Source: an uncultured Pirellula sp. (GTDB lineage Bacteria > Planctomycetota > Planctomycetia > Pirellulales > Pirellulaceae). From it: a DNA stretch of 64,000 bases. The position numbers and the translations under genes were made by a program. Positions 1 to 64,000 of this stretch are shown here, one piece after another (position 1 is the stretch's first letter; every line of letters begins with the position of its first letter). The stretch covers positions 1 to 64,000 of the forward strand of contig CAITIE010000051.1 in the NCBI GenBank assembly GCA_903892355.1, in the 5' to 3' direction. The notes under the pieces were generated by a model, which saw only the letters and a list, made by a program, of their open reading frames with translations, ran no database searches and had not been told where the DNA came from.

Positions 1-3000
1 AGATTCACTTCGCCTGGCGTGGAAACGGTTGTCACGCCAGCGATACGCCATGACGCATGCGCAGTGTCCGCTAAGGTGATGGCGACACCAGCTTGCAGCG
101 AAGCGTTCCCACTTACGACTACCCTAGCAGCATCCGTGTCGATGATCGAGTTCGTAGCCGCAATTCGGCCGTTGCCGCCGATGGCTATGTTTCCATCGAC
201 ACCAATCGAACCACCTGCGGTGATCGAGTAATTATTTGCGATCGAATGATCACCCAGTGTGACATCGTTGATATCCGAAACAACTGCGTTGCTTGCCGCG
301 ATCAACAAGCGACTCGAATCCCAACTGCCGCCCTGGCCTAGACTCACATCACCTGGAGTAGAAACGGTGGTCACGCCAGCGATACGCCATGAAGCATTGG
401 CTGTGTCGGCTAAAGTAATCGGCCCACCGGCCTTTAGTAAAGCGTCGCCGCTAACGACCACTCTCGCAGCGTCGGTGTCAGTGATTGATCCACTGACAAT
501 CATCTTGCCGTTTCCACCGATGTTCATCGTACCGTCAACGTTGATCGAACCGCCTGCCTTCAATTCATAATCGTTTCCAACTGCATGATCACCCAATATG
601 ACACCGTTGATATCGGAAACTGCTGCGTTGTTCGCAACGATCAACAAGCGATTCGAATCCCAACTGCCGCCTTGACCTAAATTCACGTCGCCTGGCGTTG
701 AGACGGTCGTGATGCCAGAGATACGCCATGAAGCATTGGCCGTATTGGCTAAGATGATGACGCCGCCAGCTTGCAGCGACGCATCTCCACTTACGACTAC
801 CTTCGCAGTATCCGTGTCAGTGATCGAGTTCGCAGCCGCAATTCGGATATTACCGCCGATGGTCATCGTGCCATCGACACTAATCGAACCACCTGATGTC
901 ATCGAGAAGTTATTCGCGATCGAATGATCACCCAGCGTGACACTGTTGATGTCCGAAACTGTTGCGTTGTTCGCAGCGATCAGCAAGCGATTGGAATCCC
1001 AATTCCCGCCCTGACCTAGATTCACATCACCTGGCGAGGAAACGGTGGTTACGCCAGAGATACGCCATGAAGCATTCGCTGTGTCGGCCAACGCTATCTT
1101 GCCGCCAGCTTGCAACACGGCGTTCCCACCTACAACTACCTTTGTAGCATCCGAATCCGTGATGGAATTCGCCACCACCATTTGGCTGTTTCCGCCGATG
1201 GCAATGTTTTCATCGATGCTAATCGAACCACCCGAGGTCATCGAATAGTTACCGGCAATCGAATGATCACCCAGCGTGACATCGTTGATCTCTGAAACCA
1301 CTGCGTTGTTCGCAGCGATCAACAACCGGTTCGAATCCCAACTGCCACCCTGGCCTAGACTCACGTCACCTGGCGTGGAAACGGTGGTCACGCCAGCGAT
1401 CCGCCATAAAGCATTCGCCGTGTCGGCTAAAGTAATCGGCCCACCTGACTTCAGTAGAGTGTCGCCGCTAACGACCACCCTAGCTGCATCGGTGTCGGTG
1501 ATCGATCCATTAGCAACAAATTGATTATCTCCGAGCACATTCATGACGCCATCGATAACGACCGATCTACCCGAAGATAACACATAAGGCCCAGTGATGA
1601 CGTGGTCGCCAAGTATCGTATCATTGACTTCGTTTACCGTCGCGGCATTTGCGAAAACCGACAATCGATTCGAATCCCACACACCAACTTGCCCGATGGA
1701 TATGCTTCCAAGCGTCTCCATGCGAGCCTCACCATCGATCGACCAGTTCTGGTTCAGCATGCTCGCCAAGCGAATCTCAATACCGGCTCTCAAGTCGAGT
1801 GTCCCCACATGAACATCAAAGGGATTTGCGCCCTCAGTGATGGTTTCATTGGCGCCCGCCTCAATGCGCATTGATTGCCATACGTCGATATCCCCTTCGA
1901 CGACCACAGACCCCGCTGCTGTAAGTGCAAATGTCCCTTGGATTGCAATATCCTGTAAACGAACATCATCCGCTTCTACAATCGTTGCATCCAATGCGGC
2001 AATTTCCAGGAGCGACGAATCCCACTGCCCAACGCCGCCTACGTCAATCCAACTTCCTGCATTCAAACGACTGGTCCCCAGTACTTGCCAAGCAGAACCG
2101 CTCGACCGCGCCAACTCAAGAAAGTCTTTGGCTGACCACGATGCATCACCACCAATAAAACCAAGTGCACCTGCATCTTCACGAATGGATCCACCCGAAA
2201 CAAGGGAATAATTGCCGAGAACATTATGGTCCATCAGTAAGACATCACCGCTTGCTCGCACCGATGCTGACGAGGCCGTCACGCCAAGCAATTCCGAGTC
2301 CCATTGACCGGAGTCCCCTAATCTCAAACCGTCCCCTGCGGCAAGAACTGCAGGGCCGTATACGTGCCATCGGCTTCCAGCATGCGTTGCAAGTTGCAGA
2401 TCATCTCCTGCATTGGCATTCATCGATCCATGAATCTCAACATCAGCCTCTGAACTTTCATAGACGCTCCCGGACGGATCAGTCTGCAAGTTCAAATCGC
2501 CCGATATCTGTATGTGCCCACCAAAACCGATCCCATTCGCTGCTTGAAATGACACATCTCCCGCCGCACTCCAGTACGCTTCCAATGCAATCGAATTTAC
2601 ATTGGCTACATCAACCGCAAGGTTCCCACTCAGTAACGGCAGCAGGGTCGCTCCCCGAAAGTCCCCCCCCCAGTAAAAATCTCCTTGGTTTCCCCACCCC
2701 CTTACCCGGACACTTTGCAAGTCAGACAGTGCGCCTGATGTTTCGCCTACGTCTTCAATAAAGTCGTCATTGGAATCGACATAAAATCTGACACCATCAC
2801 CCAGCAAATTTGCGGTTTGCACACCCGATGCCGTAATACCGATATCCAGCACTCCAGCATTGAACAACGCATCTACTGCCAAGACGCGACGCTTTTCCAA
2901 ACGCCGAAGTTCAAATTTTGGGTACCGAGGTCGAAGTTGAGAACGTCCTCCCGTCGACGAGAACTCCACTCGCTCCGACAGAAGAAGCCAACGCCTTACC

Positions 3001-3101
3001 GAATGAAACGAGAAATCTGTACTCTGGAGCCAATGACGTAACATTCCACAAAGCACGCGCCATGCGGTTGGGTCTTTCGAGATAGGCTTTTTTGGCCTCA
3101 T
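1..3101 (-). CDS. Giant repetitive surface/secreted protein, N-terminal part (C-terminus beyond the window)
   Basis: The minus-strand frame is open without a stop from an ATG at 3101 to the left edge, about 1033 codons. I checked every codon from 2700 to 1 for stops. Around residue 60-70 it carries PKFELRRLEKRRVLAVD, which resembles the LEPR-XLL motif near the N-terminus of very large planctomycete extracellular proteins. From about residue 140 it becomes Gly/Ala/Asp/Asn-rich and beta-strand-like. From about residue 470 it consists of near-identical 113-residue repeats with signatures such as GSWDSNRLLIAANNA, VTLGDHSIA and ADTANASWRI. Such repeats are usual in beta-helical adhesins and cell-wall or matrix proteins. 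I infer an exported structural or adhesive role; no catalytic domain is visible. A downstream ATG at 3044 is an alternative start. The in-frame stop TAG lies upstream near 3190. Confidence 0.87.
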   Translation of the reverse strand, partial: MRPKKPISKDPTAWRVLCGMLRHWLQSTDFSFHSVRRWLLLSERVEFSSTGGRSQLRPRYPKFELRRLEKRRVLAVDALFNAGVLDIGITASGVQTANLLGDGVRFYVDSNDDFIEDVGETSGALSDLQSVRVRGWGNQGDFYWGGDFRGATLLPLLSGNLAVDVANVNSIALEAYWSAAGDVSFQAANGIGFGGHIQISGDLNLQTDPSGSVYESSEADVEIHGSMNANAGDDLQLATHAGSRWHVYGPAVLAAGDGLRLGDSGQWDSELLGVTASSASVRASGDVLLMDHNVLGNYSLVSGGSIREDAGALGFIGGDASWSAKDFLELARSSGSAWQVLGTSRLNAGSWIDVGGVGQWDSSLLEIAALDATIVEADDVRLQDIAIQGTFALTAAGSVVVEGDIDVWQSMRIEAGANETITEGANPFDVHVGTLDLRAGIEIRLASMLNQNWSIDGEARMETLGSISIGQVGVWDSNRLSVFANAATVNEVNDTILGDHVITGPYVLSSGRSVVIDGVMNVLGDNQFVANGSITDTDAARVVVSGDTLLKSGGPITLADTANALWRIAGVTTVSTPGDVSLGQGGSWDSNRLLIAANNAVVSEINDVTLGDHSIAGNYSMTSGGSISIDENIAIGGNSQMVVANSITDSDATKVVVGGNAVLQAGGKIALADTANASWRISGVTTVSSPGDVNLGQGGNWDSNRLLIAANNATVSDINSVTLGDHSIANNFSMTSGGSISVDGTMTIGGNIRIAAANSITDTDTAKVVVSGDASLQAGGVIILANTANASWRISGITTVSTPGDVNLGQGGSWDSNRLLIVANNAAVSDINGVILGDHAVGNDYELKAGGSINVDGTMNIGGNGKMIVSGSITDTDAARVVVSGDALLKAGGPITLADTANASWRIAGVTTVSTPGDVSLGQGGSWDSSRLLIAASNAVVSDINDVTLGDHSIANNYSITAGGSIGVDGNIAIGGNGRIAATNSIIDTDAARVVVSGNASLQAGVAITLADTAHASWRIAGVTTVSTPGEVN
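5..1699. repeat. Five tandem 339-bp repeats inside the giant protein gene
   Basis: The anchor TCAC(G/A)TC(G/A)CCTGG recurs at 5, 344, 683, 1022 and 1361. The anchor GAATCCCA recurs at 316, 655, 994, 1333 and 1672, exactly 339 bp apart each time, so each unit encodes 113 residues in register. Two more divergent units follow upstream in the coding direction, with anchors near 2017 and 2296, where the spacing is no longer constant. The array probably continues beyond the left edge. Confidence 0.95.
2663..2671. repeat. 9-nt poly-C tract inside the surface protein gene
   Basis: Nine consecutive C (G on the coding strand) sit about codon 145 of the giant protein, inside Tyr-Trp-Gly-Gly-Asp. The frame is intact with nine residues: both the upstream N-terminal motif and the downstream repeats are in the same frame. 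A gain or loss of one base would truncate the protein. Confidence 0.9.
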
Positions 3102-3343
3102 GCAATGGATTTCCAGGTCGGCTCGATTTCCGCGTCGATTGCCCCAATCTCTATCCGATTTCACGTGTTTTGAGGCACTGGGCCTATTCTAATTAGGCCA
3201 CCTTACAGCCGCGCGGTATTCAGGTGTCCGTTTCTAAAACGAAGTCGGATTAGACCGATAATAACGGTTTAGAGGCATTGTACGGAGTAGAGTTCCCCGT
3301 CGACGAGGTTTCATGCCGAGCCAAAAGGCTCATCCGCCACAGT

Positions 3344-4732
3344 CTAGAGACCCTGTTTCCGAGCAAAATGCAGGAAATGCATCCAATCCGAAGGTGTTAA
3401 ATCATGCTCCCCTTCCCGAAGGTGGTAACCGATGATCTCACCGATGGATTGGTTGACTACAGGAAGCTGGCTGGGCAGACCTCCGTTCAAACCAAAAAGG
3501 GCATAGGCTGGGTTTGCGTGGTATCCAGACAAAAGCTCTCCCAGCGGATCAGCCCATAGATCCTTGCTAGCGCTCGCGATATACACCGGTCGCGGTGCAA
3601 TAGCGGCTACCAATTGATGCTGATCGAAAGGCATCTTCTCTTCTTGGTCGTTGAATCGTCGAAAATTTCGGTTGAACCAATGCGGAAACGAAGTATTAAT
3701 CCGAGCCACGGACTCACCGAAACACCGCTTGCTCAATGCAGCGCCACCACAACCTGAATTGTTGGAAATAACGATCTTAAACCGTTCGTCGTTCGCACCA
3801 GCCCATAACGCTGTTTTCCCAAGTCGAGAATGCCCGAGCACCATCATCCCCTCTGGACGGATCCCCTCCGTCTTTGTTAGTACGTCGGCGATCCGTGATA
3901 ATCCCCAAGCCCAGGCAGAAATCGATCCCCATCGGTCTGGCGTCTTATCAGTGCATCGATATTCAGGAAACAGGGCATGCACTCCATTCTCAAATCCATC
4001 ATCGAAATCGGGGTCAATATCGCCGTAATGAGCTGTTGCGACCCCATAACCAGCGCCGACGATCTCTCGTATAGGCCATCTCTCTTCTTGGCTTGCCCGG
4101 CTTGCTTCCGTCGCACGATTGTCCACCACTCCAGGATTACGAGCATCGCACCAGCTCGATGTTAACCGCACCTTTGGATCATCGGTGGTGGATTGGTTTC
4201 CTCGAAAGTTCAGGCCCACAAAACAACTCACCGGCTGGGCCGACTCTTTCGGCGTCCAAAGCAACAAATCGATCCTGACAAACTTTCCATTCCGACTCAA
4301 CATGATCGCAAATTGCCGTCGTCGGATCCCCGGTTCCTCCTTTCCCTGATGGATAGCTGGACCATCGTCAAACTTCTCGACTTCGATACCGACACTCTCC
4401 TTCGGCATCGAACCATATTCATTATCCGCAAGCAACGTTAGGAGGTAGTTGCGATGTTCCGGCCATTGATCGGCAGACGCGATTACTTTGCCATCCTTAC
4501 CTACCAGTACGCTGGGCAACTCGCACCGCGGTACCATTGTCTCATCGTAGTTCGGTGGCCGGATGGTCGTTTGAGCAAAAGAAACCGCGTGGACTATTGC
4601 GATCGCGATGAATGCCTCCGTGACTAATATCCACGTGGCGAATATCGACGTGGCAAAAAGCCCCGAGGAAAACGCGGTAGACGCACGACAAGCCTGACGT
4701 GTCAGCACCAGATTTCTTAGGCCTATAAACAT
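3344..4732 (-). CDS. CE15-type glucuronoyl esterase, secreted
   Basis: A 462-residue protein with a hydrophobic N-terminal segment ending near SFAQ (about residue 53), consistent with a long signal peptide. The alpha/beta-hydrolase nucleophile elbow GHSRLGK lies at residues 300-306 (Ser302), followed by SNNSGCGGAALSKR, the bacterial form of the CE15 signature. MPFDQHQLVAAIAPRPVYI and ASKDLWADP follow at about 367-396, and the likely catalytic His is His443 in GEHDLTPSDW. CE15 enzymes cleave the ester between 4-O-methyl-glucuronic acid on xylan and lignin alcohols, so the cell probably attacks plant-type polysaccharide. GAGGT lies about 7 nt before the ATG. It may be cotranscribed with the small gene upstream (gap 80 bp). 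A related acetyl xylan esterase activity is the alternative. Confidence 0.88.
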   Translation of the reverse strand: MFIGLRNLVLTRQACRASTAFSSGLFATSIFATWILVTEAFIAIAIVHAVSFAQTTIRPPNYDETMVPRCELPSVLVGKDGKVIASADQWPEHRNYLLTLLADNEYGSMPKESVGIEVEKFDDGPAIHQGKEEPGIRRRQFAIMLSRNGKFVRIDLLLWTPKESAQPVSCFVGLNFRGNQSTTDDPKVRLTSSWCDARNPGVVDNRATEASRASQEERWPIREIVGAGYGVATAHYGDIDPDFDDGFENGVHALFPEYRCTDKTPDRWGSISAWAWGLSRIADVLTKTEGIRPEGMMVLGHSRLGKTALWAGANDERFKIVISNNSGCGGAALSKRCFGESVARINTSFPHWFNRNFRRFNDQEEKMPFDQHQLVAAIAPRPVYIASASKDLWADPLGELLSGYHANPAYALFGLNGGLPSQLPVVNQSIGEIIGYHLREGEHDLTPSDWMHFLHFARKQGL

Positions 4733-4812
4733 GTGTATTTACCTCTTCAAAATTCGATAAAACAGAAAACCAAGTTGACTTTGCGATGGCAAGGAGACAA
4801 CACTCCCGCGAC

Positions 4813-5037
4813 CTATGCCCCTCGATTTTTTTTGCCTTGCAATGGTACCAACTCGATCACGCGAGATCCCGTAATCGTCGGTTTCGCTTCGCACCCTGCA
4901 CATCCTCCGCCATCGCCCGATCGCCCATCAGAAAACGATCGAGCGAATCGCGTCAACCTTCGAAGCGCAACCAACAAACATGCAACAATGATGACGGCAA
5001 CAACGATCCATTGCATAGGAATACCAGCGTTTGACAT
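4813..5037 (-). CDS. Small FeoB-associated-type Cys-containing membrane protein
   Basis: A 74-residue protein with one N-terminal membrane span (WIVVAVIIVACLLVALRR, about residues 9-26), a basic/serine linker and a short glycine-cysteine patch, GGGCAGCE. This architecture (one helix, then a CxxC-like patch) matches the small FeoB-associated Cys-rich membrane proteins found near ferrous iron transporters. No feoA or feoB is visible here, so the iron link is inference from architecture only. The reading frame ends in a run of A residues. The Shine-Dalgarno is weak, and an internal Met8 is an alternative start. Confidence 0.6.
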   Translation of the reverse strand: MSNAGIPMQWIVVAVIIVACLLVALRRLTRFARSFSDGRSGDGGGCAGCEAKPTITGSRVIELVPLQGKKNRGA

Positions 5038-5463
5038 TCAGACCGAAATCAAACCGAATGGATCGATCCATCGTTTGACAACGCTTGATTGTAGCTAGTA
5101 CAACCCGATTTCAACTCCCAGGGAACCAGAGAAACAGATATGAGTTCTCAAAAACAACAACTCATCCCCGCTTTCCTCACTCCAACACAGGCATGGATTT
5201 CCGCAGCAGGTAACCTCGACAAGGCACGGCCTCGTACACCTTCTCCGGGGATTTGCGTACACTATGTCTCCAACGGATGCGGCTAACCATAGAGATGGCT
5301 AACCGCCAGGGCTGTGTGTTTCAACGGCATTCTCCGCTGCTAGGCTCCCGGAGCACCGTCACCTTTCGGCTCCTAACCGACCAAGGAATGGATCGGAAAC
5401 GCTCAGCGAAGGATTGCTTCAGGCACGCATAGGAAACTGTTTTCGCAACAAGGAACTACGAGA
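5038..5463. other. Divergent intergenic region, no clear gene
   Basis: 426 bp between the divergent 4813-5037 and 5464-6303 genes, and so likely to hold promoters for both. The only candidate is a 48-codon plus-strand frame at 5140-5286 with no recognisable features. AAGGAAC, 8-10 nt before the ATG at 5464, is a plausible ribosome binding site for the downstream gene. I see no RNA gene or convincing hairpin. Confidence 0.5.
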
Positions 5464-6303
5464 ATGTGTCGATTTACTCGAGGGATTCGCATAGGGGCGG
5501 TTTTATACTTGGCTATTTTAGGCACGTTGATGGATTCCTCGAAAGCCTTTTCACAACAGGCCCTGAGATGGAAATTCACCTCCGGAGCGACATGGCGTGT
5601 GGCCACCGAGCAAGAGATCAGCACGAGCATCAACAACCGTACCAAGACTGTGTCCCAGTCTCTTTCCATGGATTGGAATATCGTTTCCGTAGAAGTCGAT
5701 GGAACGGCAATCATCGATCAGTTGGTCAAAGACCTCCAGGTCCAAATCGATGGAGTTGTTGTATTCGACAGCAAGAAGCCATCAAGGTCCGATGCCGAGG
5801 AAAAAATCGCCGGTCGATTCCAGTCCATCATCGGCCAGAAGATCACTGCGAAGCACACACCGCGCGGAGAGATTTCCTACCTGGATGCTCCTGAAAGCAC
5901 CCCGGATCTCCTTCGTGCTCAAGCACCCGAATCGCTCTTGCTCTTTCCTGACAAACCGATCAGCGTTGGTAGCAGTTGGATCACCGAAGCGACGAGAACG
6001 ATCGATTTGATTGGAAAGCTCCACACGACCAACACGTGGCAATATGTTGGACTAGAGCCCAATGAAAGCAAAAAACTCCACCGCTTTCGTGTCACTCCAA
6101 GTTTTCAAATCGACGACGAATCCCAGCGAGAGTTAACCCGTCAAGAAGGCGCTGGCAATGTTTGGTTTGACTCCGACAAAGGACGCATCGAAAAATCCGA
6201 AATCATCCAAGCGGTAGACTGGAAGAGGACTGAAGGGGATTTGCAAATCGTACAAAAGTACACAACGAAGACGACATCGCGGTTCCAAGACGCGGCACCA
6301 TGA
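5464..6303 (+). CDS. Secreted hypothetical protein (DUF6263-like)
   Basis: A 279-residue protein with a signal peptide (hydrophobic VLYLAILGTLM, cleavage likely after SKAFS, about residue 30). The mature part is beta-rich: LRWKFTSGATWRVATEQEI, then WNIVSVEVDGTAIIDQLV, a GEISYLDA segment, and a late SVGSSWITEATRTIDLIGKLHTTNTWQYVG block. The overall shape (a quantity computed per condition, 'IVEKYTTKT' at the end) resembles the DUF6263 family of bacterial secreted proteins, whose function is unknown. I recognise no catalytic motif. It stands alone between divergent and convergent neighbours. GGAAC upstream supports this start. Confidence 0.8.
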   Translation: MCRFTRGIRIGAVLYLAILGTLMDSSKAFSQQALRWKFTSGATWRVATEQEISTSINNRTKTVSQSLSMDWNIVSVEVDGTAIIDQLVKDLQVQIDGVVVFDSKKPSRSDAEEKIAGRFQSIIGQKITAKHTPRGEISYLDAPESTPDLLRAQAPESLLLFPDKPISVGSSWITEATRTIDLIGKLHTTNTWQYVGLEPNESKKLHRFRVTPSFQIDDESQRELTRQEGAGNVWFDSDKGRIEKSEIIQAVDWKRTEGDLQIVQKYTTKTTSRFQDAAP

Positions 6304-6322
6304 CGTGAAACCTCACCGTCAA

Positions 6323-6363
6323 GTCTCCTTGCCTTAAACAAGTTTCCTTGCCTCAAAGGAGAC
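6323..6363. terminator. Possible bidirectional hairpin between convergent genes
   Basis: GTCTCCTT at 6323-6330 pairs with AAGGAGAC at 6356-6363 (8 bp) across a 25-nt loop, between the stop of the secreted protein gene (6303) and the stop of astB (6382). There is no T run, so it is at best a weak or Rho-assisted terminator. Confidence 0.3.
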
Positions 6364-6381
6364 GAATCGTTCATCGTTGAT

Positions 6382-7788
6382 TTACCCCTGGGTCGGGAAT
6401 TCTCGCACTGCCAAAGTCACATGCTCTGCGAAGTCAATTCGCTGAAAATCATCCATTGCTAACCGCTCCGGATAGAATCGATCGATCCATTCCTTGATCT
6501 TTTGGCTAGTCCCCTCATTCCATCGGTACTTCGCTAGCGATGACATTGAAAGGTCGGACAGCCAACTTGCCGGCCAATCCATCCTAAGCCTCAAGCAAGC
6601 TGGCCCACCTCCATTGGCCATACTCTCATTGAGATGAACATAGCTCACACCAACGATAGGGTTTCGCGCATCAGCAATCCATGCACCAATCAATTCACGC
6701 ACTTCAGCTGATTGCTCGCACTGAGCTGGGCAAACCAAGTGCATCCCACCGTGAGGCAACGATAGGATTTGGCTATTAAATAGGTATGTGCGAACGGCTT
6801 GGTGGAGCGGGATTAATTCAGCATCAATTCGGAGGGGATAGAGTGGCTCTCCGAAAAGCGTTTCGTACTTGGTGCGAATTTCTCGAACCAGCTGGTCTCC
6901 ATTCAAAAAAGCATCCGCGTGATAGAGAAAAAGATTCCTGTTAGAGGTTGCGATAACATCATTGTGAAAGACACCTGCATCGACAGCCTCAGGGCTCTGT
7001 TCTGCGAATATTGTCTGCTCTATCGGCAATCGCAGGAACTTACTGATCGTGTGGGATGCCAGGCTGGACTGGCGTGCTCGAAAAGAAAGCATCCCCGTAC
7101 TGGCCGCGCCGGCCCCATGAACAAAAACATGCAACCCCAACGACGACTGCACCGGGTGCGGGGCGGCAAATCGCATATGATTCGCGGCTCCTTCATCTCG
7201 AAGCGGATCGACCGCGGGTATTGGCAGACAGACTTGAACCTTCTCAACACCACGAAACAGATCTGAAAACTGCAAGTAGCGTTCTACGGCCTCCATCCCT
7301 CGGTGAAGGCTGCTCGAGAGGTTCGCGAGCACCAGCCTCGAGACTCCGTCCACCGCATCTGTTCCCGGGCAAAACGTACCCGCATTAGCAGTCCACATGT
7401 AGGATGAACTGTAGGCTGCAGAAAGTAGCGCTGGCGATTCATCGGCGCATCGCTTCAGTGCATCGGCTTGCTTGGATCGATCGAACCGCTGCTTAGAATC
7501 GATCCAACCGCAACGGACGAGAAAATCCCAATGAGGCCTTGTGAGCGGCGGCAAAAAGAATTGAGGGACGCCGAGGGATGCCACGTGATCCATCTTTGCA
7601 ACGCCTTCGAGCGCTGCTGCTCTCGGATGCGATTGCTTCGCTTGATTGGCTAGACTGGCCACATTGCCGACTCCCAACCCACCAAAATGATGAGTTGGTC
7701 CGATGATTCCATCGATTTGAACTTCGGTCAATTTCGGTACTTCCTGCAAAGAACCGACAACGTGTAGCTGGCTGCTATCCAAGTTCAT
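6382..7788 (-). CDS. astB: N-succinylarginine dihydrolase
   Basis: A 468-residue protein. The N-terminus reads VQIDGIIGPTHHFGGLGVGN, then ASLANQAKQSHPRAAALEG and LGVPQFFLPPLTRP, the start typical of AstB. C-terminal signatures include LPHGGMHLVCPAQ and SMANGGGPACLRLR, which holds the expected nucleophilic Cys of this guanidine-modifying-enzyme fold. AstB converts N2-succinyl-L-arginine to succinylornithine, CO2 and ammonia, the second step of the arginine succinyltransferase pathway. No astA, astC, astD or astE is in the window. The start lies 3 bp after the stop of the upstream dehydrogenase gene, so the two form an operon. Length matches the family (about 445 in E. coli). Confidence 0.9.
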   Translation of the reverse strand: MNLDSSQLHVVGSLQEVPKLTEVQIDGIIGPTHHFGGLGVGNVASLANQAKQSHPRAAALEGVAKMDHVASLGVPQFFLPPLTRPHWDFLVRCGWIDSKQRFDRSKQADALKRCADESPALLSAAYSSSYMWTANAGTFCPGTDAVDGVSRLVLANLSSSLHRGMEAVERYLQFSDLFRGVEKVQVCLPIPAVDPLRDEGAANHMRFAAPHPVQSSLGLHVFVHGAGAASTGMLSFRARQSSLASHTISKFLRLPIEQTIFAEQSPEAVDAGVFHNDVIATSNRNLFLYHADAFLNGDQLVREIRTKYETLFGEPLYPLRIDAELIPLHQAVRTYLFNSQILSLPHGGMHLVCPAQCEQSAEVRELIGAWIADARNPIVGVSYVHLNESMANGGGPACLRLRMDWPASWLSDLSMSSLAKYRWNEGTSQKIKEWIDRFYPERLAMDDFQRIDFAEHVTLAVREFPTQG

Positions 7789-7791
7789 GGA

Positions 7792-8895
7792 TCATGCATC
7801 CGCCACATCAACGTAAACCTTGAGAGCGCTGTTATCTTCGACGAGCAACCGCATCATCTCTCGATATTGATCGAGTCCTTTGACAGGATTCGTAAGGATC
7901 TTTTGCAGGACTCCTGGGAACATAACTTCACCTAGGGCGAGATCGCGAATCCCCATTTCAAAATGCTCACGATTCGCGTTTACACTTCCCAAAAGTAGCT
8001 TGTTCCCTAGCACCCACTCGATGTTGATTTTGTCGGAAGGAACCGTCGTTGTGTTTTTGCCGCCTGTAATGCTGGTCCAAACCAAGGCGCCATTGTGACC
8101 CAGCGACTGCATTGCATTGAAGGCGATCTGCGAGGATCCTGTCGCGTCAACGATTAAATCAGCCTTGCCTACTTTGGCTGTGAGTTGCTCAAGCGACACC
8201 TCGGAGGTCGGCACATACGTTGCTTCCATTCCTTCGACGATGGAACTCTTTAGATGCGGGCCTTTGGCTCGGGCGAGTGTGAATACTTCGAGTCCCTTCA
8301 AACGCAATACCAGCGTCGACAGCAAGCCGATTTGTCCAGCTCCTAGAACGAATGCTCTCTTAGGGCTCCAGACCTTCATACGTCGCTGAGCTTCAAACGC
8401 TTGATAGATGGCCTTGGCCGCGCAGCTCATCGGTTCCATCAGCACATGCAGATGCTTCAGGCCTTTCGGGACGCGAACGATGTAATCTTCATGGTCCACA
8501 AAGTACTCGGTGAGGTAGCCATGTAGCAGGTTGATGCCTCGCTCGTAGTACGTTTCCTCACTGGTCATATCGTAGGTTCCGATCTTGTCATAAATCGAAC
8601 CACCTGGTCGACGCACTGTGGCAGTCACGTAATCTCCAACACGAATATTCCGGACATTCGGGCCAACTTGCTGAACAATCCCAAACGATTCGTGACCGAG
8701 GACCAAATAGTCATCACCCGGGGGAGGGTTACCGTAAAGCGCGTCGTTGATTTCCCGATCCGTCGCATCGACCCCCACCTTGAGCACCTTGACCAAGATT
8801 CCTTTTCCATCCGGAATCTTTTGGATATCAGGCATTGGGATGTCGCGCTGATGAACACTATTGGGTGTACCGGGACGTACTGCGATCGCTTTCAT
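7792..8895 (-). CDS. Zinc-type medium-chain dehydrogenase, glucose 1-dehydrogenase-like
   Basis: A 367-residue MDR enzyme. The N-terminal catalytic domain has [16 protein letters not shown], the zinc-binding [11 protein letters not shown] and [11 protein letters not shown], and the region [28 protein letters not shown] supplies the structural acidic residue. The cofactor domain has a Rossmann glycine motif in [10 protein letters not shown] (about residue 190), and the C-terminus ends YVDVADA. The pattern VGVDxTDxE...YERG...HGY...EP is that of haloarchaeal and Sulfolobus-type glucose dehydrogenases (NAD(P)+, D-glucose to gluconolactone). The true substrate could be another sugar. It is the first gene of a two-gene operon with astB. 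The Shine-Dalgarno is weak. Confidence 0.82.
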
Positions 8896-9256
8896 GAGAA
8901 CTCGAATACCGATATGAAGTTTTGACTGAGTATTTAGCTGGGAGCATCCTGGGGTAGGCCCACTGGCCGCACCGAATCACAAGCTCTCAAGTCCTGCCGA
9001 GAAGCGGGCCTCCCATGAGATTGGCCCGCTAACCAGCCGAACGACCGAGCCCGCTAACCAGCCGAACGACCGGAGCAGTATAGCCATCTTTCAAATTCCG
9101 TCCCATGCCAACTCGCATCCCCTTTCCCGGTTTGCGTTCGACTCCGATTCACTTCGCGATACAATTTGGCTCCCCGGCAAGGGCTCAAGAATCGATATCC
9201 TAATGTCTCTCCAGATCCTACCGTCCCTCCAGTGATTCCATCGAAGGCAATTCCCG
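8896..9256. other. Divergent intergenic region with hairpin and short duplication
   Basis: 361 bp between gdh (minus) and mnmA (plus). GCGGGCC at 9004-9010 is exactly complementary to GGCCCGC at 9023-9029 (7-bp stem, 12-nt loop, no T run). Directly after it lies a 23-bp head-to-tail duplication (9025-9072). GAAGGC 10 nt before the mnmA ATG is a fair ribosome binding site. No gene is visible. Confidence 0.55.
9025..9072. repeat. Tandem 23-bp direct duplication upstream of mnmA
   Basis: A 23-bp sequence beginning CCCGCTAACCAGCC occurs at 9025-9047 and again, identical, at 9050-9072 (period 25 bp). The first copy overlaps the right arm of the 9004-9029 hairpin. Confidence 0.9.
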
Positions 9257-10462
9257 ATGACCAATTCCACTCGCCGCGTTGTCCTAGCAATGAGCGGAGG
9301 CGTTGACTCCAGCGTAGCCGCCCACCTGCTGCTACAACAAGGCTACGAGGTGGTCGGGGTCTTCATGAGGCACGGTGAACAATCGAGTCAAGCTTGTGAA
9401 TTGGGCGACGGGCGTCCCAATCCGCTGCTTCCGATACTTGAGGGCCGACTGGACCATAAGCAAGGCTGCTGCAGCGCGAGCGACGCAGCGGATGCGAGGC
9501 GTGTTGCCGACAAGATGTCGATTCCGTTTTACGCCTTGGATCTCGAGTCCGACTTTCGGAGAATCGTTGACTACTTTGTAGATGAGTACCACCACGGGCG
9601 AACCCCCAACCCCTGTGTGCAATGCAATAACTGGATCAAGTTCGGGAGATTGTTTGAATATGCAGACGCGGTTGGAGCTCACTTCGTAGCGACTGGTCAC
9701 TACGCGCGCATGCTTAACCAGCCTTCGCCGCTCCAATCCTCAAGTTCTGATATGGCCCCCCAAAGCAAGGAAGCTCACTGCGAGAACGCAATTAACTACG
9801 AGCTGCATCGCGGGCTCGACGATGACAAGGATCAGGCCTACGTACTCACTGGAATCGCAAGATCGCTCCTGCCCAGGATGCTACTGCCGGTTGGTGGCTA
9901 TCACAAATCCGAAATCCGTAAAATCGCGACGGAGATCGGTCTAAAGGTTGCCGACAAAAAAGACAGTCAAGAAATCTGTTTTGTGACAACTGGACAACAC
10001 GCCCAATTCGTTCGACAGAAAAGCCACACAGATACATCCGGTGAAATCGTCACGAGCGACGGATGTGTGGTGGGACACCATCCCGGAATCGAAGGCTTTA
10101 CGATCGGTCAGCGAAAAGGAATTGGAGTCGCGATGGGAAGCCCCTATTTCGTCACGTCCATCGATCCGATCGCCAATCGTGTCGTCATCGGTCCCCATGA
10201 AGAACTGGGGCGAACCTGGCTGGAAGCGGATGAGGACAACTGGCTGACCGATTTCCCCCTCGATTCGCCTTGCCCCGCCGAGGTCCAAATCCGTTACAAC
10301 TCATCTCCAGAACCAGCGACCGTGACACGATGGGGTGATCGCCGGTTCCGTGTCGATTTTTCGTCACCTGTCTTCGGCGTCTCCCCGGGACAACTCGCCG
10401 CGGTCTTCTCAGGAACCCGCGCTCTGGGCTGCGGATGGATTCGGACAACCGGGCGGCAATAA
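9257..10462 (+). CDS. mnmA: tRNA-specific 2-thiouridylase MnmA
   Basis: A 401-residue enzyme that thiolates U34 at C2 in tRNA-Lys, -Glu and -Gln in the cytoplasm, using ATP and a persulfide relay. The PP-loop SGGVDSSVAA is at residues 14-23. The first catalytic Cys is in TPNPCVQCNNWIKFG (about residue 118), then ATGHYAR, and the second Cys in KDSQEICFV (about 240). FTIGQRKGIGV and YFVTSID mark the central domain, and the C-terminal barrel ends SGTRALGCGW. Length is slightly above the usual 360-380, with an insertion after the first strand (EQSSQACELGDGRPNPLLP). GAAGGC precedes the ATG. The 3' end overlaps the convergent Trm112-like gene by 54 bp. Confidence 0.95.
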   Translation: MTNSTRRVVLAMSGGVDSSVAAHLLLQQGYEVVGVFMRHGEQSSQACELGDGRPNPLLPILEGRLDHKQGCCSASDAADARRVADKMSIPFYALDLESDFRRIVDYFVDEYHHGRTPNPCVQCNNWIKFGRLFEYADAVGAHFVATGHYARMLNQPSPLQSSSSDMAPQSKEAHCENAINYELHRGLDDDKDQAYVLTGIARSLLPRMLLPVGGYHKSEIRKIATEIGLKVADKKDSQEICFVTTGQHAQFVRQKSHTDTSGEIVTSDGCVVGHHPGIEGFTIGQRKGIGVAMGSPYFVTSIDPIANRVVIGPHEELGRTWLEADEDNWLTDFPLDSPCPAEVQIRYNSSPEPATVTRWGDRRFRVDFSSPVFGVSPGQLAAVFSGTRALGCGWIRTTGRQ

Positions 10463-10714
10463 GATCGCCTCGTCTGGCAAAAGACAAGGGATACCGTCTA
10501 TCACCGGGTAAAACCAACCAAGATCTGCCGAAACTAGACCTTGCGTCGGAACAGCGGAAATTGTACGACCCAATTTCGTGCAGAGATCTCCACGTTCCAA
10601 TTGCTCTTTCAAGAAGAGCAAAACACTTGGGGATGCTAGCATTAACTTGGTTTTTGAATTCGGGCAACGGACTAGGCCCATGAGCCACTCGGGCAGATCT
10701 GCATTCCACACCAT
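10409..10714 (-). CDS. Trm112/UPF0434-like small protein
   Basis: About 101 residues. The sequence LMGLVRCPNSKTKLML near the N-terminus and LVSADLGWFYPVIDGIPCLLPDEA near the C-terminus are the two halves of the Trm112 fold, a small methyltransferase activator in eukaryotes and archaea; bacterial members are mostly uncharacterised. GAGGAG lies 10 nt before the ATG at 10714, which I prefer to an upstream start at 10759. The usual CPxC pair is reduced to CPNS and only one late Cys remains, so zinc binding is doubtful. The gene overlaps both neighbours: 54 bp with mnmA and 35 bp with the divergent 10680 gene. Confidence 0.8.
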   Translation of the reverse strand: MVWNADLPEWLMGLVRCPNSKTKLMLASPSVLLFLKEQLERGDLCTKLGRTISAVPTQGLVSADLGWFYPVIDGIPCLLPDEAILLPPGCPNPSAAQSAGS

Positions 10715-12449
10715 CGCTAAGCGACTCCTCGCAGGTTTCGTTGTTTGCTTGATGCACATCGAGCTTTCATCGCAGCATGCATTGGCGTATCAGTCCGAGC
10801 CAATCTCGTCGAGTTTTGCAGCACCGTCAAGTTTTGGAGCACCGTCAAGTTTTGGAGCACCGTCAAGTTTCACGGGCGCGAACGCGAATGCATCGGGGTC
10901 CTCCGACCAATTCCAGGGCTCCGCACCGGTCATGACGTTCCTAGACATGTACACCGGACAACCCTGGGGTCGCTATGTTGTATCCGAATCGGTGACCGTT
11001 CCAAAGTACGAATATCGGGAGGTCAAAGAGCGGGTTTATGTGCCGACCTGGGTTCAAGAGCCCAAATCCACAACATTGACTCAATACGACCCAATCGTCT
11101 CGTACCAACTAAGACCTCGCTCGGTACCGAGCATGAATCCGTTCTACCCCCCACAACAGATCGTTGAATACGTTCCCATCGTCCAGTACCAACCGCGGAA
11201 CGTCCAGACGACACAGATGACGCAGTACCAAAAGTACGAAGAGCGTGATGTCAGCAGAATGGTCCCCGTTCTCGTGAACGCAACCGAACAGAGGTCTCGT
11301 TTCGTCGATCGCCCCTTGAACGCAAACCCTAACGCACCGATATCGTCCAGCAACTTGGTTCAATACTCCGCAAACATCGCACAAGCCAACCGGACTTCGG
11401 CTCGCTACCCAACACGATCAATCGACTATCCAAGCCAACCTGTGTACGGCGCACCAGTGTACGGCAGTAACCCATCGGCCCTCGCTTGGTCAACGCCCAA
11501 AACAATGATCCCTCCTCCCCCAACGACTGTTCCCGTTTCCTACGCTTCATCGACGACTCCGGTGGCCGGACAGTACAACGTCGCCGCCGGTTACCCAAAC
11601 CCTGCGATGGCCCCCACTGCGTTACCTAATCAAGTGAGCTCAGCTCCTATCGTTCCCATCCCGCAGACCACTACGGCATTGCCTCCAGCCTACGCAGGGG
11701 CGGGCAGCCCCTTACCCACCTACACCGCAGCACCCGCAGGCATACCTCCCACCAGCATCGCCTACGGACAACCGCAGTATGGGGCTCCGCAGTATTATGG
11801 AGCTCCGCAGTATGGAGCTCCGCAATATAGTGCAACTCCCTATGGGGCAGTTAGCCCGACCATGAATGGCTATCCACCTCCACCCTACTACGCGAATGCC
11901 TATAATCCCAGCGCGTATTATCCCTCGTGGCTCACCGCTCAAGGGAGTCTCTTTAGCACCAACTGGTTCACACAAAATGGTGGCACGGCCTCAATGACTA
12001 CAACGGGCGGATTTCCTTACACGGGATATCCTCCAGGCGCCTACCCACAACCAAGCGGTGCGGCCCCCGGGTACAACAGCCCTACGAACTACACAGTCCC
12101 TCAGCTCGCATCGAACAACTTAGGGTATTCGTCCAATTCTCCAAACTACTGGGGACGGACAACACCACCGATCTCATCGCCCGCGGGAACCCCTGGTGTC
12201 GCTCCCGCTTACCCCCCGACCACACCCTACCCATCGCCTGGCTATCCACCTGCCGGAGCTTACCCACCTGCCGGAGCTTACCCGCCTGCAGGTCCTCCGA
12301 GCTATGGGACGCCGGCGTACGGCTATGGGACGCCAGGGTATGGACAACCCAGCTACGGAGCCCCGGTACCGCCGCCCTACGGTTATTCCACAACGGCGAA
12401 TTACCGCGACCCTTACCAAACTGGGATGCCCCCCACGGTTATGCGTTAA
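10680..12449 (+). CDS. Secreted Pro/Tyr/Gly/Ser-rich low-complexity protein
   Basis: About 589 residues. The chosen ATG at 10680 gives a signal peptide (basic SGRSAFHTIAKR, then LLAGFVVCLM, ending near ALAYQ); an earlier in-frame ATG at 10578 would place the signal internally. The region after the signal has SSFGAP repeats. A middle domain of about 150 residues (MTFLDMYTGQPWGRYVVSE to VLVNATEQRSRF) is rich in Tyr, Val and Gln-Pro with alternating strand-like stretches. The rest is disordered, with QYGAP, YPPAGA and PGYG repeats. Such composition suggests an extracellular matrix, stalk or cell-surface protein, but no family is recognisable. The ATG lies within the 5' end of the opposite-strand Trm112-like gene. 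Confidence 0.82.
   Translation: MSHSGRSAFHTIAKRLLAGFVVCLMHIELSSQHALAYQSEPISSSFAAPSSFGAPSSFGAPSSFTGANANASGSSDQFQGSAPVMTFLDMYTGQPWGRYVVSESVTVPKYEYREVKERVYVPTWVQEPKSTTLTQYDPIVSYQLRPRSVPSMNPFYPPQQIVEYVPIVQYQPRNVQTTQMTQYQKYEERDVSRMVPVLVNATEQRSRFVDRPLNANPNAPISSSNLVQYSANIAQANRTSARYPTRSIDYPSQPVYGAPVYGSNPSALAWSTPKTMIPPPPTTVPVSYASSTTPVAGQYNVAAGYPNPAMAPTALPNQVSSAPIVPIPQTTTALPPAYAGAGSPLPTYTAAPAGIPPTSIAYGQPQYGAPQYYGAPQYGAPQYSATPYGAVSPTMNGYPPPPYYANAYNPSAYYPSWLTAQGSLFSTNWFTQNGGTASMTTTGGFPYTGYPPGAYPQPSGAAPGYNSPTNYTVPQLASNNLGYSSNSPNYWGRTTPPISSPAGTPGVAPAYPPTTPYPSPGYPPAGAYPPAGAYPPAGPPSYGTPAYGYGTPGYGQPSYGAPVPPPYGYSTTANYRDPYQTGMPPTVMR
10809..10871 (+). repeat. 18-bp tandem repeat coding SSFGAP units
   Basis: Units TCAAGTTTTGGAGCACCG at 10827-10844 and 10845-10862 are identical, preceded by a diverged copy at 10809-10826 and followed by a partial one. 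They encode Ser-Phe-Gly/Ala-Ala-Pro-Ser repeats just after the signal peptide. Confidence 0.9.
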
Positions 12450-12564
12450 ATCCCAGCCGTTTCTATCATTCTCTTGATCCAACCTCGCCACCTTCTTCGC
12501 TGTATAAGAAACACCCATCCAGCGAATCTTGGCACTTTGTTTGCTGTGTAGGTCTCAGCTCGGT

Positions 12565-12593
12565 TTGACATAGGGAATCCTTGGTATTTTAAT
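12565..12593 (+). promoter_or_regulatory. Possible sigma70-type promoter upstream of the cytochrome c gene
   Basis: TTGACA at 12565-12570 is followed 17 bp later by TTTAAT (12588-12593). It lies about 100 bp before the ATG at 12693. Planctomycete promoter consensus is poorly known, so this is a pattern match only. Confidence 0.4.
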
Positions 12594-12692
12594 CAAGGGG
12601 AGCCCGCTGTTGCCGACGGACCTTTCGATGAGTCAACGAAGGGTTCGACATGATTCCCTGCCCTGCACTCGTTTCTGGAGTTACAAAACCGA

Positions 12693-13100
12693 ATGAAAAA
12701 GTTTGTCATTTACACTGCCGTCGCTTTGATTGCTACTGCGGTATCTCCGAGCGCATTCGCCATCAAAGAGTTCGGCGAAACATGGACTAAGATCTACGCG
12801 GAAAAGAGCACGAACGAGGAATTTAAGAAGTTAGTCGCAGAAGCGAAGTGCAACGTTTGCCACATCGATGGCGAAAACAAGAAAAAGCACAATCCCTACG
12901 GTGACGCAGTGGAAGCCGCGGGTATCACCAAGAAAAACTTCCCTGCTCCCAAATTCAAGCAAAACCCTGACGAAGTCCGCAAGGAAGTCGAAAAGATCCT
13001 GAAGACTTTGGAAGACAAAAAAGCTGAAGGACAATCCAAAACTTTTGGAGAACGGATCAAGGAAGGCTTGCTCCCAGGGGGTGACGTGAAGGGCAAGTAA
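12693..13100 (+). CDS. Small secreted c-type cytochrome-like protein
   Basis: A 135-residue protein with a clear signal peptide (MKKFVIYTAVALIATAVSPSAFA, cleavage near residue 23). It has a single heme-binding motif CNVCH at residues 53-57, followed by HIDG and a lysine-rich helix region (KKNFPAPKFKQNPDEVRKEVEKIL), ending in a charged tail. No distal Met ligand is obvious. It most likely carries one heme c in the periplasm and passes electrons; the partner is not apparent from the neighbours. CTGGAGTT lies about 12 nt before the ATG. A strong terminator at 13170-13208 follows, so it is monocistronic. Confidence 0.85.
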   Translation: MKKFVIYTAVALIATAVSPSAFAIKEFGETWTKIYAEKSTNEEFKKLVAEAKCNVCHIDGENKKKHNPYGDAVEAAGITKKNFPAPKFKQNPDEVRKEVEKILKTLEDKKAEGQSKTFGERIKEGLLPGGDVKGK

Positions 13101-13169
13101 AAGCCTGACAACTCGTCCTAAAATTAGGGTCTCCGTCGAACCGAAACACCATTTCGTTCGTTTATACTA

Positions 13170-13208
13170 AGTGCGTCCGGGCTCAGGAGTTCGGACGCAC
13201 TTTGATTT
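13170..13208 (+). terminator. Rho-independent-type terminator after the cytochrome c gene
   Basis: AGTGCGTCCG at 13170-13179 pairs perfectly with CGGACGCACT at 13192-13201 (10 bp, 12-nt loop), followed by TTGATTTT. It separates the cytochrome gene from the DUF1080 gene and argues against any start of the latter before 13202. Confidence 0.8.
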
Positions 13209-13318
13209 TCGGGATGCTTTGTTCCCAAGTCGTTGGCGTCTCGAGGTGGGTTTTGGCTCCCTTGAACTTCCGTCGCGATCGCTACCATCCTCCCCTCCCA
13301 ATTCTGAAAGTAGTATCC

Positions 13319-13975
13319 ATGCTGCGTTTTACGATCATGTTCGTCGCTTTGGCGGGTTTGCTCCCGCAGACCACTTCGCGTGCCTTTGCTCAGGAATCCA
13401 CCAAGACTGAGACCGAAGTCGGATTTGTGAGCTTGTTCGATGGCAAGTCGATGAATGGCTGGAAAGTGAATGAAAACCCAACCAGTTGGAAAGTCGAAAA
13501 CGGCACTTTGGTTTGCAATGGTGAGCGAAGCCACATTTTTTATATCGGCGATGACAAACCCTTCAAGAACTTCCACTTCAAGGCAGATGTGAAAACGGAA
13601 CCAAACAGCAACGCCGGTATCTACTTCCACACCAAATACCAAGACTCCGGTTGGCCAAAGTACGGATTTGAGTGCCAAGTCAACTTGTCCTACAAATCCG
13701 ACCCACGAAAGACGAGCAGCCTGTACGCGGTCAAGGACGTGTTAGAACCCGCCGCGAAGGACAATGAATGGTACACCCAAGAGATCATCGTTGTCGGAAA
13801 AAAGGTCACCCTAAAAGTCAACGGCAAGACTCTTGTTGAATACGTCGAACCAGACGACCAAAAAGCTGGCGCAGACTTCACTCGCAAGATCGATGAGGGA
13901 ACCTTTGCCCTCCAGGCCCACGATCCAGGAAGCAAGGTTTACTTCAAGAATCTTCGCGTCAAGCGATTGGATTAA
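13319..13975 (+). CDS. Secreted DUF1080 (3-keto-disaccharide hydrolase-type) protein
   Basis: About 218 residues from the ATG at 13319, which has GAAAG 9 nt upstream and gives a signal peptide (MLRFTIMFVALAGLL, ending RAFAQ). The DUF1080 domain (PF06439) fills the rest: VGFVSLFDGKSMNGWKV at the start, WKVENGTLVC, NAGIYFHTKYQ, YGFECQVNL, NEWYTQEIIVVGKKVTLKVNGKTLVEY, and EGTFALQAHDPGSKVYFKNLRVK at the end. This fold is concanavalin A-like, binding or cleaving sugars. Members are abundant in Planctomycetes and several act on 3-keto-disaccharides; this one's substrate is unknown. It is followed 15 bp later by a membrane protein gene. Confidence 0.9.
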   Translation: MLRFTIMFVALAGLLPQTTSRAFAQESTKTETEVGFVSLFDGKSMNGWKVNENPTSWKVENGTLVCNGERSHIFYIGDDKPFKNFHFKADVKTEPNSNAGIYFHTKYQDSGWPKYGFECQVNLSYKSDPRKTSSLYAVKDVLEPAAKDNEWYTQEIIVVGKKVTLKVNGKTLVEYVEPDDQKAGADFTRKIDEGTFALQAHDPGSKVYFKNLRVKRLD

Positions 13976-13990
13976 GGTCGACCCGTTGAC

Positions 13991-16324
13991 ATGATTCTCA
14001 CTACGATCGCTCGATCCGATCGCATGGCTTCCCCAACTCGAGTTTCGCCACGGCAATCATTGCTGTGGCGTCTCTTGTTTTGTTTTGGAATCGCATGCCA
14101 TTTTCTCTCCAATTCCAATTCCTTCGCCGCTACCGCAGACGCTTTGCAAGTGTCCGTGACATCTGGCTTGGCAGGGTATTGGAAAATAGGATTCCCGACG
14201 CTCCATCGGGTGACCGTATCGAGTTCTGGAAACGGATCGGGTGATGCGTTGAAAGGATTGCTCGAGGTGCACACATTTGACGGAGATGGCGTTCCAGTCA
14301 TCTACCGATCCAAAGAGTGGGCATTCGACTGTTCTGGGAATCAAACCTCGACCGTCGACCTGCTAGCGAAACATGGTCGCGGTAATCGTCCTATTCGTAT
14401 CGTTTTCGTCGACGACCAGAAGCAAACCATTCTTGAACACACTCTCGCGGATTCCGAGCGAGGAACGGCTCTACCAGCAAATCAGCCTTGGATTGTGGGA
14501 CTGGGAACACCCCAACTCGCCCTCGCACAAGGGACCATGAAATCCGCTCAAGGAAGTTTTGGCGAACTGAGCGTTTCGGAAATAGCCGACGCCAAATCAC
14601 TCCCCAAAAACGAGCTTGTTTATTCGGGTGTCGATGCTGTCGTATTCTCCTCGCAAAACCAAGAGCTGAACCGCGGAATCACGGCACAACAAGCAACAGC
14701 CTTGACCGCTTGGACCAAAATGGGTGGACAATTGGTTCTGTGCTGGGGCAGTTCCGCTCAGTCCTTGGCCAACATCCCCGAACTAAAAGATTTGATTCCA
14801 GGGGAAGTCGTTAGCTTTTCAGACGATGGAGAACCGGGTCCGATCGAATCGCTCTTGGGATCGCAACAGCAACTGCAACCCTTACCTTGCGCAGTACTGA
14901 ACATCAAGCAAGGCCGCGTGGATGTAGTGACTGCAACCGGTACACGCACGAAACTGCCCTTCATCGCCCGATGGGCTGTTGGGTTCGGCAGTGTTGTTTG
15001 GATGGCAACAGAAATAGACTGCCCCCAAATGTTAGCTTGGGAAACACGGCCTGCTCTCATCAAATACCTGCTTAAGGACTGTTGGGAGAAGCCTGAGTCA
15101 CTTGCCAACAAATCTATTTATCAATCCTACGATGAATTGGTCGGCCAACTAAACGCAACGCTTGACACCTTTCCAAATCTTCGGCTTGGCAACCTGGGAC
15201 AACTCGTTCTCATCGCAGGCTTGTTGGCCCTGTTGATTGGACCTCTGGACTATTTTCTGGTCTCGAAAGCATGGCAAAAACCACGATGGACATGGTGGAC
15301 ACTCATCATCTCCTCCATCGGAATTATGGCGGTAGCATCGGTGCTTGCGAGAACCTGGAAACCAGAGTTGCCCAGCATCAATAGCCTGGAAATCATCGAT
15401 GTTGATGACCAGACGCAGCAACTCCACGGTCGCGCTTACTCCCACTGCTACGCGGGACGCCGGGGCGTATACGATTTTGCCACCTATCACCGTCCACTGC
15501 AGAATTTGACCGCAGACAAAGATACCAACCCGACACCAAACTTCCCGGAGTCGAAGCCTCGACCAAATCGCATCGACTGGTTTGGCCAGCCAGGAAAAGG
15601 ATTGGGTGGCTTTGATTCAAACGTTACAACCCAGTTAGGACTTCCAACCTACGCCGTTGAGTCATCGACAAGTGACTCAACCGATATCCAAGGGATGGGT
15701 TTTCCTGCTGCTGGCACCAAGGCCTTTTACTCCGAGTGGTCAGATCCCTTTGAATTCCCAGCTTCGTACAATGGACTCGGTACGGTATCCGGAAAAGACG
15801 ACTTGCTTCAAGGTTCCTTTGCGAACCCGTTGAGTGTCGATATCCTCGAAGGGGTTCTGTACTTTGCTGGTAGAGCGTACACAATCCCATCTCGAATACG
15901 CCCTGGGGAGCGGGTGCCGATATCGACATCGATCCCCAAAGACATCACGCGACGTCTTCAGCGCAGAACATTCGTTGCCGGTGAGGAACAAGGTTCCGAA
16001 TGGAACCCTGCCGACACCAATAACCTCGAGCGATTAGCCGAGTTGCTCTCGTTCCATCGCTCTGCCGGCGCCTCGTCATACTCCAGTTTGTCCAATCGCT
16101 ATTTGAGCAATCTCGAGTGCTCCGATTTGTTGAAACTGGAAAGGGCTGTGATTTTCGCTCAAGTGGCCGAACCAGTGAGCACCTGGAATCTACGGCGTAA
16201 CGGGGCGACTGTACAACCGATCGGGGGGAAGCAACTCTCGATCGTTCGTATGGTATTCACCGTCGAAAACAACAGCAGATCTTCGACAGCTTTGCGAGAA
16301 CTTTCCCCGAATCCCAATCCCTAA
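13991..16324 (+). CDS. Large membrane-anchored protein of an ABC system, GATase-like segment
   Basis: A 777-residue protein with an N-terminal signal/anchor (LLWRLLFCFGIACHFL). The region around residues 150-260 (GVDAVVFSSQNQELN...LTAWTKMGGQLVLCWG) looks like the class-I glutamine amidotransferase-type Rossmann fold seen in planctomycete membrane proteins next to ABC ATPases, here without an obvious catalytic Cys-His pair. Two spans follow near residue 400-455 (LGQLVLIAGLLALLIGPLDYFLV and TWWTLIISSIGIMAVAS). The C-terminal half is extracytoplasmic and beta-rich. The stop lies 12 bp before the ABC ATPase start, so they are cotranscribed. The ATG at 14024 is an alternative start. I do not assign a substrate. 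Confidence 0.78.
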   Translation: MILTTIARSDRMASPTRVSPRQSLLWRLLFCFGIACHFLSNSNSFAATADALQVSVTSGLAGYWKIGFPTLHRVTVSSSGNGSGDALKGLLEVHTFDGDGVPVIYRSKEWAFDCSGNQTSTVDLLAKHGRGNRPIRIVFVDDQKQTILEHTLADSERGTALPANQPWIVGLGTPQLALAQGTMKSAQGSFGELSVSEIADAKSLPKNELVYSGVDAVVFSSQNQELNRGITAQQATALTAWTKMGGQLVLCWGSSAQSLANIPELKDLIPGEVVSFSDDGEPGPIESLLGSQQQLQPLPCAVLNIKQGRVDVVTATGTRTKLPFIARWAVGFGSVVWMATEIDCPQMLAWETRPALIKYLLKDCWEKPESLANKSIYQSYDELVGQLNATLDTFPNLRLGNLGQLVLIAGLLALLIGPLDYFLVSKAWQKPRWTWWTLIISSIGIMAVASVLARTWKPELPSINSLEIIDVDDQTQQLHGRAYSHCYAGRRGVYDFATYHRPLQNLTADKDTNPTPNFPESKPRPNRIDWFGQPGKGLGGFDSNVTTQLGLPTYAVESSTSDSTDIQGMGFPAAGTKAFYSEWSDPFEFPASYNGLGTVSGKDDLLQGSFANPLSVDILEGVLYFAGRAYTIPSRIRPGERVPISTSIPKDITRRLQRRTFVAGEEQGSEWNPADTNNLERLAELLSFHRSAGASSYSSLSNRYLSNLECSDLLKLERAVIFAQVAEPVSTWNLRRNGATVQPIGGKQLSIVRMVFTVENNSRSSTALRELSPNPNP

Positions 16325-16336
16325 CGGCGTCCTATC

Positions 16337-17275
16337 GTGATCAAGACGATAAAACTTACAAAAAAATACGACGACATGTACGCCATCCGCGATATCGACT
16401 TGGATTTAGGCCAAGGGGATCTTTTCGGATTTATTGGCCCGAACGGCGCGGGCAAGACAACCACCATGCGCATCGTGGCAACCTTGCTCGAACCCACCGA
16501 AGGCGAAGCGTATGTCTGCGATTATTCGATCTACACCCATCCCAAAGAAATCCGACGACTAGTCGGTTTCATGCCTGACTTCTTTGGTGTCTACGATGAC
16601 ATGACCGTGATCGAGTACCTCGAATTTTTTGCCGCGGCTTATCGCATCGGCCCTCAAGCGCGGCGGAAGCGTTGCAACGAAATGCTCGAAGTCGTCGATT
16701 TGGATTTTAAACGCGATGCGTACGCCAATACGCTTTCCCGAGGTCAAACGCAGCGATTGGGATTGGCTCGTACGTTGCTTCACGACCCTGCGGTGTTGCT
16801 GCTCGATGAACCACTCAGCGGTCTCGACCCACGAGCCCGTATTGAAATGCGAGCCTTAATGCGGAGGCTTGGCGCGATGGGGAAAACCATCATCGTCAGC
16901 AGCCACATCTTGCCCGAACTTGCGGACGTCTGTAATAAAGTGGGCATCATCGACTCCGGAAGAATGATCGCCAGCAACGATGTTGCATCGATCATCAAAC
17001 AAGTCAACCCGTTTACGGTGATCTTGATCGAACCTGTCGCCCCTTCAGACCTGGACTCCGCCGGCAAACTGCTTGAGAAACAAGACATCGTTTCCTCGGT
17101 ATCCTCGAGCGGAAACACCCTCCGTGTCACCCTTAAGGCGGATGTCGACGATTACTCGTCGCTGGCAACAACCCTGATTCAGGCAGGTATACGCTTCAAA
17201 CGATTCGCCGCCGAGGAAATCAACCTTGAATCAGCATTCATGGCGTTCACCAAAGGGGCTGGTTCCAAGATCTAA
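16337..17275 (+). CDS. ABC transporter ATP-binding protein (ABC-2 type)
   Basis: A 312-residue ATPase starting with GTG. Walker A GPNGAGKTTTMR at about residues 33-44, the signature LSRGQTQRLGLARTLL at about 133, Walker B AVLLLDEPLSGLDPRARIE at about 150, and the switch His in ISSHIL-like VSSHILPELAD. The C-terminal ~90 residues are the regulatory extension common to CcmA/ABC-2-type export ATPases. No ABC-2 permease lies downstream; the only membrane partner is the upstream 777-residue gene. It may energise export or envelope assembly. Confidence 0.88.
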   Translation: MIKTIKLTKKYDDMYAIRDIDLDLGQGDLFGFIGPNGAGKTTTMRIVATLLEPTEGEAYVCDYSIYTHPKEIRRLVGFMPDFFGVYDDMTVIEYLEFFAAAYRIGPQARRKRCNEMLEVVDLDFKRDAYANTLSRGQTQRLGLARTLLHDPAVLLLDEPLSGLDPRARIEMRALMRRLGAMGKTIIVSSHILPELADVCNKVGIIDSGRMIASNDVASIIKQVNPFTVILIEPVAPSDLDSAGKLLEKQDIVSSVSSSGNTLRVTLKADVDDYSSLATTLIQAGIRFKRFAAEEINLESAFMAFTKGAGSKI

Positions 17276-17322
17276 TTGTCACGCCCGATCCATGCCTTCA
17301 CGACTCTCGAGGGAAATTCTAC

Positions 17323-18741
17323 ATGCAGTCCGCGTCCGGAACCGATCCATCTCTAGCAAAACCAATATCCAAACGATTGCATGAGGATTGGTTGGTAGTC
17401 GGCATTGGTGCCATAGCTCTCCTGGTAGCAACCTTCTTCGTCTCGGCCAAGCCTGCCAATGCTGTTGGGGGCAAACCGGAAATCGTCAACACAGCAAAAG
17501 GAACCATTGCGAAGCTGGAATCATGGAAAGATGCACCCGGCAAAGCGTTTTTCACCAAGCCCAAAAAAGGGGAACCACAGTTTCTCGGAGGCGCACTGCT
17601 CATCACTTTCGCCGTTATCGGCACCCTCCTAATGCCCGTCGCTTATGCTCGAGGCATATCCCCTGGTTCGTTTATGGTAGGGTACCTCGTTTTGTTCTTG
17701 CTGGCGATTTTTGCTTTTTTGATGTCCACCCAAGAGGTAGTCAAGCAATACAATTTTGAGTACGTGCTGTGGGCCCTCTTGTTAGGGCTGACTATCAGCA
17801 ACACGATCGGTACGCCAGACTTTCTCAAGCCGATGGTGATCGGTGACACGTTCATCAAACTAGGACTCGTGCTTTTCGGTGCCGAGGTGTTGTTTGGAAA
17901 GCTGGTGGCATTGGGAGTCCCAGGTGTTTTCACGTCATGGGTCGTAACCCCGATCGTCCTGATCACCACGTACTGGTTTGGTCAACGGATTTTAAAAATC
18001 GAATCCCCAAGTTTGAATATGGTGATTTCGGCGGACATGTCCGTGTGCGGCGTATCGGCTGCAATCGCCACCGGCGCTGCTTGCCGAGCAAAACGAGAGG
18101 AAGTCTCCTACGCGATTGGAGTCTCCCTACTTTTTACCGCGGTCATGATGATCGTTCAGCCCTACATCGTTCTCAAAACGGGAATGGATCCAATTGTTGG
18201 TGCTGCTTGGATTGGTGGAACCATCGATTCCACCGGCGCGGTCGCTGCGGCAGGCGCCGTGCTCGGCGACGATGCCGCCACCGTCGCGAACACCGTAAAA
18301 ATGATCCAAAACGTTCTGATCGGCGTTATCGCATTTGGCGTAGCAACCTACTGGTCAACACGCTATCGCGAATCAGGAGATACCAACAGCGTTGGAATAT
18401 CGGAAATCTGGACGAGGTTCCCGAAATTTGTGATCGGATTTATCGGTGCTTCACTCGCTTTCTCATTCTTGCCTTCCTGGATCGGTTGGGATAGCAACAT
18501 CGCGGAAGTCGTATCGAAAGAGATTACATCCCAAGTACGGATTTGGTTGTTTTGTCTCGCCTTTGTCGCGTTCGGACTCGAAACCAATTTTCGAGAACTT
18601 TGGAAATACCTCTGCGTCGGAAAACCACTCTTGCTGTACATCATCGGTCAAGCGTGGAGCATGATCCTTTCGTTGGCGATGGCCACCTTGATGTTCGGTG
18701 TGCTGTACGCCGATAAAGTGAAATCGATCCTTGCGAAATAG
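17323..18741 (+). CDS. YeiH/UPF0324-family putative sulfate or anion exporter
   Basis: A 472-residue polytopic protein. After a first span and a charged extracytoplasmic stretch (about residues 40-85), there are roughly ten more hydrophobic segments. The family signatures are present: LGLTISNTIGTP, TFIKLGLVLFGAEVLFGKLVALG, SADMSVCGVSAAIATGAACRAK, GAAWIGGTIDSTGAVAAAG, and VAFGLETNFRELW near the C-terminus. Members are annotated as putative sulfate exporters and are often linked to sulfur or taurine metabolism; substrate evidence is limited. GAGGGA precedes the ATG. It is followed 15 bp later by a small membrane protein gene. Longer than typical YeiH (~350) because of the extra N-terminal span and loop. 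Confidence 0.88.
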   Translation: MQSASGTDPSLAKPISKRLHEDWLVVGIGAIALLVATFFVSAKPANAVGGKPEIVNTAKGTIAKLESWKDAPGKAFFTKPKKGEPQFLGGALLITFAVIGTLLMPVAYARGISPGSFMVGYLVLFLLAIFAFLMSTQEVVKQYNFEYVLWALLLGLTISNTIGTPDFLKPMVIGDTFIKLGLVLFGAEVLFGKLVALGVPGVFTSWVVTPIVLITTYWFGQRILKIESPSLNMVISADMSVCGVSAAIATGAACRAKREEVSYAIGVSLLFTAVMMIVQPYIVLKTGMDPIVGAAWIGGTIDSTGAVAAAGAVLGDDAATVANTVKMIQNVLIGVIAFGVATYWSTRYRESGDTNSVGISEIWTRFPKFVIGFIGASLAFSFLPSWIGWDSNIAEVVSKEITSQVRIWLFCLAFVAFGLETNFRELWKYLCVGKPLLLYIIGQAWSMILSLAMATLMFGVLYADKVKSILAK

Positions 18742-18756
18742 AAACCGAGTCGCGCA

Positions 18757-18954
18757 GTGAAAGCAGCACATCCACACAATCAACGAGGGATCTGGGCAAT
18801 GCTCGGGATGATAGTGGCGATCGTGACTATCTGGATGGTGGTACTCCCTGCAGCAGCCAAACTTCCGACGGTCCAAAACCACCTCGAATTCCTCGAATCA
18901 CACCGCATCAATGCAGCCGCGATGTTTTATACCGAGCTGGAGCCTAGGGACTAG
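18757..18954 (+). CDS. Small single-span membrane protein
   Basis: 65 residues from a GTG codon, 15 bp after the exporter stop. It has one hydrophobic segment (MLGMIVAIVTIWMVVLPAAAKL, about residues 15-36) and a short soluble tail (LEFLESHRINAAAMFYTELEP). Its closeness suggests cotranscription and perhaps an accessory role to the exporter. No family recognised; it could be a spurious frame. Confidence 0.5.
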   Translation: MKAAHPHNQRGIWAMLGMIVAIVTIWMVVLPAAAKLPTVQNHLEFLESHRINAAAMFYTELEPRD

Positions 18955-19044
18955 TTCTCAACAACAGGCTCCCGCTGATCCAGATCGAATCGCAGATCGA
19001 GTTCACTGGCTCACGGGACTTGGCTCGATACCATCAGCCAATGC

Positions 19045-21315
19045 TTATTGGCCCATCGGGCGAGAAAAATACTGTCTCGCTACTTCGTGATACGGCAATC
19101 CTTGCCAACTTGCTGCAAGTTCTCGTGCAATTAATCCATCGACCAGCGGCTTGCGCTCATAGACTGCGGACAAACATTCCTCGACCAATCTCGCAGAGGA
19201 ATCTTTTCGAACAACGAGAAGCGCTGCTGTCGCGATCATCATCGTCGGTTCTTGGATCATGCCTCGGTATGCTCCCACCTTGAGCTCCAGCAATCGAAAC
19301 ATAGGTTCGGTCAATGTCAGTGAGGCGGCATCGCGGATTGAGAGCAATCGGTACTTACCCTCCGAAAGTAGCTCCACCATGCCCGACTGCTCAGGTTTGA
19401 CCATCGCGACCAATACATTCAGAGGCTGCCGGAGTGATGATTGAGTCCAGTCGCCATCGACGATTTCAAAATCCACTTCGGACAAATTGAAATGCTTCAG
19501 CAATCGCAGAGCGGCTTGTCGAGTTCCAGACTCCTTATTCCCCAGCACAATCCTCTTTCCTGCCAAATCCTCGATCCGTTCGATCCCCAATTCGACGGGT
19601 ACGAGAATATGAATCGCTTCAAAAAACAAAGGCGCCACGACAGCGACTTGATCCGATCGTATGGTGGACTCTTGCATCAGAGCAACATCCGCGTGCGATT
19701 CAAGCAGTTGGCGAAGATTCTCGATCGATCCACCGGTGGATATCACCGACGGAGGGCGACCACTCCCGGTCTTCATGCGATCGGAGAGTTTGCCTGCAAT
19801 ATCATAGTACATGCCTCCGGGAGCTCCCGACGCGATCGTGATTCTGCCTGGCAGCCGCTTATCGTCAATCCAGCGAAGGATCGAAGTGCCGAACAAAATC
19901 GCACCGAGCATGAGCGCGGCCATTGCGATGAAAGCACGCTGGGCCCAACGCTGCGAGGCAGACGGGTCGACTTGTCGCCCACCGGTCAAAGCAGCGACGA
20001 TCGGAATGTTTGAAAACCAGAAACGAAACCGACGAGGCCACGATGGCGGTCGAGCTTGAATCGGATGTCCGTTGTAAAAACGATCCAGATCCTGGGCAAG
20101 ATCCGCAGCTGTCGCATACCGAAGGCTCGGCGACTTCTCGAGGCACTTGCTTACGATTGTTTCTAAATCCACGTGGGTATTTGGCTGCAACTGCCGGACA
20201 CTTGGAGCAGGCTTGTGCATCACTTGCATCATCGTCTGCAAAACCGATGCCGCCTGAAATGGAGGTTTTCCCGTCAACAGCGCAAAAAGAATCGCTCCCA
20301 TCGCATACACGTCGGTCGCGACCCCTTGGTCCTCGCTTTTCCCAGCAGCTTGTTCCGGAGACATGTAACTTGGCGTACCCAAAGTAGCGCCTGTTGCCGT
20401 CAAGCCTTCGTCGCCACCCATTTGTTTAGCGAGTCCAAAGTCGGTAAGGTACACCTCATCTTCTTCATCTAGCAACACATTGGCTGGCTTCAAATCACGG
20501 TGCACGACCTCGTGCTCATGCGCGTAGTCGATTGCTCTCGCTACATCGCGAACATAGCGGACAGCGCGTTTGGGATCGATTGGACCGTTCGACACGATCT
20601 TGGCAAGATCCGTACCGGGAATGTAGTCCATTGAGAAAAAGTGGTGACCATCGCTTTCACCGCAGTGGTACACGGTGACGATATTCGGATGATCGAGCTT
20701 TGCAACACTACGGGCTTCACTGTAAAACCTCGCAACCTCTTCATCCGATGCCAGCGCCCCAGATCGAATCATCTTGATCGCCACCCGCCGATTGAGCTGC
20801 ACTTGGTTGGCCAAATAGACGACCCCCATTCCGCCTCGCCCCAGAACTCGTTCCAGCAGGTATTCGCCAAACCGACACGGAAGGGACGCTTGCGTGCTAT
20901 CGAGCGACGGGACATCGGACAAGCTAAAATCGGTGTCACTGGAGAGTGGAGCATCGACGAACGAGAACACCGCGCGTTTTTTCTCAAAATCCTCACCTTG
21001 AATTTTCAAATCCAAGGTGATGGCATTTGGATCATAGTTCGAGTGCGACTCTTCGCTCTCAGGGGATGACTCAGCGACTGGACTAGCGGCTGATTTCGTT
21101 TCCGCTTCGACTGATCCACCGTGAAACGTAGGCCCAGCCATGGTTTCAATCCAATCGGCGGCCGCGAGCAACTCTTGCAATCGATCCGCATACTCCGGGT
21201 GCTCGCGAAGGAAGCTCTCACGATCCACCAATTCACCGCGATCATGCCGTTTCAAGAAATCCAACAGAACCTGATCCAGTTCCAAGTCACCTTGGTCTTC
21301 GTGATTTTCACGCAT
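19045..21315 (-). CDS. Receptor-like Ser/Thr protein kinase fused to a TAXI-type solute-binding domain
   Basis: About 756 residues from the ATG at 21315 (GAGGGA 11 nt upstream; a GTG at 21363 is possible but its AGGAGG is only 1 nt away). The N-terminal 40 residues (LDFLKRHDRGELVDRESFL) are common in planctomycete kinases. The kinase domain starts at about 150 with VLGRGGMGVVY, VAIKMIR, HRDLKPANVLL, TDFGLAK and GTPSYMSPEQAAG. A single span (AFIAMAALMLGAILFGTSI) near residue 480 precedes an extracytoplasmic domain: ITIASGAPGGMYYDIAGKL, SVISTGGSIENLRQL, ADVALMQ and AGKRIVLGNKESGTRQAALRLL, the pattern of TAXI (TRAP-associated) solute receptors. I infer a sensor that binds a small molecule outside and signals by phosphorylation inside. 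Stand-alone gene. Confidence 0.9.
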   Translation of the reverse strand: MRENHEDQGDLELDQVLLDFLKRHDRGELVDRESFLREHPEYADRLQELLAAADWIETMAGPTFHGGSVEAETKSAASPVAESSPESEESHSNYDPNAITLDLKIQGEDFEKKRAVFSFVDAPLSSDTDFSLSDVPSLDSTQASLPCRFGEYLLERVLGRGGMGVVYLANQVQLNRRVAIKMIRSGALASDEEVARFYSEARSVAKLDHPNIVTVYHCGESDGHHFFSMDYIPGTDLAKIVSNGPIDPKRAVRYVRDVARAIDYAHEHEVVHRDLKPANVLLDEEDEVYLTDFGLAKQMGGDEGLTATGATLGTPSYMSPEQAAGKSEDQGVATDVYAMGAILFALLTGKPPFQAASVLQTMMQVMHKPAPSVRQLQPNTHVDLETIVSKCLEKSPSLRYATAADLAQDLDRFYNGHPIQARPPSWPRRFRFWFSNIPIVAALTGGRQVDPSASQRWAQRAFIAMAALMLGAILFGTSILRWIDDKRLPGRITIASGAPGGMYYDIAGKLSDRMKTGSGRPPSVISTGGSIENLRQLLESHADVALMQESTIRSDQVAVVAPLFFEAIHILVPVELGIERIEDLAGKRIVLGNKESGTRQAALRLLKHFNLSEVDFEIVDGDWTQSSLRQPLNVLVAMVKPEQSGMVELLSEGKYRLLSIRDAASLTLTEPMFRLLELKVGAYRGMIQEPTMMIATAALLVVRKDSSARLVEECLSAVYERKPLVDGLIARELAASWQGLPYHEVARQYFSRPMGQ

Positions 21316-21647
21316 ACTCGCGAATCCCTCAACTGCCTCGTGCCGACACCACAGGTTCTCCACGCCTCCTAACGCTCGAATGTCTCGGCGTTCAATTTAC
21401 CTTGCACCGCTTCTGGCCAGACTAATACCCATCCTCAGACTGGACGGAATTGTTCATAGGCGAAATTCGGGCGACCGTCATTGTACGTCCAACACCATCG
21501 ACCACCTAGCCACCTGCTAGCCCAGGGAATTTCTCTCCGTGCCGTATTCCCCTGAAAAAACAGAGTCACCCCTCAAAAAAAACAGGTTGCCATTTGATTT
21601 GCCCGAACAAGACACTTCCATCACAGGTTACGAATCGCGTAACAGGG
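21316..21647. other. Intergenic region between kinase and UvrA-like genes
   Basis: 332 bp on the promoter side of the kinase gene and downstream of the UvrA-like gene. It contains a run of eight A at about 21576 and a 14-bp direct repeat (21626-21639 and 21646-21659, period 20 bp; GGTTACGAATCGCG). No convincing hairpin terminator or gene is visible. Confidence 0.5.
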
Positions 21648-21659
21648 TTACGAATCGCG
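21626..21659. repeat. 14-bp direct repeat spanning the UvrA-like stop codon
   Basis: GGTTACGAATCGCG at 21626-21639 and 21646-21659 (20-bp period). The second copy includes the TAA stop of the UvrA-like gene, so the C-terminal Arg-Asp-Ser and stop are in repeat sequence; the duplication may have set the present gene end. Confidence 0.85.
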
Positions 21660-24491
21660 AAAGACCGTCGCGGTCACCGAAGTCGCATGCGTCAAAAAAT
21701 CATCCCGTGCACCTTCGCCAACAATTTCTCCTCCTTTTTCACCGGACAGAGGGCCTACTTCGATCAAATAGTCCGAGGCCCGAATCATCTGCTCATTGTG
21801 TTCGATGACCAAAACCGAATTTCCTTGATCGATCAATACATCGATGCAATCAAGTAACCGTTCAACATCGGCGAAATGCAAGCCAGTCGTAGGCTCATCC
21901 ATAACAATTAATCTTCGACTCTGCTCTTCGAGGTGCGATGCTAGTTTCAATCGCATCGACTCTCCTGCGGAAAGCGAGGATACGCTTTGGCCCAAGGGCA
22001 AGTAACCCAATCCTATGTCCACCAAAGGTTGCAGCTTCTTTTGCAATTTGCGTTCGCCGCGAAAGAACTCGATCGCATCAACCACACTTAAGTTGAGAAC
22101 TTCAGAGATATCAAGATCGCGATAACGCACGTCCAGAACGCGAGGCGTGAATCGCTTGCCATTGCACTCCGAACAAACCAACCGAACATCTGCCATGAAC
22201 TGCATATCGACAGATGTAAACCCTAGTCCCTCGCAAACAGTACAACGTCCCGCCGAACTGTTAAAGCTGAAATGACTTTCAGTCAACCCCGCCGCTTTCG
22301 CATCGGCCGATGATGCAAATGCAATCCTTATTTCGTCCATCGCTTTGACGTATGTTGCAGGCGTCGAACGAATCGACTTTGCGATGGGAGATTGATCGAT
22401 GGCAACGCATCCGCGAACATGCTCCTCGCCGATGAGCCGATCAAAGGGTAACGCGTGCTCAGACGATTCCCCCTTGGATGCCCCAATCGCAGGTACCAAT
22501 GTATCCAATACGAGAGAACTCTTCCCACTTCCGCTGACGCCGACGATGGTGCAAAGGCACCCCAGCGGGATCTTGAGATCAACATTCTTTAAATTCCTTC
22601 CTCTCGCACCGCGAAGTTCCAGCACTCGCTTACCAATCTCGCGTGGTACACGGCTAGAGCCCTTCGACGACAAGTATTTCGCCGTTAGGGTTTTACTCTT
22701 ACGAAAGTCAGAAGCCTTGCCTGAAAAACAAACCTTGCCACCACGAGCACCAGCCCCAGGCCCAATCTCGAGAACGTGGTCTGCTTGAAAAAGCAGATAT
22801 GGCTCATGCTCGATCAAGACAACAGTGTTTCCGCGCTCCACAAGCTTCTGTACTGCCGAAGCAACCCGTACCGTATCACTAGGATGTAGTCCTACGGTTG
22901 GTTCATCGAGTACATAGAGCATGTCGACTAGGTCTGATCCTAGCAGGGTCGTAAGATTCACGCGTTGCGATTCTCCTCCGCTCAACGTGTGCATAGTCCG
23001 ACCAAGAGTTAAATATCCCAACCCAACCGAAATGAGATAATCCAATCGCGATGCAACTTGTTTCAATACAGTCTCCATTGCCCTAATATCTGCACCGATT
23101 GGAAGATGCTCGGAGCTTTCCTGTAATTCCCTAAGTATCGTCCGTAAATCATCGATGGTCTGCTCTGTGATTTGCGAAAAACTCATCCCTCGGAAACGAT
23201 ACGCCAAAGCTCCTGGGGATAAACGCTGACCTTTGCACAGTGGACATACCGAATACGATTTCCAGCGAGCAAGAAATGCTCGGATATGCATCTTGTACTT
23301 TTTCCGCTCGAGCCACGCGAAAAAACCATCTAACCCTCCAAAACTTTTCGCTGGAACTCCGTGCTGAATTAGATCCCAATGCTTGGACGAAAGCTTTGCC
23401 ACAGGCATATCGAGAGGTATTCGATATTCAGCCGCTATCGCCATCAATTCATGGAGCTCGTGCTCATAGGATGGGGTTCTCCAAGGTGCAATTGCTCCAT
23501 CGCGTAACGTGAGATTGCGATCAGGAACTATTTTTTCAAGATCGAGATCGGAGACTTCTCCGAAACCGGTGCATTGAGAACATGCTCCGATGGGACTGTT
23601 GAAGCTGAATAACCGCGGTTCAGACTCTGGGCATTCCTCGCCGCAATCCGCGCACCGTAATTTCTTGGTAAATATATGCTCGTCGTACTCTTGTCCGGAG
23701 ACAATTCTCGATCGAACATTGAGACCCAAGCCTTTGGCGGATTGGCTCTCTCCGTTAGATTTCGCCACCAAGACGATCACATTACGATCCGCCCGCTCAA
23801 ACGCGAGCTCAAGCGATTGCAGGGTGGATTGAGACAATGGGCTTCCGTCGATTCGAAACCGATCGATCACCACAATACCAGCCCCCATTGCGGGCACCTT
23901 CTTCGCAACAGCTCCAAGATCTTCCGACAATTCCACCAAATCATCGGTGAGGATCACGCGGATAAAACCAGACGACTGCAAGTCATACAGTTGCTGTGAC
24001 AAGTCCGCCTTGGTTGCCCAGTCGAACTCAAATCCTAGCATCGCTCTTCCGTCACCCAAGGACGACATCCTCCTGGCCAACGAGGAAGGTGAGTGCTTTA
24101 GGATCGGTTTACTACAGGTCGAACAGAACGGACTAGCAACGTGCGAAAAAAGGATTCGCAATGGCTCTAAAACCTCACTAGCTGTCCCCACAGTACTGCG
24201 ATTGTTGCGACTGCGATCCCCTCGCGTCACCGCTAATGAAGGTGGAAGATTGTCGAGCGAATCAAATCGAGGTTTATCGATACGAGCCAAAAACTGACGC
24301 GTATATGCCGAGAAACTCTCGATATAGCGACGCTGGCCCTCTGCGTACAACGTATCGAGGGCCAGCGAAGTCTTACCGCTCCCGCTAACGCCACAGACAA
24401 CCGTCAATCGACGGAGAGGAATGTCCACATCGATGCTTTGCAGATTGTGCTCCGCGGCACCGCGCAATTCGATACAACGCACAGTTTTCAT
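21648..24491 (-). CDS. UvrA paralogue with degenerate second ATPase signature
   Basis: About 947 residues from the ATG at 24491 (a TTG at 24515 is less likely). First ATPase half: GVSGSGKTSLALDTLYAEGQRRYIESFS, RSTVGTASEV, a zinc motif pair near CADCGEECPESEPRLFSFNSP-type sequence, and HTLSGGESQRVNL with LYVLDEPTVGLH. Second half: GVSGSGKSSLVLDTLVPA, CTVCEGLGF...CSECNGKRF, and a changed signature SSLSAGESMRLKL before MDEPTTGLHFADV. UvrA recognises DNA damage as an ATP-dependent dimer and loads UvrB. The residues that should form the UvrB-binding domain (about 120-240) are present in length but highly diverged. It is therefore probably not the housekeeping uvrA; a resistance-type or specialised role is possible. 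It precedes a small membrane protein gene on the same strand. Confidence 0.85.
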   Translation of the reverse strand: MKTVRCIELRGAAEHNLQSIDVDIPLRRLTVVCGVSGSGKTSLALDTLYAEGQRRYIESFSAYTRQFLARIDKPRFDSLDNLPPSLAVTRGDRSRNNRSTVGTASEVLEPLRILFSHVASPFCSTCSKPILKHSPSSLARRMSSLGDGRAMLGFEFDWATKADLSQQLYDLQSSGFIRVILTDDLVELSEDLGAVAKKVPAMGAGIVVIDRFRIDGSPLSQSTLQSLELAFERADRNVIVLVAKSNGESQSAKGLGLNVRSRIVSGQEYDEHIFTKKLRCADCGEECPESEPRLFSFNSPIGACSQCTGFGEVSDLDLEKIVPDRNLTLRDGAIAPWRTPSYEHELHELMAIAAEYRIPLDMPVAKLSSKHWDLIQHGVPAKSFGGLDGFFAWLERKKYKMHIRAFLARWKSYSVCPLCKGQRLSPGALAYRFRGMSFSQITEQTIDDLRTILRELQESSEHLPIGADIRAMETVLKQVASRLDYLISVGLGYLTLGRTMHTLSGGESQRVNLTTLLGSDLVDMLYVLDEPTVGLHPSDTVRVASAVQKLVERGNTVVLIEHEPYLLFQADHVLEIGPGAGARGGKVCFSGKASDFRKSKTLTAKYLSSKGSSRVPREIGKRVLELRGARGRNLKNVDLKIPLGCLCTIVGVSGSGKSSLVLDTLVPAIGASKGESSEHALPFDRLIGEEHVRGCVAIDQSPIAKSIRSTPATYVKAMDEIRIAFASSADAKAAGLTESHFSFNSSAGRCTVCEGLGFTSVDMQFMADVRLVCSECNGKRFTPRVLDVRYRDLDISEVLNLSVVDAIEFFRGERKLQKKLQPLVDIGLGYLPLGQSVSSLSAGESMRLKLASHLEEQSRRLIVMDEPTTGLHFADVERLLDCIDVLIDQGNSVLVIEHNEQMIRASDYLIEVGPLSGEKGGEIVGEGARDDFLTHATSVTATVFRDS

Positions 24492-24501
24492 GCCACCATT
24501 A

Positions 24502-24515
24502 TTGCATGAATGCAA
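24502..24515. promoter_or_regulatory. 14-bp palindrome in front of the UvrA-like gene
   Basis: TTGCATGAATGCAA reads the same on both strands except for the central two bases (arms TTGCAT and ATGCAA). It ends 11 bp before the ATG at 24491, a position where a repressor would block the promoter or translation start. No known operator is matched. Confidence 0.35.
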
Positions 24516-24591
24516 ATTTCAGCATCGGCAAGTTCACGCAGAGAGGCTCGCAAAGCCCCACCTCATCCAACAACAAGGCAGGCGCCCACGA

Positions 24592-25056
24592 CTACAGGGA
24601 GGACTGCATCAAGTAGCGAATCAATGCAACCAGCCACCCCATCCCCAAAAGTGCGACACTAACCCAAGCAGCCCAAATCCAAAATTTGGTAGCCCCAGAA
24701 GATTTCTCTGGACTCGCTTCGAACGCGGACAATTGAACAATCCATCGCTCCCGTTCGCTCGCATCCTCGAACAACCCGGACTGGACCGGCTCAAGCAACC
24801 CGAACTGAATGGAAAACTCCATCAAGCCAAAGATTAATTGTCGTCGCCCACTATCAGAAACACCCATCGCCTCGAAGCACCAAATTTGCTTCCCAAAAGC
24901 CAACTCATCCTCTTCCTGAAAAAAAACAGGTCGAAGATTTTCAATACGGGATCGCTCAGGACAAAATTCTCTGCGAGCCACAGCGCGTAACGCATGCTCA
25001 GCAACTGCTTGCCAAATCTGCCTCGAGAAATGAACTGGATCTGCTTCAGGTGTCAC
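24592..25056 (-). CDS. Hypothetical membrane-anchored protein
   Basis: A 154-residue protein with a soluble, Glu/Arg-rich N-terminal part (FSRQIWQAVAEHALRAV, RPVFFQEEDELAFGKQIW, FSIQFGLLEPVQ) and one C-terminal hydrophobic helix (FWIWAAWVSVALLGMGWLVALIRYL, about residues 124-148). This tail-anchored layout suggests a cytoplasmic domain held at the membrane. It lies about 100 bp upstream of the UvrA-like gene on the same strand, and could be its operon partner. No family recognised. Confidence 0.6.
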   Translation of the reverse strand: MTPEADPVHFSRQIWQAVAEHALRAVARREFCPERSRIENLRPVFFQEEDELAFGKQIWCFEAMGVSDSGRRQLIFGLMEFSIQFGLLEPVQSGLFEDASERERWIVQLSAFEASPEKSSGATKFWIWAAWVSVALLGMGWLVALIRYLMQSSL

Positions 25057-25502
25057 GATTCGATTCCTTCGTCGGACTCTAATGCCTCATCCGCTACCGC
25101 CCGTTGTCAATCAACCGGACCAAACAGCAGGTACTCCTCGATGTGTGGCGGATCGCTGAAACGATTGTAAACCTTTGAAAAGCCCTACGTCAGCTTCAGA
25201 TCTTCCCTTTTCGGACAATTTTCCGAAAATCAGCGGTTTTGCGAGTCCTTTTTACTCACACCCTGAAAACCGCCAAAAAACCAACTTAGTAACCAGTATT
25301 GCTACCAACTCCTCGATACGATTGTCGATGCAGTCGCGTTGATCGGATCCGTCGCGGACCTCGATGGATTGCTCGATGGATTATCAGAGTGCCGGGTCTC
25401 AACAGCACACAGGGTCTCAACAGCACACAGGGTCTTAATAGCACCCGGGGATTTGCAGCAAGCGGTGATTGGGCGGCACCCAGGAAAGGAACGTCAACAT
25501 TG
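25057..25502. other. Upstream region of the histidine kinase with triple 18-bp repeat
   Basis: 446 bp between the divergent 24592-25056 gene and the histidine kinase start. It holds three head-to-tail 18-bp units (25394-25447) in an open frame that continues into the kinase, and AGGAAAGGA at 25482-25490. The latter fits a ribosome binding site for a TTG at 25500 or GTG at 25503. If translation started at the ATG at 25299 the repeats would add an unstructured GLNSTQ region; I favour the later start. Confidence 0.5.
25394..25447. repeat. Three tandem 18-bp units upstream of the kinase
   Basis: GGGTCTCAACAGCACACA at 25394-25411 and 25412-25429 are identical; a third copy with four changes is at 25430-25447. 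Confidence 0.9.
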
Positions 25503-26468
25503 GTGTTCGAACGCAAGAGCCTTAAATGGCCCATCCTGCTAGCAATTCTCATGATTGTCGTCCTTGTCGGTCTGACGATCGGCTGGGTATTGATCAACGT
25601 TTTCGGTGCCTTGCAAGCCACCAATGAAAGCGGTCTCAATATTTATTGGGTTCTGCTCAGCGTCGGCTCGATTATGTTTGCGTTCGTGCTCGCTGGAGTC
25701 ATCCTCTATCTGGTTTGGATTATCCAGAACATTAATCTCAACAGACGCCAGAGCAATTTCATCGATTCCGTCACGCACGAGCTAAAGACTCCAATCGCTT
25801 CCTTGAAGCTCTATCTCCAGACTCTCGACCGCCGACCGGTGGACGGCGAGCAGCGGCAGCAGTTCTATCGCACCATGATGGAAGACGTCGACCGTCTCGA
25901 TGGGCTCATCAATCAATTGCTTGATGTTGCAAGGCTCCAACAGAAAGAGTCGGATACCCGTACCACCGAGTGGATTGCAATCCATGATGTCATCCAGGAG
26001 ATCGCTTCAAAGCTACAGTCCCAGTATCATTTACCTGACGAAGCAATTCGGAGGAACGTCGCCCCATGCGAAGTCCTCGCGCATCGCGTGGATATCGAAG
26101 TTTTGCTCCGAAATCTTCTCGATAATGCCATAAAGTACTCCATCGAGCCAACGGAAATCGACATTGAGGTAAAGCTCGAGGAAGGAAAGATCCACCTTGC
26201 TGTTTCGGATAACGGGCCGGGAATACCTAGGCATCTGAGGAGAAAAGTATTCTCTCGCTTTTATCGGGCAGGTGACGAGTTGGAGAGAAAGAAACCCGGC
26301 ACAGGTCTCGGGCTGTTCTTAGTTCGATCCATCGTTCAACGGCTGCGAGGAACCGTTCGAATCGCGGATCTCAACAAGAAAAATGGCTCGAAGTTTCTGA
26401 TTGTCATCCCCAACGGACGGGCATCCCAGATCGCCGCGCGGAACCACTCGGCGAAACTCTCCGAGTGA
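25503..26468 (+). CDS. Orphan sensor histidine kinase
   Basis: About 321 residues. Two membrane spans (WPILLAILMIVVLVGLTIGWVL and WVLLSVGSIMFAFVLAGVILYLVWII) are joined by a short loop of about 20 residues, so it likely senses within or at the membrane. The dimerisation/phosphoacceptor box is FIDSVTHELKTPIASLKLYL (His about residue 94), then an N box LLRNLLDNAIKYS, a G1 box VSDNGPGIP, an F box VFSRFYRAGDE and a G2 box GTGLGLFLVRSIV. No response regulator is adjacent, so partners must be elsewhere. The last 133 bp overlap antisense with the 26336-28621 gene. Start codon GTG at 25503 (or TTG at 25500) is chosen from AGGAAAGGA 10 nt before; an ATG at 25299 would extend it. Confidence 0.88.
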   Translation: MFERKSLKWPILLAILMIVVLVGLTIGWVLINVFGALQATNESGLNIYWVLLSVGSIMFAFVLAGVILYLVWIIQNINLNRRQSNFIDSVTHELKTPIASLKLYLQTLDRRPVDGEQRQQFYRTMMEDVDRLDGLINQLLDVARLQQKESDTRTTEWIAIHDVIQEIASKLQSQYHLPDEAIRRNVAPCEVLAHRVDIEVLLRNLLDNAIKYSIEPTEIDIEVKLEEGKIHLAVSDNGPGIPRHLRRKVFSRFYRAGDELERKKPGTGLGLFLVRSIVQRLRGTVRIADLNKKNGSKFLIVIPNGRASQIAARNHSAKLSE

Positions 26469-28621
26469 CCTTGCCATCGAATCGTGGCCGTACCGTCTCG
26501 TAACCAGTCTGGGTTGGATCTGTCCAACGCGATGGTTACACGAAAGCTGGCGCCGATCAAATCATTTCGCAAGAGCCATTCTTTCCGCTGAGAAACATTG
26601 GCATCTACACCCACATGGCCAGGTAGCCTTTTCGACGACTCCTTGATTCGATCAATCCGCAATACCTTGCCATCCCATTGCTGACGAGGCGATTGATCCA
26701 CACGCACCAAAACTTGCTTTCCAATTTGAAGTGACGGCAAATCCGATTCCTGGACCGTCGCTTGAACCTCCCATGCCCCAGTCGTCTCAACATGGCCCAA
26801 CAATTGCCCACGCTCAAACCAAGGATGGTCCTCGACATTGCTGAAAATACGATGCAAGTCGCTCACAACCCCACCTCGAACAAGCTCACTTAGCTCCTTT
26901 TTTGCAAGTACCAACCGACCGGAAACCAACGACTTCATATCGAGCTTCTCGGCTTCGCCCTGGTATTCTTCAAGTTGCGCTAATAGGCCAATAAGCTTTT
27001 CTTGAGCCTCTTCCAAAAGAGTAGGAACCAGTGCATCATCAACAGCTCTGCGCTGTAACTGTTCAACGCGGCGCAGCTGCACCTCAAGCTCTCCTTCGAT
27101 TTGCAGTTTTCGTCGAATCATTTCAGGCGAAGTAAATCCGAAGATCGATTGCCCTGGAACAACCGATTCTCCATCGCGCAACGAGTGGGTTAAATAGGAT
27201 GGATTTCGCACATGCACGGTCTGCTCGATCGAGGGCTTTAAGACGCCTCTCGCTGTTTGGTATCGAGGCAACGGAATAAACAGCAGCAGTGCCGTCAGCA
27301 CTATCCCAATCGCCATCACGCTCCAGTTTCTCCCTTCGCGTTTACCGAACTGTGACAGCGCTGCCGTATCACCCAATGCACTGGATACATGTTGCGACGC
27401 GAACAGCATCATTGCAGCACCCAACCACATAGGGACAGCAGGGGTCAAAACACCCATTTGAATCAACGCCATTCGGGCAGCTAACAGCAAACTAAGCAGC
27501 ACGAACCACCGATAGACAAACGAGAGTGCGTGGTACAGCGAGAGCCCAACATCGCTCCAGGCAACGTTCTCGATCGGCAACTCACGGGCGGAAAAACCCT
27601 GGCACATGGATCGCCATGCTCCACGGGCTCGCTCCGCCAAATTAGTAATTCCGAACCAGTCACTCAAAATGTAATAGCCATCGTAACGCAATAGGGGATT
27701 CCCGTTGATCGCGAGGGTCATTACGGTGCTAGAAATAAAAACCTGCAATGCCGTTAGTCGCACCCATGGTGTTTGACTGGCCAACCAGACCCAATAAGCA
27801 ACCATCGCGAATACAATTTCTACGTAGACGCCAGCCACTGCGATCATCGCACGACGTTTCGCACTGGAAACTCGCCAAGCATCCGTCACATCGCAATAAA
27901 AACATGGTACACCGACTAAAAACATCACCCCGATCTCACGACATTTTGCTCCAAATGCATGGCATGCTACAGCATGTCCTAGTTCGTGACAGACCTTAAT
28001 TCCAAAAAGCAATAGCAACAAAACCCACCATCGATCGGCGAGCAACGCACTGGCAGCCAACGGAGCCTCAACAACCAATCGCGAACAGTGCTGCAGGACA
28101 GAAACCAAAGTCAACGCCAATGCGGCCAGCCATACCCCACGCCCTATCCGCGAAAAAGGAAATGCCAAATACCCTATCGCCAGATCGAGTAAGGGTGCAG
28201 GATTGAAAATCGAAATTCGAATTTGTAGCCACGATGCCACGTAGTTCAACAGAGAAAAACGCCGCCGAGGAGGATCGCCCTGCAATCGGTAGGATTCCAT
28301 CCCACAGTCATAAACCAATCCGAGACCTTTCAAACGCGCGATCAATTGTTCGAGCCACATTCGATCGACGCGGTATGGAAAACCTCCTCCGTCGGCGCCT
28401 TGAAGCAATCCTTGCACACCGGTTTTTCCATCCAGTTTCGCAGCGACACTCGCCTCCATATCGCTCATCAAATAAAACTCAGCACCTATTCTATCGTACA
28501 CCACCCACAGCCAATTCCCATTTCGCCCCTCCCGTCGCACCCACTCAAGGTCTTGCCGCAAGCGGTAGGGAATCGCAAGATCCGATTCGATACTTGGGGA
28601 GTATGTACCAGATTCACTCAT
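26336..28621 (-). CDS. PqqD-like / M50 zinc peptidase / HlyD adaptor fusion membrane protein
   Basis: About 761 residues from the ATG at 28621 (TTGGAG 9 nt upstream). Residues ~25-105 resemble the PqqD/RRE winged helix (WVVYDRIGAEFYLMSDMEASVAAKLDGKTG). A polytopic region follows: the zinc motif HELGHA (about residue 210), the second M50 motif NGNPLLRYDGYYILSDW (about 308), and further helices to about residue 445. The C-terminal third is a HlyD-like adaptor with coiled-coil (ELEVQLRRVEQLQRRAVDD) and beta-barrel strands. The layout resembles YydH-type peptide zinc metalloproteases, linked in some bacteria to modified peptide export. The start of the HlyD adaptor gene's stop lies 67 bp upstream. 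Substrate unknown. Confidence 0.87.
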   Translation of the reverse strand: MSESGTYSPSIESDLAIPYRLRQDLEWVRREGRNGNWLWVVYDRIGAEFYLMSDMEASVAAKLDGKTGVQGLLQGADGGGFPYRVDRMWLEQLIARLKGLGLVYDCGMESYRLQGDPPRRRFSLLNYVASWLQIRISIFNPAPLLDLAIGYLAFPFSRIGRGVWLAALALTLVSVLQHCSRLVVEAPLAASALLADRWWVLLLLLFGIKVCHELGHAVACHAFGAKCREIGVMFLVGVPCFYCDVTDAWRVSSAKRRAMIAVAGVYVEIVFAMVAYWVWLASQTPWVRLTALQVFISSTVMTLAINGNPLLRYDGYYILSDWFGITNLAERARGAWRSMCQGFSARELPIENVAWSDVGLSLYHALSFVYRWFVLLSLLLAARMALIQMGVLTPAVPMWLGAAMMLFASQHVSSALGDTAALSQFGKREGRNWSVMAIGIVLTALLLFIPLPRYQTARGVLKPSIEQTVHVRNPSYLTHSLRDGESVVPGQSIFGFTSPEMIRRKLQIEGELEVQLRRVEQLQRRAVDDALVPTLLEEAQEKLIGLLAQLEEYQGEAEKLDMKSLVSGRLVLAKKELSELVRGGVVSDLHRIFSNVEDHPWFERGQLLGHVETTGAWEVQATVQESDLPSLQIGKQVLVRVDQSPRQQWDGKVLRIDRIKESSKRLPGHVGVDANVSQRKEWLLRNDLIGASFRVTIALDRSNPDWLRDGTATIRWQGHSESFAEWFRAAIWDARPLGMTIRNFEPFFLLRSAIRTVPRSR

Positions 28622-28688
28622 TCGGATCGGCTCCAAGGACCATCGGGTAGCCGCCAGCTAGCGTTCCCAATCAACAAAAGCTTCCATA

Positions 28689-29618
28689 TCATTCTTGAGC
28701 GGACCGGTGGATGAGTTCCGCTGTGACGTTCACACCTGGGCGAAGCTGCCCCGTCGAATTATCCACGTCGAGGAAGATCCGAACTTGACCGTTCACTGGA
28801 TTCGCAATGGGACTGATAAAGCTTACTTTCCCAACCGCCTCGGTTGGCTCTTTGCCTACCATTACTCGAACTTTCGCCGGCATTGCCAAAGTGACTTGAG
28901 CAACCTCCGAAACATCAATGAAGCCTTCGAGCCTTAATTGATCAACACCGATCAGCTCAAGAACTTTGGTTACCGAATCAGCCCACTCGCCAACTTGGCG
29001 ATCGATCGAAACGACCGTCGCTCGTATTGGTGATTTAATCGTGTGCTTCGCGACCTGCAATTCCGCCTGTTCCTTTTCCGCAACCGCCAATCGCAATCCT
29101 AATTTAGCAGACACTTGATCGAGTTTCGCTCGCTCAATTTCTAATTTGCTTCGTTCAAAAACCAGGCGGTAGCGATCGATCTCGTTCGGTGGATACGTAT
29201 CGGCAGCGATACTGTTTGCAAGCAGTGCCCGTTTCAACTCCTGCTCGGCTACTTCCGACGATTTCTCCGCCAAGCGGATTTCAACATCGCGATTGGCTTT
29301 GAGTTCTGCCAACTCCAACGACAACTCGGCTTGCTGCAACGACATTCGCACTTCATCATCTCGGATTCTTACCAGCGCATCGCCTGAATTGACCACCATT
29401 CCTTCTCGCACCAATACTTTCTCGACGATTCCAGGAACCCCAGTTGCGATCGAAATGATCTGTGGCGCCTTGAGGATGGGTGTTTTAACAGTTATGGATT
29501 TGGTTTCGGAAATTGAGGTAACCGAGGACCCAAGCTGTGCGTGAGAGGGCCTAGCTTGGACAAAGAGCGTTGCCCACGCCAACACCAGGTAGTGGGCCAG
29601 AAAACATTTCGAGTGCAT
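28689..29618 (-). CDS. HlyD-family periplasmic adaptor subunit
   Basis: About 309 residues from the ATG at 29618 (GGAG at -10; a TTG at 29633 is possible). The signal peptide FLAHYLVLAWATLFVQARPSHAQ ends near residue 24. A biotinyl-lipoyl segment (GIVEKVLVREGMVVNSGDALVRIRDD) is split by a long helical hairpin (VRMSLQQAELSLELAELKAN through KLGLRLAVAEKEQAELQVAK), then the second lipoyl half (HTIKSPIRATVVSIDRQVGEWAD) and beta-barrel strands (VRVMVGKEP, GQVRIFLDVDN, LRPGVNVTAELI). It should bridge an inner-membrane exporter to the outer membrane. It is the middle gene of a three-gene operon. Confidence 0.88.
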   Translation of the reverse strand: MHSKCFLAHYLVLAWATLFVQARPSHAQLGSSVTSISETKSITVKTPILKAPQIISIATGVPGIVEKVLVREGMVVNSGDALVRIRDDEVRMSLQQAELSLELAELKANRDVEIRLAEKSSEVAEQELKRALLANSIAADTYPPNEIDRYRLVFERSKLEIERAKLDQVSAKLGLRLAVAEKEQAELQVAKHTIKSPIRATVVSIDRQVGEWADSVTKVLELIGVDQLRLEGFIDVSEVAQVTLAMPAKVRVMVGKEPTEAVGKVSFISPIANPVNGQVRIFLDVDNSTGQLRPGVNVTAELIHRSAQE

Positions 29619-29642
29619 TGCCACTTGCTCCAACCTCGCTGA

Positions 29643-31466
29643 TTAAGGTTTGCTTTTCAAACCGGGCTTCTTGAGAAGTAATTGCCTCCAGCCCTCCGTG
29701 GATACGGACGTACTCTCCACCGAAGCGCGTTCCAACCTCGGCAATGAAGCCAGTATTTTCAGCGAATCATCCGTAAGCTTAGTTCCCGCCAACCATAAGC
29801 TGCGCAGCGTCGGGTGTCCTTGAAGTGACTTTAGACCTTCGTCGGTAATGTTGCAATTCGTCAAATCCAGTTCGCTCAAGGACTTCATCTCAGCGATCCA
29901 AGGCATCGATGCGTCCGAAATCTTAGTCGATTCAAGCCCCAACCTAGCAATTTCCCACGGCGATTCCTTGGCGTCGAGGAAGAGCCGATCATCGATCGGC
30001 GTCGCTGTTAGATCGAGCCAAGGCGATTTTCGATAGCGAAAATCCCAAGCCAAGAGATCCTCAGTGGATACCTCGCAATGCGATAGGATGGCTTCTTGCC
30101 GCTTGCTGAAATAAGGGCGTCCGCGTTCATTTACCATTCCATCCTTGCAACTTTCTAACAGATAGCGGTCGTATCGCAGACGTATCAAATCGTCGCTATC
30201 TCCCAACGACGCTGCGCTTGCCGACCCTTCTCCGCGATACACGCCTCGCAGGTAAGAGAAAAACGATTCTCGCGATTCGGCCGGAGCATCCAACCACGAA
30301 TGAGTCAGTCCACACGCTTGGCTATACCATGCCGGTAGCTCTTGAGTGTTTCGAAATTTCTCCCCGCTGGCTTGGAAAAACTCGTCGGTAGGAATCCAAA
30401 ATTCATCGTGCAATCGCCGGTATCGACCAGCCTGCAATCGAGGAGAATCCCACCCGCCGACATCGATCAACTTCGCACCGCCAATCGATCGGCTAGACAT
30501 CGACTCCATGTACAACGCCACACCTTCAATCACCCAGAATCCAGGATCATTATCGGAATCAAACGCTGGGGCTTCACCGATGGCTTCATTGAAAAATTGA
30601 TGCGTCAATTCATGCACCAACGTTGAAAGACTCTTGGTACCATCGAAATAAAAGAATGAGGTTCGCTGCGTCGGGCTATAGTAGCCCGTGGAGATCCCAA
30701 TCCGAGGTTCCATGGCTCGAAGGGCTTTGATATAGGCATCGCGTGTTCGAAACAGCACAACTCGGAAAGGCTCATGGTTGGGCTCGTCGAGGTCCAACAA
30801 TACCTGCCGATCGCCTGCCCAAAACCCATAAAACAATTGCTTCCAAATCGCATAGGTCTGCTCGCAGGCTTCAGCAATTTCGAGCGTTGGACGCTCTGCG
30901 GCTTGCGAACTAACCACAAAGTTGCGTGTTGACGTCTGCAGGTACGATCCGGCTCCCCATGTCACCAGCGACAAGTTCTCTGAGGATCGCCGAGTTTTCA
31001 GACCACTCCATGCTGTTGTTGGCTCCCAAGGTTTGCCATTGGCTTCTCGCAGACCGAGCACACTTCGCAACCCAGCCGCTCGCCACTTTTGAACATACGC
31101 ATTCGAAAAATCCCCGCTAGCTTGCAAACGTTTCGCATTTTCCTCTGCCGCACTTGCACGTTTTTCCAGGTACGCTTGCACCTCGTCCAAGCTTCCGGAT
31201 TGGCGCAATCGCTCGCGCAGTCCGTTGGAACCAGAAGCAATGCGCTCGCGAGCATCGGGGATTATAAACCGCTGACGACCTCGCACGTCGAGTGAATCGA
31301 GCAAACGAAGGGAGTCGGCGATGTCGTTCCAGCTCTCGCGATCTACAGCACTGATCGACGAATCCGCGCGTTGCAGGGTAGCATCAAGCTCCTGCGCGTC
31401 CGTAGCGGAGCCAGCGAACGCGAAAACAACCATGAGTGCTATAGAGCTGTACTTGAGAATCGTCAC
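29643..31466 (-). CDS. Secreted gluzincin-type metallopeptidase with C-terminal leucine-rich repeats
   Basis: About 607 residues. I choose the GTG at 31466 because GAGGAAAG lies 7 nt upstream; it gives a clean signal peptide (ILKYSSIALMVVFAFAGSATDAQE). The peptidase domain has FYFDGTKSLSTLVHELTHQFFNEAIG (HELTH at about residue 285) and, 30 or so residues later, FWVIEGVALYMESM, the downstream Glu of a gluzincin. The C-terminus (about 515-600) has three leucine-rich repeats (LSELDLTNCNITDEGLKSL, LRSLWLAGTKLTDDSLKIL), usually for protein recognition. First gene of the cassette with the HlyD and PqqD-M50-HlyD genes (gaps 24 and 67 bp). It might process the exported substrate. Confidence 0.85.
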   Translation of the reverse strand: MTILKYSSIALMVVFAFAGSATDAQELDATLQRADSSISAVDRESWNDIADSLRLLDSLDVRGRQRFIIPDARERIASGSNGLRERLRQSGSLDEVQAYLEKRASAAEENAKRLQASGDFSNAYVQKWRAAGLRSVLGLREANGKPWEPTTAWSGLKTRRSSENLSLVTWGAGSYLQTSTRNFVVSSQAAERPTLEIAEACEQTYAIWKQLFYGFWAGDRQVLLDLDEPNHEPFRVVLFRTRDAYIKALRAMEPRIGISTGYYSPTQRTSFFYFDGTKSLSTLVHELTHQFFNEAIGEAPAFDSDNDPGFWVIEGVALYMESMSSRSIGGAKLIDVGGWDSPRLQAGRYRRLHDEFWIPTDEFFQASGEKFRNTQELPAWYSQACGLTHSWLDAPAESRESFFSYLRGVYRGEGSASAASLGDSDDLIRLRYDRYLLESCKDGMVNERGRPYFSKRQEAILSHCEVSTEDLLAWDFRYRKSPWLDLTATPIDDRLFLDAKESPWEIARLGLESTKISDASMPWIAEMKSLSELDLTNCNITDEGLKSLQGHPTLRSLWLAGTKLTDDSLKILASLPRLERASVESTSVSTEGWRQLLLKKPGLKSKP

Positions 31467-31537
31467 GCAATGCTTTCCTCGGATCCGTATCACTCTCAGC
31501 CCACAAAAACCTAGAGCATCGCGATGATGATCAGCGA

Positions 31538-31801
31538 TCAGCGAGGCTTGCGCCAGCCTCGGTAGTAACCAATACGCTCGAGTGCTTGATAAACTTCTTC
31601 GAGTGTTTTCTCACCAAAGTTGGCGATGCTCAAAAGAGTCTCAGGATTTGCCTGAAGCAACTCGCGCACCGTGAAGATACCTTTCTCCTCAAGGCAGTTT
31701 GTTGTCCTGACCTGCAGCCCAATCTCCGCAGTGCTCAAATCCAGCTTCTCTCTCAATTGCCGAGCTTGCTCGTCGGCTTGGCTCATCGGAATACGAGTCA
31801 T
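31538..31801 (-). CDS. Stand-alone RNA polymerase alpha C-terminal-domain-like protein
   Basis: 87 residues from the ATG at 31801, which has AAGGAGG 8 nt upstream; upstream in-frame ATGs lack such a site. The sequence LSTAEIGLQVRTTNCLEEKGIFTVRELLQANPETLLSIANFGEKTLEEVYQALERIGY is that of the RNA polymerase alpha CTD (helix-hairpin-helix fold, NCLexxgI-tv-eL...LL-i-NFGekSL-Ei), which contacts UP-element DNA and activators. No alpha N-terminal domain is attached. It could act as a decoy, a UP-element binding protein or an independent regulator. It follows cysNC by 238 bp on the same strand. Confidence 0.85.
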   Translation of the reverse strand: MTRIPMSQADEQARQLREKLDLSTAEIGLQVRTTNCLEEKGIFTVRELLQANPETLLSIANFGEKTLEEVYQALERIGYYRGWRKPR

Positions 31802-31866
31802 TCGATTTCCCTCCTTCGTGGAATAGTCAGCCATCAATCCGCTAGTGACTGCTGTCGATGTCCACC

Positions 31867-31909
31867 ACCAACAGCGTATGCATCGCACACCAACAGCGTA
31901 TGCATCGCA
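31867..31909. repeat. 22-bp direct repeat upstream of the alpha-CTD gene
   Basis: ACCAACAGCGTATGCATCGCA at 31867-31887 recurs at 31889-31909 (period 22 bp, about two helical turns, identical). It lies 66-108 bp before the ATG at 31801 and contains ATGCAT palindromes, so it could bind a dimeric regulator in tandem. Confidence 0.85.
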
Positions 31910-32039
31910 GTCACTCCTTGCGTTGAGTGGAAATATAATCAACGCCGAAGGCACAATGTAGAAGGGACCGTGGAAAATTCGACCCAAAAATTCACGGGGG
32001 GAAAGCTAGCAATCACGCGGTGAGCTTACCGCAGGCACG

Positions 32040-33977
32040 CTATCGAATGATGCCCTTGGTGATCAGGAATTGAACGATTGCTTCAGCGCTTTCGTCGACG
32101 GTCATGGTACCGGTATCAACGACGAGATCGGGTTTCTCGGGAGCTTCGTAAATGGCGCTAACTCCAGGGAAATTAGGAAGCTTACCCTTCTCGGCGTCCG
32201 CATAATGCCCCTTGGTATCCCGCGACTTACGCGTCGCTTCATCCGCAGTGCAATGAACGACGAAAAATCGTTCCCGACCAACGACATCGGCAACGCGGTC
32301 TCGAACGGACTGACTCGGAGCCACAAACGCAGCCAAACAGATCAGCCCTGAGTCGTTGAACAGTTTGGCGATGTGGGCAGACCGCCGGAGATTTTCGCTT
32401 CGGTCTTCCGTCGAGTAGCCCAAATCGACATTCACTCCACGCCGCATCAACTCACCATCCAAAACGGTCACCGCTCGACCACGGTCGAACAAGAGACGTT
32501 CTACGGCCCGAGAAATGGTGGACTTACCGGTCCCGGTAAGTCCGGTTAGGAGCACTGTCGCTGGCTGCTGACCAAACCGTGCCGTTCGCTCCGCGGGGCT
32601 TACATCGGAGCGATGCTGTTCTCGGGAGCCGATTTTTTCCTCGGCCTCCCAAGCGGCTATACGTTGTCGAGCCGCATCGCGGTCCGAAATCATCCCTGCG
32701 CCGACGGTGGCATTGGTGATACGGTCGATGATGATAAACGCACCCGTGGTTCTATTTCGCCGATAGGAATCATAGAACACAGGTTGGTTTAGCGTGATTG
32801 AGCAACGCCCAATCTCATTCAATTGCAGGTCCGGTGCGGGATTTCGATGCAGCGTGTTCACATCGACACGGTACCGCAGCGAGTCGATCTGGCCTGCGAC
32901 CGTCTGGCTCGTATGCTTGAACAAATAGGTCTTCCCCGGAATCATTGCATCCGCGGTCAACCAAACAATCGTCGCGTCAAACGAGTTCCCAACACGGGGA
33001 ACGTTCCCCGGACGAACGATCATATCCCCGCGCGAGCAATCGACTTCGTCCTCGAGAACCAATGTCACCGATTGGGGGCAGAACGCTTCCGATTGGTCTC
33101 CATCGAACGTTACGATCCGTTTGACCCGACTGGTTCGCTTGGATGGAAGGACCATGATCTCATCACCCTGTCGAACGATCCCAGAGGCGATGGTTCCGCA
33201 AAACCCTCGGAAATCCAAATTGGGTCGATTGACGTACTGAATAGGCAATCGAAAATCCTCGAGGTTGCGGTCCGAGCCGATGTAAACCGATTCGAGGAAA
33301 CTCATCAACGTACTACCGCGGTACCACGGCATATTGGAGCTAGGATCGACCACGTTCTCCCCGTGGAGCGCCGCTAGCGGGATAAAGTGAAGATCGGGAA
33401 GATCAAGCCTGGAGACGAATTCCTTATACTCCGCACAGATCTCATCGAAGCGTTCTTGGCTGTAGCCGACCAGATCCATCTTGTTGATCGTCACCACTAC
33501 GTGTCGAATCCCTAGTAGCGAGACGATAAAGCTGTGCCGCTTGGTCTGGGTCAAAACCCCGTGCCGTGCATCGATCAGAATGATGGCCAAATCGGCTGTC
33601 GATGCGCCGGTCGCCATGTTGCGGGTGTACTGCTCATGCCCCGGTGTATCGGCGATGATGAACTTGCGTTTTGCCGTCGAAAAGTATCGGTAGGCAACGT
33701 CGATCGTAATCCCTTGCTCGCGTTCCGCTCTCAATCCATCGGTGACGAGCGCCGGGTCAAAAGCCCCACCGGTTGTGCCGTGAACTTTACTCTCCGACTC
33801 CAACTGTGCTAGATGGTCTTCATAGAGCATCTTGCTGTCGTATAGCAAACGGCCGATCAGCGTGCTCTTTCCGTCATCCACACTCCCGCAGGTGATGAAC
33901 CGGAGCAGTTCTTTCCGTTCATGCTGTTCCAGGTACGCCAAGATATCCTTGGCGATTAAATCGCTTTGGTGAGACAT
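32040..33977 (-). CDS. cysNC: CysNC: sulfate adenylyltransferase large subunit / APS kinase
   Basis: About 645 residues from the ATG at 33977, one base after the cysD stop. The N-terminal GTPase domain has [33 protein letters not shown] and INKMDLV; with CysD it makes APS from ATP and sulfate, driven by GTP hydrolysis. After elongation-factor-like barrels, the APS kinase begins at about 475 with [18 protein letters not shown] and [18 protein letters not shown], ending [22 protein letters not shown]. Two features differ from E. coli CysC: the DGDNxR motif is DGELMRRG and the usual SPHR phospho-serine region reads APSQ. The product PAPS supplies sulfation or cysteine synthesis. Overlaps no gene; cysD is directly upstream. 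Confidence 0.95.
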
Positions 33978-33978
33978 C

Positions 33979-34890
33979 TTAGAAGTACCCCTGTATCTTT
34001 TTGAGTTCCATACCTGCACCACCACCATCTTTATCGATGACCCGCCCCTGCCGTTCCGACGTCTTGGTCAGCAACATTTCCTGAATGATCTCAGGAACGG
34101 TCGTCGCGTTCGACTCAACCGCCCCTGTTAACGGCCAACAGCCCAAGGTTCGGAATCGCACCATTTTGTGCTCGATCGTCTCGCCGGGTTGCAAGCGAAA
34201 TCGGTCATCGTTGGGGTGGATCAAAACACCATTCCGGGTGACGACAGGCCTCAATTTTGCAAGGTACAAATCGGGGAGTGGAATTTTTTCCAAGTAAATG
34301 TATTGCCAAACGTCGAGTTCCGTCCAATTGGACAATGGGAACACTCGAATGCTCTCTCCTGGGTTAACACGCGAGTTGTAGAGATTCCACAACTCAGGAC
34401 GTTGGTTCTTTGGATCCCACCGGTGGAACTTGTCTCGAAACGAAAACACCCGTTCCTTGGCACGCGATTTCTCTTCATCCCGCCTCGCACCACCAAATGC
34501 CGCGTCAAAGCCGTACCGAGTCAGCGAAGTTTTGAGAGAATCGGTCTTCATAACTTCCGTGTGCTTGTCGCTATTCTCAAAAGGATCGATCCCCAGCTTC
34601 AACCCTTCCTCATTGATGTTGACGATCAGTTCGATTCCCAACTGTTTCTTAACATAGCTGTCTCGAAAATCGATCATCTCCTTGAATTTCCATGTCGTGT
34701 CAATATGCATGAATGGAAATGGAGGCTTGGCAGGATAAAACGCCTTCAATGCCAAGTGCGTCATCACGGCCGAGTCCTTGCCGATCGAATAGAGCATCAC
34801 TGGTTTTTTAAACTCAGCTGCGACTTCACGGATAATATGAATGCTTTCCGCCTCAAGCTGCTTGAGGTGCGTCAGGTTGTATGAGTTCAT
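33979..34890 (-). CDS. cysD: Sulfate adenylyltransferase small subunit CysD
   Basis: A 303-residue ATP-pyrophosphatase subunit. The PP-loop region reads [20 protein letters not shown] (about residue 35), followed by [17 protein letters not shown], and later [34 protein letters not shown] and [16 protein letters not shown], all standard. With CysN it adenylates sulfate. GGAG lies 9 nt before the ATG at 34890. It heads a cysD-cysNC operon. No cysH or cysI is in the window, so the pathway's next steps are elsewhere, or PAPS is used for sulfation, for example of polysaccharides. Confidence 0.96.
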
Positions 34891-35277
34891 CTAGTTTTCT
34901 CCGGGATGCGTGCTAACCCCGAAATGGCGGCACGAAGTGGCGTCACCATGCTCGAGGAGATACCCTGCCCAAGGTACGCTGCCGTGGTGGTCAAGCAGTC
35001 GTAGTAGCTATCGACCCAAACCACCAAAGGCAGTTATCTTTTCCGTCATCTTTTATTCCCACCCATGCAGTGTACGAAACTTAGCGAAAGTGGGTAGGTA
35101 GGATCGACGGGAATGCATTGCGGGAATAGTCTGCAGGAACGAAGTTCCTAGAGCGACATGATTCCACCTTGGTCCGTCATCGACAATCCAGAGTTCGAAC
35201 CAACAAAAAAAGCGAGAAGCAAAACCGCCTCTCGCTTGTTTGTCATTTCAAACGGCATAAGAGCATTCGACGCTCGA
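34891..35277. other. Region between fusA and cysD
   Basis: 387 bp with the fusA terminator at its right end and presumably the cysD promoter in the middle. I see no riboswitch-like hairpin series and no credible gene. Confidence 0.5.
35204..35237 (-). terminator. Rho-independent terminator of the EF-G gene
   Basis: Read on the minus strand: AAGCGAGA (35237-35230), a 12-nt loop, TCTCGCTT (35217-35210), then a T run (35211-35205). An 8-bp stem with T tail, 40 bp after the EF-G stop. Confidence 0.85.
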
Positions 35278-37371
35278 CTACGCCTTGGCCATCGCAGCCA
35301 GTTGCTTCTTGCGTTCGGAGATGATGTCGTCTTGCAAGTTGCGTGGGACAGGAGCGTAACGAGCCAATTCCATCGCAAAGGTACCCTGGCCCTTCGTCAT
35401 ACTTCGGAGATCCGTTGCATAACCGAAGGTGTTCGCCAGTGGAACTTCTGCGGTGATGTACGAAACACCATCCCGAGCGTCGGTATTGTTCACCAAGCCA
35501 CGACGGGAAATAATATCTCCCACCACGGATCCTTGGTCGTTCTCTGGACACTCGATATCGCACTTCATGATCGGTTCGAGGAGAAGCGGGTTCGATGCCC
35601 TTAAGGTTTCACGGAAGCAATCGCAAGCGGCGATATAGAACGCGCGTTCGCTCGAGTCCACATCGTGGTAGCTACCATCGTTGAGATCCATCTTGACACC
35701 AACCACAGGGAAGTCAGCCAAAGGCCCCTTGAGCATGGAGTCTCTGAAACCTTTTTCCACAGGTGGAATGAATTGCTTCGGAATCCGTCCACCGGTGACA
35801 TGATCTTCGAACTCGAAGGTCTTTTCCCCTTCTGGGTCCATCGGCGAAAGCTTGCCCACAATATGGGCAAACTGACCAGAACCACCCGTTTGCTTCTTGT
35901 GCTTGTAGTTGAACTCTTGAGCGATACCTGGGGTTTCGCGGTAGCTAACCTTCGGTGCACCCACTTGGACTTCGACTTTGTACTCGCGACGCATACGTTC
36001 TACGTAGATATCTAGGTGCAATTCACCCATCCCGCAGATGATCGTCTCGCTCGTTTCCTCATCATTGTAGACTTGGAAGGTCGGATCCTCTTTGCGGAAT
36101 CGGTTGAGAGCCTTGCTCATCTTGTCAGCATCCGCACGGCTGGCCGGCGTTACGGCGACTTTGATCACAGGTTCGGGCACGTACATGCTCTCGAGGGTGC
36201 AATAGTCCCGGTCGTTACTGTACGTTTCACCGCTCGCACAATCGATCCCCATGATGGCGACGATATCGCCCGCTTCTGCGGTATCGATTTCCTCCCGCTT
36301 ATCCGCGTGCATGCGCACGATGCGGCTGAAGCGTTCTTTCTTGCTGGTCCTCTGATTGATGTACATTTCCCCTTTATTGATTTTACCTTGGTAAATTCGC
36401 ATAAAGGTCAACTGGCCGAACGGATCCTCCACAATCTTGAATGCCATACCAACAAACGGAAGATTTGGATCGGGTTTCAACTCCATCTTGACCGACTCAT
36501 CGCCAACCTTACGAGCCGAAATCGATCGCTCGAGGGGGCTTGGGAGGTAGCGGATGACGTTGTCGAGTAGGAGTTGCACACCTTTGTTCTTGTACGCAGA
36601 TCCGCAGAAAACAGGGGTGATCCGACGCTGCTGGGTAGCGTCCTTGCAAACCTTGTAAACCAAATCATTTGGAACGGCTTCTTCGCTGAGCAGCAATTCC
36701 ATCATCTCATCGCTGTACATCGCAAGACCTTCGAGCATCTTTTGACGCATCTCGGCCGCCTTGTCGGTGTATGCAGCGGGAATGTCTTCTTCCCGAACGG
36801 TTTCCCCGTCCTTGCCGTCGAAGTAATACGCCTTCATCGTGACCAAATCGATCACACCTTCAAAGGTTTCGCCGGCTCCGATTGGAATCTGCATCATGAT
36901 CGCGTCCGCGTTCAACTTGTCGCGAACTTGCTGAGCAACGCGATATGCATCCGCACCGGTGCGGTCCATTTTGTTCACGAATGCCAATCGAGGCACACCG
37001 TAACGACGCATTTGGCGATCCACCGTCAACGACTGACTTTGAACGCCACCGACCGAGCACAACACCAGAACGGCCCCGTCGAGAACGCGGAGGGAACGCT
37101 CAACTTCGATGGTAAAATCCACGTGACCCGGGGTGTCAATCAAATTGATGATATGGTCGTGCCACTGCAGTTGCGTAGCGGCACTGGTGATGGTGATCCC
37201 ACGCTCCTTCTCGAGCTCCATGTAGTCCATCGTCGCGCCGTCGCCATTACCTTTGACTTCCTCAATCTTGTGGATCCGACCTGCGTAGAACAAAACACGT
37301 TCGCTGAGGGTGGTTTTGCCCGAGTCAATGTGTGCGCTGATACCGATGTTTCGTAGTTTGCTGAGGTCCAT
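35278..37371 (-). CDS. fusA: Elongation factor G of the spd EF-G1 / mitochondrial EF-G1 type
   Basis: About 697 residues from the ATG at 37371 (GTGGAG a few nt upstream; a TTG at 37389 is less likely). G1 NIGISAHIDSGKTTLSERVLFYAGRIHKIEEVKGNGDGATMDYMELEKERGITI matches the mitochondrial/spd EF-G1 pattern (KGxxxGxxMDxMELExxRGIT) rather than the bacterial HDGAATMDWMEQE form. Then DTPGHVDFTIEVERSLRVLDGA, FVNKMDRTGAD, and domain IV-V motifs (GMGELHLDIYVERMRREY, SERAFYIAACDCFRETL). EF-G drives ribosomal translocation; in this class translocation and recycling are split between two paralogues. It ends at a strong terminator. A second EF-G should exist elsewhere. Confidence 0.95.
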   Translation of the reverse strand: MDLSKLRNIGISAHIDSGKTTLSERVLFYAGRIHKIEEVKGNGDGATMDYMELEKERGITITSAATQLQWHDHIINLIDTPGHVDFTIEVERSLRVLDGAVLVLCSVGGVQSQSLTVDRQMRRYGVPRLAFVNKMDRTGADAYRVAQQVRDKLNADAIMMQIPIGAGETFEGVIDLVTMKAYYFDGKDGETVREEDIPAAYTDKAAEMRQKMLEGLAMYSDEMMELLLSEEAVPNDLVYKVCKDATQQRRITPVFCGSAYKNKGVQLLLDNVIRYLPSPLERSISARKVGDESVKMELKPDPNLPFVGMAFKIVEDPFGQLTFMRIYQGKINKGEMYINQRTSKKERFSRIVRMHADKREEIDTAEAGDIVAIMGIDCASGETYSNDRDYCTLESMYVPEPVIKVAVTPASRADADKMSKALNRFRKEDPTFQVYNDEETSETIICGMGELHLDIYVERMRREYKVEVQVGAPKVSYRETPGIAQEFNYKHKKQTGGSGQFAHIVGKLSPMDPEGEKTFEFEDHVTGGRIPKQFIPPVEKGFRDSMLKGPLADFPVVGVKMDLNDGSYHDVDSSERAFYIAACDCFRETLRASNPLLLEPIMKCDIECPENDQGSVVGDIISRRGLVNNTDARDGVSYITAEVPLANTFGYATDLRSMTKGQGTFAMELARYAPVPRNLQDDIISERKKQLAAMAKA

Positions 37372-37786
37372 AACTCCACTTATTACCAATGCGACCTCAT
37401 CGCGGAGTGCTAATCACAGCCGCTCGAGATCTTCTCCCAAGAGGAAACCAAACCGCTGAAGTGAGCTGAGACCATCCTGTCCAAGCTCCATTTCCCAACG
37501 GAATCCGAAGATATATACCGCGAAAAGTGTACCTAGAACCCCCTTTTCGGAAAGGCCAAAAAGCGATCGCTTCAAAAACCGGCCACCCTACCATTGGGGC
37601 CCATGATCTGATTCGCGGGTCGCCCGCTCGGATTCTCCGAATCTTAACGGCTACAACGGGCCGAAAGGGAACGGATGGGCCTGTCGCGGGATTTGGTCTA
37701 GCCCCTCGCCATCCCGGAAACTAGCCTTGGACAAATCGGCCGATAGCACCGCCCTCTCAGGAAGCTCGAAAAAGCCAGGAAAAACC
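37372..37786. other. Divergent intergenic region between EF-G and DedA genes
   Basis: 415 bp that must carry promoters for both. AGGAAAAACC directly before the ATG at 37787 is the DedA ribosome binding site. I see nothing else I can name. Confidence 0.5.
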
Positions 37787-38437
37787 ATGAGCCAACTCCT
37801 CGAATGGGTCCTACACCTGGACCGCCACCTCCGCGAACTGATGGAGTCTGTCGGGGCTGAGTGGTTGTATATGATCCTCTTTGCGATCATTTTCTGTGAA
37901 ACAGGCTTGGTGATCCTTCCCTTCTTGCCCGGAGACTCCCTCCTCTTCGCCGTGGGTGCGTTGTGCGCCATCCCCAATAGCCCCCTCCAACTTTGGATCA
38001 TGATCCCCCTGTTGACCGTGGCCGCGATCTTAGGGGATGCAATTAACTATTGGGTAGGCCACCAAGTCGGCCCACGGGTTTTCCGAAGCGACACATCGAA
38101 CTGGTTCAATCGGAATCATCTCCTCCGCGCGCAGTCGTTCTACGAGCGTTACGGCTCCAAAACCATCATCCTTGCCAGATTCATCCCCATCGTTCGAACC
38201 TTCGCACCGTTCGTGGCGGGGATTGGCAACATGAACTTCTTGAAATTCTGGCTGTACAACATCCTCGGTGGAGTCGTTTGGGTTACTCTCTTCCTGGTCG
38301 CCGGATACTGGATGGGGACTTGGGAAGTGATTCAAAAGAATTTTTTCCTGGTCACTATCGGGATCATTCTCGTCAGCGTTATCCCGATCGCCATCGAATG
38401 GCTTCAGTCACGAAGATCTCGAACCCCTCACGCGTGA
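37787..38437 (+). CDS. DedA-family membrane protein
   Basis: About 216 residues from the ATG at 37787 (AGGAAAA 6 nt before). It has the DedA pattern: LYMILFAIIFCETGLVILPFLPGDSLLFAVGAL, GDAINYWVGHQVGPRVF, YGSKTIILARFIPIVRTFAPFVAGIGNMNFLKFWLYNILGGVVWVTLFLVAGYWMG, and a last span followed by a basic tail. DedA proteins act in the inner membrane in lipid or undecaprenyl phosphate handling and proton-motive-force balance, with several paralogues per cell. It is a single gene between EF-G and the beta-CASP nuclease. Confidence 0.92.
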   Translation: MSQLLEWVLHLDRHLRELMESVGAEWLYMILFAIIFCETGLVILPFLPGDSLLFAVGALCAIPNSPLQLWIMIPLLTVAAILGDAINYWVGHQVGPRVFRSDTSNWFNRNHLLRAQSFYERYGSKTIILARFIPIVRTFAPFVAGIGNMNFLKFWLYNILGGVVWVTLFLVAGYWMGTWEVIQKNFFLVTIGIILVSVIPIAIEWLQSRRSRTPHA

Positions 38438-38543
38438 TCGCCGGCTGCCTACAAACCTGTAATACTGACTACAATAGGGGAATCATCACACTAGTCCTTC
38501 CCTCGGGGCCCTCTTTCCTCGGGCCCTTTCCTCGGAATCAAAT

Positions 38544-39968
38544 ATGCATATTTCGCATCATGGTGCGCAGGATGGAGTTACCGGTTCGTGCCACCAACTC
38601 CATTTTTCGGAAACGAATTCGGTGCTCATCGACTGCGGCTCGTTCCAAGGCCGGGATGCACGACTCCATCCGGACCCAAGGATCGAGTTCCCGCTCGACA
38701 GCATCGACGCACTGGTCTTAACCCATGTGCACATCGATCACATCGGCAGGCTTCCGTACCTCCTTGAAGCGGGATTCAACAAACCGATCTATTGCACGCC
38801 TCCAACCGCGCGATTTTTGCCGATCATGCTCGAGGACGCAATTCGGCTCGGCATCACACGCAACAAAAAAGTCATTGCCGAAGTCATCAAAGAAATCAAG
38901 GAACTGATCGAGCCGGTTCCGTATGGCAAATGGCAATCGCTAAAGCACAACGCCCAATTCCGTTTCTTTCCCGCGGGTCACATCCTGGGCTCCGCGTACG
39001 TGGAGTTCGATCATGGAGACGAACGCTACGTCTTCAGCGGCGATCTTGGCTCTCGTTGCACCCCGATCCTCAATCCTCCACAAAGCCCCGAACGGGCCGA
39101 TGTCCTGGTCCTTGAGAGCACCTATGGCGATCGGCTGCACGAAGGCCGAGAAACTCGCGTCGGACGATTAGAAGCCATCCTCTGCGAAACACTTGAGAAT
39201 CGCGGCGTCACGCTAATACCCGCCTTCAGCTTGGGACGGACTCAGGAAATCCTTTTTGAACTCAATCAAATCATCGAAGATATTGGACGCAAATCCTCCT
39301 GCGACATGCTTAAAGGAATCGATATCGTTATCGATTCCCCGATGGCCATCAAGCTTACCGAAATCTATGAACAAATGAGCGTCTACTGGAGCGAAGAAGC
39401 TCGTGAGGTCCTCACTGTCGACAATCAACCCTTCGTATTCAGCAACCTTATTGAGATCGATCAAGGTGGCGAGTCGCGAGGAACCATCGAGTATTTAAAA
39501 CGATCGGGAAAACCCGCTATCGTAATCGCAGGTAGCGGTATGTGCACCGGCGGTCGGATCATGGATTACCTTCGAGCCTTCATCGGCCGTCCCAATACCG
39601 ATATCGTCTTTGTCGGCTACCAAGCCGCTGGGACCACCGGACGCTACATCCAGGATTGCCAAGAAGGGAAATGCAGCGTGAAAATCGACCATCAAGAGTA
39701 CCACGTTCGCGCTAAGACCCACACCCTTTCCGGTTATTCGGCCCACGCCGATCAAGCGGATCTGATCAAGTTCGTACAAGGGATTCCGAACAAGCCACGA
39801 GAAATCCGCCTCGTGCACGGCGAGGATCAAGCCAAAGCGGTCCTCGCTGAAAAACTCAAAGCTCTAGGCCACACCGTGAATGCATCTGTATCCGGTAGAA
39901 CCTTAGAACTCCCCCCGGGATTCGACCCGAAACATCCCGACACCTCGAAGTCCTCGCAATCCGAATAG
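38544..39968 (+). CDS. Metallo-beta-lactamase / beta-CASP RNA-processing-type nuclease
   Basis: A 474-residue protein. It has the beta-lactamase metal motif LTHVHIDHIGRLPYL (about residue 60), GHILGSAYVEF, FSGDLGSRCTPIL, and the beta-CASP motifs: SAFSLGRTQEILFEL-like IPAFSLGRTQEIL, IDSPMAIKLTEIY, AGSGMCTGGRIMDYL and HTLSGYSAHADQADLIKFV with the last His. This is the CPSF73/YSH1-like family, zinc-dependent endo- and/or exonucleases acting on RNA; bacterial members are common and generally unstudied. The upstream region has TTCCTCGGGCCC-type repeats and the start is preceded by TCGGAATCAAAT. Gene stands alone. Confidence 0.92.
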   Translation: MHISHHGAQDGVTGSCHQLHFSETNSVLIDCGSFQGRDARLHPDPRIEFPLDSIDALVLTHVHIDHIGRLPYLLEAGFNKPIYCTPPTARFLPIMLEDAIRLGITRNKKVIAEVIKEIKELIEPVPYGKWQSLKHNAQFRFFPAGHILGSAYVEFDHGDERYVFSGDLGSRCTPILNPPQSPERADVLVLESTYGDRLHEGRETRVGRLEAILCETLENRGVTLIPAFSLGRTQEILFELNQIIEDIGRKSSCDMLKGIDIVIDSPMAIKLTEIYEQMSVYWSEEAREVLTVDNQPFVFSNLIEIDQGGESRGTIEYLKRSGKPAIVIAGSGMCTGGRIMDYLRAFIGRPNTDIVFVGYQAAGTTGRYIQDCQEGKCSVKIDHQEYHVRAKTHTLSGYSAHADQADLIKFVQGIPNKPREIRLVHGEDQAKAVLAEKLKALGHTVNASVSGRTLELPPGFDPKHPDTSKSSQSE

Positions 39969-40037
39969 CATGAATGCGACAGCGTTACCCCGTGAAGGTA
40001 CTGCGGTCATAAGCAACTGCAAATTGCCAAGGAATAC

Positions 40038-40069
40038 CAGAGTTGGGAAACGGCAGAGTTGGGAAACGG
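40038..40069. repeat. Perfect 16-bp tandem duplication before uvrA
   Basis: CAGAGTTGGGAAACGG at 40038-40053 is repeated at 40054-40069 without gap, 59 bp before the uvrA start at 40128. Confidence 0.92.
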
Positions 40070-40127
40070 CAGAATCCTTTCACGATTTGCAGGCTACATC
40101 ACTCGCGACATCAACGGCTAAATCAAC

Positions 40128-42689
40128 ATGGACGGTAGAAATGGCTCGTGCATCGAGATCCGCGGCGCGAAGACGCATAATCTCAAGAGCATCAATTTAG
40201 ACATTCCACATGGCAAATTGACGGTGCTTACCGGCGTAAGCGGAAGCGGAAAAAGCTCTCTCGCGTTCGATACCCTCTTCGCTGAAGGCCAGCGTCAATA
40301 CCTTCAAAGCCTCTCGAGCTTCACTCGTCAATTCGTGGACCAATTGGAACCCCCTAACGTCGATTCGATCCGCGGACTGCAACCCTCCCTGTGCATCGAC
40401 CAAAATCAAGGCATATCCAGTCCAAGAAGCACGGTGGGGACGATCACGGAGATCCATGACTTCCTACGTCTGCTGATGGCGCGCGTGGCAACTCCTGCAT
40501 GCCATTCCTGCGGAAATCCCATCGATCGCCAGCCTCCAACCACCATCATCGAGTCGATTGCGATCCTGCCCGAAGGCTCCAAAATCACCATCATGGCTCC
40601 GATGGTCCTGAGCCGAAAAGGTGGACATCTCGATGTGTTTGAAAAGATCACCAAATCGGGTTTACTCCGCGCGCAAGTAGACGGCGAATTTGTAGACCTC
40701 GAATCTCCCCCCATCCTTTCACCTCGCAAAGAACATTCGATCGCGGCAGTTGTTGATCGCCTGGTCCAAAAAACCGAGAACACGGAACGCATCCATGCGG
40801 CTGTCCACGCAGCTCTCCGTCTCAGCAATGGACTTCTCTCGCTCCACTTCCAACCCCCGAAACCAACCGAGACGCAACCTCGACCCTCGAATTTATCGCG
40901 CACTCGGGAACCCAAGAATCAGCTGACCGAGTTCGATCAATTGTTCTCAACGCGATTCGCTTGTGTCGCATGCGGCATCAGCCTTCCCGAAATCGAACCC
41001 CGCACCTTCAGTTTCAATAGTCCCTATGGTGCTTGCCCAACCTGCGAAGGCTTTGGAGAAATCGGCGATGAAACCAAGAAACCTTGCCCATCATGCCACG
41101 GCGATCGCTTGCGCCCAGAGTCGCTTGCGATCCGCTTGTCCAACAAATCGATCGCAGACATTTCAAAGCTACCGATCTCGGACCTGAGAGAATGGCTTGC
41201 GAGCATCCAATTCGAGCGTACAAAACAACCGATCGCAGAACCGATCCTTAAAGAAATACAACCCCGACTCGACTACCTCTCCAAGGTGGGGCTCGGGTAT
41301 TTGACGCTGGACCGCAAAGGTGATTCGCTCAGCGGAGGTGAACTGCAACGCGTTCGATTGGCAACCAGCGTGGGTACCGGATTGATCGGCGTTTGCTACG
41401 TCCTCGATGAACCGTCGATCGGTCTGCACCCTCGCGATACGCAACGACTGATCGAAATCCTGCGATCGCTTCAAAAACGAGGAAATACGATCGTGGTTGT
41501 CGAACACGACGAGGCGATCATGAAAGCCGCTGACCTATTGGTCGATATCGGACCCGGCGCCGGAGTTCATGGCGGCGAAATCATCGCGTGTGGCACCCCC
41601 AAAAACATTTCTCGCGTCGCCGAGTCGATCACGGGACAGTACCTTCAGGGTACCCAAAAAACTCATGCCGCGCGAGAACGCCCCGTGGAAGACGACACCC
41701 CAAAACTGAAACTCTCAGGTGTCACCAAAAACAATCTTCGGAATGTCAGCGTCGAATTCCCCTTAGGTCGACTCGTAGGAATTACCGGTGTCAGCGGAAG
41801 CGGCAAAAGCACCCTCATCCATGACTCTCTCGTCGCTGCCATCCAATCGTCCCTCTCAGGCACCAACCTGACCACCACGCATTGGAAGCGATTCACCGGT
41901 GCAGACCAAATCGATCGACTTATCGAGATCGACCAATCCCCCATCGGACGCTCGCCGCGCAGTGTACCTGCCACTTACTGCGGCCTTTGGGATGACATCC
42001 GTAAAATTTATGCATCCACCCGAGATGCAAAGCAACGCGGCTTCAACGCCGTCCGATTTAGCTTCAACTCAGGAAACGGTCGCTGCGACGCATGCGCTGG
42101 TCAAGGTCGACAAAAACTCGAGATGAGCTTCCTCGAGGACGTCGATATCCCATGTCCAGAGTGCGTCGGGAAGCGATTTAATCGCCAAACGCTGGCCGTT
42201 CACTTCAAAGGAAAATCCATCGCCGATGTCCTCGAAATGACCGTCGATGAAGCCGTCGACTTTTTCGAGAATATGGATTCCCTCAAACGCTCGTTGCAAC
42301 GATTGCAAGACGTGGGCTTAGGCTACATCACGCTGGGACAACGATCCACAACGCTCAGCGGCGGTGAAGCACAAAGATTGAAGCTAGCCAACGAACTCAC
42401 CAGGACCGCCACCGGCAAGACCCTCTACGTCCTCGACGAGCCCACCACCGGACTCCATCTGTCCGACGTCGCTCAATTGATCCAAGTCCTCCAGGGGTTA
42501 GTCGATCGCGGTAATTCGGTCCTGGTGATCGAACATCATATGGACCTCATCCAAAGTTGCGATTGGGTGATCGACCTGGGACCCGAAGGGGGCAACCAAG
42601 GTGGCAAGATCCTTGCGGTCGGTACCCCCGCAATGCTAGCGAAACTCGACACTCCCACGGGCATTGCACTTTGCGAGGTCATGGCCTGA
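40128..42689 (+). CDS. uvrA: UvrA-like excinuclease ATPase lacking part of the insertion domain
   Basis: An 853-residue protein. First half: GVSGSGKSSLAFDTLFAEGQRQYLQS, a UvrB-binding region close to that of standard UvrA (GGHLDVFEKITKSGLLRAQVDGEFVDL), CVACGISLPEIEPRTFSFNSP, the signature DSLSGGELQRVRLATSVG and LDEPSIGLHPRDTQRL. Second half: GVSGSGKSTLIHDSL, CDACAGQGRQKLEMSFLEDVDIPCPECVGKRFN zinc finger, TLSGGEAQRLKLANEL and YVLDEPTTGLHLSDV. Between GEIGDETKKPCPSC and the next helix it lacks roughly 100 residues found in E. coli UvrA (about 287-398 insertion), so it is shorter (853 versus 940). It shares a TGATG overlap with recO, so they are co-translated. Confidence 0.87.
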   Translation: MDGRNGSCIEIRGAKTHNLKSINLDIPHGKLTVLTGVSGSGKSSLAFDTLFAEGQRQYLQSLSSFTRQFVDQLEPPNVDSIRGLQPSLCIDQNQGISSPRSTVGTITEIHDFLRLLMARVATPACHSCGNPIDRQPPTTIIESIAILPEGSKITIMAPMVLSRKGGHLDVFEKITKSGLLRAQVDGEFVDLESPPILSPRKEHSIAAVVDRLVQKTENTERIHAAVHAALRLSNGLLSLHFQPPKPTETQPRPSNLSRTREPKNQLTEFDQLFSTRFACVACGISLPEIEPRTFSFNSPYGACPTCEGFGEIGDETKKPCPSCHGDRLRPESLAIRLSNKSIADISKLPISDLREWLASIQFERTKQPIAEPILKEIQPRLDYLSKVGLGYLTLDRKGDSLSGGELQRVRLATSVGTGLIGVCYVLDEPSIGLHPRDTQRLIEILRSLQKRGNTIVVVEHDEAIMKAADLLVDIGPGAGVHGGEIIACGTPKNISRVAESITGQYLQGTQKTHAARERPVEDDTPKLKLSGVTKNNLRNVSVEFPLGRLVGITGVSGSGKSTLIHDSLVAAIQSSLSGTNLTTTHWKRFTGADQIDRLIEIDQSPIGRSPRSVPATYCGLWDDIRKIYASTRDAKQRGFNAVRFSFNSGNGRCDACAGQGRQKLEMSFLEDVDIPCPECVGKRFNRQTLAVHFKGKSIADVLEMTVDEAVDFFENMDSLKRSLQRLQDVGLGYITLGQRSTTLSGGEAQRLKLANELTRTATGKTLYVLDEPTTGLHLSDVAQLIQVLQGLVDRGNSVLVIEHHMDLIQSCDWVIDLGPEGGNQGGKILAVGTPAMLAKLDTPTGIALCEVMA

Positions 42690-43444
42690 TGTCGCTGGAG
42701 AAAACCGAAGCCATCGTGCTCCGCGCTGTCGAATGGAGCGAAACCAGTCTCGTGGTCACTTTGTTCACAGAAGATTTTGGCAAGGTGTCTGCAATTGCAA
42801 AAGGGGCGAGGCGTCTCAAGAGCCCCTTCGAATCTGCTCTTGACCTCCTGTCGTTGTCGTCCGTAGTGTTCATCGCTAAGAGTGGCGACTCCCTCGACTT
42901 GCTGACCGAAGCGAAACTTCAACGAAGATTTCGTTCGTCCCAAATCGGGTTATTGCCCCTCTACTGCGGATACTACGCCGCCGAGTTCGTTCAAACGATG
43001 ACGGAGAACCATCAACCCATCCCGGGCTTGTTGGAATTGCTCTTGAAAACGATCGAAGACCTCGACGAGCGAAAGGATCCCGCAAGTGTCACACTGCGTT
43101 TCGAACTTCATGCGCTGCAAAAACTGGGGCTCTTACCGAGCTTCGAGGTTTGCGTCGGATGCGGTGAATCGATCGACACGACGAGTCCGACCGTTGCACT
43201 GAGTGCATCGGGAGGAGGTGTTGCTTGCCGTCGATGTTCACCCGCGCAACGCAATGTACTACGGATCGAAACCAACACCTTACAGGTCCTGCGGGAGGTG
43301 TCCGAGTGCAATCCCATCCAGGAATTAAAGATTGTGACTTCCAAGTCACGGGGCGAGGTACGCTTCGTGATGGAGCACGTTATTGGGCATGTTACAGAAC
43401 GTCGATTGCGACTCATCGATTACCTAGAGGAGCTGAAGCGTTGA
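42689..43444 (+). CDS. recO: DNA repair protein RecO
   Basis: 251 residues from the ATG at 42689, which overlaps the uvrA stop (TGATG). N-terminal OB-fold: LEKTEAIVLRAVEWSETSLVVTLFTEDFGKVSAIAKGARRLKSPFESALDL, the family signature. A zinc-finger-like region follows, CVGCGESIDTTSPTVALSASGGGVACRRCS. RecO loads RecA on SSB-coated DNA with RecF/RecR. Cotranscription with uvrA links two repair functions. Confidence 0.92.
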   Translation: MSLEKTEAIVLRAVEWSETSLVVTLFTEDFGKVSAIAKGARRLKSPFESALDLLSLSSVVFIAKSGDSLDLLTEAKLQRRFRSSQIGLLPLYCGYYAAEFVQTMTENHQPIPGLLELLLKTIEDLDERKDPASVTLRFELHALQKLGLLPSFEVCVGCGESIDTTSPTVALSASGGGVACRRCSPAQRNVLRIETNTLQVLREVSECNPIQELKIVTSKSRGEVRFVMEHVIGHVTERRLRLIDYLEELKR

Positions 43445-43503
43445 ACCAGCAGAGCAGCGATTCAAGCAGCGCAAGGGTTACTTCCTCCCTAACGAATTGC
43501 ACC

Positions 43504-44802
43504 ATGCGTTCCTGGCTCCCAGCGATCTTCCTGACGTCGCTCCTGCCAATTCTCCCAGGCTGCGCGAGCTTGAATCCATGGAAAGACGAAGAGTACGCTC
43601 GCGCGAAAAACGCTATCGAGGGTTACGAAGACACTGAAGGAAATTGGGTTCGCCCCGAAGGCATCTCAGCGGATAAACGTCGCAACAGCGACCTTCCAAA
43701 ATTCCTTCAAAAGATTCCAGGCGTGGGCGCTCGCCCAGTGAACAAGGAATTAGCCCGCAGTAAATACCGAGAAGCTGACGAGATTTTTCGGAAAGCAACA
43801 GCCACGAGCGACGAAACCGAGCGACGAAAACTGTTTCGCAGCGCGGGGAAAAAATACATCGATGCCGGCAAGGACTGGGTGAGCAGCGCCCTCGAACAAG
43901 ACGCCTATTTCATGGCCGCCGAAAGCTCCTATTTCGCGGAAGACTATCCCAAGGCCGAAGACTATTACCTCAAACTGCTCAAAGAGTACCCTCGCACTCG
44001 CTATCAAGACCGAGTCGACCAGCGGCGCAGCGCGATCGGGCATTACTGGCTTCAGTTTCCAGACAAATTCTACAACGTCAACCTTACGGACAATAAAAAG
44101 CCTTTGAACGACACCCAGAACCACGGCAAACGGGTGATGGATAAAATCAGGCTCGACAGTCCAACCAGCTCCATCGCTGATGATGTCACCATGGAGATCG
44201 CGAATACCGAGTTCCAACGGGAGAACTGGAACGAAGCCCTCGACGCGTACCGTGACTTGATCCAACAGTACCCCGATAGCCCTCACCAATTCGACGCGCA
44301 CTTCCTCGGTGTGAAAGCCGCGTTGCTGGCCTACCAAGGCCCACAGTACGCTGCGGAACCGCTCGACCATGCCGATAGCATGCTCAAGAAGATTGGCAAG
44401 CTCTTCCCGACACAAGCCCAAGAGCATCAGGACAAAATCCGAGAAGCCATGGCAGAGGTGAAATATCGTAAAGCAGAGCGGTTGTTCGAAGAAGCTCAAT
44501 ACCGTGCCAACAAGCAGGAATACGGCGCCGCGCAGATCTACTGCGAACGGATATTGGCGGATTACGAGGACACCCCCTTCGGAGACAAAGCGAAACAGAT
44601 TCTCGGAAAGGCAGACGGAAAACCAGCGGTACCAACTCCGTACCTCCACTTCATGACCAAAGCCTTCCCGACTCGAGACAAGATCACTCCACTGTTGAAA
44701 CCCACCGAGAGCGAAGCCAATATGGACAACATCGTCCGGCAAGGGGACCGAAACAAGCCCACTGTGCATAACGCCAGCTCGGACAATTCCGTCAAGCGAT
44801 GA
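43504..44802 (+). CDS. bamD: BamD-like outer membrane assembly lipoprotein
   Basis: 432 residues from the ATG at 43504. The signal peptide MRSWLPAIFLTSLLPILPGC has a lipobox LPGC with Cys20, so it is a lipoprotein. TPR-like units cover residues ~110-370 (FMAAESSYFAEDYPKAEDYYLKLLKEYP and NTEFQRENWNEALDAYRDLIQQYPDS), as in BamD of the beta-barrel assembly machinery. It is longer than E. coli BamD (245) because of an N-terminal WVRPEGISADKRRN region and a long C-terminal tail. The start is chosen because the signal peptide begins there; an earlier frame runs into recO. Its stop overlaps lptE by 4 bp (ATGA). Confidence 0.82.
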   Translation: MRSWLPAIFLTSLLPILPGCASLNPWKDEEYARAKNAIEGYEDTEGNWVRPEGISADKRRNSDLPKFLQKIPGVGARPVNKELARSKYREADEIFRKATATSDETERRKLFRSAGKKYIDAGKDWVSSALEQDAYFMAAESSYFAEDYPKAEDYYLKLLKEYPRTRYQDRVDQRRSAIGHYWLQFPDKFYNVNLTDNKKPLNDTQNHGKRVMDKIRLDSPTSSIADDVTMEIANTEFQRENWNEALDAYRDLIQQYPDSPHQFDAHFLGVKAALLAYQGPQYAAEPLDHADSMLKKIGKLFPTQAQEHQDKIREAMAEVKYRKAERLFEEAQYRANKQEYGAAQIYCERILADYEDTPFGDKAKQILGKADGKPAVPTPYLHFMTKAFPTRDKITPLLKPTESEANMDNIVRQGDRNKPTVHNASSDNSVKR

Positions 44803-45335
44803 TTCCTCGACTCACGCTACTGAGATTCTTTTGCTTACTGCTGCCGTTGCTCGCCACAACCGGTTGTTTCGGCTATCGCTTCGGGACCAAAACGCTTTTC
44901 CGCCCCGATGTGAGAACCATCCATATCCCGATGATCCGCAGTGATAGTTTCCGTGCTGAGATCGGAGCACTTCTAACCGAAGCGTTGCAAAAAGACGTTG
45001 AGCGAAGAACTCCCTACAAAATCGTCGATGCTGCGTCCGCCGACTCGGCGCTCGTTTGCCGCCTGACCAAAGATACAAAACGCGTTGTTGGAGAAACCAG
45101 CACCGACGAACCTCGCCTCCTCGAAACAGTCCTCAATGTAGAAATCAGCTGGACGGACCGACGAGGCATGCCGCTCGTCGAGACACGCTTCCTGCCACCC
45201 GGCGAGGTCACCTACTACTTCTCCGAACGAACCTCGTTTGTTCCCGAAGCTGGTCAATCCATTTCCACCGCCTTACAACGGGCCGTCGAACGACTTGCGA
45301 ACCATATCGTCGATCAAATGGAAGCCCGCTGGTAA
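44799..45335 (+). CDS. lptE: LptE-family LPS-assembly lipoprotein
   Basis: 178 residues. The signal peptide RFFCLLLPLLATTGC ends with Cys23 as the lipid-attachment site (the -3 residue is Thr, less usual). The rest has the LptE pattern: YRFGTKTLFRPDVRTIHIPMIRSDSFRAEIGALLTEALQKDVERRTPYKI, a Val/Leu strand set, and a last amphipathic helix VERLANHIVDQMEARW. LptE plugs and supports the LptD barrel that inserts lipopolysaccharide in the outer membrane. The ATG overlaps the bamD stop (ATGA), so they are translationally coupled. Confidence 0.85.
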   Translation: MIPRLTLLRFFCLLLPLLATTGCFGYRFGTKTLFRPDVRTIHIPMIRSDSFRAEIGALLTEALQKDVERRTPYKIVDAASADSALVCRLTKDTKRVVGETSTDEPRLLETVLNVEISWTDRRGMPLVETRFLPPGEVTYYFSERTSFVPEAGQSISTALQRAVERLANHIVDQMEARW

Positions 45336-45349
45336 TCAAACGACCCTTG

Positions 45350-46030
45350 ATGAAAATGCCTAGCACGTCACAATCGCGATCACCGCAAATCCTTGATTCG
45401 CACATCATGAGCACCTCTCCATCAACGCGGGAAAATTCGGCCGAGCGGGATAATCCGAGGCAACCGATAGCCTCCGGATCGTTCCCTAAACTCCATCGGA
45501 TCGCGATGTTCTCAGGGTTGACTTTGTTCGGATTAGGATCCGACCTGTGGACTAAAGAAGTCGTCTTTTCTTGGCGAGGGCTCCCCGGTCAATTACCTCC
45601 GCACTGGATTATCGAGAACTATGTTGGTATCGAAACCGCAGTCAACCTGGGCGCCTTGTTCGGCCTCGGCCAAGGTTTCGGTTTGCTATTCGGCGCCGTT
45701 TCTATCATCGCTGCCATCGGCATCGTGCTTTGGCTCTTTGCCTTCAACGCATGCCGATCGCACTGGCTGACCTTTGCCCTCGGACTGATAACCGGCGGAA
45801 TCTTTGGCAACCTGTACGATCGACTCGGATTCCATGGGCTCCAAGACCAGTACTCGGGCGGTGTTCGAGATTGGATTCTGCTGCGATACGGACCGTACAC
45901 ATGGCCCAATTTCAACATCGCGGATAGCCTGCTGGTCGTTGGCGCCATCATGCTGGCCATCTATTCATTCAGCAATCCTGAGGAAACTAATCCCTCGGTT
46001 CAGAAATCGCCGGACCGCTCAACCACCTAA
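45350..46030 (+). CDS. lspA: Lipoprotein signal peptidase LspA
   Basis: About 226 residues from the ATG at 45350 (45407 is an alternative start). Four membrane spans: FSGLTLFGLGSDLWTKEVVF (with the conserved Asp-x-x-Thr-Lys), LLFGAVSIIAAIGIVLWLF, LTFALGLITGGIFGNLYDRLGF and NFNIADSLLVVGAIMLAIYSF. The catalytic Asp pair is in GNLYDR and NIADS. LspA cleaves the signal peptides of diacylglyceryl-modified lipoproteins such as BamD and LptE. It has an unusually long N-terminal tail (about 50 residues) and a longer stretch between TM1 and TM2. Last gene of the recO-bamD-lptE-lspA block; it overlaps the opposite-strand gene by 12 bp. Confidence 0.86.
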   Translation: MKMPSTSQSRSPQILDSHIMSTSPSTRENSAERDNPRQPIASGSFPKLHRIAMFSGLTLFGLGSDLWTKEVVFSWRGLPGQLPPHWIIENYVGIETAVNLGALFGLGQGFGLLFGAVSIIAAIGIVLWLFAFNACRSHWLTFALGLITGGIFGNLYDRLGFHGLQDQYSGGVRDWILLRYGPYTWPNFNIADSLLVVGAIMLAIYSFSNPEETNPSVQKSPDRSTT

Positions 46031-46612
46031 TTGAAGCAGCTTTACGACATTGCTTTGGAGCGAAGAGCCTATCTCCCGCAATGCCTTCGCGCGTTGCGGT
46101 TGCCCGGCACGCTCTGCTCGTGCGGCTTCCTTTTCTAACTGCCTAGCCGAACGAATCATCCCTTCGGCAGCTTGAAGTTGGCCAACGCTAACTTGCTTTG
46201 CCGATGAGCTATCCCTTTTCAACCTCATCGGCCGATTTACCGTCTTGTCTCCATCAGCCGGCTTGGGCTCAATGGCCACTGGCACTTTGTCATCAGGGAG
46301 TCTATCAAGCCGATCCATGGCCCCATCGAGCAACTTCGGTTTGTCATCCAGCGATGCGCTCTCAGGTGTTAGCCTCTGCTCGATGATTTGCATCAGTGGA
46401 TCACCTCGCAACTCATGGAGTTTCCTGGCCGGCTCGATTTTCTCAACGAGCGGAGGTGCAGGAGGCTCACTCTCCTCTTGAAGGCCGCAACATACTGTTG
46501 CACAAACCGAATGCCCAATCGCAATCAACAATGTTGCCGTCACCAACAGCGAGGACCTTATCAACATCGAGACCAATATGGAGGACATTACCCTGCGACC
46601 CCAAAAATCCAT
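46019..46612 (-). CDS. Secreted hypothetical protein with helical C-terminus
   Basis: 197 residues; AAGGAG lies 7 nt before the ATG at 46612. The hydrophobic segment SSLLVTATLLIAIGHSVCATVC near residues 20-42 acts as a signal or anchor. The middle is Pro/Asp-rich and disordered (EKIEPARKLHELRGDP to EPKPADGDKT). The last 60 residues form a helical, basic region (VGQLQAAEGMIRSARQLEKEAARAERAGQPQRAKALREIG). No family recognised. Its start faces the DUF1501 gene, and its 3' end overlaps lspA. Confidence 0.7.
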   Translation of the reverse strand: MDFWGRRVMSSILVSMLIRSSLLVTATLLIAIGHSVCATVCCGLQEESEPPAPPLVEKIEPARKLHELRGDPLMQIIEQRLTPESASLDDKPKLLDGAMDRLDRLPDDKVPVAIEPKPADGDKTVNRPMRLKRDSSSAKQVSVGQLQAAEGMIRSARQLEKEAARAERAGQPQRAKALREIGSSLQSNVVKLLQLGG

Positions 46613-46690
46613 TGCATGACTCCTTCCAATGGTTCAACCCGATCAATCTCCAACTCAATCTCAGTCACGTCGACCGCCTAGATGCCAAGC

Positions 46691-48136
46691 TCACGCCAGC
46701 AATGGCTTTAACACATTGCCGTGAACATCGGTCAGTCGATAGTCACGCCCTTGGAAGCGATAGGTTAACTTGGTATGGTCAAAACCCAATAAATGCATCC
46801 AGGTCGCTTGCATATCGTGCACATGGACAGGGTTTTCAGCGATCGAGAACCCGAGTTCATCGGTCTGTCCGTACTCCGTGCCTCCGCGTGTCCCGCCTCC
46901 TGCCATCCACATGGTGAAGCAATCCGGATAATGGTCCCTACCCAGAGACGCGCCGCTGGCCGTTCGACCTTCTCGGAACGGTGTCCGACCAAACTCACCT
47001 CCCCAAATGATCAATGTTTCATCGAGCAAGCCTCTTTGTTTCAAATCGGAGATCAACGCCGCAACGGGTTTGTCCATCGTCTCGCATTTTTTGGTCAATC
47101 CGTCGCGGATGTCTTCGCCTGGACCCGTCCCGTGGAAATCCCATCCCCAGTCAAAGAGCTGAACATACCGCACTCCCGCTTCCACCAAGCGACGCGCTAG
47201 CAAGCAGTTGTTTGCCAAACTCGCGCCACCTACCTTTGCTCCGTAGGCATCCAACGTGGACTGGGTTTCTTTCGAGATATCCATCACATCAGGAACGCTA
47301 GTCTGCATCCTAAATGCCAACTCGTATTGGGCAATACGAGTCAATGTTTCCGGATGCCCAAACTCCTCAGACTGAATCGTGTTGAGCTGGCTCAGTGCAT
47401 CTAGACTTTTACGTCGAAGCTCGCGATCCATCCCTTGGGGATCGGAAGCGAACAGTACCGGCTCTCCTTGCGAACGGCACTGAACACCTTGATAGACGCT
47501 CGGCAAAAAACCACTTCCAAAAGAACTCTTGCCCCCATTGGGCTGCACCCCACTGCTGATGAGCACGACGAATGCTGGCAGGTTCTGATTCTCGCTTCCC
47601 AATCCATAAGTGACCCACGACCCAAACGACGGTCGGCCACTTCGCGGAGATCCGGTGTAGACCAACAACTCGGCCGGCGCGTGATTGAACTGCTCTGTGT
47701 ACATGCTATGCACGATGCAGAGTTCATCCGCGACGGTTTTCAAGTTCGGCAAGCAATCCGAGAGCATCAAACCGCTCTTTCCCGATTTTTCAAACTGGTG
47801 TTTGGTACCAAGGAGTTTTGGCACACCGGTGGTGAATGCAAATTCTTTCCCTTTCAAAACCGAATCAGGAGCATCCATTCCATCCATTTCGATCAGCTTG
47901 GGCTTGTAGTCGTACAAATCCAAGTTCGGTGGGGAACCGGTCATGTGCAAGTAGATAACCCGTTTGGCTTTGGCGGGAAAATGGGGCGCGCGAATCGCAA
48001 GGGGATCGTTGGAACTCGGACCGCTAGCGAAGCCTTGAAGTTCCGACATGGCGAGAGCACCGAGTCCCATTCCGGCCGCACCGAGAAAAGTTCGACGCGT
48101 TCGGAGGGCCAATTGCTGTTCAATCAATCGTTCCAT
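46691..48136 (-). CDS. DUF1501 domain protein, Tat-exported
   Basis: 481 residues. The twin-arginine signal TRRTFLGAAGMGLGALAMSEL lies at residues 13-33 and gives periplasmic or secreted folded export. The body has MTGSPPNLDLYDYKPKLIEMDG, KSGLMLSDCLPNLKTVADELCIVHSMYTEQFNHAPA, and RYVQLFDWGWDFHG, IIWGGEFGRTPFREG and SLGRDHYPDCFTMWMAGGG, which is the alkaline-phosphatase/sulfatase-like fold of DUF1501 (PF07394). Function unknown but universal in Planctomycetes as a pair with PSD1 proteins. Starts 12 bp after the PSD1 gene stop (48149), so same operon, second gene. AGAAAGAGC precedes the ATG. Confidence 0.93.
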   Translation of the reverse strand: MERLIEQQLALRTRRTFLGAAGMGLGALAMSELQGFASGPSSNDPLAIRAPHFPAKAKRVIYLHMTGSPPNLDLYDYKPKLIEMDGMDAPDSVLKGKEFAFTTGVPKLLGTKHQFEKSGKSGLMLSDCLPNLKTVADELCIVHSMYTEQFNHAPAELLVYTGSPRSGRPSFGSWVTYGLGSENQNLPAFVVLISSGVQPNGGKSSFGSGFLPSVYQGVQCRSQGEPVLFASDPQGMDRELRRKSLDALSQLNTIQSEEFGHPETLTRIAQYELAFRMQTSVPDVMDISKETQSTLDAYGAKVGGASLANNCLLARRLVEAGVRYVQLFDWGWDFHGTGPGEDIRDGLTKKCETMDKPVAALISDLKQRGLLDETLIIWGGEFGRTPFREGRTASGASLGRDHYPDCFTMWMAGGGTRGGTEYGQTDELGFSIAENPVHVHDMQATWMHLLGFDHTKLTYRFQGRDYRLTDVHGNVLKPLLA

Positions 48137-48148
48137 CGCATGCTCTTT

Positions 48149-51100
48149 CTATGGGGTCATTAAAAATTCATCGAGGTTCAGGACCACGTTGCAAAGCGTA
48201 GTCCACGCCGCCAACTCGACCGGATCAGCCCCAGTTGGCAAAGGGCCGATAGGCTCCGTGGCCAACTTCGTAGCCTTGTCTCGTTGATCACTCAACTCCT
48301 GGACTGCTTGTGCCAGCAATCCTTTCACGGCAACCATCTCGCGATCATTCGGAGTACGGGATAACGCGTGATGAAATAGCCGACCGATTCGCTCCTCCTC
48401 AGAACCGTTTGGAAGTTCATGAACCAACACGAGACGAGCCAATCCCTGTGCAGCTTCCAGAAAGACAGGATCATTGAGGGTGACGAGTGCTTGAAGGGGC
48501 GTGTTGGTTCGATCGCGTTTCAGCACACAAACTTCGCGGCTCGGGGCGTCGAAAGTCGCCATGGCTGGATACGGATTGGAACGTCTCCATTGCGTGTAGA
48601 TCGCGCGACGGAATCGGTCTTCTCCTTGGCTGGTCTCCCAATCCGTGCGAGACCCGAATGCCGCACTCAATCCCATCGACGGTTGAGGCGGACGGGTTGG
48701 GGGACCGTAAAAACGGTGAGACAGTAGTCCCGCAGACGCGAGCGCCATATCGCGCACTTGTTCCGCCGCAACTCGGAATCGCGGTCCTCGAGAAACAAAG
48801 AGATTCTCTGGATCCTCTTCGTAGCGGTTCGGATCCACGCTAGATCGCTGCTGGTATGCCGAGGAAAGAACGATCGATCGAATAAATCGTTTCATATCCC
48901 AGCCTCCTCGTATCAGGTCCAACGCAAGGTAATCGAGCAGCGGTTGATTGGTTGGCAGGTCTCCTTGAGAGCCAAACTCTTCGCTCGTCCGTACGATACC
49001 AACACCAAAGAGGGATTCCCACGTTCGGTTGGCTATGACCCGGGCGGTGAGCGGATTATCTGAGGAGACTATCCATTGCGACAACTCCAGCCGGGACAGC
49101 GACGGATTGTTATCGGGAGTGGATGCTCCTGTCAAAAAGACTTTCGGCACCCCAGGCTCCACCGATTCGCCGGTCACGCGATAATTCCCTCGCAGTTGGA
49201 TTCGGGTCTCTCGCCTCTTTTCTTTGGCCAACTCTCGCAACACTGGAACCGTAGTCACCGGTTTCAATCCATCGAGTTCGGTCCGTAGCTTATCCCGTTG
49301 CTGCCGCATTGGGGCGCGAGTCGGTGTGACCATGCGGACGTAATACTGATGCAATTGGTCCTGCTCTGCCGTCTTCTGCTCTGCAGTATTCTTTGGCGCC
49401 AGAATATCGCCATCGCCTTCTTTGGCATCGCTTCGAACGATGTTCAAGATCTCGCTCGGTATCGCAAGCATGTCCGCAGTGCGTGAATCCGTTGTCAGGC
49501 TTACGGAGAATCGAGCCAGAACCAATCGTTTGTGCGGCGAGTCAAACCCAAGCTGCAATCGGAGAATCTCGGTTCTGGCGGCAGTTTCTCCAACAGCGGT
49601 TGGTGGGTTCTTTGGTTTTGCAACTCCACCTGCGATCTTGATGGCATGCGGTGTGTGAACCGACCCGCCCACAGCCCAACCACTCTTTGGATCGGTATCA
49701 ATCGCGTTGGAGGCTGGAAACCCACTTTGCGAATAGTCCGCGCTCGCGATACGTGGAGTCCAATCGCTTTGCGTTTGCATCGCCCAGCGATTCTCAGCGA
49801 CAGCTTTCGTCAATGTTGTTTGCCAAACCTCATTGCGATTCGCATCTAGCAGCGCGATCTTGGCACCCGACAATCGATCGAGCAGATTGCTATCCGTCCG
49901 ATTCCATACTGCAATCGAATCGACAACTTTCATCTCTCCCAAATCAAGCTCCCACCACGGGGCTTCGCTGATCGCCGTGTGGGTCGTGGAATTATCCGCC
50001 CAATTTCCGGATGTGTTGCCATCGATGGCGCGAAGAGCGGCCCCGCCGAGTATCTCGGAACTTTGGGTAGGTTTGCCATGAGGAGCAACATTTTCCGATC
50101 CCGAGAAAACCTGAACCTCCGCCAGAGAAAGGATCCGCTCTTTGCCGGGCAAATCGATGCGAACGAACTGACCTCGCGTCTTTGCCGCGTTGGGATCAAA
50201 AAGGCTAGCCGAAACATGGGTCAGCACGAAGTTTCCATCACCTTGCCCAGCCCCTTGATTGGGCAACGCCGCATCGGGTCTCGATTCGATCCGTATACCG
50301 GTCAGGCTTTCCGCCGTAATCCCGTTTGGCAATGGGATCTCGAGAGTGAGAGTGTCGTTGTCCGATTTGGAATCGACCTGAATAAGACCTTGCTCTTGGA
50401 CCGTTCCGGGATCCCCCGATTTGGTTTGGATCGAAGAAGGCGTCACCGCTGACCATTCCAAGGGCCGCTTGTACTTTCCCTCCCACTCCCTCTGCTCCGC
50501 GATCAACCCTGGATCCGCGAGATCGATCTGCTTCTCGATCCTTTCCAGATCGGTCTGAAGTTCCTCGCGTCGGTTGCGTTGCTCGGGTGAAAACCACGCA
50601 TAGGTCGGCGACTCATCACCGCGGTCCGCATCTTCGCTTTGGTTCAAAACTGCAAAGACTTGGAAGTACTCTTTTTGGGAAATCGGATCGTATTTATGGC
50701 TATGGCATTGGGCACATGCCATCGTCACCCCCATCCAAACGGCCATCGTGGTGTTTACGCGATCGACGATTGCAACGTTTCGGAACTCTTCGTCGTTCGT
50801 TCCACCTTCGTTATTGGTCAGCGTGTTTCGATGGAAGGCGGTGGCTACCAACTGATCAGGGGTTGGGTTGGGCAATAGATCTCCGGCCAATTGCTCGATC
50901 GTGAATTGATCGAACGGCATGTTGCTGTTGAATGCCCGAACAACCCAATCGCGATAGGCCCAGATAGTCCTGGGTGGGTCATCCGCATAGCCCGCGGAAT
51001 CCGCGTAACGAGCCATATCCAGCCAGCGCCGCCCCCAATGCTCTCCGTACGCGGGTGATGCGAGCAATCGGTCCACCAACTCTTCGTAGGCAACAGGGGA

Positions 51101-51784
51101 AGGATTGTTGATAAAAGCAATCTGCTCATCGAGTGTTGGAGGCAGTCCGGTTAGATCCAGGGTGACTCGTCGCAGAAGCGTCGCCCTATTAGCTCGAGGA
51201 GCAGGCTCCCAACCTTTCTCCGCCAATTTGCGCAACACCAACCGATCGATGACCGATTCATGCCAATCTGGAAATCGGGACTCCCAGTCGGAGACCTGGG
51301 CTTCCACCGAGGGCAACCGGGGTGTCTCGTACGACCAGTGCTTTGCGTAGGTAGCACCGGACGCAATCCATCGTTGGAGCAACTCCGTTTCGCGAGCGGT
51401 TAGTCGCTCGCCGAAGTGCGGAGGAGGCATCCGTTCTTCGTCGTCTTGGGACGAAACCCTACGCAACAATTCCGATTCGGAAACATTCCCAGGAACAATT
51501 GCAGTTCGCCCCGACTCTGCCTTGGAAATGGCGCTTTCGAAACTATCGAGACGCAATCCAGCCTCGACGGTATTTTCGTCCGGACCGTGGCACGCAAAGC
51601 AACGGTTCGACAAGATCGGACGAATCTCAGTCTGAAAATCGACCTTGCCTTTCGCCTGGTTGGCTTGCCACGCACCGACAGGACTTGTACCGAGCAGCAT
51701 CCAAACGATCAGCAGCGATACCTGTGTTACCACGGATCGCGAAAGCTGTGTCACCACAGGTCTTGGAAAGAATCGAGATTTCAT
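48149..51784 (-). CDS. PSD1 and planctomycete cytochrome C domain protein (DUF1549/DUF1553)
   Basis: 1211 residues. After a signal peptide (QVSLLIVWMLLGTSPVGAWQ) comes the planctomycete cytochrome C domain with the heme motif RCFACHGPDE (about residue 62) and AGLRLDSFESA, MPPPHFGERLT. DUF1549 follows (about 175-390: VDRLVLRKLAEKGWEPAP, HWGRRWLDMARYADSAGYADD, FDQFTIEQLAGDLLPNP, CAQCHSHKYDPISQKEYF, where a second CxxCH lies). Residues ~450-720 form a beta-rich insert with a discoidin-like segment (AIDGNTSGNWADNSTTHT, WWELDLGEMKVVDSIAVWNR). DUF1553 ends it (LARWIVS-like LSQWIVSSDNPLTARVIANRTWESLFG). Usually tied to polysaccharide use. It precedes the DUF1501 gene. Confidence 0.94.
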   Translation of the reverse strand: MKSRFFPRPVVTQLSRSVVTQVSLLIVWMLLGTSPVGAWQANQAKGKVDFQTEIRPILSNRCFACHGPDENTVEAGLRLDSFESAISKAESGRTAIVPGNVSESELLRRVSSQDDEERMPPPHFGERLTARETELLQRWIASGATYAKHWSYETPRLPSVEAQVSDWESRFPDWHESVIDRLVLRKLAEKGWEPAPRANRATLLRRVTLDLTGLPPTLDEQIAFINNPSPVAYEELVDRLLASPAYGEHWGRRWLDMARYADSAGYADDPPRTIWAYRDWVVRAFNSNMPFDQFTIEQLAGDLLPNPTPDQLVATAFHRNTLTNNEGGTNDEEFRNVAIVDRVNTTMAVWMGVTMACAQCHSHKYDPISQKEYFQVFAVLNQSEDADRGDESPTYAWFSPEQRNRREELQTDLERIEKQIDLADPGLIAEQREWEGKYKRPLEWSAVTPSSIQTKSGDPGTVQEQGLIQVDSKSDNDTLTLEIPLPNGITAESLTGIRIESRPDAALPNQGAGQGDGNFVLTHVSASLFDPNAAKTRGQFVRIDLPGKERILSLAEVQVFSGSENVAPHGKPTQSSEILGGAALRAIDGNTSGNWADNSTTHTAISEAPWWELDLGEMKVVDSIAVWNRTDSNLLDRLSGAKIALLDANRNEVWQTTLTKAVAENRWAMQTQSDWTPRIASADYSQSGFPASNAIDTDPKSGWAVGGSVHTPHAIKIAGGVAKPKNPPTAVGETAARTEILRLQLGFDSPHKRLVLARFSVSLTTDSRTADMLAIPSEILNIVRSDAKEGDGDILAPKNTAEQKTAEQDQLHQYYVRMVTPTRAPMRQQRDKLRTELDGLKPVTTVPVLRELAKEKRRETRIQLRGNYRVTGESVEPGVPKVFLTGASTPDNNPSLSRLELSQWIVSSDNPLTARVIANRTWESLFGVGIVRTSEEFGSQGDLPTNQPLLDYLALDLIRGGWDMKRFIRSIVLSSAYQQRSSVDPNRYEEDPENLFVSRGPRFRVAAEQVRDMALASAGLLSHRFYGPPTRPPQPSMGLSAAFGSRTDWETSQGEDRFRRAIYTQWRRSNPYPAMATFDAPSREVCVLKRDRTNTPLQALVTLNDPVFLEAAQGLARLVLVHELPNGSEEERIGRLFHHALSRTPNDREMVAVKGLLAQAVQELSDQRDKATKLATEPIGPLPTGADPVELAAWTTLCNVVLNLDEFLMTP

Positions 51785-51954
51785 AGGTGGGGCAGGGGGA
51801 GGGATCTATTCTGGTGCGGGTCGTGACGCTCTTCCATTATAGCTCATGCACACGAAGTTCACACAAAGGGAAATCCGCATCGTTTTCCCAGCAATCCTAT
51901 TCCGTTCTACTTCCGCAAAACCTTTCCGAAACCCATATCTCCACGCTGTCGCAC

Positions 51955-52320
51955 TTAGCCTTCGACCATCACGGTATCCTCATGCTCGTAGGCGGGGGAG
52001 CAGGCGCACAGAAAGACCAATGGCAGAGCCCCTGGATTTTGGATCCAATGGACGGTTCCAGGAGGGATAGCGATCGCATCCCCGGGACCAACTTCCCTAG
52101 TTTCATTTCCCAGGTGCATCATTCCACTACCCGATAAAACATAATAAATCTCTTCTGTCTTCGGGTGAAAATGCGCCGCAGTTCGAATCCCAGGGCCGAC
52201 AATGGCCTCCGCCAAACTCTGATTACGAATCGAGGAATTGCGATGCGCGAGCAGTTCGCGAATTACCGATCCGTCCTTGGTAACAAATGCAGTACAATCA
52301 TCGCGTTGAATCACTTCCAT
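51955..52320 (-). CDS. Cupin-domain protein
   Basis: About 121 residues from the ATG at 52320 (GAAGGC 7 nt before; the ATG at 52380 would overlap the neighbour). Single cupin: GPGIRTAAHFHPKTEEIYYVLSGSGMMHLGNE (His-x-His-x4-Glu metal motif, here HFHPKTEE) and GPGDAIAIPPGTVHWIQN (second motif with His). Cupins of this small type bind a metal and may be isomerases, oxygenases or sugar-binding regulators. The start is 16 bp from that of a divergent glycosyltransferase gene, so they may share a promoter or be linked in a cell-surface sugar pathway. Confidence 0.85.
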   Translation of the reverse strand: MEVIQRDDCTAFVTKDGSVIRELLAHRNSSIRNQSLAEAIVGPGIRTAAHFHPKTEEIYYVLSGSGMMHLGNETREVGPGDAIAIPPGTVHWIQNPGALPLVFLCACSPAYEHEDTVMVEG

Positions 52321-52336
52321 TTTTTTGCCTTCGTCT

Positions 52337-53617
52337 ATGACCAATCGCCGAACTCGAATTTTGCTCTGCTCCTCAAGCATGGAAGCAGGGGGCAGTGAAC
52401 GGCAATTGTTGTATCTGTTGCAAGGTTTGGACAGAGCGCGATTCGAGCCAATACTCTATTTGGTTTACCGCACGGGCTCACTTTTGACGGAAGTCCCATC
52501 TGATGTGCAGGTGATTTCTTTTTGGGACAATCACCACCCGCCGAGATGGAATTGGCCTGGCCGTATCCATGCAATGCAGATTGCCCACCTCGCGAACGTT
52601 CTCACCCGTGAGGAAATAGACGTCGTGTATGATCGATTGTTCCATATGACGCTCGTCGCAGGTCCCGCCACGCACCGAGCCCGCGTCCCTCGCGTTTCTA
52701 CCATTGTCTCGCCTCCCCAATTCGATCTTGAGAGAAGTGAAAAAAGATGGCGATGGTGGAAACGTCGTGCTCTGGCACGGGCTTACTCGACAGCCTCCAA
52801 GCTCCTGACGGTATCCACCGGAACCGCCGATGCTGCATCGGAGTATTACGCGATCCCAAGGGGGCAATACGAAGTCGTGCCCAGCCCCATCGATAACCTT
52901 CGTATCCGTCAACTCGCGATAGAACCTATCGAATCCGGTCCCTGGGATTCAGCTCAAAAACATATCCTCGCAGTCGGCCGCCTGAGCGAAGAAAAAGGCC
53001 ACACATTCCTGATTGATGCCATCGGTCGGTATTTCCTGCGCCGAGAAATGGCTAAAACGCGGATCGCAACGCAGGCTTCCGACACAACAAAATCAGAAAC
53101 TTCTGCCAGAACCAGTCCAACCAATTACGACCAAGGCTTACCGGAAATCCAACTTCATATCGCTGGAGACGGTCCATTGCGGGAAGCACTCAAGCAACAG
53201 ATCGATCGACTCGGATTGCAAAACCATGTGATACTGCATGGGTATGTCAGAAATCCCTATGCGATGATGCAACGAGCCGACTTGTTCGTGATGCCGTCCA
53301 TCTATGAAGGCCTCCCCAACGCACTTCTTGAGGCAATGGCATGCGGTGTGCCGGTTCTCGCCAGCGATACCGAACAAGGCCCTGGGGAATTGCTGCGCTC
53401 GATCGATCTCGGGACCAGAGTCCCGATCGCCGATCCCGAAGCCTTGTGCGCTGCAATCCATGATCGTTTTGCCCGAGAAGAGGCTTGGCTCGCCAAAGCC
53501 CAACTCGCAAAATCCTATGTCGAGGAACAGCACAGCTTAAGCCACTGGCTCGATCGCATGAGTTTGATTTTTGTTGAATCTGCGTCCTCGTCCAGCAATC
53601 GAAAGCAATCGCTATGA
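52337..53617 (+). CDS. GT4-family glycosyltransferase
   Basis: 426 residues from the ATG at 52337. N-terminal Rossmann half: RILLCSSSMEAGGSERQLLYLLQGLD, typical GT-B. C-terminal half: GRLSEEKGHTFLIDAI, LHIAGDGPLREALKQQID, VILHGYVRNPYAMMQRADLFVMPSIYEGLPNALLEAMACGVPVLASD with the Glu-x7-Glu motif (EGLPNALLE). It transfers a nucleotide-activated sugar, likely for surface polysaccharide. An inserted stretch (TRIATQASDTTKSETSART, about residues 240-265) is unusual. Its stop overlaps polX by 4 bp (ATGA). Confidence 0.9.
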   Translation: MTNRRTRILLCSSSMEAGGSERQLLYLLQGLDRARFEPILYLVYRTGSLLTEVPSDVQVISFWDNHHPPRWNWPGRIHAMQIAHLANVLTREEIDVVYDRLFHMTLVAGPATHRARVPRVSTIVSPPQFDLERSEKRWRWWKRRALARAYSTASKLLTVSTGTADAASEYYAIPRGQYEVVPSPIDNLRIRQLAIEPIESGPWDSAQKHILAVGRLSEEKGHTFLIDAIGRYFLRREMAKTRIATQASDTTKSETSARTSPTNYDQGLPEIQLHIAGDGPLREALKQQIDRLGLQNHVILHGYVRNPYAMMQRADLFVMPSIYEGLPNALLEAMACGVPVLASDTEQGPGELLRSIDLGTRVPIADPEALCAAIHDRFAREEAWLAKAQLAKSYVEEQHSLSHWLDRMSLIFVESASSSSNRKQSL

Positions 53618-55374
53618 CTCCAATCAACCGTATCAGCAATGACGAGCTAGTAAAGATCTTTGAGGAGATGGCGGATCTTTTGGAGCTGTCCGGTGAGAAC
53701 ATGTTTCGCGTCCGCGCGTATCGTACCGGCGCTGCCGCGATCGCCAACCTGGCCCAACAATTGGCCGACTTGATCGCCTCTGGCCACGACTTGACCGAAA
53801 TCGAAGGGATCGGGTCCACGCTTGCGGAAAAGTCCAAAGTGATCCTTGAAACAGGGCGACTACCGCAGCTGGAAAAGCTACGCGAAGAGGTCCCTCCCAG
53901 CCTTCGCGATATCATGCGGGTACCTGGACTAGGGGCCAAAAAAGCCATGAAGCTTTTCCAGGAACTCGGGGTCAAGGACCTGCCAGGCCTCCGTCAAGCT
54001 TGCGAGCGAGGGGTCATCGCTTCGATCAAGGGCTTCGGGGAAAAGACACAGCAATCGATCCTTCAAAATCTCAGCATTGTCGAGAAAGCTGCCCAGCGAC
54101 TATCGATCGATGCAGCAGATGCCTTGGTAGCGAAATTGCGATCCCACTTTGAATCGTGTCCCGAATTGCAACGGATCGAGTTTGCGGGAAGTTACCGGCG
54201 CGGGAAAGAGACGATCGGCGATTTGGACATCTTGGTCACCAGCGATTCCCCAGACGTGATCATGGAGCGATTTGCGAGTTTCCAACCCATCCAAGAAGTG
54301 TTAGTACGAGGCGATACGAAAATGAGCGTGCGGGTATCGGACGCATTCCAAGTCGACTTGCGCGTCGTCGGTCCCGAATCCTGGGGAGCAGCTCTCCAAT
54401 ACTTCACCGGCAGCAAAGAACACAACGTACGGATCCGCTCTATGGCCAAAGCCAAGGGGTTCAAAATCAATGAGTACGGACTCTTTGACGCCGAGGATGA
54501 GTCCAAGCGAATCGCTGGTGCGGAAGAATCTGAGATCTATCACCTCGTCGATTTGCCCTGGATCCCTCCCGAATTACGGGAAAACCGTTTTGAGTTCGAG
54601 GCAGATATTGAACTCCGAATTGCCTCGTTGCTCCGCTCAGAGCAAATCCGCGGCGATCTGCATATGCATACCGTCGCGACCGACGGTGAGAATACCATCG
54701 AGGAGATGGTGGCTGCCGCGAAGGCCCTCGGTTACTCTTACATTGCGATCACCGATCACTCCAAACGGGTAAGCGTTGCGCGGGGACTCGACGCGGAGCG
54801 ATTGCTAGCGCAGTGGAAGGAAATCGACACGATCAATAAAAGACAAAGCAAGTCCACACAGCAAGACCAAGGCTTTTGGATTCTTAAAGGAATCGAGTGC
54901 GATATCCTCGAGGATGGCACACTCGATCTTCCCGATGAAGTCCTCGAGCAGGCCGATTGGGTCACGGCCAGTATCCATTTCGGTCAGAAACAGACACGAG
55001 AGCAAATCACCGATCGGATCGTGGGAGCACTCAGAAACCCCCATGTGCACGCGATATCTCACCCTACAGGTCGATTGATTTCGCGCCGGGCTGCCTATGA
55101 AGTCGATATGGCTGCGGTGATCCAAGCGGCGAGCGAATTCAAAAAATGCTTGGAGATCAACGCTCACCCAGAGCGACTCGATCTCAACGACATTCACGCC
55201 ATGAGCGCCGCCGATGCGGGTGTCACCCTGGTCATCAATACCGACGCCCACAGCACATCGCAATTGGGCCTCATGAACTACGGCGTTACCGTTGCCCGCC
55301 GAGCAGGGATTTCAGCCTCGCAGGTCTTAAACTGCCTAGACGTCGATGCGCTGAAAAAACGGCTTCAGCGCTGA
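53614..55374 (+). CDS. polX: DNA polymerase X family with PHP domain (PolX)
   Basis: 586 residues. The N-terminal HhH regions (FEEMADLLELSGENMFRVRAYRTGAAAI; LRDIMRVPGLGAKKAMKLFQELG) precede the polymerase domain with FAGSYRRGKETIGDLDILVTSD (about 195-216, catalytic Asp pair) and FQVDLRVVGPESWGAALQYFTGSKEHNV. The C-terminal PHP domain (about residue 345-586) has GDLHMHTVATDGENTIEEM, ITDHSKRVSVARGLD, KGIECDILEDGTLD and NTDAHSTSQLGLM, a metal-dependent 3'-5' exonuclease or phosphatase. It repairs base-excision gaps. Cotranslated with the GT4 gene, which is an unusual partner. Confidence 0.95.
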   Translation: MTPINRISNDELVKIFEEMADLLELSGENMFRVRAYRTGAAAIANLAQQLADLIASGHDLTEIEGIGSTLAEKSKVILETGRLPQLEKLREEVPPSLRDIMRVPGLGAKKAMKLFQELGVKDLPGLRQACERGVIASIKGFGEKTQQSILQNLSIVEKAAQRLSIDAADALVAKLRSHFESCPELQRIEFAGSYRRGKETIGDLDILVTSDSPDVIMERFASFQPIQEVLVRGDTKMSVRVSDAFQVDLRVVGPESWGAALQYFTGSKEHNVRIRSMAKAKGFKINEYGLFDAEDESKRIAGAEESEIYHLVDLPWIPPELRENRFEFEADIELRIASLLRSEQIRGDLHMHTVATDGENTIEEMVAAAKALGYSYIAITDHSKRVSVARGLDAERLLAQWKEIDTINKRQSKSTQQDQGFWILKGIECDILEDGTLDLPDEVLEQADWVTASIHFGQKQTREQITDRIVGALRNPHVHAISHPTGRLISRRAAYEVDMAAVIQAASEFKKCLEINAHPERLDLNDIHAMSAADAGVTLVINTDAHSTSQLGLMNYGVTVARRAGISASQVLNCLDVDALKKRLQR

Positions 55375-55556
55375 CCCACCTGGAACGATTCCAAAGCCCA
55401 GGGGGTCACGAGGATGGGTATACTAACTACCGCTTCAAAATTGCCCCTGTGGATCCGAATCCAATATTCACAGTATCCTTGAACTTCGCACAGCATTCTT
55501 AATTTCGACTCACTATTTGCGTTTCACACTAGCACATCACACCGAGGAACCTCTCC

Positions 55557-56792
55557 ATGAAATTATCATCTCCCACACGACTCCTAGCGATCGGACTACT
55601 TTCCGTGTTTACGATTCCTGCCTTCGCCGACGATGCGATCCTCCGTAACCAGCATCAACAACCGTGCTATGTCGTAGGTAACCAACAAGTCGAAGTCGCA
55701 GTGACGGAGAATGGTGGCCACATGGCTCCAGTCACTTTCTATCGCGATTCGGACAAGCCCTTGAAACCTTACTACGTCAGTCCTTGGCAAGATGAGAAGC
55801 CATCGGAGATGCCGGTACCGGTTTTGGTTCCGCTTCGGGGTGACTTCTTTTGCATGCCTTTCGGTGGTAACTCGGATGAAGTCTCCGGAGAAAAGCATCC
55901 GCCACACGGCGAGATCGCGGGTGCCAAATGGAAACCGCTCGGAACCAAGAAAGCTGGGGATGTCACCACCCTGACGATGGCCATCGACACCAAGATTCGC
56001 CGAGGGCGAGTTACCAAGGAGCTATCATTGGTCGATTCGCAGAATGTGGTTTATACCAAGCATACGATCGAAGGCTTCGCGGGACGGGTTCCGCTGGGCC
56101 ATCACGCAACTTTAGCCATGCCTGATGAAGTTGAGACAGTGCGACTAGCAGCAAGCCCATTCCGATTTGGGATGACCTACCCTGGAACCTTTAGCGACCC
56201 AAAACAACGCGAGTACCAATCCCTCCTACCCAATTCGAGGTGGAACTCGCTCGAAAAAGTACCGGTCGCATGGAAAGGTGAAGCGGATGCAGACCTTACG
56301 AAACTACCCGCCCGACCAGGCTTCGCGGACCTGATCCAACTCGTGAACGAACCATGGGAGAAGACCAACGGTCCTGCGTGGATGACCGCAACCTTTACCG
56401 ATTCCAACTTCGTCTGGTTCTCCTTGAAGGACCCGGCGGTCTTGAGCACTACTGTTTTTTGGATCGAAAACCACGGTCGGCATGGGCATCCTTGGAACGG
56501 TCGCAATAACTGCTTGGGCCTCGAGGATGTGACCGCCCATTTCGCCGATGGCTTGAAAGCGTCGATGGAAGATAACGCCTTAAGCAAAGAAGGGGTGCGA
56601 ACCGCTGTCGAATTGAAAAGCGATAAACCGACAACGGTGAATTATATCCAGGGTGTGGTCAAGGTCCCGGAGGGATTTGAAATGGTGAAGACCCTCGAGT
56701 TCGCCCCCGGACAAGTCACCTTTGTTTCGACGACAGGAAAAAAGGTCACAGCACCCGTTCGGCATGAGTTTCTAAAAACAGGCAGTCTGTAA
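55557..56792 (+). CDS. Secreted protein, possibly mutarotase-like
   Basis: 411 residues with a signal peptide (LLAIGLLSVFTIPAFAD). The mature part is beta-strand-rich with VGNQQVEVAVTENGGHMAPVTFYRDSDKP, FFCMPFGGNSDEVSGEKHPPHGEIAGAKW, TKELSLVDSQNVVYTKHTIEG and WIENHGRHGHPWNGRNNCLGLEDVTAHFADG. The order (a conserved Gly-Gly near the N-terminus, His-rich HPPHGE, then GRNNCLGLED) recalls galactose mutarotase/aldose-epimerase folds. The residues suggest sugar binding; activity is uncertain. GAGG lies about 10 nt before the ATG (ACCGAGGAACCTCTCC). Single gene between polX and the convergent paralogue cassette. Confidence 0.8.
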   Translation: MKLSSPTRLLAIGLLSVFTIPAFADDAILRNQHQQPCYVVGNQQVEVAVTENGGHMAPVTFYRDSDKPLKPYYVSPWQDEKPSEMPVPVLVPLRGDFFCMPFGGNSDEVSGEKHPPHGEIAGAKWKPLGTKKAGDVTTLTMAIDTKIRRGRVTKELSLVDSQNVVYTKHTIEGFAGRVPLGHHATLAMPDEVETVRLAASPFRFGMTYPGTFSDPKQREYQSLLPNSRWNSLEKVPVAWKGEADADLTKLPARPGFADLIQLVNEPWEKTNGPAWMTATFTDSNFVWFSLKDPAVLSTTVFWIENHGRHGHPWNGRNNCLGLEDVTAHFADGLKASMEDNALSKEGVRTAVELKSDKPTTVNYIQGVVKVPEGFEMVKTLEFAPGQVTFVSTTGKKVTAPVRHEFLKTGSL

Positions 56793-56817
56793 ACCGCGAC
56801 GAGGGGCTAGTAGCGCT

Positions 56818-59628
56818 TCAGTTGAGCATTTCCTCCAATTCAGCAATCACATCTGCTGGATTTAATTCCGCGATGATGTGATAGCGCAAGTTCGATTGAG
56901 AGCCTGCGCTGTCGCTTGCGGAAATTTCGATCGGGATCGAAACAGGCAGTTTCTCGGAATAGCGCCCTATGAAATGGCGTGTATGCTCGCGAACACGCCG
57001 CTGGTAATTCGCAACTTCAGTAGCGATCCCGCTGCCGCGAACGTTATTCTTCAAATAGGCAGCAAGCTTTCGATTTGCGTAGGGGACAAAAGTTTCCGGA
57101 TCCAACGTAATCACCCCTGTATCAGCATCGATTAACATGGGGATACGATCTGACACGAGCGAGAACTTGGTTCGCCCCCGTGCGTTAAGGACTTCATGAC
57201 GTAGCTCACTTTTCTGGTCGGTCACGATCAAAAAATGAGACTGCTTGGGCGAAATAGCGAATAACGCGTCTGATTTTTTCGGAGGCAGAGTTAGATCTTT
57301 CTTATACAGATTTCGTCCGAAATAACACCATAACCCACGTTGTGTTCCGGTGAACACCCCCAAGCTCTCATTGCTTGGCGAACTCACAAAACCAGGCTGT
57401 GGAACCAAATCCAACAACTCGGGCTTGCTGGATTTAGGGGTTTGGAGAAGCAACTTCCGAATAGCATGTTTTCCAGAAGTCAGGTCGCCTGGTACTGACT
57501 GCACGTCGAACTTTATTTTCTCGCGTGTTCCTGGTATGTCGTAAATGGATGCATCTTGATTCCGATTTCTAGATTTTCCCGCGTTTCGAATCGACTCGCT
57601 GAGAACAGGCTTGGACTTGGAAATCAGCATGCTCGGGATATTAGGCTGACTCTCATCGATATCAAACAGTCTCTCGGGCGCAACGAGCAGTTTTCTTTCC
57701 CCGTCAAAACCAAAAAGAAATCCTTGAGATAGATACCCAAACGGTGTCCACAGTTGCCCTTCCCAGCTTTGATACTGCTGGAAGGAGACTTGGCCCGCTT
57801 CCGCCGATTTCAATGTCCCCTCGGGGAATACGTGCAACCCCGTGTTATCTTGGACCAGGAAAACATCACCTCCGGAACCGATGTATTTGATCGGGGTAGA
57901 AAACGTCAACTCCTTGACATAATCCAGATTGGATCTCTCAAAGAAGTAACATTGGTTCATATTTTCGGAAGCCGGGACGACAGCAATGCGCGATTTTGAA
58001 AATGCAGCGGTACCTGCGTAACGACTGAGATTCCTTTCAGCGACAATCCGCATGGAGTTCAAATCGATCAATGCGATCCTTCGTTGCTGGGTCAAGGAGG
58101 CATCTCGATTGGGCGTATCCCATATCAGTGCCTGTTGATTGGCATCGTCGATCTCGAAACCTCCGGGAGTGAACGGGAGAGTCAAATGCCTCGAAGCGAC
58201 AAATACCTCCACCTGCAGAATGTCGCTTTCGGTCCCATCAGTAATCGTGGCGGAAAGAAGTTGCGAACCCAACTGCTCTCGGGACGGGGTCCATCGGATA
58301 CGATTCCCTTCCTGGGTAACTCCGGAAGGGGTCGCAACCTGTGTCACACGGGCGCGCGAATCGATGGTTTCCAGCGTTACTTCAGCTTCGGTACCGGCGG
58401 TCAAAACCAACGCGTCAGCGGGTCTCAAGGACAAACGAGGCACCTCAGGTAACTCCAATTCGTCCCAAGGAAGGAAGTGCAACGAGTCCGTATCCGCGAG
58501 AATTAGCAGACGCTGTGTCGGAACCACGAGCAATTGCGGCAACAGAGCATCCGGAAACATAGTGGATCCGCCTTGGGCCGGTACCAAATCCACGTTTGCC
58601 GAATCCACAGGAAGGACAGGATCCCGTTTGACGGTGTAACTGATCGAAATCTCCTTCCCCACTGGACTCAAGGAGCGCGTCGAGCACGCTAGGATTTTGA
58701 TAACCTTTTCTTCGCTCCTGCGATTCCCCGAGGATTTCTCCGCTTTCATTCCCCCGTCCGCGAATCGCTCACTCTCCAGTTCCTCGTATCCGATGACAAA
58801 CGGTTCGTTACCGAGAAACACGCTCGGGGAGATCGGCAACGCAACGTTTTTCTTCACCAGTTCCATGCTGTAGATCTCGCGTCCGACGATGGCTTGTTCT
58901 TCAAAAGGGTCGAGGCATAATTGCGGCTTTGCCACGCCGACCGAATGGACATAGGAGAATCGTTGTAAATCCTCGCTAAACTTGGAAAGCCGGGAGGAAA
59001 CCCGAATCGAGCGAGGGTTCTCGACAAGATACAGCGTGCGGCCGGACGGGGATGGCGTGCACGAATACGCGCGACCAGGAATGTCACCGTGACTCATGAA
59101 GTCCTTGACGCTGACTATTTCCGTTGAAGGCTCTCGCGAATCTCTCGTGGTGCAGTAGATGAACGGATCGTTGGTACTCAAGGATGTTGCAAGGTGGAGG
59201 CACCGACTCGCCTTGAGTTGAATCGAAGCCAATACCGAAAATTCATCGCTGCGTGTGGCATCGACCAAATGGAGTTCAGCCCCTGATTCGCAAGCAATCG
59301 CGAACAGCCTCCGCTGCCCGTAATTTTTATAAACGACATGGGACGGCTTGTCGGGCAACTGAACCTTTGAAACAGGTCGTCCCAAACCTGCTTGCAGATC
59401 GTCTGGACGGAAAAAATGCACTTCCTGATCCTGCCGATGAATCGCTGCAATGACGCCAGTCTCTGGTTGAACCGCGAACCTCGAGTAGGAGTCCGAAAGA
59501 GGCACAGACTTTACCTCTGCACGAAGGCTCGATGCAGCGATTGCTCCCAACGCACAGTGCAAAACAAGCAAGCTAGAGAATCGAGTGATCAACACGATGA
59601 TTGACTGGTTTCCAATGAATCTAAACAT
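56818..59628 (-). CDS. Secreted beta-propeller-type protein, paralogue 3 of a three-gene array
   Basis: 936 residues; the ATG at 59628 overlaps the preceding gene's TGA by one base. Signal peptide (FSSLLVLHCALGAIAASSLRAE). The first ~380 residues have repeating strand units (VIAAIHRQDQEVHFFRPDDL, RLFAIACESGAELHLVDATR) like a propeller. Residues ~390-480 form an Ig/cadherin-like segment (LRPADALVLTAGTEAEVTLETIDSRARVTQVATPSG). A second propeller-like part follows (GGFEIDDANQQALIWDT onward). The C-terminal ~100 residues form the module shared with the two upstream genes: MLIDADTGVITLDPETF, a helical stretch, and LPVSIPIEISASDSAGSQSNLRYHIIAELNP. No enzyme motif. Last gene of the operon. Confidence 0.8.
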   Translation of the reverse strand: MFRFIGNQSIIVLITRFSSLLVLHCALGAIAASSLRAEVKSVPLSDSYSRFAVQPETGVIAAIHRQDQEVHFFRPDDLQAGLGRPVSKVQLPDKPSHVVYKNYGQRRLFAIACESGAELHLVDATRSDEFSVLASIQLKASRCLHLATSLSTNDPFIYCTTRDSREPSTEIVSVKDFMSHGDIPGRAYSCTPSPSGRTLYLVENPRSIRVSSRLSKFSEDLQRFSYVHSVGVAKPQLCLDPFEEQAIVGREIYSMELVKKNVALPISPSVFLGNEPFVIGYEELESERFADGGMKAEKSSGNRRSEEKVIKILACSTRSLSPVGKEISISYTVKRDPVLPVDSANVDLVPAQGGSTMFPDALLPQLLVVPTQRLLILADTDSLHFLPWDELELPEVPRLSLRPADALVLTAGTEAEVTLETIDSRARVTQVATPSGVTQEGNRIRWTPSREQLGSQLLSATITDGTESDILQVEVFVASRHLTLPFTPGGFEIDDANQQALIWDTPNRDASLTQQRRIALIDLNSMRIVAERNLSRYAGTAAFSKSRIAVVPASENMNQCYFFERSNLDYVKELTFSTPIKYIGSGGDVFLVQDNTGLHVFPEGTLKSAEAGQVSFQQYQSWEGQLWTPFGYLSQGFLFGFDGERKLLVAPERLFDIDESQPNIPSMLISKSKPVLSESIRNAGKSRNRNQDASIYDIPGTREKIKFDVQSVPGDLTSGKHAIRKLLLQTPKSSKPELLDLVPQPGFVSSPSNESLGVFTGTQRGLWCYFGRNLYKKDLTLPPKKSDALFAISPKQSHFLIVTDQKSELRHEVLNARGRTKFSLVSDRIPMLIDADTGVITLDPETFVPYANRKLAAYLKNNVRGSGIATEVANYQRRVREHTRHFIGRYSEKLPVSIPIEISASDSAGSQSNLRYHIIAELNPADVIAELEEMLN

Positions 59629-61334
59629 CAACGCTTGGAACCTTCACGAAGGCTTTTTAGTTCAGACTCCAACCGCTCAAGCTTGGACTGAAGTGCTTTG
59701 AGCTTGACAGGTGGCGCACTTACCCCTGGCTTCTTGATTGCGTTGTCCTTCTTACTAACAAGGATGGGGTCGCTAAAAATCCTCTCCAATTCCTCTTCGA
59801 CAGCTTCCACTGGGATACTGTCATACAAAGCATACTGCAGAACAACTTCGTTTCCCTGCGAGTCGGAAGCTATCAACTTCACAGGAATGTTTACGAGGAT
59901 CTGATTCTTTCCGACGGAAAGCAAACTGCGCATCATCGACTCTCGGCCATAAAGTCCCTCGAGGAACTCGGCAACATTCTTTCCATCGGTAGCGCTCTTG
60001 CGAGCCACCTGCAATAGTGCGTTGAGCCCTTGCTCCCGTGCCAGCGAGTTCTCAATCCGCAAATCCCCTGTCGCTGGTTCGATTGTACAAAATGTATAAT
60101 CCGAGACTAGTTGGTAATTGTATGGCGGAATACCACCGGCAATTCCGTGGGTCAATTTTGTCTGCGTTTGCAGGGAATCCAAAAACAACTTGGTTTGGAT
60201 GTGATCCCAAGTCATCGGGCCGATTTTAACGGGATAGAGCGGATTTCGAGTGTACGCGACCATCGACCCGGTCCCGATCGCAATCCCACCGATCGCATTT
60301 GCATGTAGATGGAGCGACGACGGATCGATCTTGAAAGGAAATCGCGATTCCCGATGGCGAAAGAGTTTCCTCGCATCGACCGGACTCGTTGGGAAATCCA
60401 GAGACACATCGACTAAGGGAGGATCTGAAAAGGGTACGGTTGCTGTGTACGCCACCACCGGCGCATACCCATTCGGCGGAGAGATTGGACCAAATTGAAA
60501 AACATTACCAGCGTCGATACTTGAAATCCGAACTCCGGTGTTGGTGCTGCTTGGGAGCCGATCCAAATCCCCGCGAACAGACTCAACAACTCGCTGCTGC
60601 AGGATGGGGATCCCTTCGTTTGATCGACTCGAAATCACTTGCAACCGGTCATTCAACCAGAGTGAACCTTGGTTGGTACTGATCCCGACACTTTCAATCC
60701 TGGATTTCACCAAAGGAACGGGACTGGGCAGTCGCTGAAAACTCGGCGTATCGAAGATGACGATATCATCACCACGGATGTCATCCGAATCCGATTGAAG
60801 CAATAGTGATTGGTTTCGCGACACCATCTGTCGAACTTGGAACGGCAATCGAAACACCCGAACCTGCACTAAATCCTGCTCTTGGTACACCTCGAGCTTT
60901 TTTAACTTTGGATAGATGATCGCTAACTCGCTATCCACCCAGCATACTTGCTTCGGCTGCATGCCCAATACAACTTCATTTCGCAGCTTTGGACTTTTCA
61001 AGTCGATGATGGCGAGTTTTGTCGTGTGCTGCGTCAAATCAATTCCACTATCCCTCATCTGAGGTTCGCGATACCAAACCGCAAACTTATGCTTATTGGG
61101 ATGAACCGCGATTCCTTGGATCGGCAATGGAACCTCAGCGATTACGAATTGACTGACGGACGAGGTAACTTCAGATCGAGCGTCCGATTGGGCGCAGACT
61201 AAGTTAATAGGACCAAGAATAGACTGAAAAACCACGAGCCATGCGATCATCGAATATCGACTCATCGACATGCTCGCGGTCAGATCAACCTGCAATAAAT
61301 AATTCGTTGGTAATTGTTGTCGATGAATCAGCAT
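59628..61334 (-). CDS. Secreted beta-propeller-type protein with coiled-coil tail, paralogue 2
   Basis: 568 residues from the ATG at 61334; an ATG at 61271 would give a shorter signal peptide (SRYSMIAWLVVFQSILGPINLVCAQ) and is equally plausible. The N-terminal half has propeller-like strands: PIQGIAVHPNKHKFAVWYRE, TTKLAIIDLKSPKLRNEVVLG and KQVCWVDSELAIIYPKLKKLEVY. Then GGIPPYNYQLVSDYTFCTIEPATGDLRIEN, a helical linker and LVNIPVKLIASDSQGNEVVLQYALYDSIPVEAVEEELERIF, the module shared with its two neighbours. A basic coiled-coil LKALQSKLERLESELKSLREG ends the protein. Gap 17 bp from the upstream paralogue gene. Confidence 0.8.
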   Translation of the reverse strand: MLIHRQQLPTNYLLQVDLTASMSMSRYSMIAWLVVFQSILGPINLVCAQSDARSEVTSSVSQFVIAEVPLPIQGIAVHPNKHKFAVWYREPQMRDSGIDLTQHTTKLAIIDLKSPKLRNEVVLGMQPKQVCWVDSELAIIYPKLKKLEVYQEQDLVQVRVFRLPFQVRQMVSRNQSLLLQSDSDDIRGDDIVIFDTPSFQRLPSPVPLVKSRIESVGISTNQGSLWLNDRLQVISSRSNEGIPILQQRVVESVRGDLDRLPSSTNTGVRISSIDAGNVFQFGPISPPNGYAPVVAYTATVPFSDPPLVDVSLDFPTSPVDARKLFRHRESRFPFKIDPSSLHLHANAIGGIAIGTGSMVAYTRNPLYPVKIGPMTWDHIQTKLFLDSLQTQTKLTHGIAGGIPPYNYQLVSDYTFCTIEPATGDLRIENSLAREQGLNALLQVARKSATDGKNVAEFLEGLYGRESMMRSLLSVGKNQILVNIPVKLIASDSQGNEVVLQYALYDSIPVEAVEEELERIFSDPILVSKKDNAIKKPGVSAPPVKLKALQSKLERLESELKSLREGSKR

Positions 61335-61351
61335 ACGTCTGCGTCGTGGGA

Positions 61352-62977
61352 CTACTTTCGCGAATCCGACTTGAGGGAAGAAATCTCTTTTTCGATTGCA
61401 CTGATACGGTGATTGAGTCGAGTCAGTTCGTCCGATGTGTACGGGTGATCGATGCTCTCAAGTGGTACTGTAGCGATCACAAAATAGCGGATAGGAATTC
61501 TCGTATTCGCAGCATCGCAAACAGAAAGATCGATCGGAACCGAAATTGGAAGATCTACCAGCAGTGGAATCCCAACCCGTTGCTTCAATGTTTCACAATC
61601 GCTGACAACCTTGCCGAGGATATCCTGGGGTGTGATCCCAGGCTTGCCATCCACGGCCCTTAACTTTTTCGCAAAATCCATCGCGCATACATTCTTTAGC
61701 GCCTCGTTGTCCACCGTAATGTCACCGCTATCCTCGGACAAAGTGATCCCAACGATGTCATGATGCATCGCAAATCGATATGGCAATTTGCCTCCTCGAA
61801 TGGAGTGACGGAGGCGTGTGGAACCAGAACTATCGAGCACAAAAGCAGACTGTTGAAAATCCCATGCTAAGGGCTCCTGCCCATTCAACCGTTCAAAGCG
61901 AGTGCAAATCAATTCGCTGTCCACCGCTACAACCAAATCGCCAACGTCGTTGATCACCATGAGGGGAATCGGTCTCGATGTATTCCCGGGACGCTCGCCT
62001 TTGATGAGAACTTGTCGATTCCTGTGCGATGATTCGAACATGATCGTGTCGAGCAGCAACTCAAATTGGAATCCTTTTTTGTGAACCTGAGAGTCCTTGA
62101 CCCAATGAATCGGTGCTCGAAGCTCCACGAAACCTGCATTGCCAGGCAAGACTATGGGGCTGTGGTACAGATGACCATCCACCGCATCGATATCGTAATT
62201 CTCACTTCGCAATCGCCCTCGCCAATCGTTCGTAGGCAGCGGCTCATAAGTATTCAAGACTTCGTTTGCTAAAGAACGAAAGCTGGGCTTGGTTAAAGAA
62301 ATCGTTGTGGGCGATGCTACGATCAGCTTACAATCGAGCTTGTCATCGTACAAACACGGATCTACATAATTGCCTGACGGAGTCAAAACTCGCTGCTTAG
62401 TTGCCATCAACGACTGGCGACTCTTACGCTGGGTGCGAATAAGTCGCCTTTGCGTCAGTGAATAGACCTCGACACCTTGCGACGACTGAACGACCAAGAT
62501 ATCTCCGGATACTTTCATGTCCAATGGTTGGCTTTCCAACACAAATGATTGGGCCATGGAAAGGTCAGAACGGTTAGCCACCATCACCTTTTTTTGGTCG
62601 CTGCAAAACACAATCCAGTTCGATTGAATCGCAATCAACAGCGGTGGATGGTTCAGCGGAAAATTGCCCGAGCTTTCGTTTGTTGTCACGTTCACGACAC
62701 GATAAAACAAAGCCGCAGGCTTGTCTCCTTGACCGGCGGATTCGCTCTCGAATCCCCAAACAACCAAACTGCTAGACTCCGCCGCAATGGCGATGCCTTG
62801 CACCGCGAGAGGGACCCTGAATTGCCGCAATGGTTGCATTGGATCCTGAGCAAACAATCCCGCTGGCAACGAAAAAAGGAACCCAACAAGCAACAACCAT
62901 ATCGATGTGCTTATCAGGGGATTGGTTTTTCGGCGGGGTTCGCCCACAATTGACTCACTCAAACAAACCATTTGCAT
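61352..62977 (-). CDS. Secreted beta-propeller-type protein with coiled-coil tail, paralogue 1
   Basis: 541 residues. Signal/anchor ISTSIWLLLVGFLFSLPAGLFAQ near residues 23-45. The propeller-like part starts PLAVQGIAIAAESSSLVVWGF, PPLLIAIQSNWIVFCSDQKKVMVANRS and FVLESQPLDMKVSGDILVVQSSQGVEVYS, closely matching the strand order of paralogue 2. GGKLPYRFAMHHDIVGITLSEDSGDITVDN then leads to LLVDLPISVPIDLSVCDAANTRIPIRYFVIATVPLESI, the shared module. The tail LTRLNHRISAIEKEISSLKSD is a coiled coil. First gene of the array; promoter lies in the 62978-63300 gap shared with a divergent gene. Confidence 0.8.
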   Translation of the reverse strand: MQMVCLSESIVGEPRRKTNPLISTSIWLLLVGFLFSLPAGLFAQDPMQPLRQFRVPLAVQGIAIAAESSSLVVWGFESESAGQGDKPAALFYRVVNVTTNESSGNFPLNHPPLLIAIQSNWIVFCSDQKKVMVANRSDLSMAQSFVLESQPLDMKVSGDILVVQSSQGVEVYSLTQRRLIRTQRKSRQSLMATKQRVLTPSGNYVDPCLYDDKLDCKLIVASPTTISLTKPSFRSLANEVLNTYEPLPTNDWRGRLRSENYDIDAVDGHLYHSPIVLPGNAGFVELRAPIHWVKDSQVHKKGFQFELLLDTIMFESSHRNRQVLIKGERPGNTSRPIPLMVINDVGDLVVAVDSELICTRFERLNGQEPLAWDFQQSAFVLDSSGSTRLRHSIRGGKLPYRFAMHHDIVGITLSEDSGDITVDNEALKNVCAMDFAKKLRAVDGKPGITPQDILGKVVSDCETLKQRVGIPLLVDLPISVPIDLSVCDAANTRIPIRYFVIATVPLESIDHPYTSDELTRLNHRISAIEKEISSLKSDSRK

Positions 62978-63300
62978 GCAACTCGGCTGCGGGAATGCGA
63001 TACCTTCCCAAGATCCAAATCAATTGGTCCGTATCCAATTGATTGTAGCGTTTCACGATCCAACCGTTGGATGATTCGCCAACCGTTCGTTTATTCGACC
63101 TTTGGCAAGCAAACGGATTACTTTTGCCCTGCCTATCCTCGCTTTCTACCTTCGATTGTGCGAATGCAGCTTCGGCATCCTGCCCAGCTTTCCCCGCTTC
63201 GCAACCGCCGACAGGATTGACTCAGGAATCTATTGAAGTTGGACGATGAACGTGCTATCTGATGGGACTCTAACGCTCGTTACGTCTGCACCGGGGTCAT
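62978..63300. other. Divergent promoter region of the paralogue cassette and the 63301 gene
   Basis: 323 bp between divergent starts. I see no gene and no clear -35/-10 pair; GGGG about 5-8 nt before the ATG at 63301 could be a ribosome binding site. Divergent placement suggests common control. Confidence 0.5.
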
Positions 63301-64000
63301 ATGCCTCTTTCAAGATTGCTCAAAGGGCTTTGCAACCTGAACAAACCTGGGATTGTTCTCGTCGTAGGTCTTTGGCTACTCACGGTTTCGAAACCCGCGG
63401 TACTTTTTAGCCAGCAATATACCGACCCGCAACTAGAATCACTTCCACCTCCTTCGTACAACGCAGGCTGGGGAGAGTCGAGTTCTCCAAGGTCGACCAA
63501 TAGGCACACAACTGCGGGCGAGCTTCCAATCCTACCCCCTCCCGTATCTGCCACGCCGTCGGTTGTAGGAAGCGGAGTTACCGACTCGGCGGGATTAGGT
63601 TCTCCGGGTTCGGATGCAACACAACCACTTTCAACATCGGAGTGGTTGCGACTCATGGAGCCAGAAACCTCGTCTCTAGACCGCCCACCCGATCCAACAC
63701 TTGGCGGCAAACCGGTCGCAAGAGAAGGGGTCGAACTCCCTGATCGCATCGACATGAACGAACTGAAAACGATCGATGGGTCCGAACCCGGAACGCCTCT
63801 TCTTTGGCAAAAAACCCTTCCAAACCCTCGGTATACAATCTACCGAGATCGCGCATCGATCGCCGATTACATGCCCGGAGATGGCGACCAATTTGGATGG
63901 ATGGATTTCCAAACGACGCCCTATCTCCCTCGAGGGCAAAACTCAGGCCTCACGACAGCGATGGGATTGCATCTCCTTTCAGGGCCGAATTCCGTCCCTC
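63301..64000 (+). CDS. Secreted protein, N-terminal part (continues beyond the window)
   Basis: Open from the ATG at 63301 to the right edge, 233 codons, preceded by an in-frame TAA at 63271. The signal segment is KPGIVLVVGLWLLTVSKPAVLF, ending near SQQYTD (about residue 40). A Pro/Ser/Gly-rich low-complexity stretch follows (LPPPSYNAGWGES, LPILPPPVSATPSV, AGLGSPGSDATQ) to about residue 135. An ordered region then begins (TIYRDRASIADYMPGDGDQFGWMDFQTTPYLPRGQNSGLTTAMGLHLLSGP). This kind of start occurs in planctomycete proteins whose C-terminus is a beta-barrel-like domain; the fold cannot be judged here. It diverges from the paralogue array. Confidence 0.8.
   Translation, partial: MPLSRLLKGLCNLNKPGIVLVVGLWLLTVSKPAVLFSQQYTDPQLESLPPPSYNAGWGESSSPRSTNRHTTAGELPILPPPVSATPSVVGSGVTDSAGLGSPGSDATQPLSTSEWLRLMEPETSSLDRPPDPTLGGKPVAREGVELPDRIDMNELKTIDGSEPGTPLLWQKTLPNPRYTIYRDRASIADYMPGDGDQFGWMDFQTTPYLPRGQNSGLTTAMGLHLLSGPNSVP

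Follow-up and report, generated by a model that had tools for sequence, protein, structure and literature searches.

In the available text of a survey of fibrillar adhesins (PMC8286594), the family DUF5649 is placed among the stalk domains, as one of those without a known adhesive domain there. The WD40 parts of membrane-spanning planctomycete kinases are mostly predicted to be periplasmic, according to the available text of PMC11032199. Giant genes and WD40 kinases are both abundant in planctomycetes, with few partners known for either. In the open-access literature, within the available texts of PMC8286594, PMC6461901, PMC11032199, PMC2754498, PMC5177795 and PMC5352709, no description of a giant protein paired with a kinase was found. 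The locus described here contains a giant gene which alone would be ordinary for the phylum (PMC5177795, available text); the new point is its pairing with a kinase gene that lies outside the window.

The window, the whole stretch of 64,000 nucleotides that was analysed, corresponds to bases 1–64000 of contig C51 (CAITIE010000051.1) in the 6.18-Mb genome of an uncultured Pirellula sp. assembled in 158 contigs. Since it begins at base 1 of the contig, the left edge marks a break in the assembly. On the minus strand, an uninterrupted reading frame runs off this edge (mechanical ORF 3..3164), and the frame of more than 1030 codons named in the original prediction was found to extend over 1033 codons from the ATG to the edge (Table 1); no better frame was present on the plus strand, where the longest one listed in 1..3101 has 198 aa (2165..2761). 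In the sister species (G005:C157) a TGA is located directly 5′ of the equivalent ATG, so the ATG at 3101 is most likely the start. Scanning of positions 2900–3600 for promoters and terminators found none. The encoded protein consists of a long basic stretch, the LEKRRVLA motif, a segment lacking strong repeats, a pair of old repeats and the array of 113-aa units. The GCE_fung gene upstream of the giant gene is also its neighbour at this position in the sister species, with 91% identity. A further Ser/Thr kinase gene is found inside the window at 19045–21363 (minus strand), with the kinase match at 20209–21147.

Table 1. Coordinates of the giant gene, its parts and its upstream neighbour (window positions unless a contig is named).
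Feature	Position	Strand	Remark
Gene of giant protein (modelled beta-helix), N-terminal 1033 codons	3..3101	−	open at contig edge
ATG start codon (most likely)	3099..3101	−	in-frame TGA right before equivalent ATG in sister G005:C157
LEKRRVLA N-terminal motif, downstream of basic stretch	2877..2900	−	below PF07595 cut-off
Two repeats of 93 and 115 aa, older and diverged	1680..2303	−	
Five core 113-aa units	3..1679	−	
Core unit 1	1679-1341	−	
Core unit 2	1340-1002	−	
Core unit 3	1001-663	−	
Core unit 4	662-324	−	
Core unit 5, 107 aa	323-3	−	cut by edge
GCE_fung (glucuronyl esterase) gene, upstream of giant gene	3344-4732	−	Pfam, 100 bits
Continuation of giant gene (inferred), outside window	contig C73, 66661 down to 62516	−	

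Followed leftwards beyond the window, the array goes on in the last 928 bases of contig C73, the sole other place in the genome found by DNA search, and a stop is reached only after 1381 codons there. This frame encodes, in order, a partial core unit, two complete ones, the beginning of a further, diverged unit and about 1050 aa of other sequence. The ends of C51 and C73 share no exact overlap and no bridging contig was found, the DNA search giving two places and the protein search C51 and C73 alone. We infer that both ends belong to one gene, because no third place in the genome has the array, and because the N- and C-terminal parts both match single proteins of relatives, e.g., those of G020:C51 (1466 aa) and G024:C60 (1645 aa). 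The missing piece would comprise 29 aa if the ends are in register, or 29 aa plus a multiple of 113 aa, and the protein, for which thousands of residues had been thought possible, would have a minimum length of 2443 aa, provided that both ends belong to the same gene.

The repeats were assigned to the Pfam family DUF5649 (PF18886), with 99.2 bits against a gathering cut-off of 25 and nine matching stretches in the N-terminal part; the C-terminal part also matches this family (38.4 bits). An AlphaFold model of the first three core units displayed continuous beta structure with high confidence (pLDDT 97.2, pTM 0.91), and the array of 113-aa units is confidently modelled as a right-handed beta-helix. 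Comparison of the three-unit model with the PDB by Foldseek gave no match at E ≤ 0.001, and a sequence search against solved structures gave nothing below E 0.06. In a second comparison by VIA-align, run on 34 chains ranked by Foldseek, the structurally nearest protein was EtpA, a secreted adhesin, with Z 17.2 across 316 residues; other matches were the antifreeze protein 3p4g (Z 16.8), a curli subunit (Z 16.4, rmsd 9.5), a phage tailspike (Z 14.1) and the HxuA secretion domain (Z 12.7). The C-terminal domain gave a model with pLDDT 74, whose best structural matches were Ig-like domains at Z 5.9, though it may well have another fold. A DUF4864 match to the repeats in the N-terminal part (1.3e-9) was taken as repeat-driven, being absent from two scanned DUF5649 relatives, and a weak eIF2_C match was taken likewise. 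The DUF5649 assignment, the beta-helix model, the affiliation of all 22 named relatives to Planctomycetota and the minimum length support the proposed identity of the product as a giant, probably extracytoplasmic repeat protein of a planctomycete.

The repeat length of 113 residues predicted from the sequence was recovered by autocorrelation (peaks at 113 and 226) and by Tandem Repeats Finder, which gave 4.4 copies of 339 nt. The units had been described as nearly identical, and a recent expansion had been suggested as one possibility. The pairwise comparison of the eight core units (55–80% aa identity, 62–84% nt identity, dS 0.35–2.5) contradicts the former and does not support the latter. 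Together with a dN/dS of 0.07–0.36, these dS values indicate an old array under purifying selection, and the frame contains no internal stop. A related question is whether the array could be an assembly artefact or a decaying gene, as the contig breaks inside it, several homologous contigs also end in the gene, and the kinase frame of genome G008 is split into two ORFs. Differences of 16–38% in nucleotides between units, the low dN/dS in a frame without stops, the same array start in the sister species and an intact relative of 4677 aa in the isolate Neorhodopirellula pilleata argue strongly against this explanation, which we consider hardly credible.

Concerted evolution, also put forward in the original prediction, stood in part. 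The protein of the sister species G005:C157 is 86% identical over 553 aa, and 88% identical in the non-repeat part. The unit-by-unit comparison with this protein covers two units, the first of which matched its positional partner best (78% against at most 66% for the others), whereas the second was closer to three other units (79%) than to its positional partner (73%), so orthology was lost for the second unit only (n = 2). The core units look mosaic, as exemplified by units N496 and N835, with a DNA identity of 46–50% over most of the first half and 83–93% in the second half; the longest run of identical codons, however, exceeded all 1000 shuffles in only one of 28 unit pairs. Recent expansion looks real in the homologue G002:C102, which has a period of 93 aa and a DNA identity of 87–98% in three of four successive unit comparisons. 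In this locus (L068) the 93-aa array occupies 6960–9203, its last units being 87–98% identical in DNA, and the contig ends inside the array. Autocorrelation revealed a period of 221–224 aa on the same frame in homologues of G001, G014 and G025, and no clear array was found in the G020 homologue. Between related species, protein length shifts by whole units of the modelled beta-helix, and units turn over.

The suggested LEPR-XLL signature was retained only as a loose resemblance of LEKRRVLA to LEPR-type motifs, with the curated models below cut-off or without match. The NCBIfam model LEPR-XLL (NF012209) did not match the N-terminus at E ≤ 10, and Planc_extracel (PF07595) gave 11.4 bits against a cut-off of 25.5 with 10 of 20 positions; LEPR-XLL membership was rejected on the curated models. 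When the genome was searched with NF012209, two sub-threshold places were found, neither at the giant gene. LEPRRVLNASF is present in homologues, and the N-terminal motif variants of relatives are LEKRRVFA, LERRQMFA, LEARRVLT, LERRRVYA and LEPRRVLN. Three other long frames of the same genome have the sequence LExRRx[LF]A close to their beginning, and a scan of the genome with the motif pattern gave 7 places against 2 for a control pattern. Because homologues and the three other long frames have similar motifs, a shared planctomycete N-terminal signal is plausible.

At the C-terminus, most relatives have a hydrophobic stretch followed by a basic tail (e.g., FSRLARRLR), which is absent from the protein studied here and from those of L072, L073 and L076. 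A regular expression composed after inspection of the tails (14-residue hydrophobic stretch plus [FY][SGC]xx[AD]RRxR) matched 15 of 27 proteins, e.g., L172, L175 and L084, and none of 456 control windows. This tail is possibly a cytoplasmic anchor or a sorting tail outside the NCBIfam models. A PEP-CTERM tail was rejected, the best model reaching 14.1 bits against 65 on the C-terminal 119 aa of five relatives; one relative has a VPEPS-like tail below the PEP-CTERM cut-off.

On contig C73, beyond the window, a kinase gene begins with its ATG in a 4-nt overlap with the stop of the giant gene. The 1744-aa product of this kinase gene matches Pkinase (138 bits) and WD40 (41 bits), both over the Pfam cut-off, and contains a hydrophobic span at 574–592 (hydropathy 1.82) with a basic flank toward the kinase side. 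According to the positive-inside rule, the basic flank of a membrane span faces the cytoplasm, which would place the WD40 part outside it. The predicted topology is then a Ser/Thr kinase domain inside, a single span and a WD40-type part outside. In L073 (G008, MAG K_Offshore_surface_mx_130) the kinase is encoded by two consecutive ORFs in the same frame, 1055–3664 (869 aa, kinase half) and 3665–6289 (874 aa, WD40 half), which may reflect a genuine split, decay of the gene or an error in sequencing.

Species genomes scanned with the C-terminal domain of the giant protein alone yielded 22 loci, all from Planctomycetota and all in metagenome-assembled genomes except that of the isolate N. pilleata, and 20 of them have a kinase gene directly downstream on the same strand. 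With the addition of the locus studied here, G024:C60 and six family genomes found by profile (five with a downstream kinase, the other being L177), the arrangement was found in 27 of 30 loci with the C-terminal domain, i.e., in 27 of the 28 informative ones. Two loci were uninformative, as L087 ends at the contig edge and L177 is cut before any kinase domain could appear; L093, with no kinase downstream, is the sole informative exception. Kinases were recognised by BLASTP at 1e-5, L090 being added separately, and the count covers only homologues with the C-terminal domain and the downstream side at hand, so that G005, G002:C102, G016:C605 and weaker N-part matches were left out. Also not among the 30 loci is a 2689-aa protein of G059, from another family (L069, 7891–15960), which matches the repeats only. 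It has an LERRRVLSA start and 94-aa DUF5649-like repeats, and neither a C-terminal domain nor an adjacent kinase homologue on its strand.

The intergenic distance in the 27 pairs ranges from a 127-nt overlap to 235 nt (at most 30 nt in 18 pairs, a 4-nt overlap in seven), and the pairing is kept at identities as low as about 25%. For 21 pairs, a tree of the C-terminal domain and one of the first 900 kinase residues were calculated, which agreed with a Pearson coefficient of 0.883 and a Spearman coefficient of 0.821, and none of 5000 permutations, which ignore relatedness, was as high. Three genomes carry two pairs each. In two of them (L075/L083 and L077/L081), the two pairs of a genome fall into different clades in both trees, so it is the pair that is inherited and not the species alone; in the third (L072/L059), the placement differs somewhat between the two trees. 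The pair is thus co-inherited, as seen from the matching trees, a result which a shared operon would also give without contact and in which the correlation is partly due to species descent. Within the own genome the kinase query gave 44 matches. Nineteen regions around others of these contain 21 kinase ORFs, not one of which adjoins a giant-protein homologue or a motif-bearing ORF. The L154 kinase of this control set is overlapped by an upstream 1137-aa ORF that shows no homology to the query.

The module belongs to the accessory genome rather than to the core. Of the 27 genomes of the genus, counting the own one, 16 have homologues of the C-terminal part, as does one of 33 other genomes by repeats alone, and the profile search, with at most three candidates scored per genome, detected 14 of 396 genomes of the order in 4 of 144 genera. 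N. pilleata has one copy by profile search, and its 4677-aa homologue contains two Laminin_G_3 stretches. An accessory distribution could be expected of a structural surface protein (coat, holdfast or S-layer-like) sharing an operon with a functionally unrelated kinase, and giant surface proteins are common in planctomycetes according to the available text of PMC5177795. Such a chance association is difficult to reconcile with a pairing that all but one of the 28 informative loci preserve, down to the identity given above, and with the separation of the L075/L083 and L077/L081 pairs in both trees, and we consider it improbable.

The reading to which we assign an even chance is that of a two-gene surface module, composed of a giant adhesin-like stalk and its cognate sensor kinase. 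The first gene would encode a giant beta-helical stalk exported via a planctomycete-type N-terminal signal, which in most relatives, not here, could be anchored in the membrane by the hydrophobic segment and basic tail. The second would encode the transmembrane Ser/Thr kinase with the topology predicted above. The stalk would reach a surface, a particle or another cell nearby; the outer part of the kinase, presumably in physical contact with the stalk, would read its engagement, assembly or tension and convert this into phosphorylation inside. The fold and size, together with the lectin-like domains found in one relative, suggest a surface stalk, the kinase architecture suggests sensing of the outside, and the fixed gene order and the matching trees suggest a shared function. 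Against the module count the lack of a known adhesive domain (Pfam) in the own sequenced parts, part of the gene being unsequenced, the L093 locus without kinase, and the four proteins (own, L072, L073 and L076) without C-terminal tail.

The same gene order and co-inheritance would result if control were exerted from inside to outside, the kinase sensing another cue or the envelope state and governing how the giant protein is expressed, exported or assembled, but not reading the stalk. No gene for export or regulation was seen in the pair itself, and the large outer part of the kinase would need a ligand, most simply the surface protein that is inherited with it. Control of this kind is considered rather unlikely, and a stalk with its sensor is favoured over a kinase that governs stalk production. 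A more specific version of the stalk-and-sensor reading, which we put forward tentatively as possible, is a dedicated adhesion-receptor pair in which the giant extracellular beta-solenoid would act on its own transmembrane kinase like an antenna or a force lever, its length being tuned species-wise by gain and loss of units (periods of 93, 113 and 221–224 aa on a common frame) and the C-terminal domain co-evolving with the kinase. A conserved pair would provide one giant gene and one WD40 kinase with a testable partner each, and since N. pilleata is cultured and has one copy, the question is open to study in an isolate.

Compared with known systems, the giant protein has a long repetitive stalk, as do the fibrillar adhesins, with DUF5649 over the cut-off (PMC8286594, available text). 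Its own parts are without recognised adhesive domain, whereas the N. pilleata homologue has Laminin_G_3, and DUF5649 is described in that text without a kinase partner, unlike the pair reported here. With the TpsA-type adhesins (EtpA, HxuA, filamentous haemagglutinin) it would have the modelled beta-helix in common, but it lacks the haemagglutinin secretion domain (Pfam, E ≤ 1), and the immediately adjacent genes are those of the kinase and the esterase-like GCE_fung protein, not of a TpsB pore. Giant size and an LExRRxLA motif downstream of a basic start are shared with the planctomycete LEPR-type and Planc_extracel giant genes, although the own N-terminus is below cut-off or without match in the curated models of these. 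The kinase has the same Pkinase, span and WD40 architecture as the membrane-spanning Ser/Thr kinases of Planctomycetota described in PMC11032199, the main text of which contains neither “operon”, “neighb” nor “adjacent” and, as far as available, no giant partner. The position of the giant gene directly in front of the kinase gene in nearly all relatives suggests a “touch and signal” gene pair, unstudied so far, which, if true, would correspond in bacteria to an adhesion receptor equipped with a kinase of its own.

Follow-up and report, generated by a model that had tools for sequence, protein, structure and literature searches.

Three adjacent genes at positions 56,818 to 62,977 of a 64,000-nucleotide stretch of DNA from an uncultured Pirellula sp. 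(the window; genome G000, contig C51) encode proteins that an earlier note on this DNA took to be secreted paralogues with a common C-terminal unit, perhaps assembling as a surface complex. The locus raises the question of whether these proteins share a common ancestry, of what parts they are built, and what they may do in the cell envelope. Their open reading frames were confirmed in position, shared strand and length, and all of the features of the triad described here lie on the reverse strand. Gene C (61352..62977, 541 aa) and gene B (59628..61334, 568 aa) each encode a putative signal peptide, a single beta-propeller, a C-terminal module and a coiled coil, and gene A (56818..59628, with its ATG at 59628; 936 aa) encodes a putative signal peptide, propeller 1, an Ig-like linker, propeller 2 and the module, with no coiled coil after the latter. 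Translation of gene B may instead begin within the 568-aa frame, at an ATG located some 21-28 codons after its first codon. N-terminal hydrophobic stretches that fit signal peptides are present in all three of the proteins, and the description of them as secreted is consistent with these stretches; A, B and C are probably exported.

Our analyses have delimited the shared C-terminal unit as a module of about 145 residues, located at 61439..61891 in C, 59784..60230 in B and 56827..57297 in A (limits from a profile and, for B, also from predicted secondary structure). The pair scores of these modules against 1000 shuffles give z values of 9.6 (A-B), 18.0 (A-C) and 15.3 (B-C), and a profile of 19 modules from outside the genus (genus members excluded) matches A, B and C with E values of 5.4e-22, 3.9e-10 and 5.3e-15, respectively. 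These values are far from background, so that the result on which the earlier note would have dropped the common unit (viz. similarity at the background level) is not what was found. Judged by sequence comparison, the modules of A, B and C are homologous beyond doubt, and this homology supports the paralogy of the three proteins. When B is used as the query against its own genome, the matches are B itself, C and, weakly, A, and no others.

The module follows a pattern in which a GG-x-x-PY-type strand (in many members) and a TG-D/V-I/L strand are succeeded by a helical stretch of 35-60 residues and, after the helices, by P-(V/I)-x-(I/L)-x-A-x-D-(S/T) and a second long strand. The AlphaFold2 models of both A and B lay it out as strands, two or three helices and a hairpin of two 12-13-residue strands, with a two-helix insert, the long beta hairpin and a final helix predicted in A (pLDDT about 78-92) and a three-helix insert and the long beta hairpin in B. 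Pfam and NCBIfam hold no model for the module family, and in these libraries A, B and C have no match above cut-off and resemble no enzyme family, in agreement with the earlier statements that no family is recognised and no catalytic motif is visible. As defined by its sequence, the C-terminal module is a domain without a named family in the libraries searched, and no description of its family was found in the literature searched.

A beta-propeller directly precedes the module in the models of A and B, and in C a propeller is indicated by alignment with B, to which C is homologous along its length at an identity of about 22%. The AlphaFold2 model of A (mean pLDDT 72) matches tandem WD propellers with a Foldseek E value of 1.2e-15, and its propeller 1 (residues 37-388) superposes on YncE (7seu) with a Z score of 23.4 and an rmsd of 3.2 Å over 276 aligned residues. 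The model of B (mean pLDDT 62, with low confidence for residues 158-304 in the middle of the propeller) matches propellers with Z scores of up to 13.7 and rmsd values near 5-8 Å. At the level of predicted models, these matches confirm the term propeller-like for A and B. The likeness is to seven-bladed propellers of the YncE and WD40 type; however, the identity is about 10%, none of the three proteins reaches the cut-off of a WD40 or YncE profile in Pfam or NCBIfam, and they carry extra parts (viz. Ig-like linker, module and coil). Sequence searches with A and with the module found no solved relative, and because the structure searches used long chains and the matches listed were propellers throughout, the missing structural match for the module is uninformative.

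The Ig-like linker that joins propeller 1 of A to propeller 2 (58189..58458) shows a He_PIG-like pattern (...IRWTPSREQLG...), and in the alignment of linkers across the family the pattern W-x-P...G recurs with W and G invariant. The linker at the same place in one relative (L040) exceeds the Pfam cut-off for He_PIG (PF05345); A, B and C have no match to this family, and the best Ig-type match of A is to Big_9 (E 0.11, below cut-off). Several modules also give weak Ig-type profile matches, and the profile match of linker to module is weak (23% probability). The profile scores do not support the possibility that the module is a plain He_PIG or cadherin domain; the linkers share features with these Ig families, but the module differs from them in having two to three predicted helices between its strands.

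The tails of B and C consist of a short, mildly basic heptad helix, in agreement with the claim that two of the three proteins end in a basic coiled coil. The tail of C, ELTRLNHRISAIEKEISSLKSDSRK (61355..61429, assigned from sequence and motif count), contains the RhxxhE site RISAIE, and that of B, LKALQSKLERLESELKSLREGSKR (59631..59702, assigned from the predicted helix 495-519 of the model and motif count), contains the variant KLERLE, with K replacing R. At least one RhxxhE is found in 9 of 12 coil tails of the family, as against 0.6 expected when the hydrophobics are fixed and the other letters are shuffled, a comparison to be read with the caution that the ordinary e/g charge patterns of coiled coils raise the chance value and that the 12 tails are related. 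This motif stabilises parallel trimeric coiled coils (PMC5940361). The suggestion of the coils as contacts is supported, and the motif gives support, short of proof, to a trimer-like state, in that the coils of the triad may be trimeric.

The three genes nearly touch one another, the B/A junction reading TGATG with a 1-bp overlap and C and B being separated by 17 bp, exactly as first read. Both the 17-bp gap and the 1-bp overlap are unchanged in the orthologous triad of G005, and in G008, where A is broken across two contigs, the C/B gap is only 1 bp and the B/A overlap is retained; the order C-B-A and the tight spacing are common to these three species (G000, G005 and G008). Within the named collection, the two nearest relatives of the triad are MAGs, viz. 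an uncultured Pirellula sp. (isolate ErkenSummer) and a Planctomycetota bacterium (isolate K_Offshore_surface). Because the between-species dN/dS is 0.12-0.20 for each of A, B and C, at synonymous distances of up to about 1, all three of the genes are under purifying selection. Scans for promoters and terminators gave nothing beyond chance level. On the interpretation preferred below, C, B and A would belong to a single operon encoding exported paralogues.

The divergent gene at 63301 (425 aa), which runs beyond the window to contig position 64575, had been put forward as a possible part of the set, a suggestion that is not borne out. Each of the 27 genomes searched in the genus has this gene, whereas 3 of them have the triad and 24 are without it; the gene is hence independent of the triad, it was rejected as a partner, and it is likely a core gene. 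Its full-length protein shows a weak match to DUF6268 (16.3 bits, E 0.0052) below the Pfam cut-off of 22.8. The intergenic region from which gene C and the 63301 gene diverge contains a 19-bp unit twice (63060-63097, 84% match). Elsewhere in the window, a large gene at 48149-51784 appears by eye to encode a PSD1/DUF1549-DUF1553-like planctomycete protein with cytochrome-type CxxCH.

Members of the module family were found by profile search in 6 of the 27 genomes of the genus, in 15 of the 397 sampled genomes of the order and, with a wider profile, in 10 of 392 genomes of the phylum (6 of them secure), weak partial-coverage matches in the phylum (G173, G276, G295, G442 and G466) being left out of the member count. 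The family is thinly scattered in Planctomycetota. All of the secure members lie in large frames of about 520-1900 residues, and outside the triad they are mostly single genes. A typical solo member of ~970 residues consists of a signal peptide, a propeller, an Ig-like linker, a second propeller, the module and a coiled coil. A has this long layout minus the coil, and B, C and L073:6395-7963 begin at the second propeller and represent a half-length form. In a tree of the second half of the proteins, A groups with the long form L039 (95/92) and B with C (95/91), both joins carrying a long-branch warning.

Some relatives are anchored in a membrane or fused to other domains. In the protein L070:936-5345, propeller-Ig-propeller-module is preceded by a zinc ribbon at the N-terminus, a membrane anchor and Trypsin_2 (E 5e-23); L021 has a membrane anchor and a C-terminal DUF1559; L040 has a C-terminal membrane anchor after its coil; and the membrane-anchored module protein L022 has a Trypsin_2-propeller-Ig protein as its direct neighbour. 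In L077:7243-10896, an N-terminal Peptidase_S9-type (alpha/beta hydrolase) domain (E 1e-7) is fused to propellers and module; a possible lipobox (TLSSC) was also observed in this protein. The single N- or C-terminal anchors of L022, L021, L070 and L040 would place the propellers of these proteins at the outer face of the inner membrane, and the anchored and fused variants together suggest that the unit is placed in the envelope, more likely in the periplasm.

The interpretation that we tentatively prefer, at a probability somewhat short of even, is that A, B and C are an exported envelope scaffold that oligomerises via module and coil, A, B and C probably together. The triad operon would give rise to scaffold proteins that are exported to the cell envelope and are not enzymes; their propellers would serve as binding platforms for ligands or proteins, and the module behind each propeller would, with the coiled coil, join the subunits. 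A would be the long form without a coil of its own and B and C the half-length copies that bring module and coil, and the likely product would be an assembly of A, B and C, located in the periplasm or at the outer face of a membrane and possibly held together by a three-stranded coil. A counterpoint to such a complex is that B and C are highly divergent from each other and from A, and hence need not bind each other; co-transcribed genes need not form one complex. A further formulation, to which we assign a low probability, is that of a hitherto undescribed hetero-oligomeric machine of the planctomycete envelope in which tandem-propeller A is bundled in trans by the coils of B and C, the platform being coupled in other species to trypsin-like or S9 hydrolases for modular substrate recognition.

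The main rival of the scaffold interpretation is that the proteins work with envelope hydrolases as recognition or regulatory partners, the propeller-module unit presenting or gating substrates for a trypsin-like protease or an S9-type hydrolase, to which it is fused in some species and which acts in trans in others. This is suggested by the fusions in L070:936-5345 and L077, by a Trypsin_2-propeller-Ig gene that directly adjoins an anchored propeller-module gene in G004, and by an HtrA-like gene close to the family member of L039. The trypsin-like protease-propeller-Ig proteins (L022:3485-6175, and L132 and L133 by homology) share the propeller-Ig layout of the family, but a protease domain is lacking in A, B and C, and the triad is adjoined by no protease gene. 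A homologue of the G004 protease-propeller gene was found in G005 but not in G000 and G008, and most solo members lack an obvious protease neighbour in the regions read by eye. We regard this explanation as somewhat unlikely.

An identity as outer-surface adhesins or S-layer-like components, perhaps forming layers or filaments, would agree with the build of 1l0q, an archaeal surface-layer protein of the tandem YVTN propeller-PKD type, which is likewise exported, combines propellers with an Ig-type beta-sandwich and is among the matches of B; but it comes from another domain of life and is matched by propeller fold rather than by shared sequence. The 1l0q protein is not known to contain a helical insert or a coil. 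Among the proteins listed in a planctomycete proteome study (PMC8567305) is a putative cell-surface protein that has seven Ig-like domains. Against a surface role, relatives have either an anchor of the inner-membrane type together with a zinc ribbon at the N-terminus or an anchor at the C-terminus, A, B and C show no recognised sorting signal, and the triad, being present in 3 of the 27 genomes of the genus, is too rare for a general surface layer. We consider this role improbable, and within the earlier interpretation, in which the paralogy, the shared module, the want of a known family and the coil contacts hold up, a surface location is not favoured over the periplasm or membrane face given the single membrane anchors of several relatives, and a filamentous assembly is unsupported. 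It is also unlikely that the triad is a plain expansion of paralogues which form separate homo-oligomers with their own ligands and are linked by shared transcription alone. The low identity of B and C, their divergent propellers and the mostly single genes of relatives elsewhere would fit such an expansion, but the order and tight spacing have been held in three species at a synonymous divergence near 1, and the missing parts are complementary, A being without the coil and B and C without propeller 1.

The envelopes of planctomycetes are unusual, and many of the multi-domain proteins that these bacteria export have no assigned role. New planctomycete protein architectures are reportedly the subject of work by Mahajan in 2020 in Mol Biol Evol. 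The folds of the parts, and exported propeller-Ig scaffold proteins as a kind, are already known; no description was found of a long scaffold that is split into a long form without the coil and two half-length copies with it. The present work contributes a domain that has no name and a coherent family, some fusions of which point to hydrolases, and the triad provides a natural case in which the parts of a long scaffold protein seem to be shared out between it and two copies of half its length. The family is open to modelling and testing in cultured relatives. Two further clusters were observed, one of which, in G714 (L070:936-5345 and L070:6474-16888), comprises three module genes and one propeller-Ig gene. 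The other (L135, G002:C22, about 3600-13600) encodes propeller-type proteins that are exported or anchored and lack the module; one of them has a start that resembles a protease, and some end, as judged by eye, in a short SHD1-like domain.
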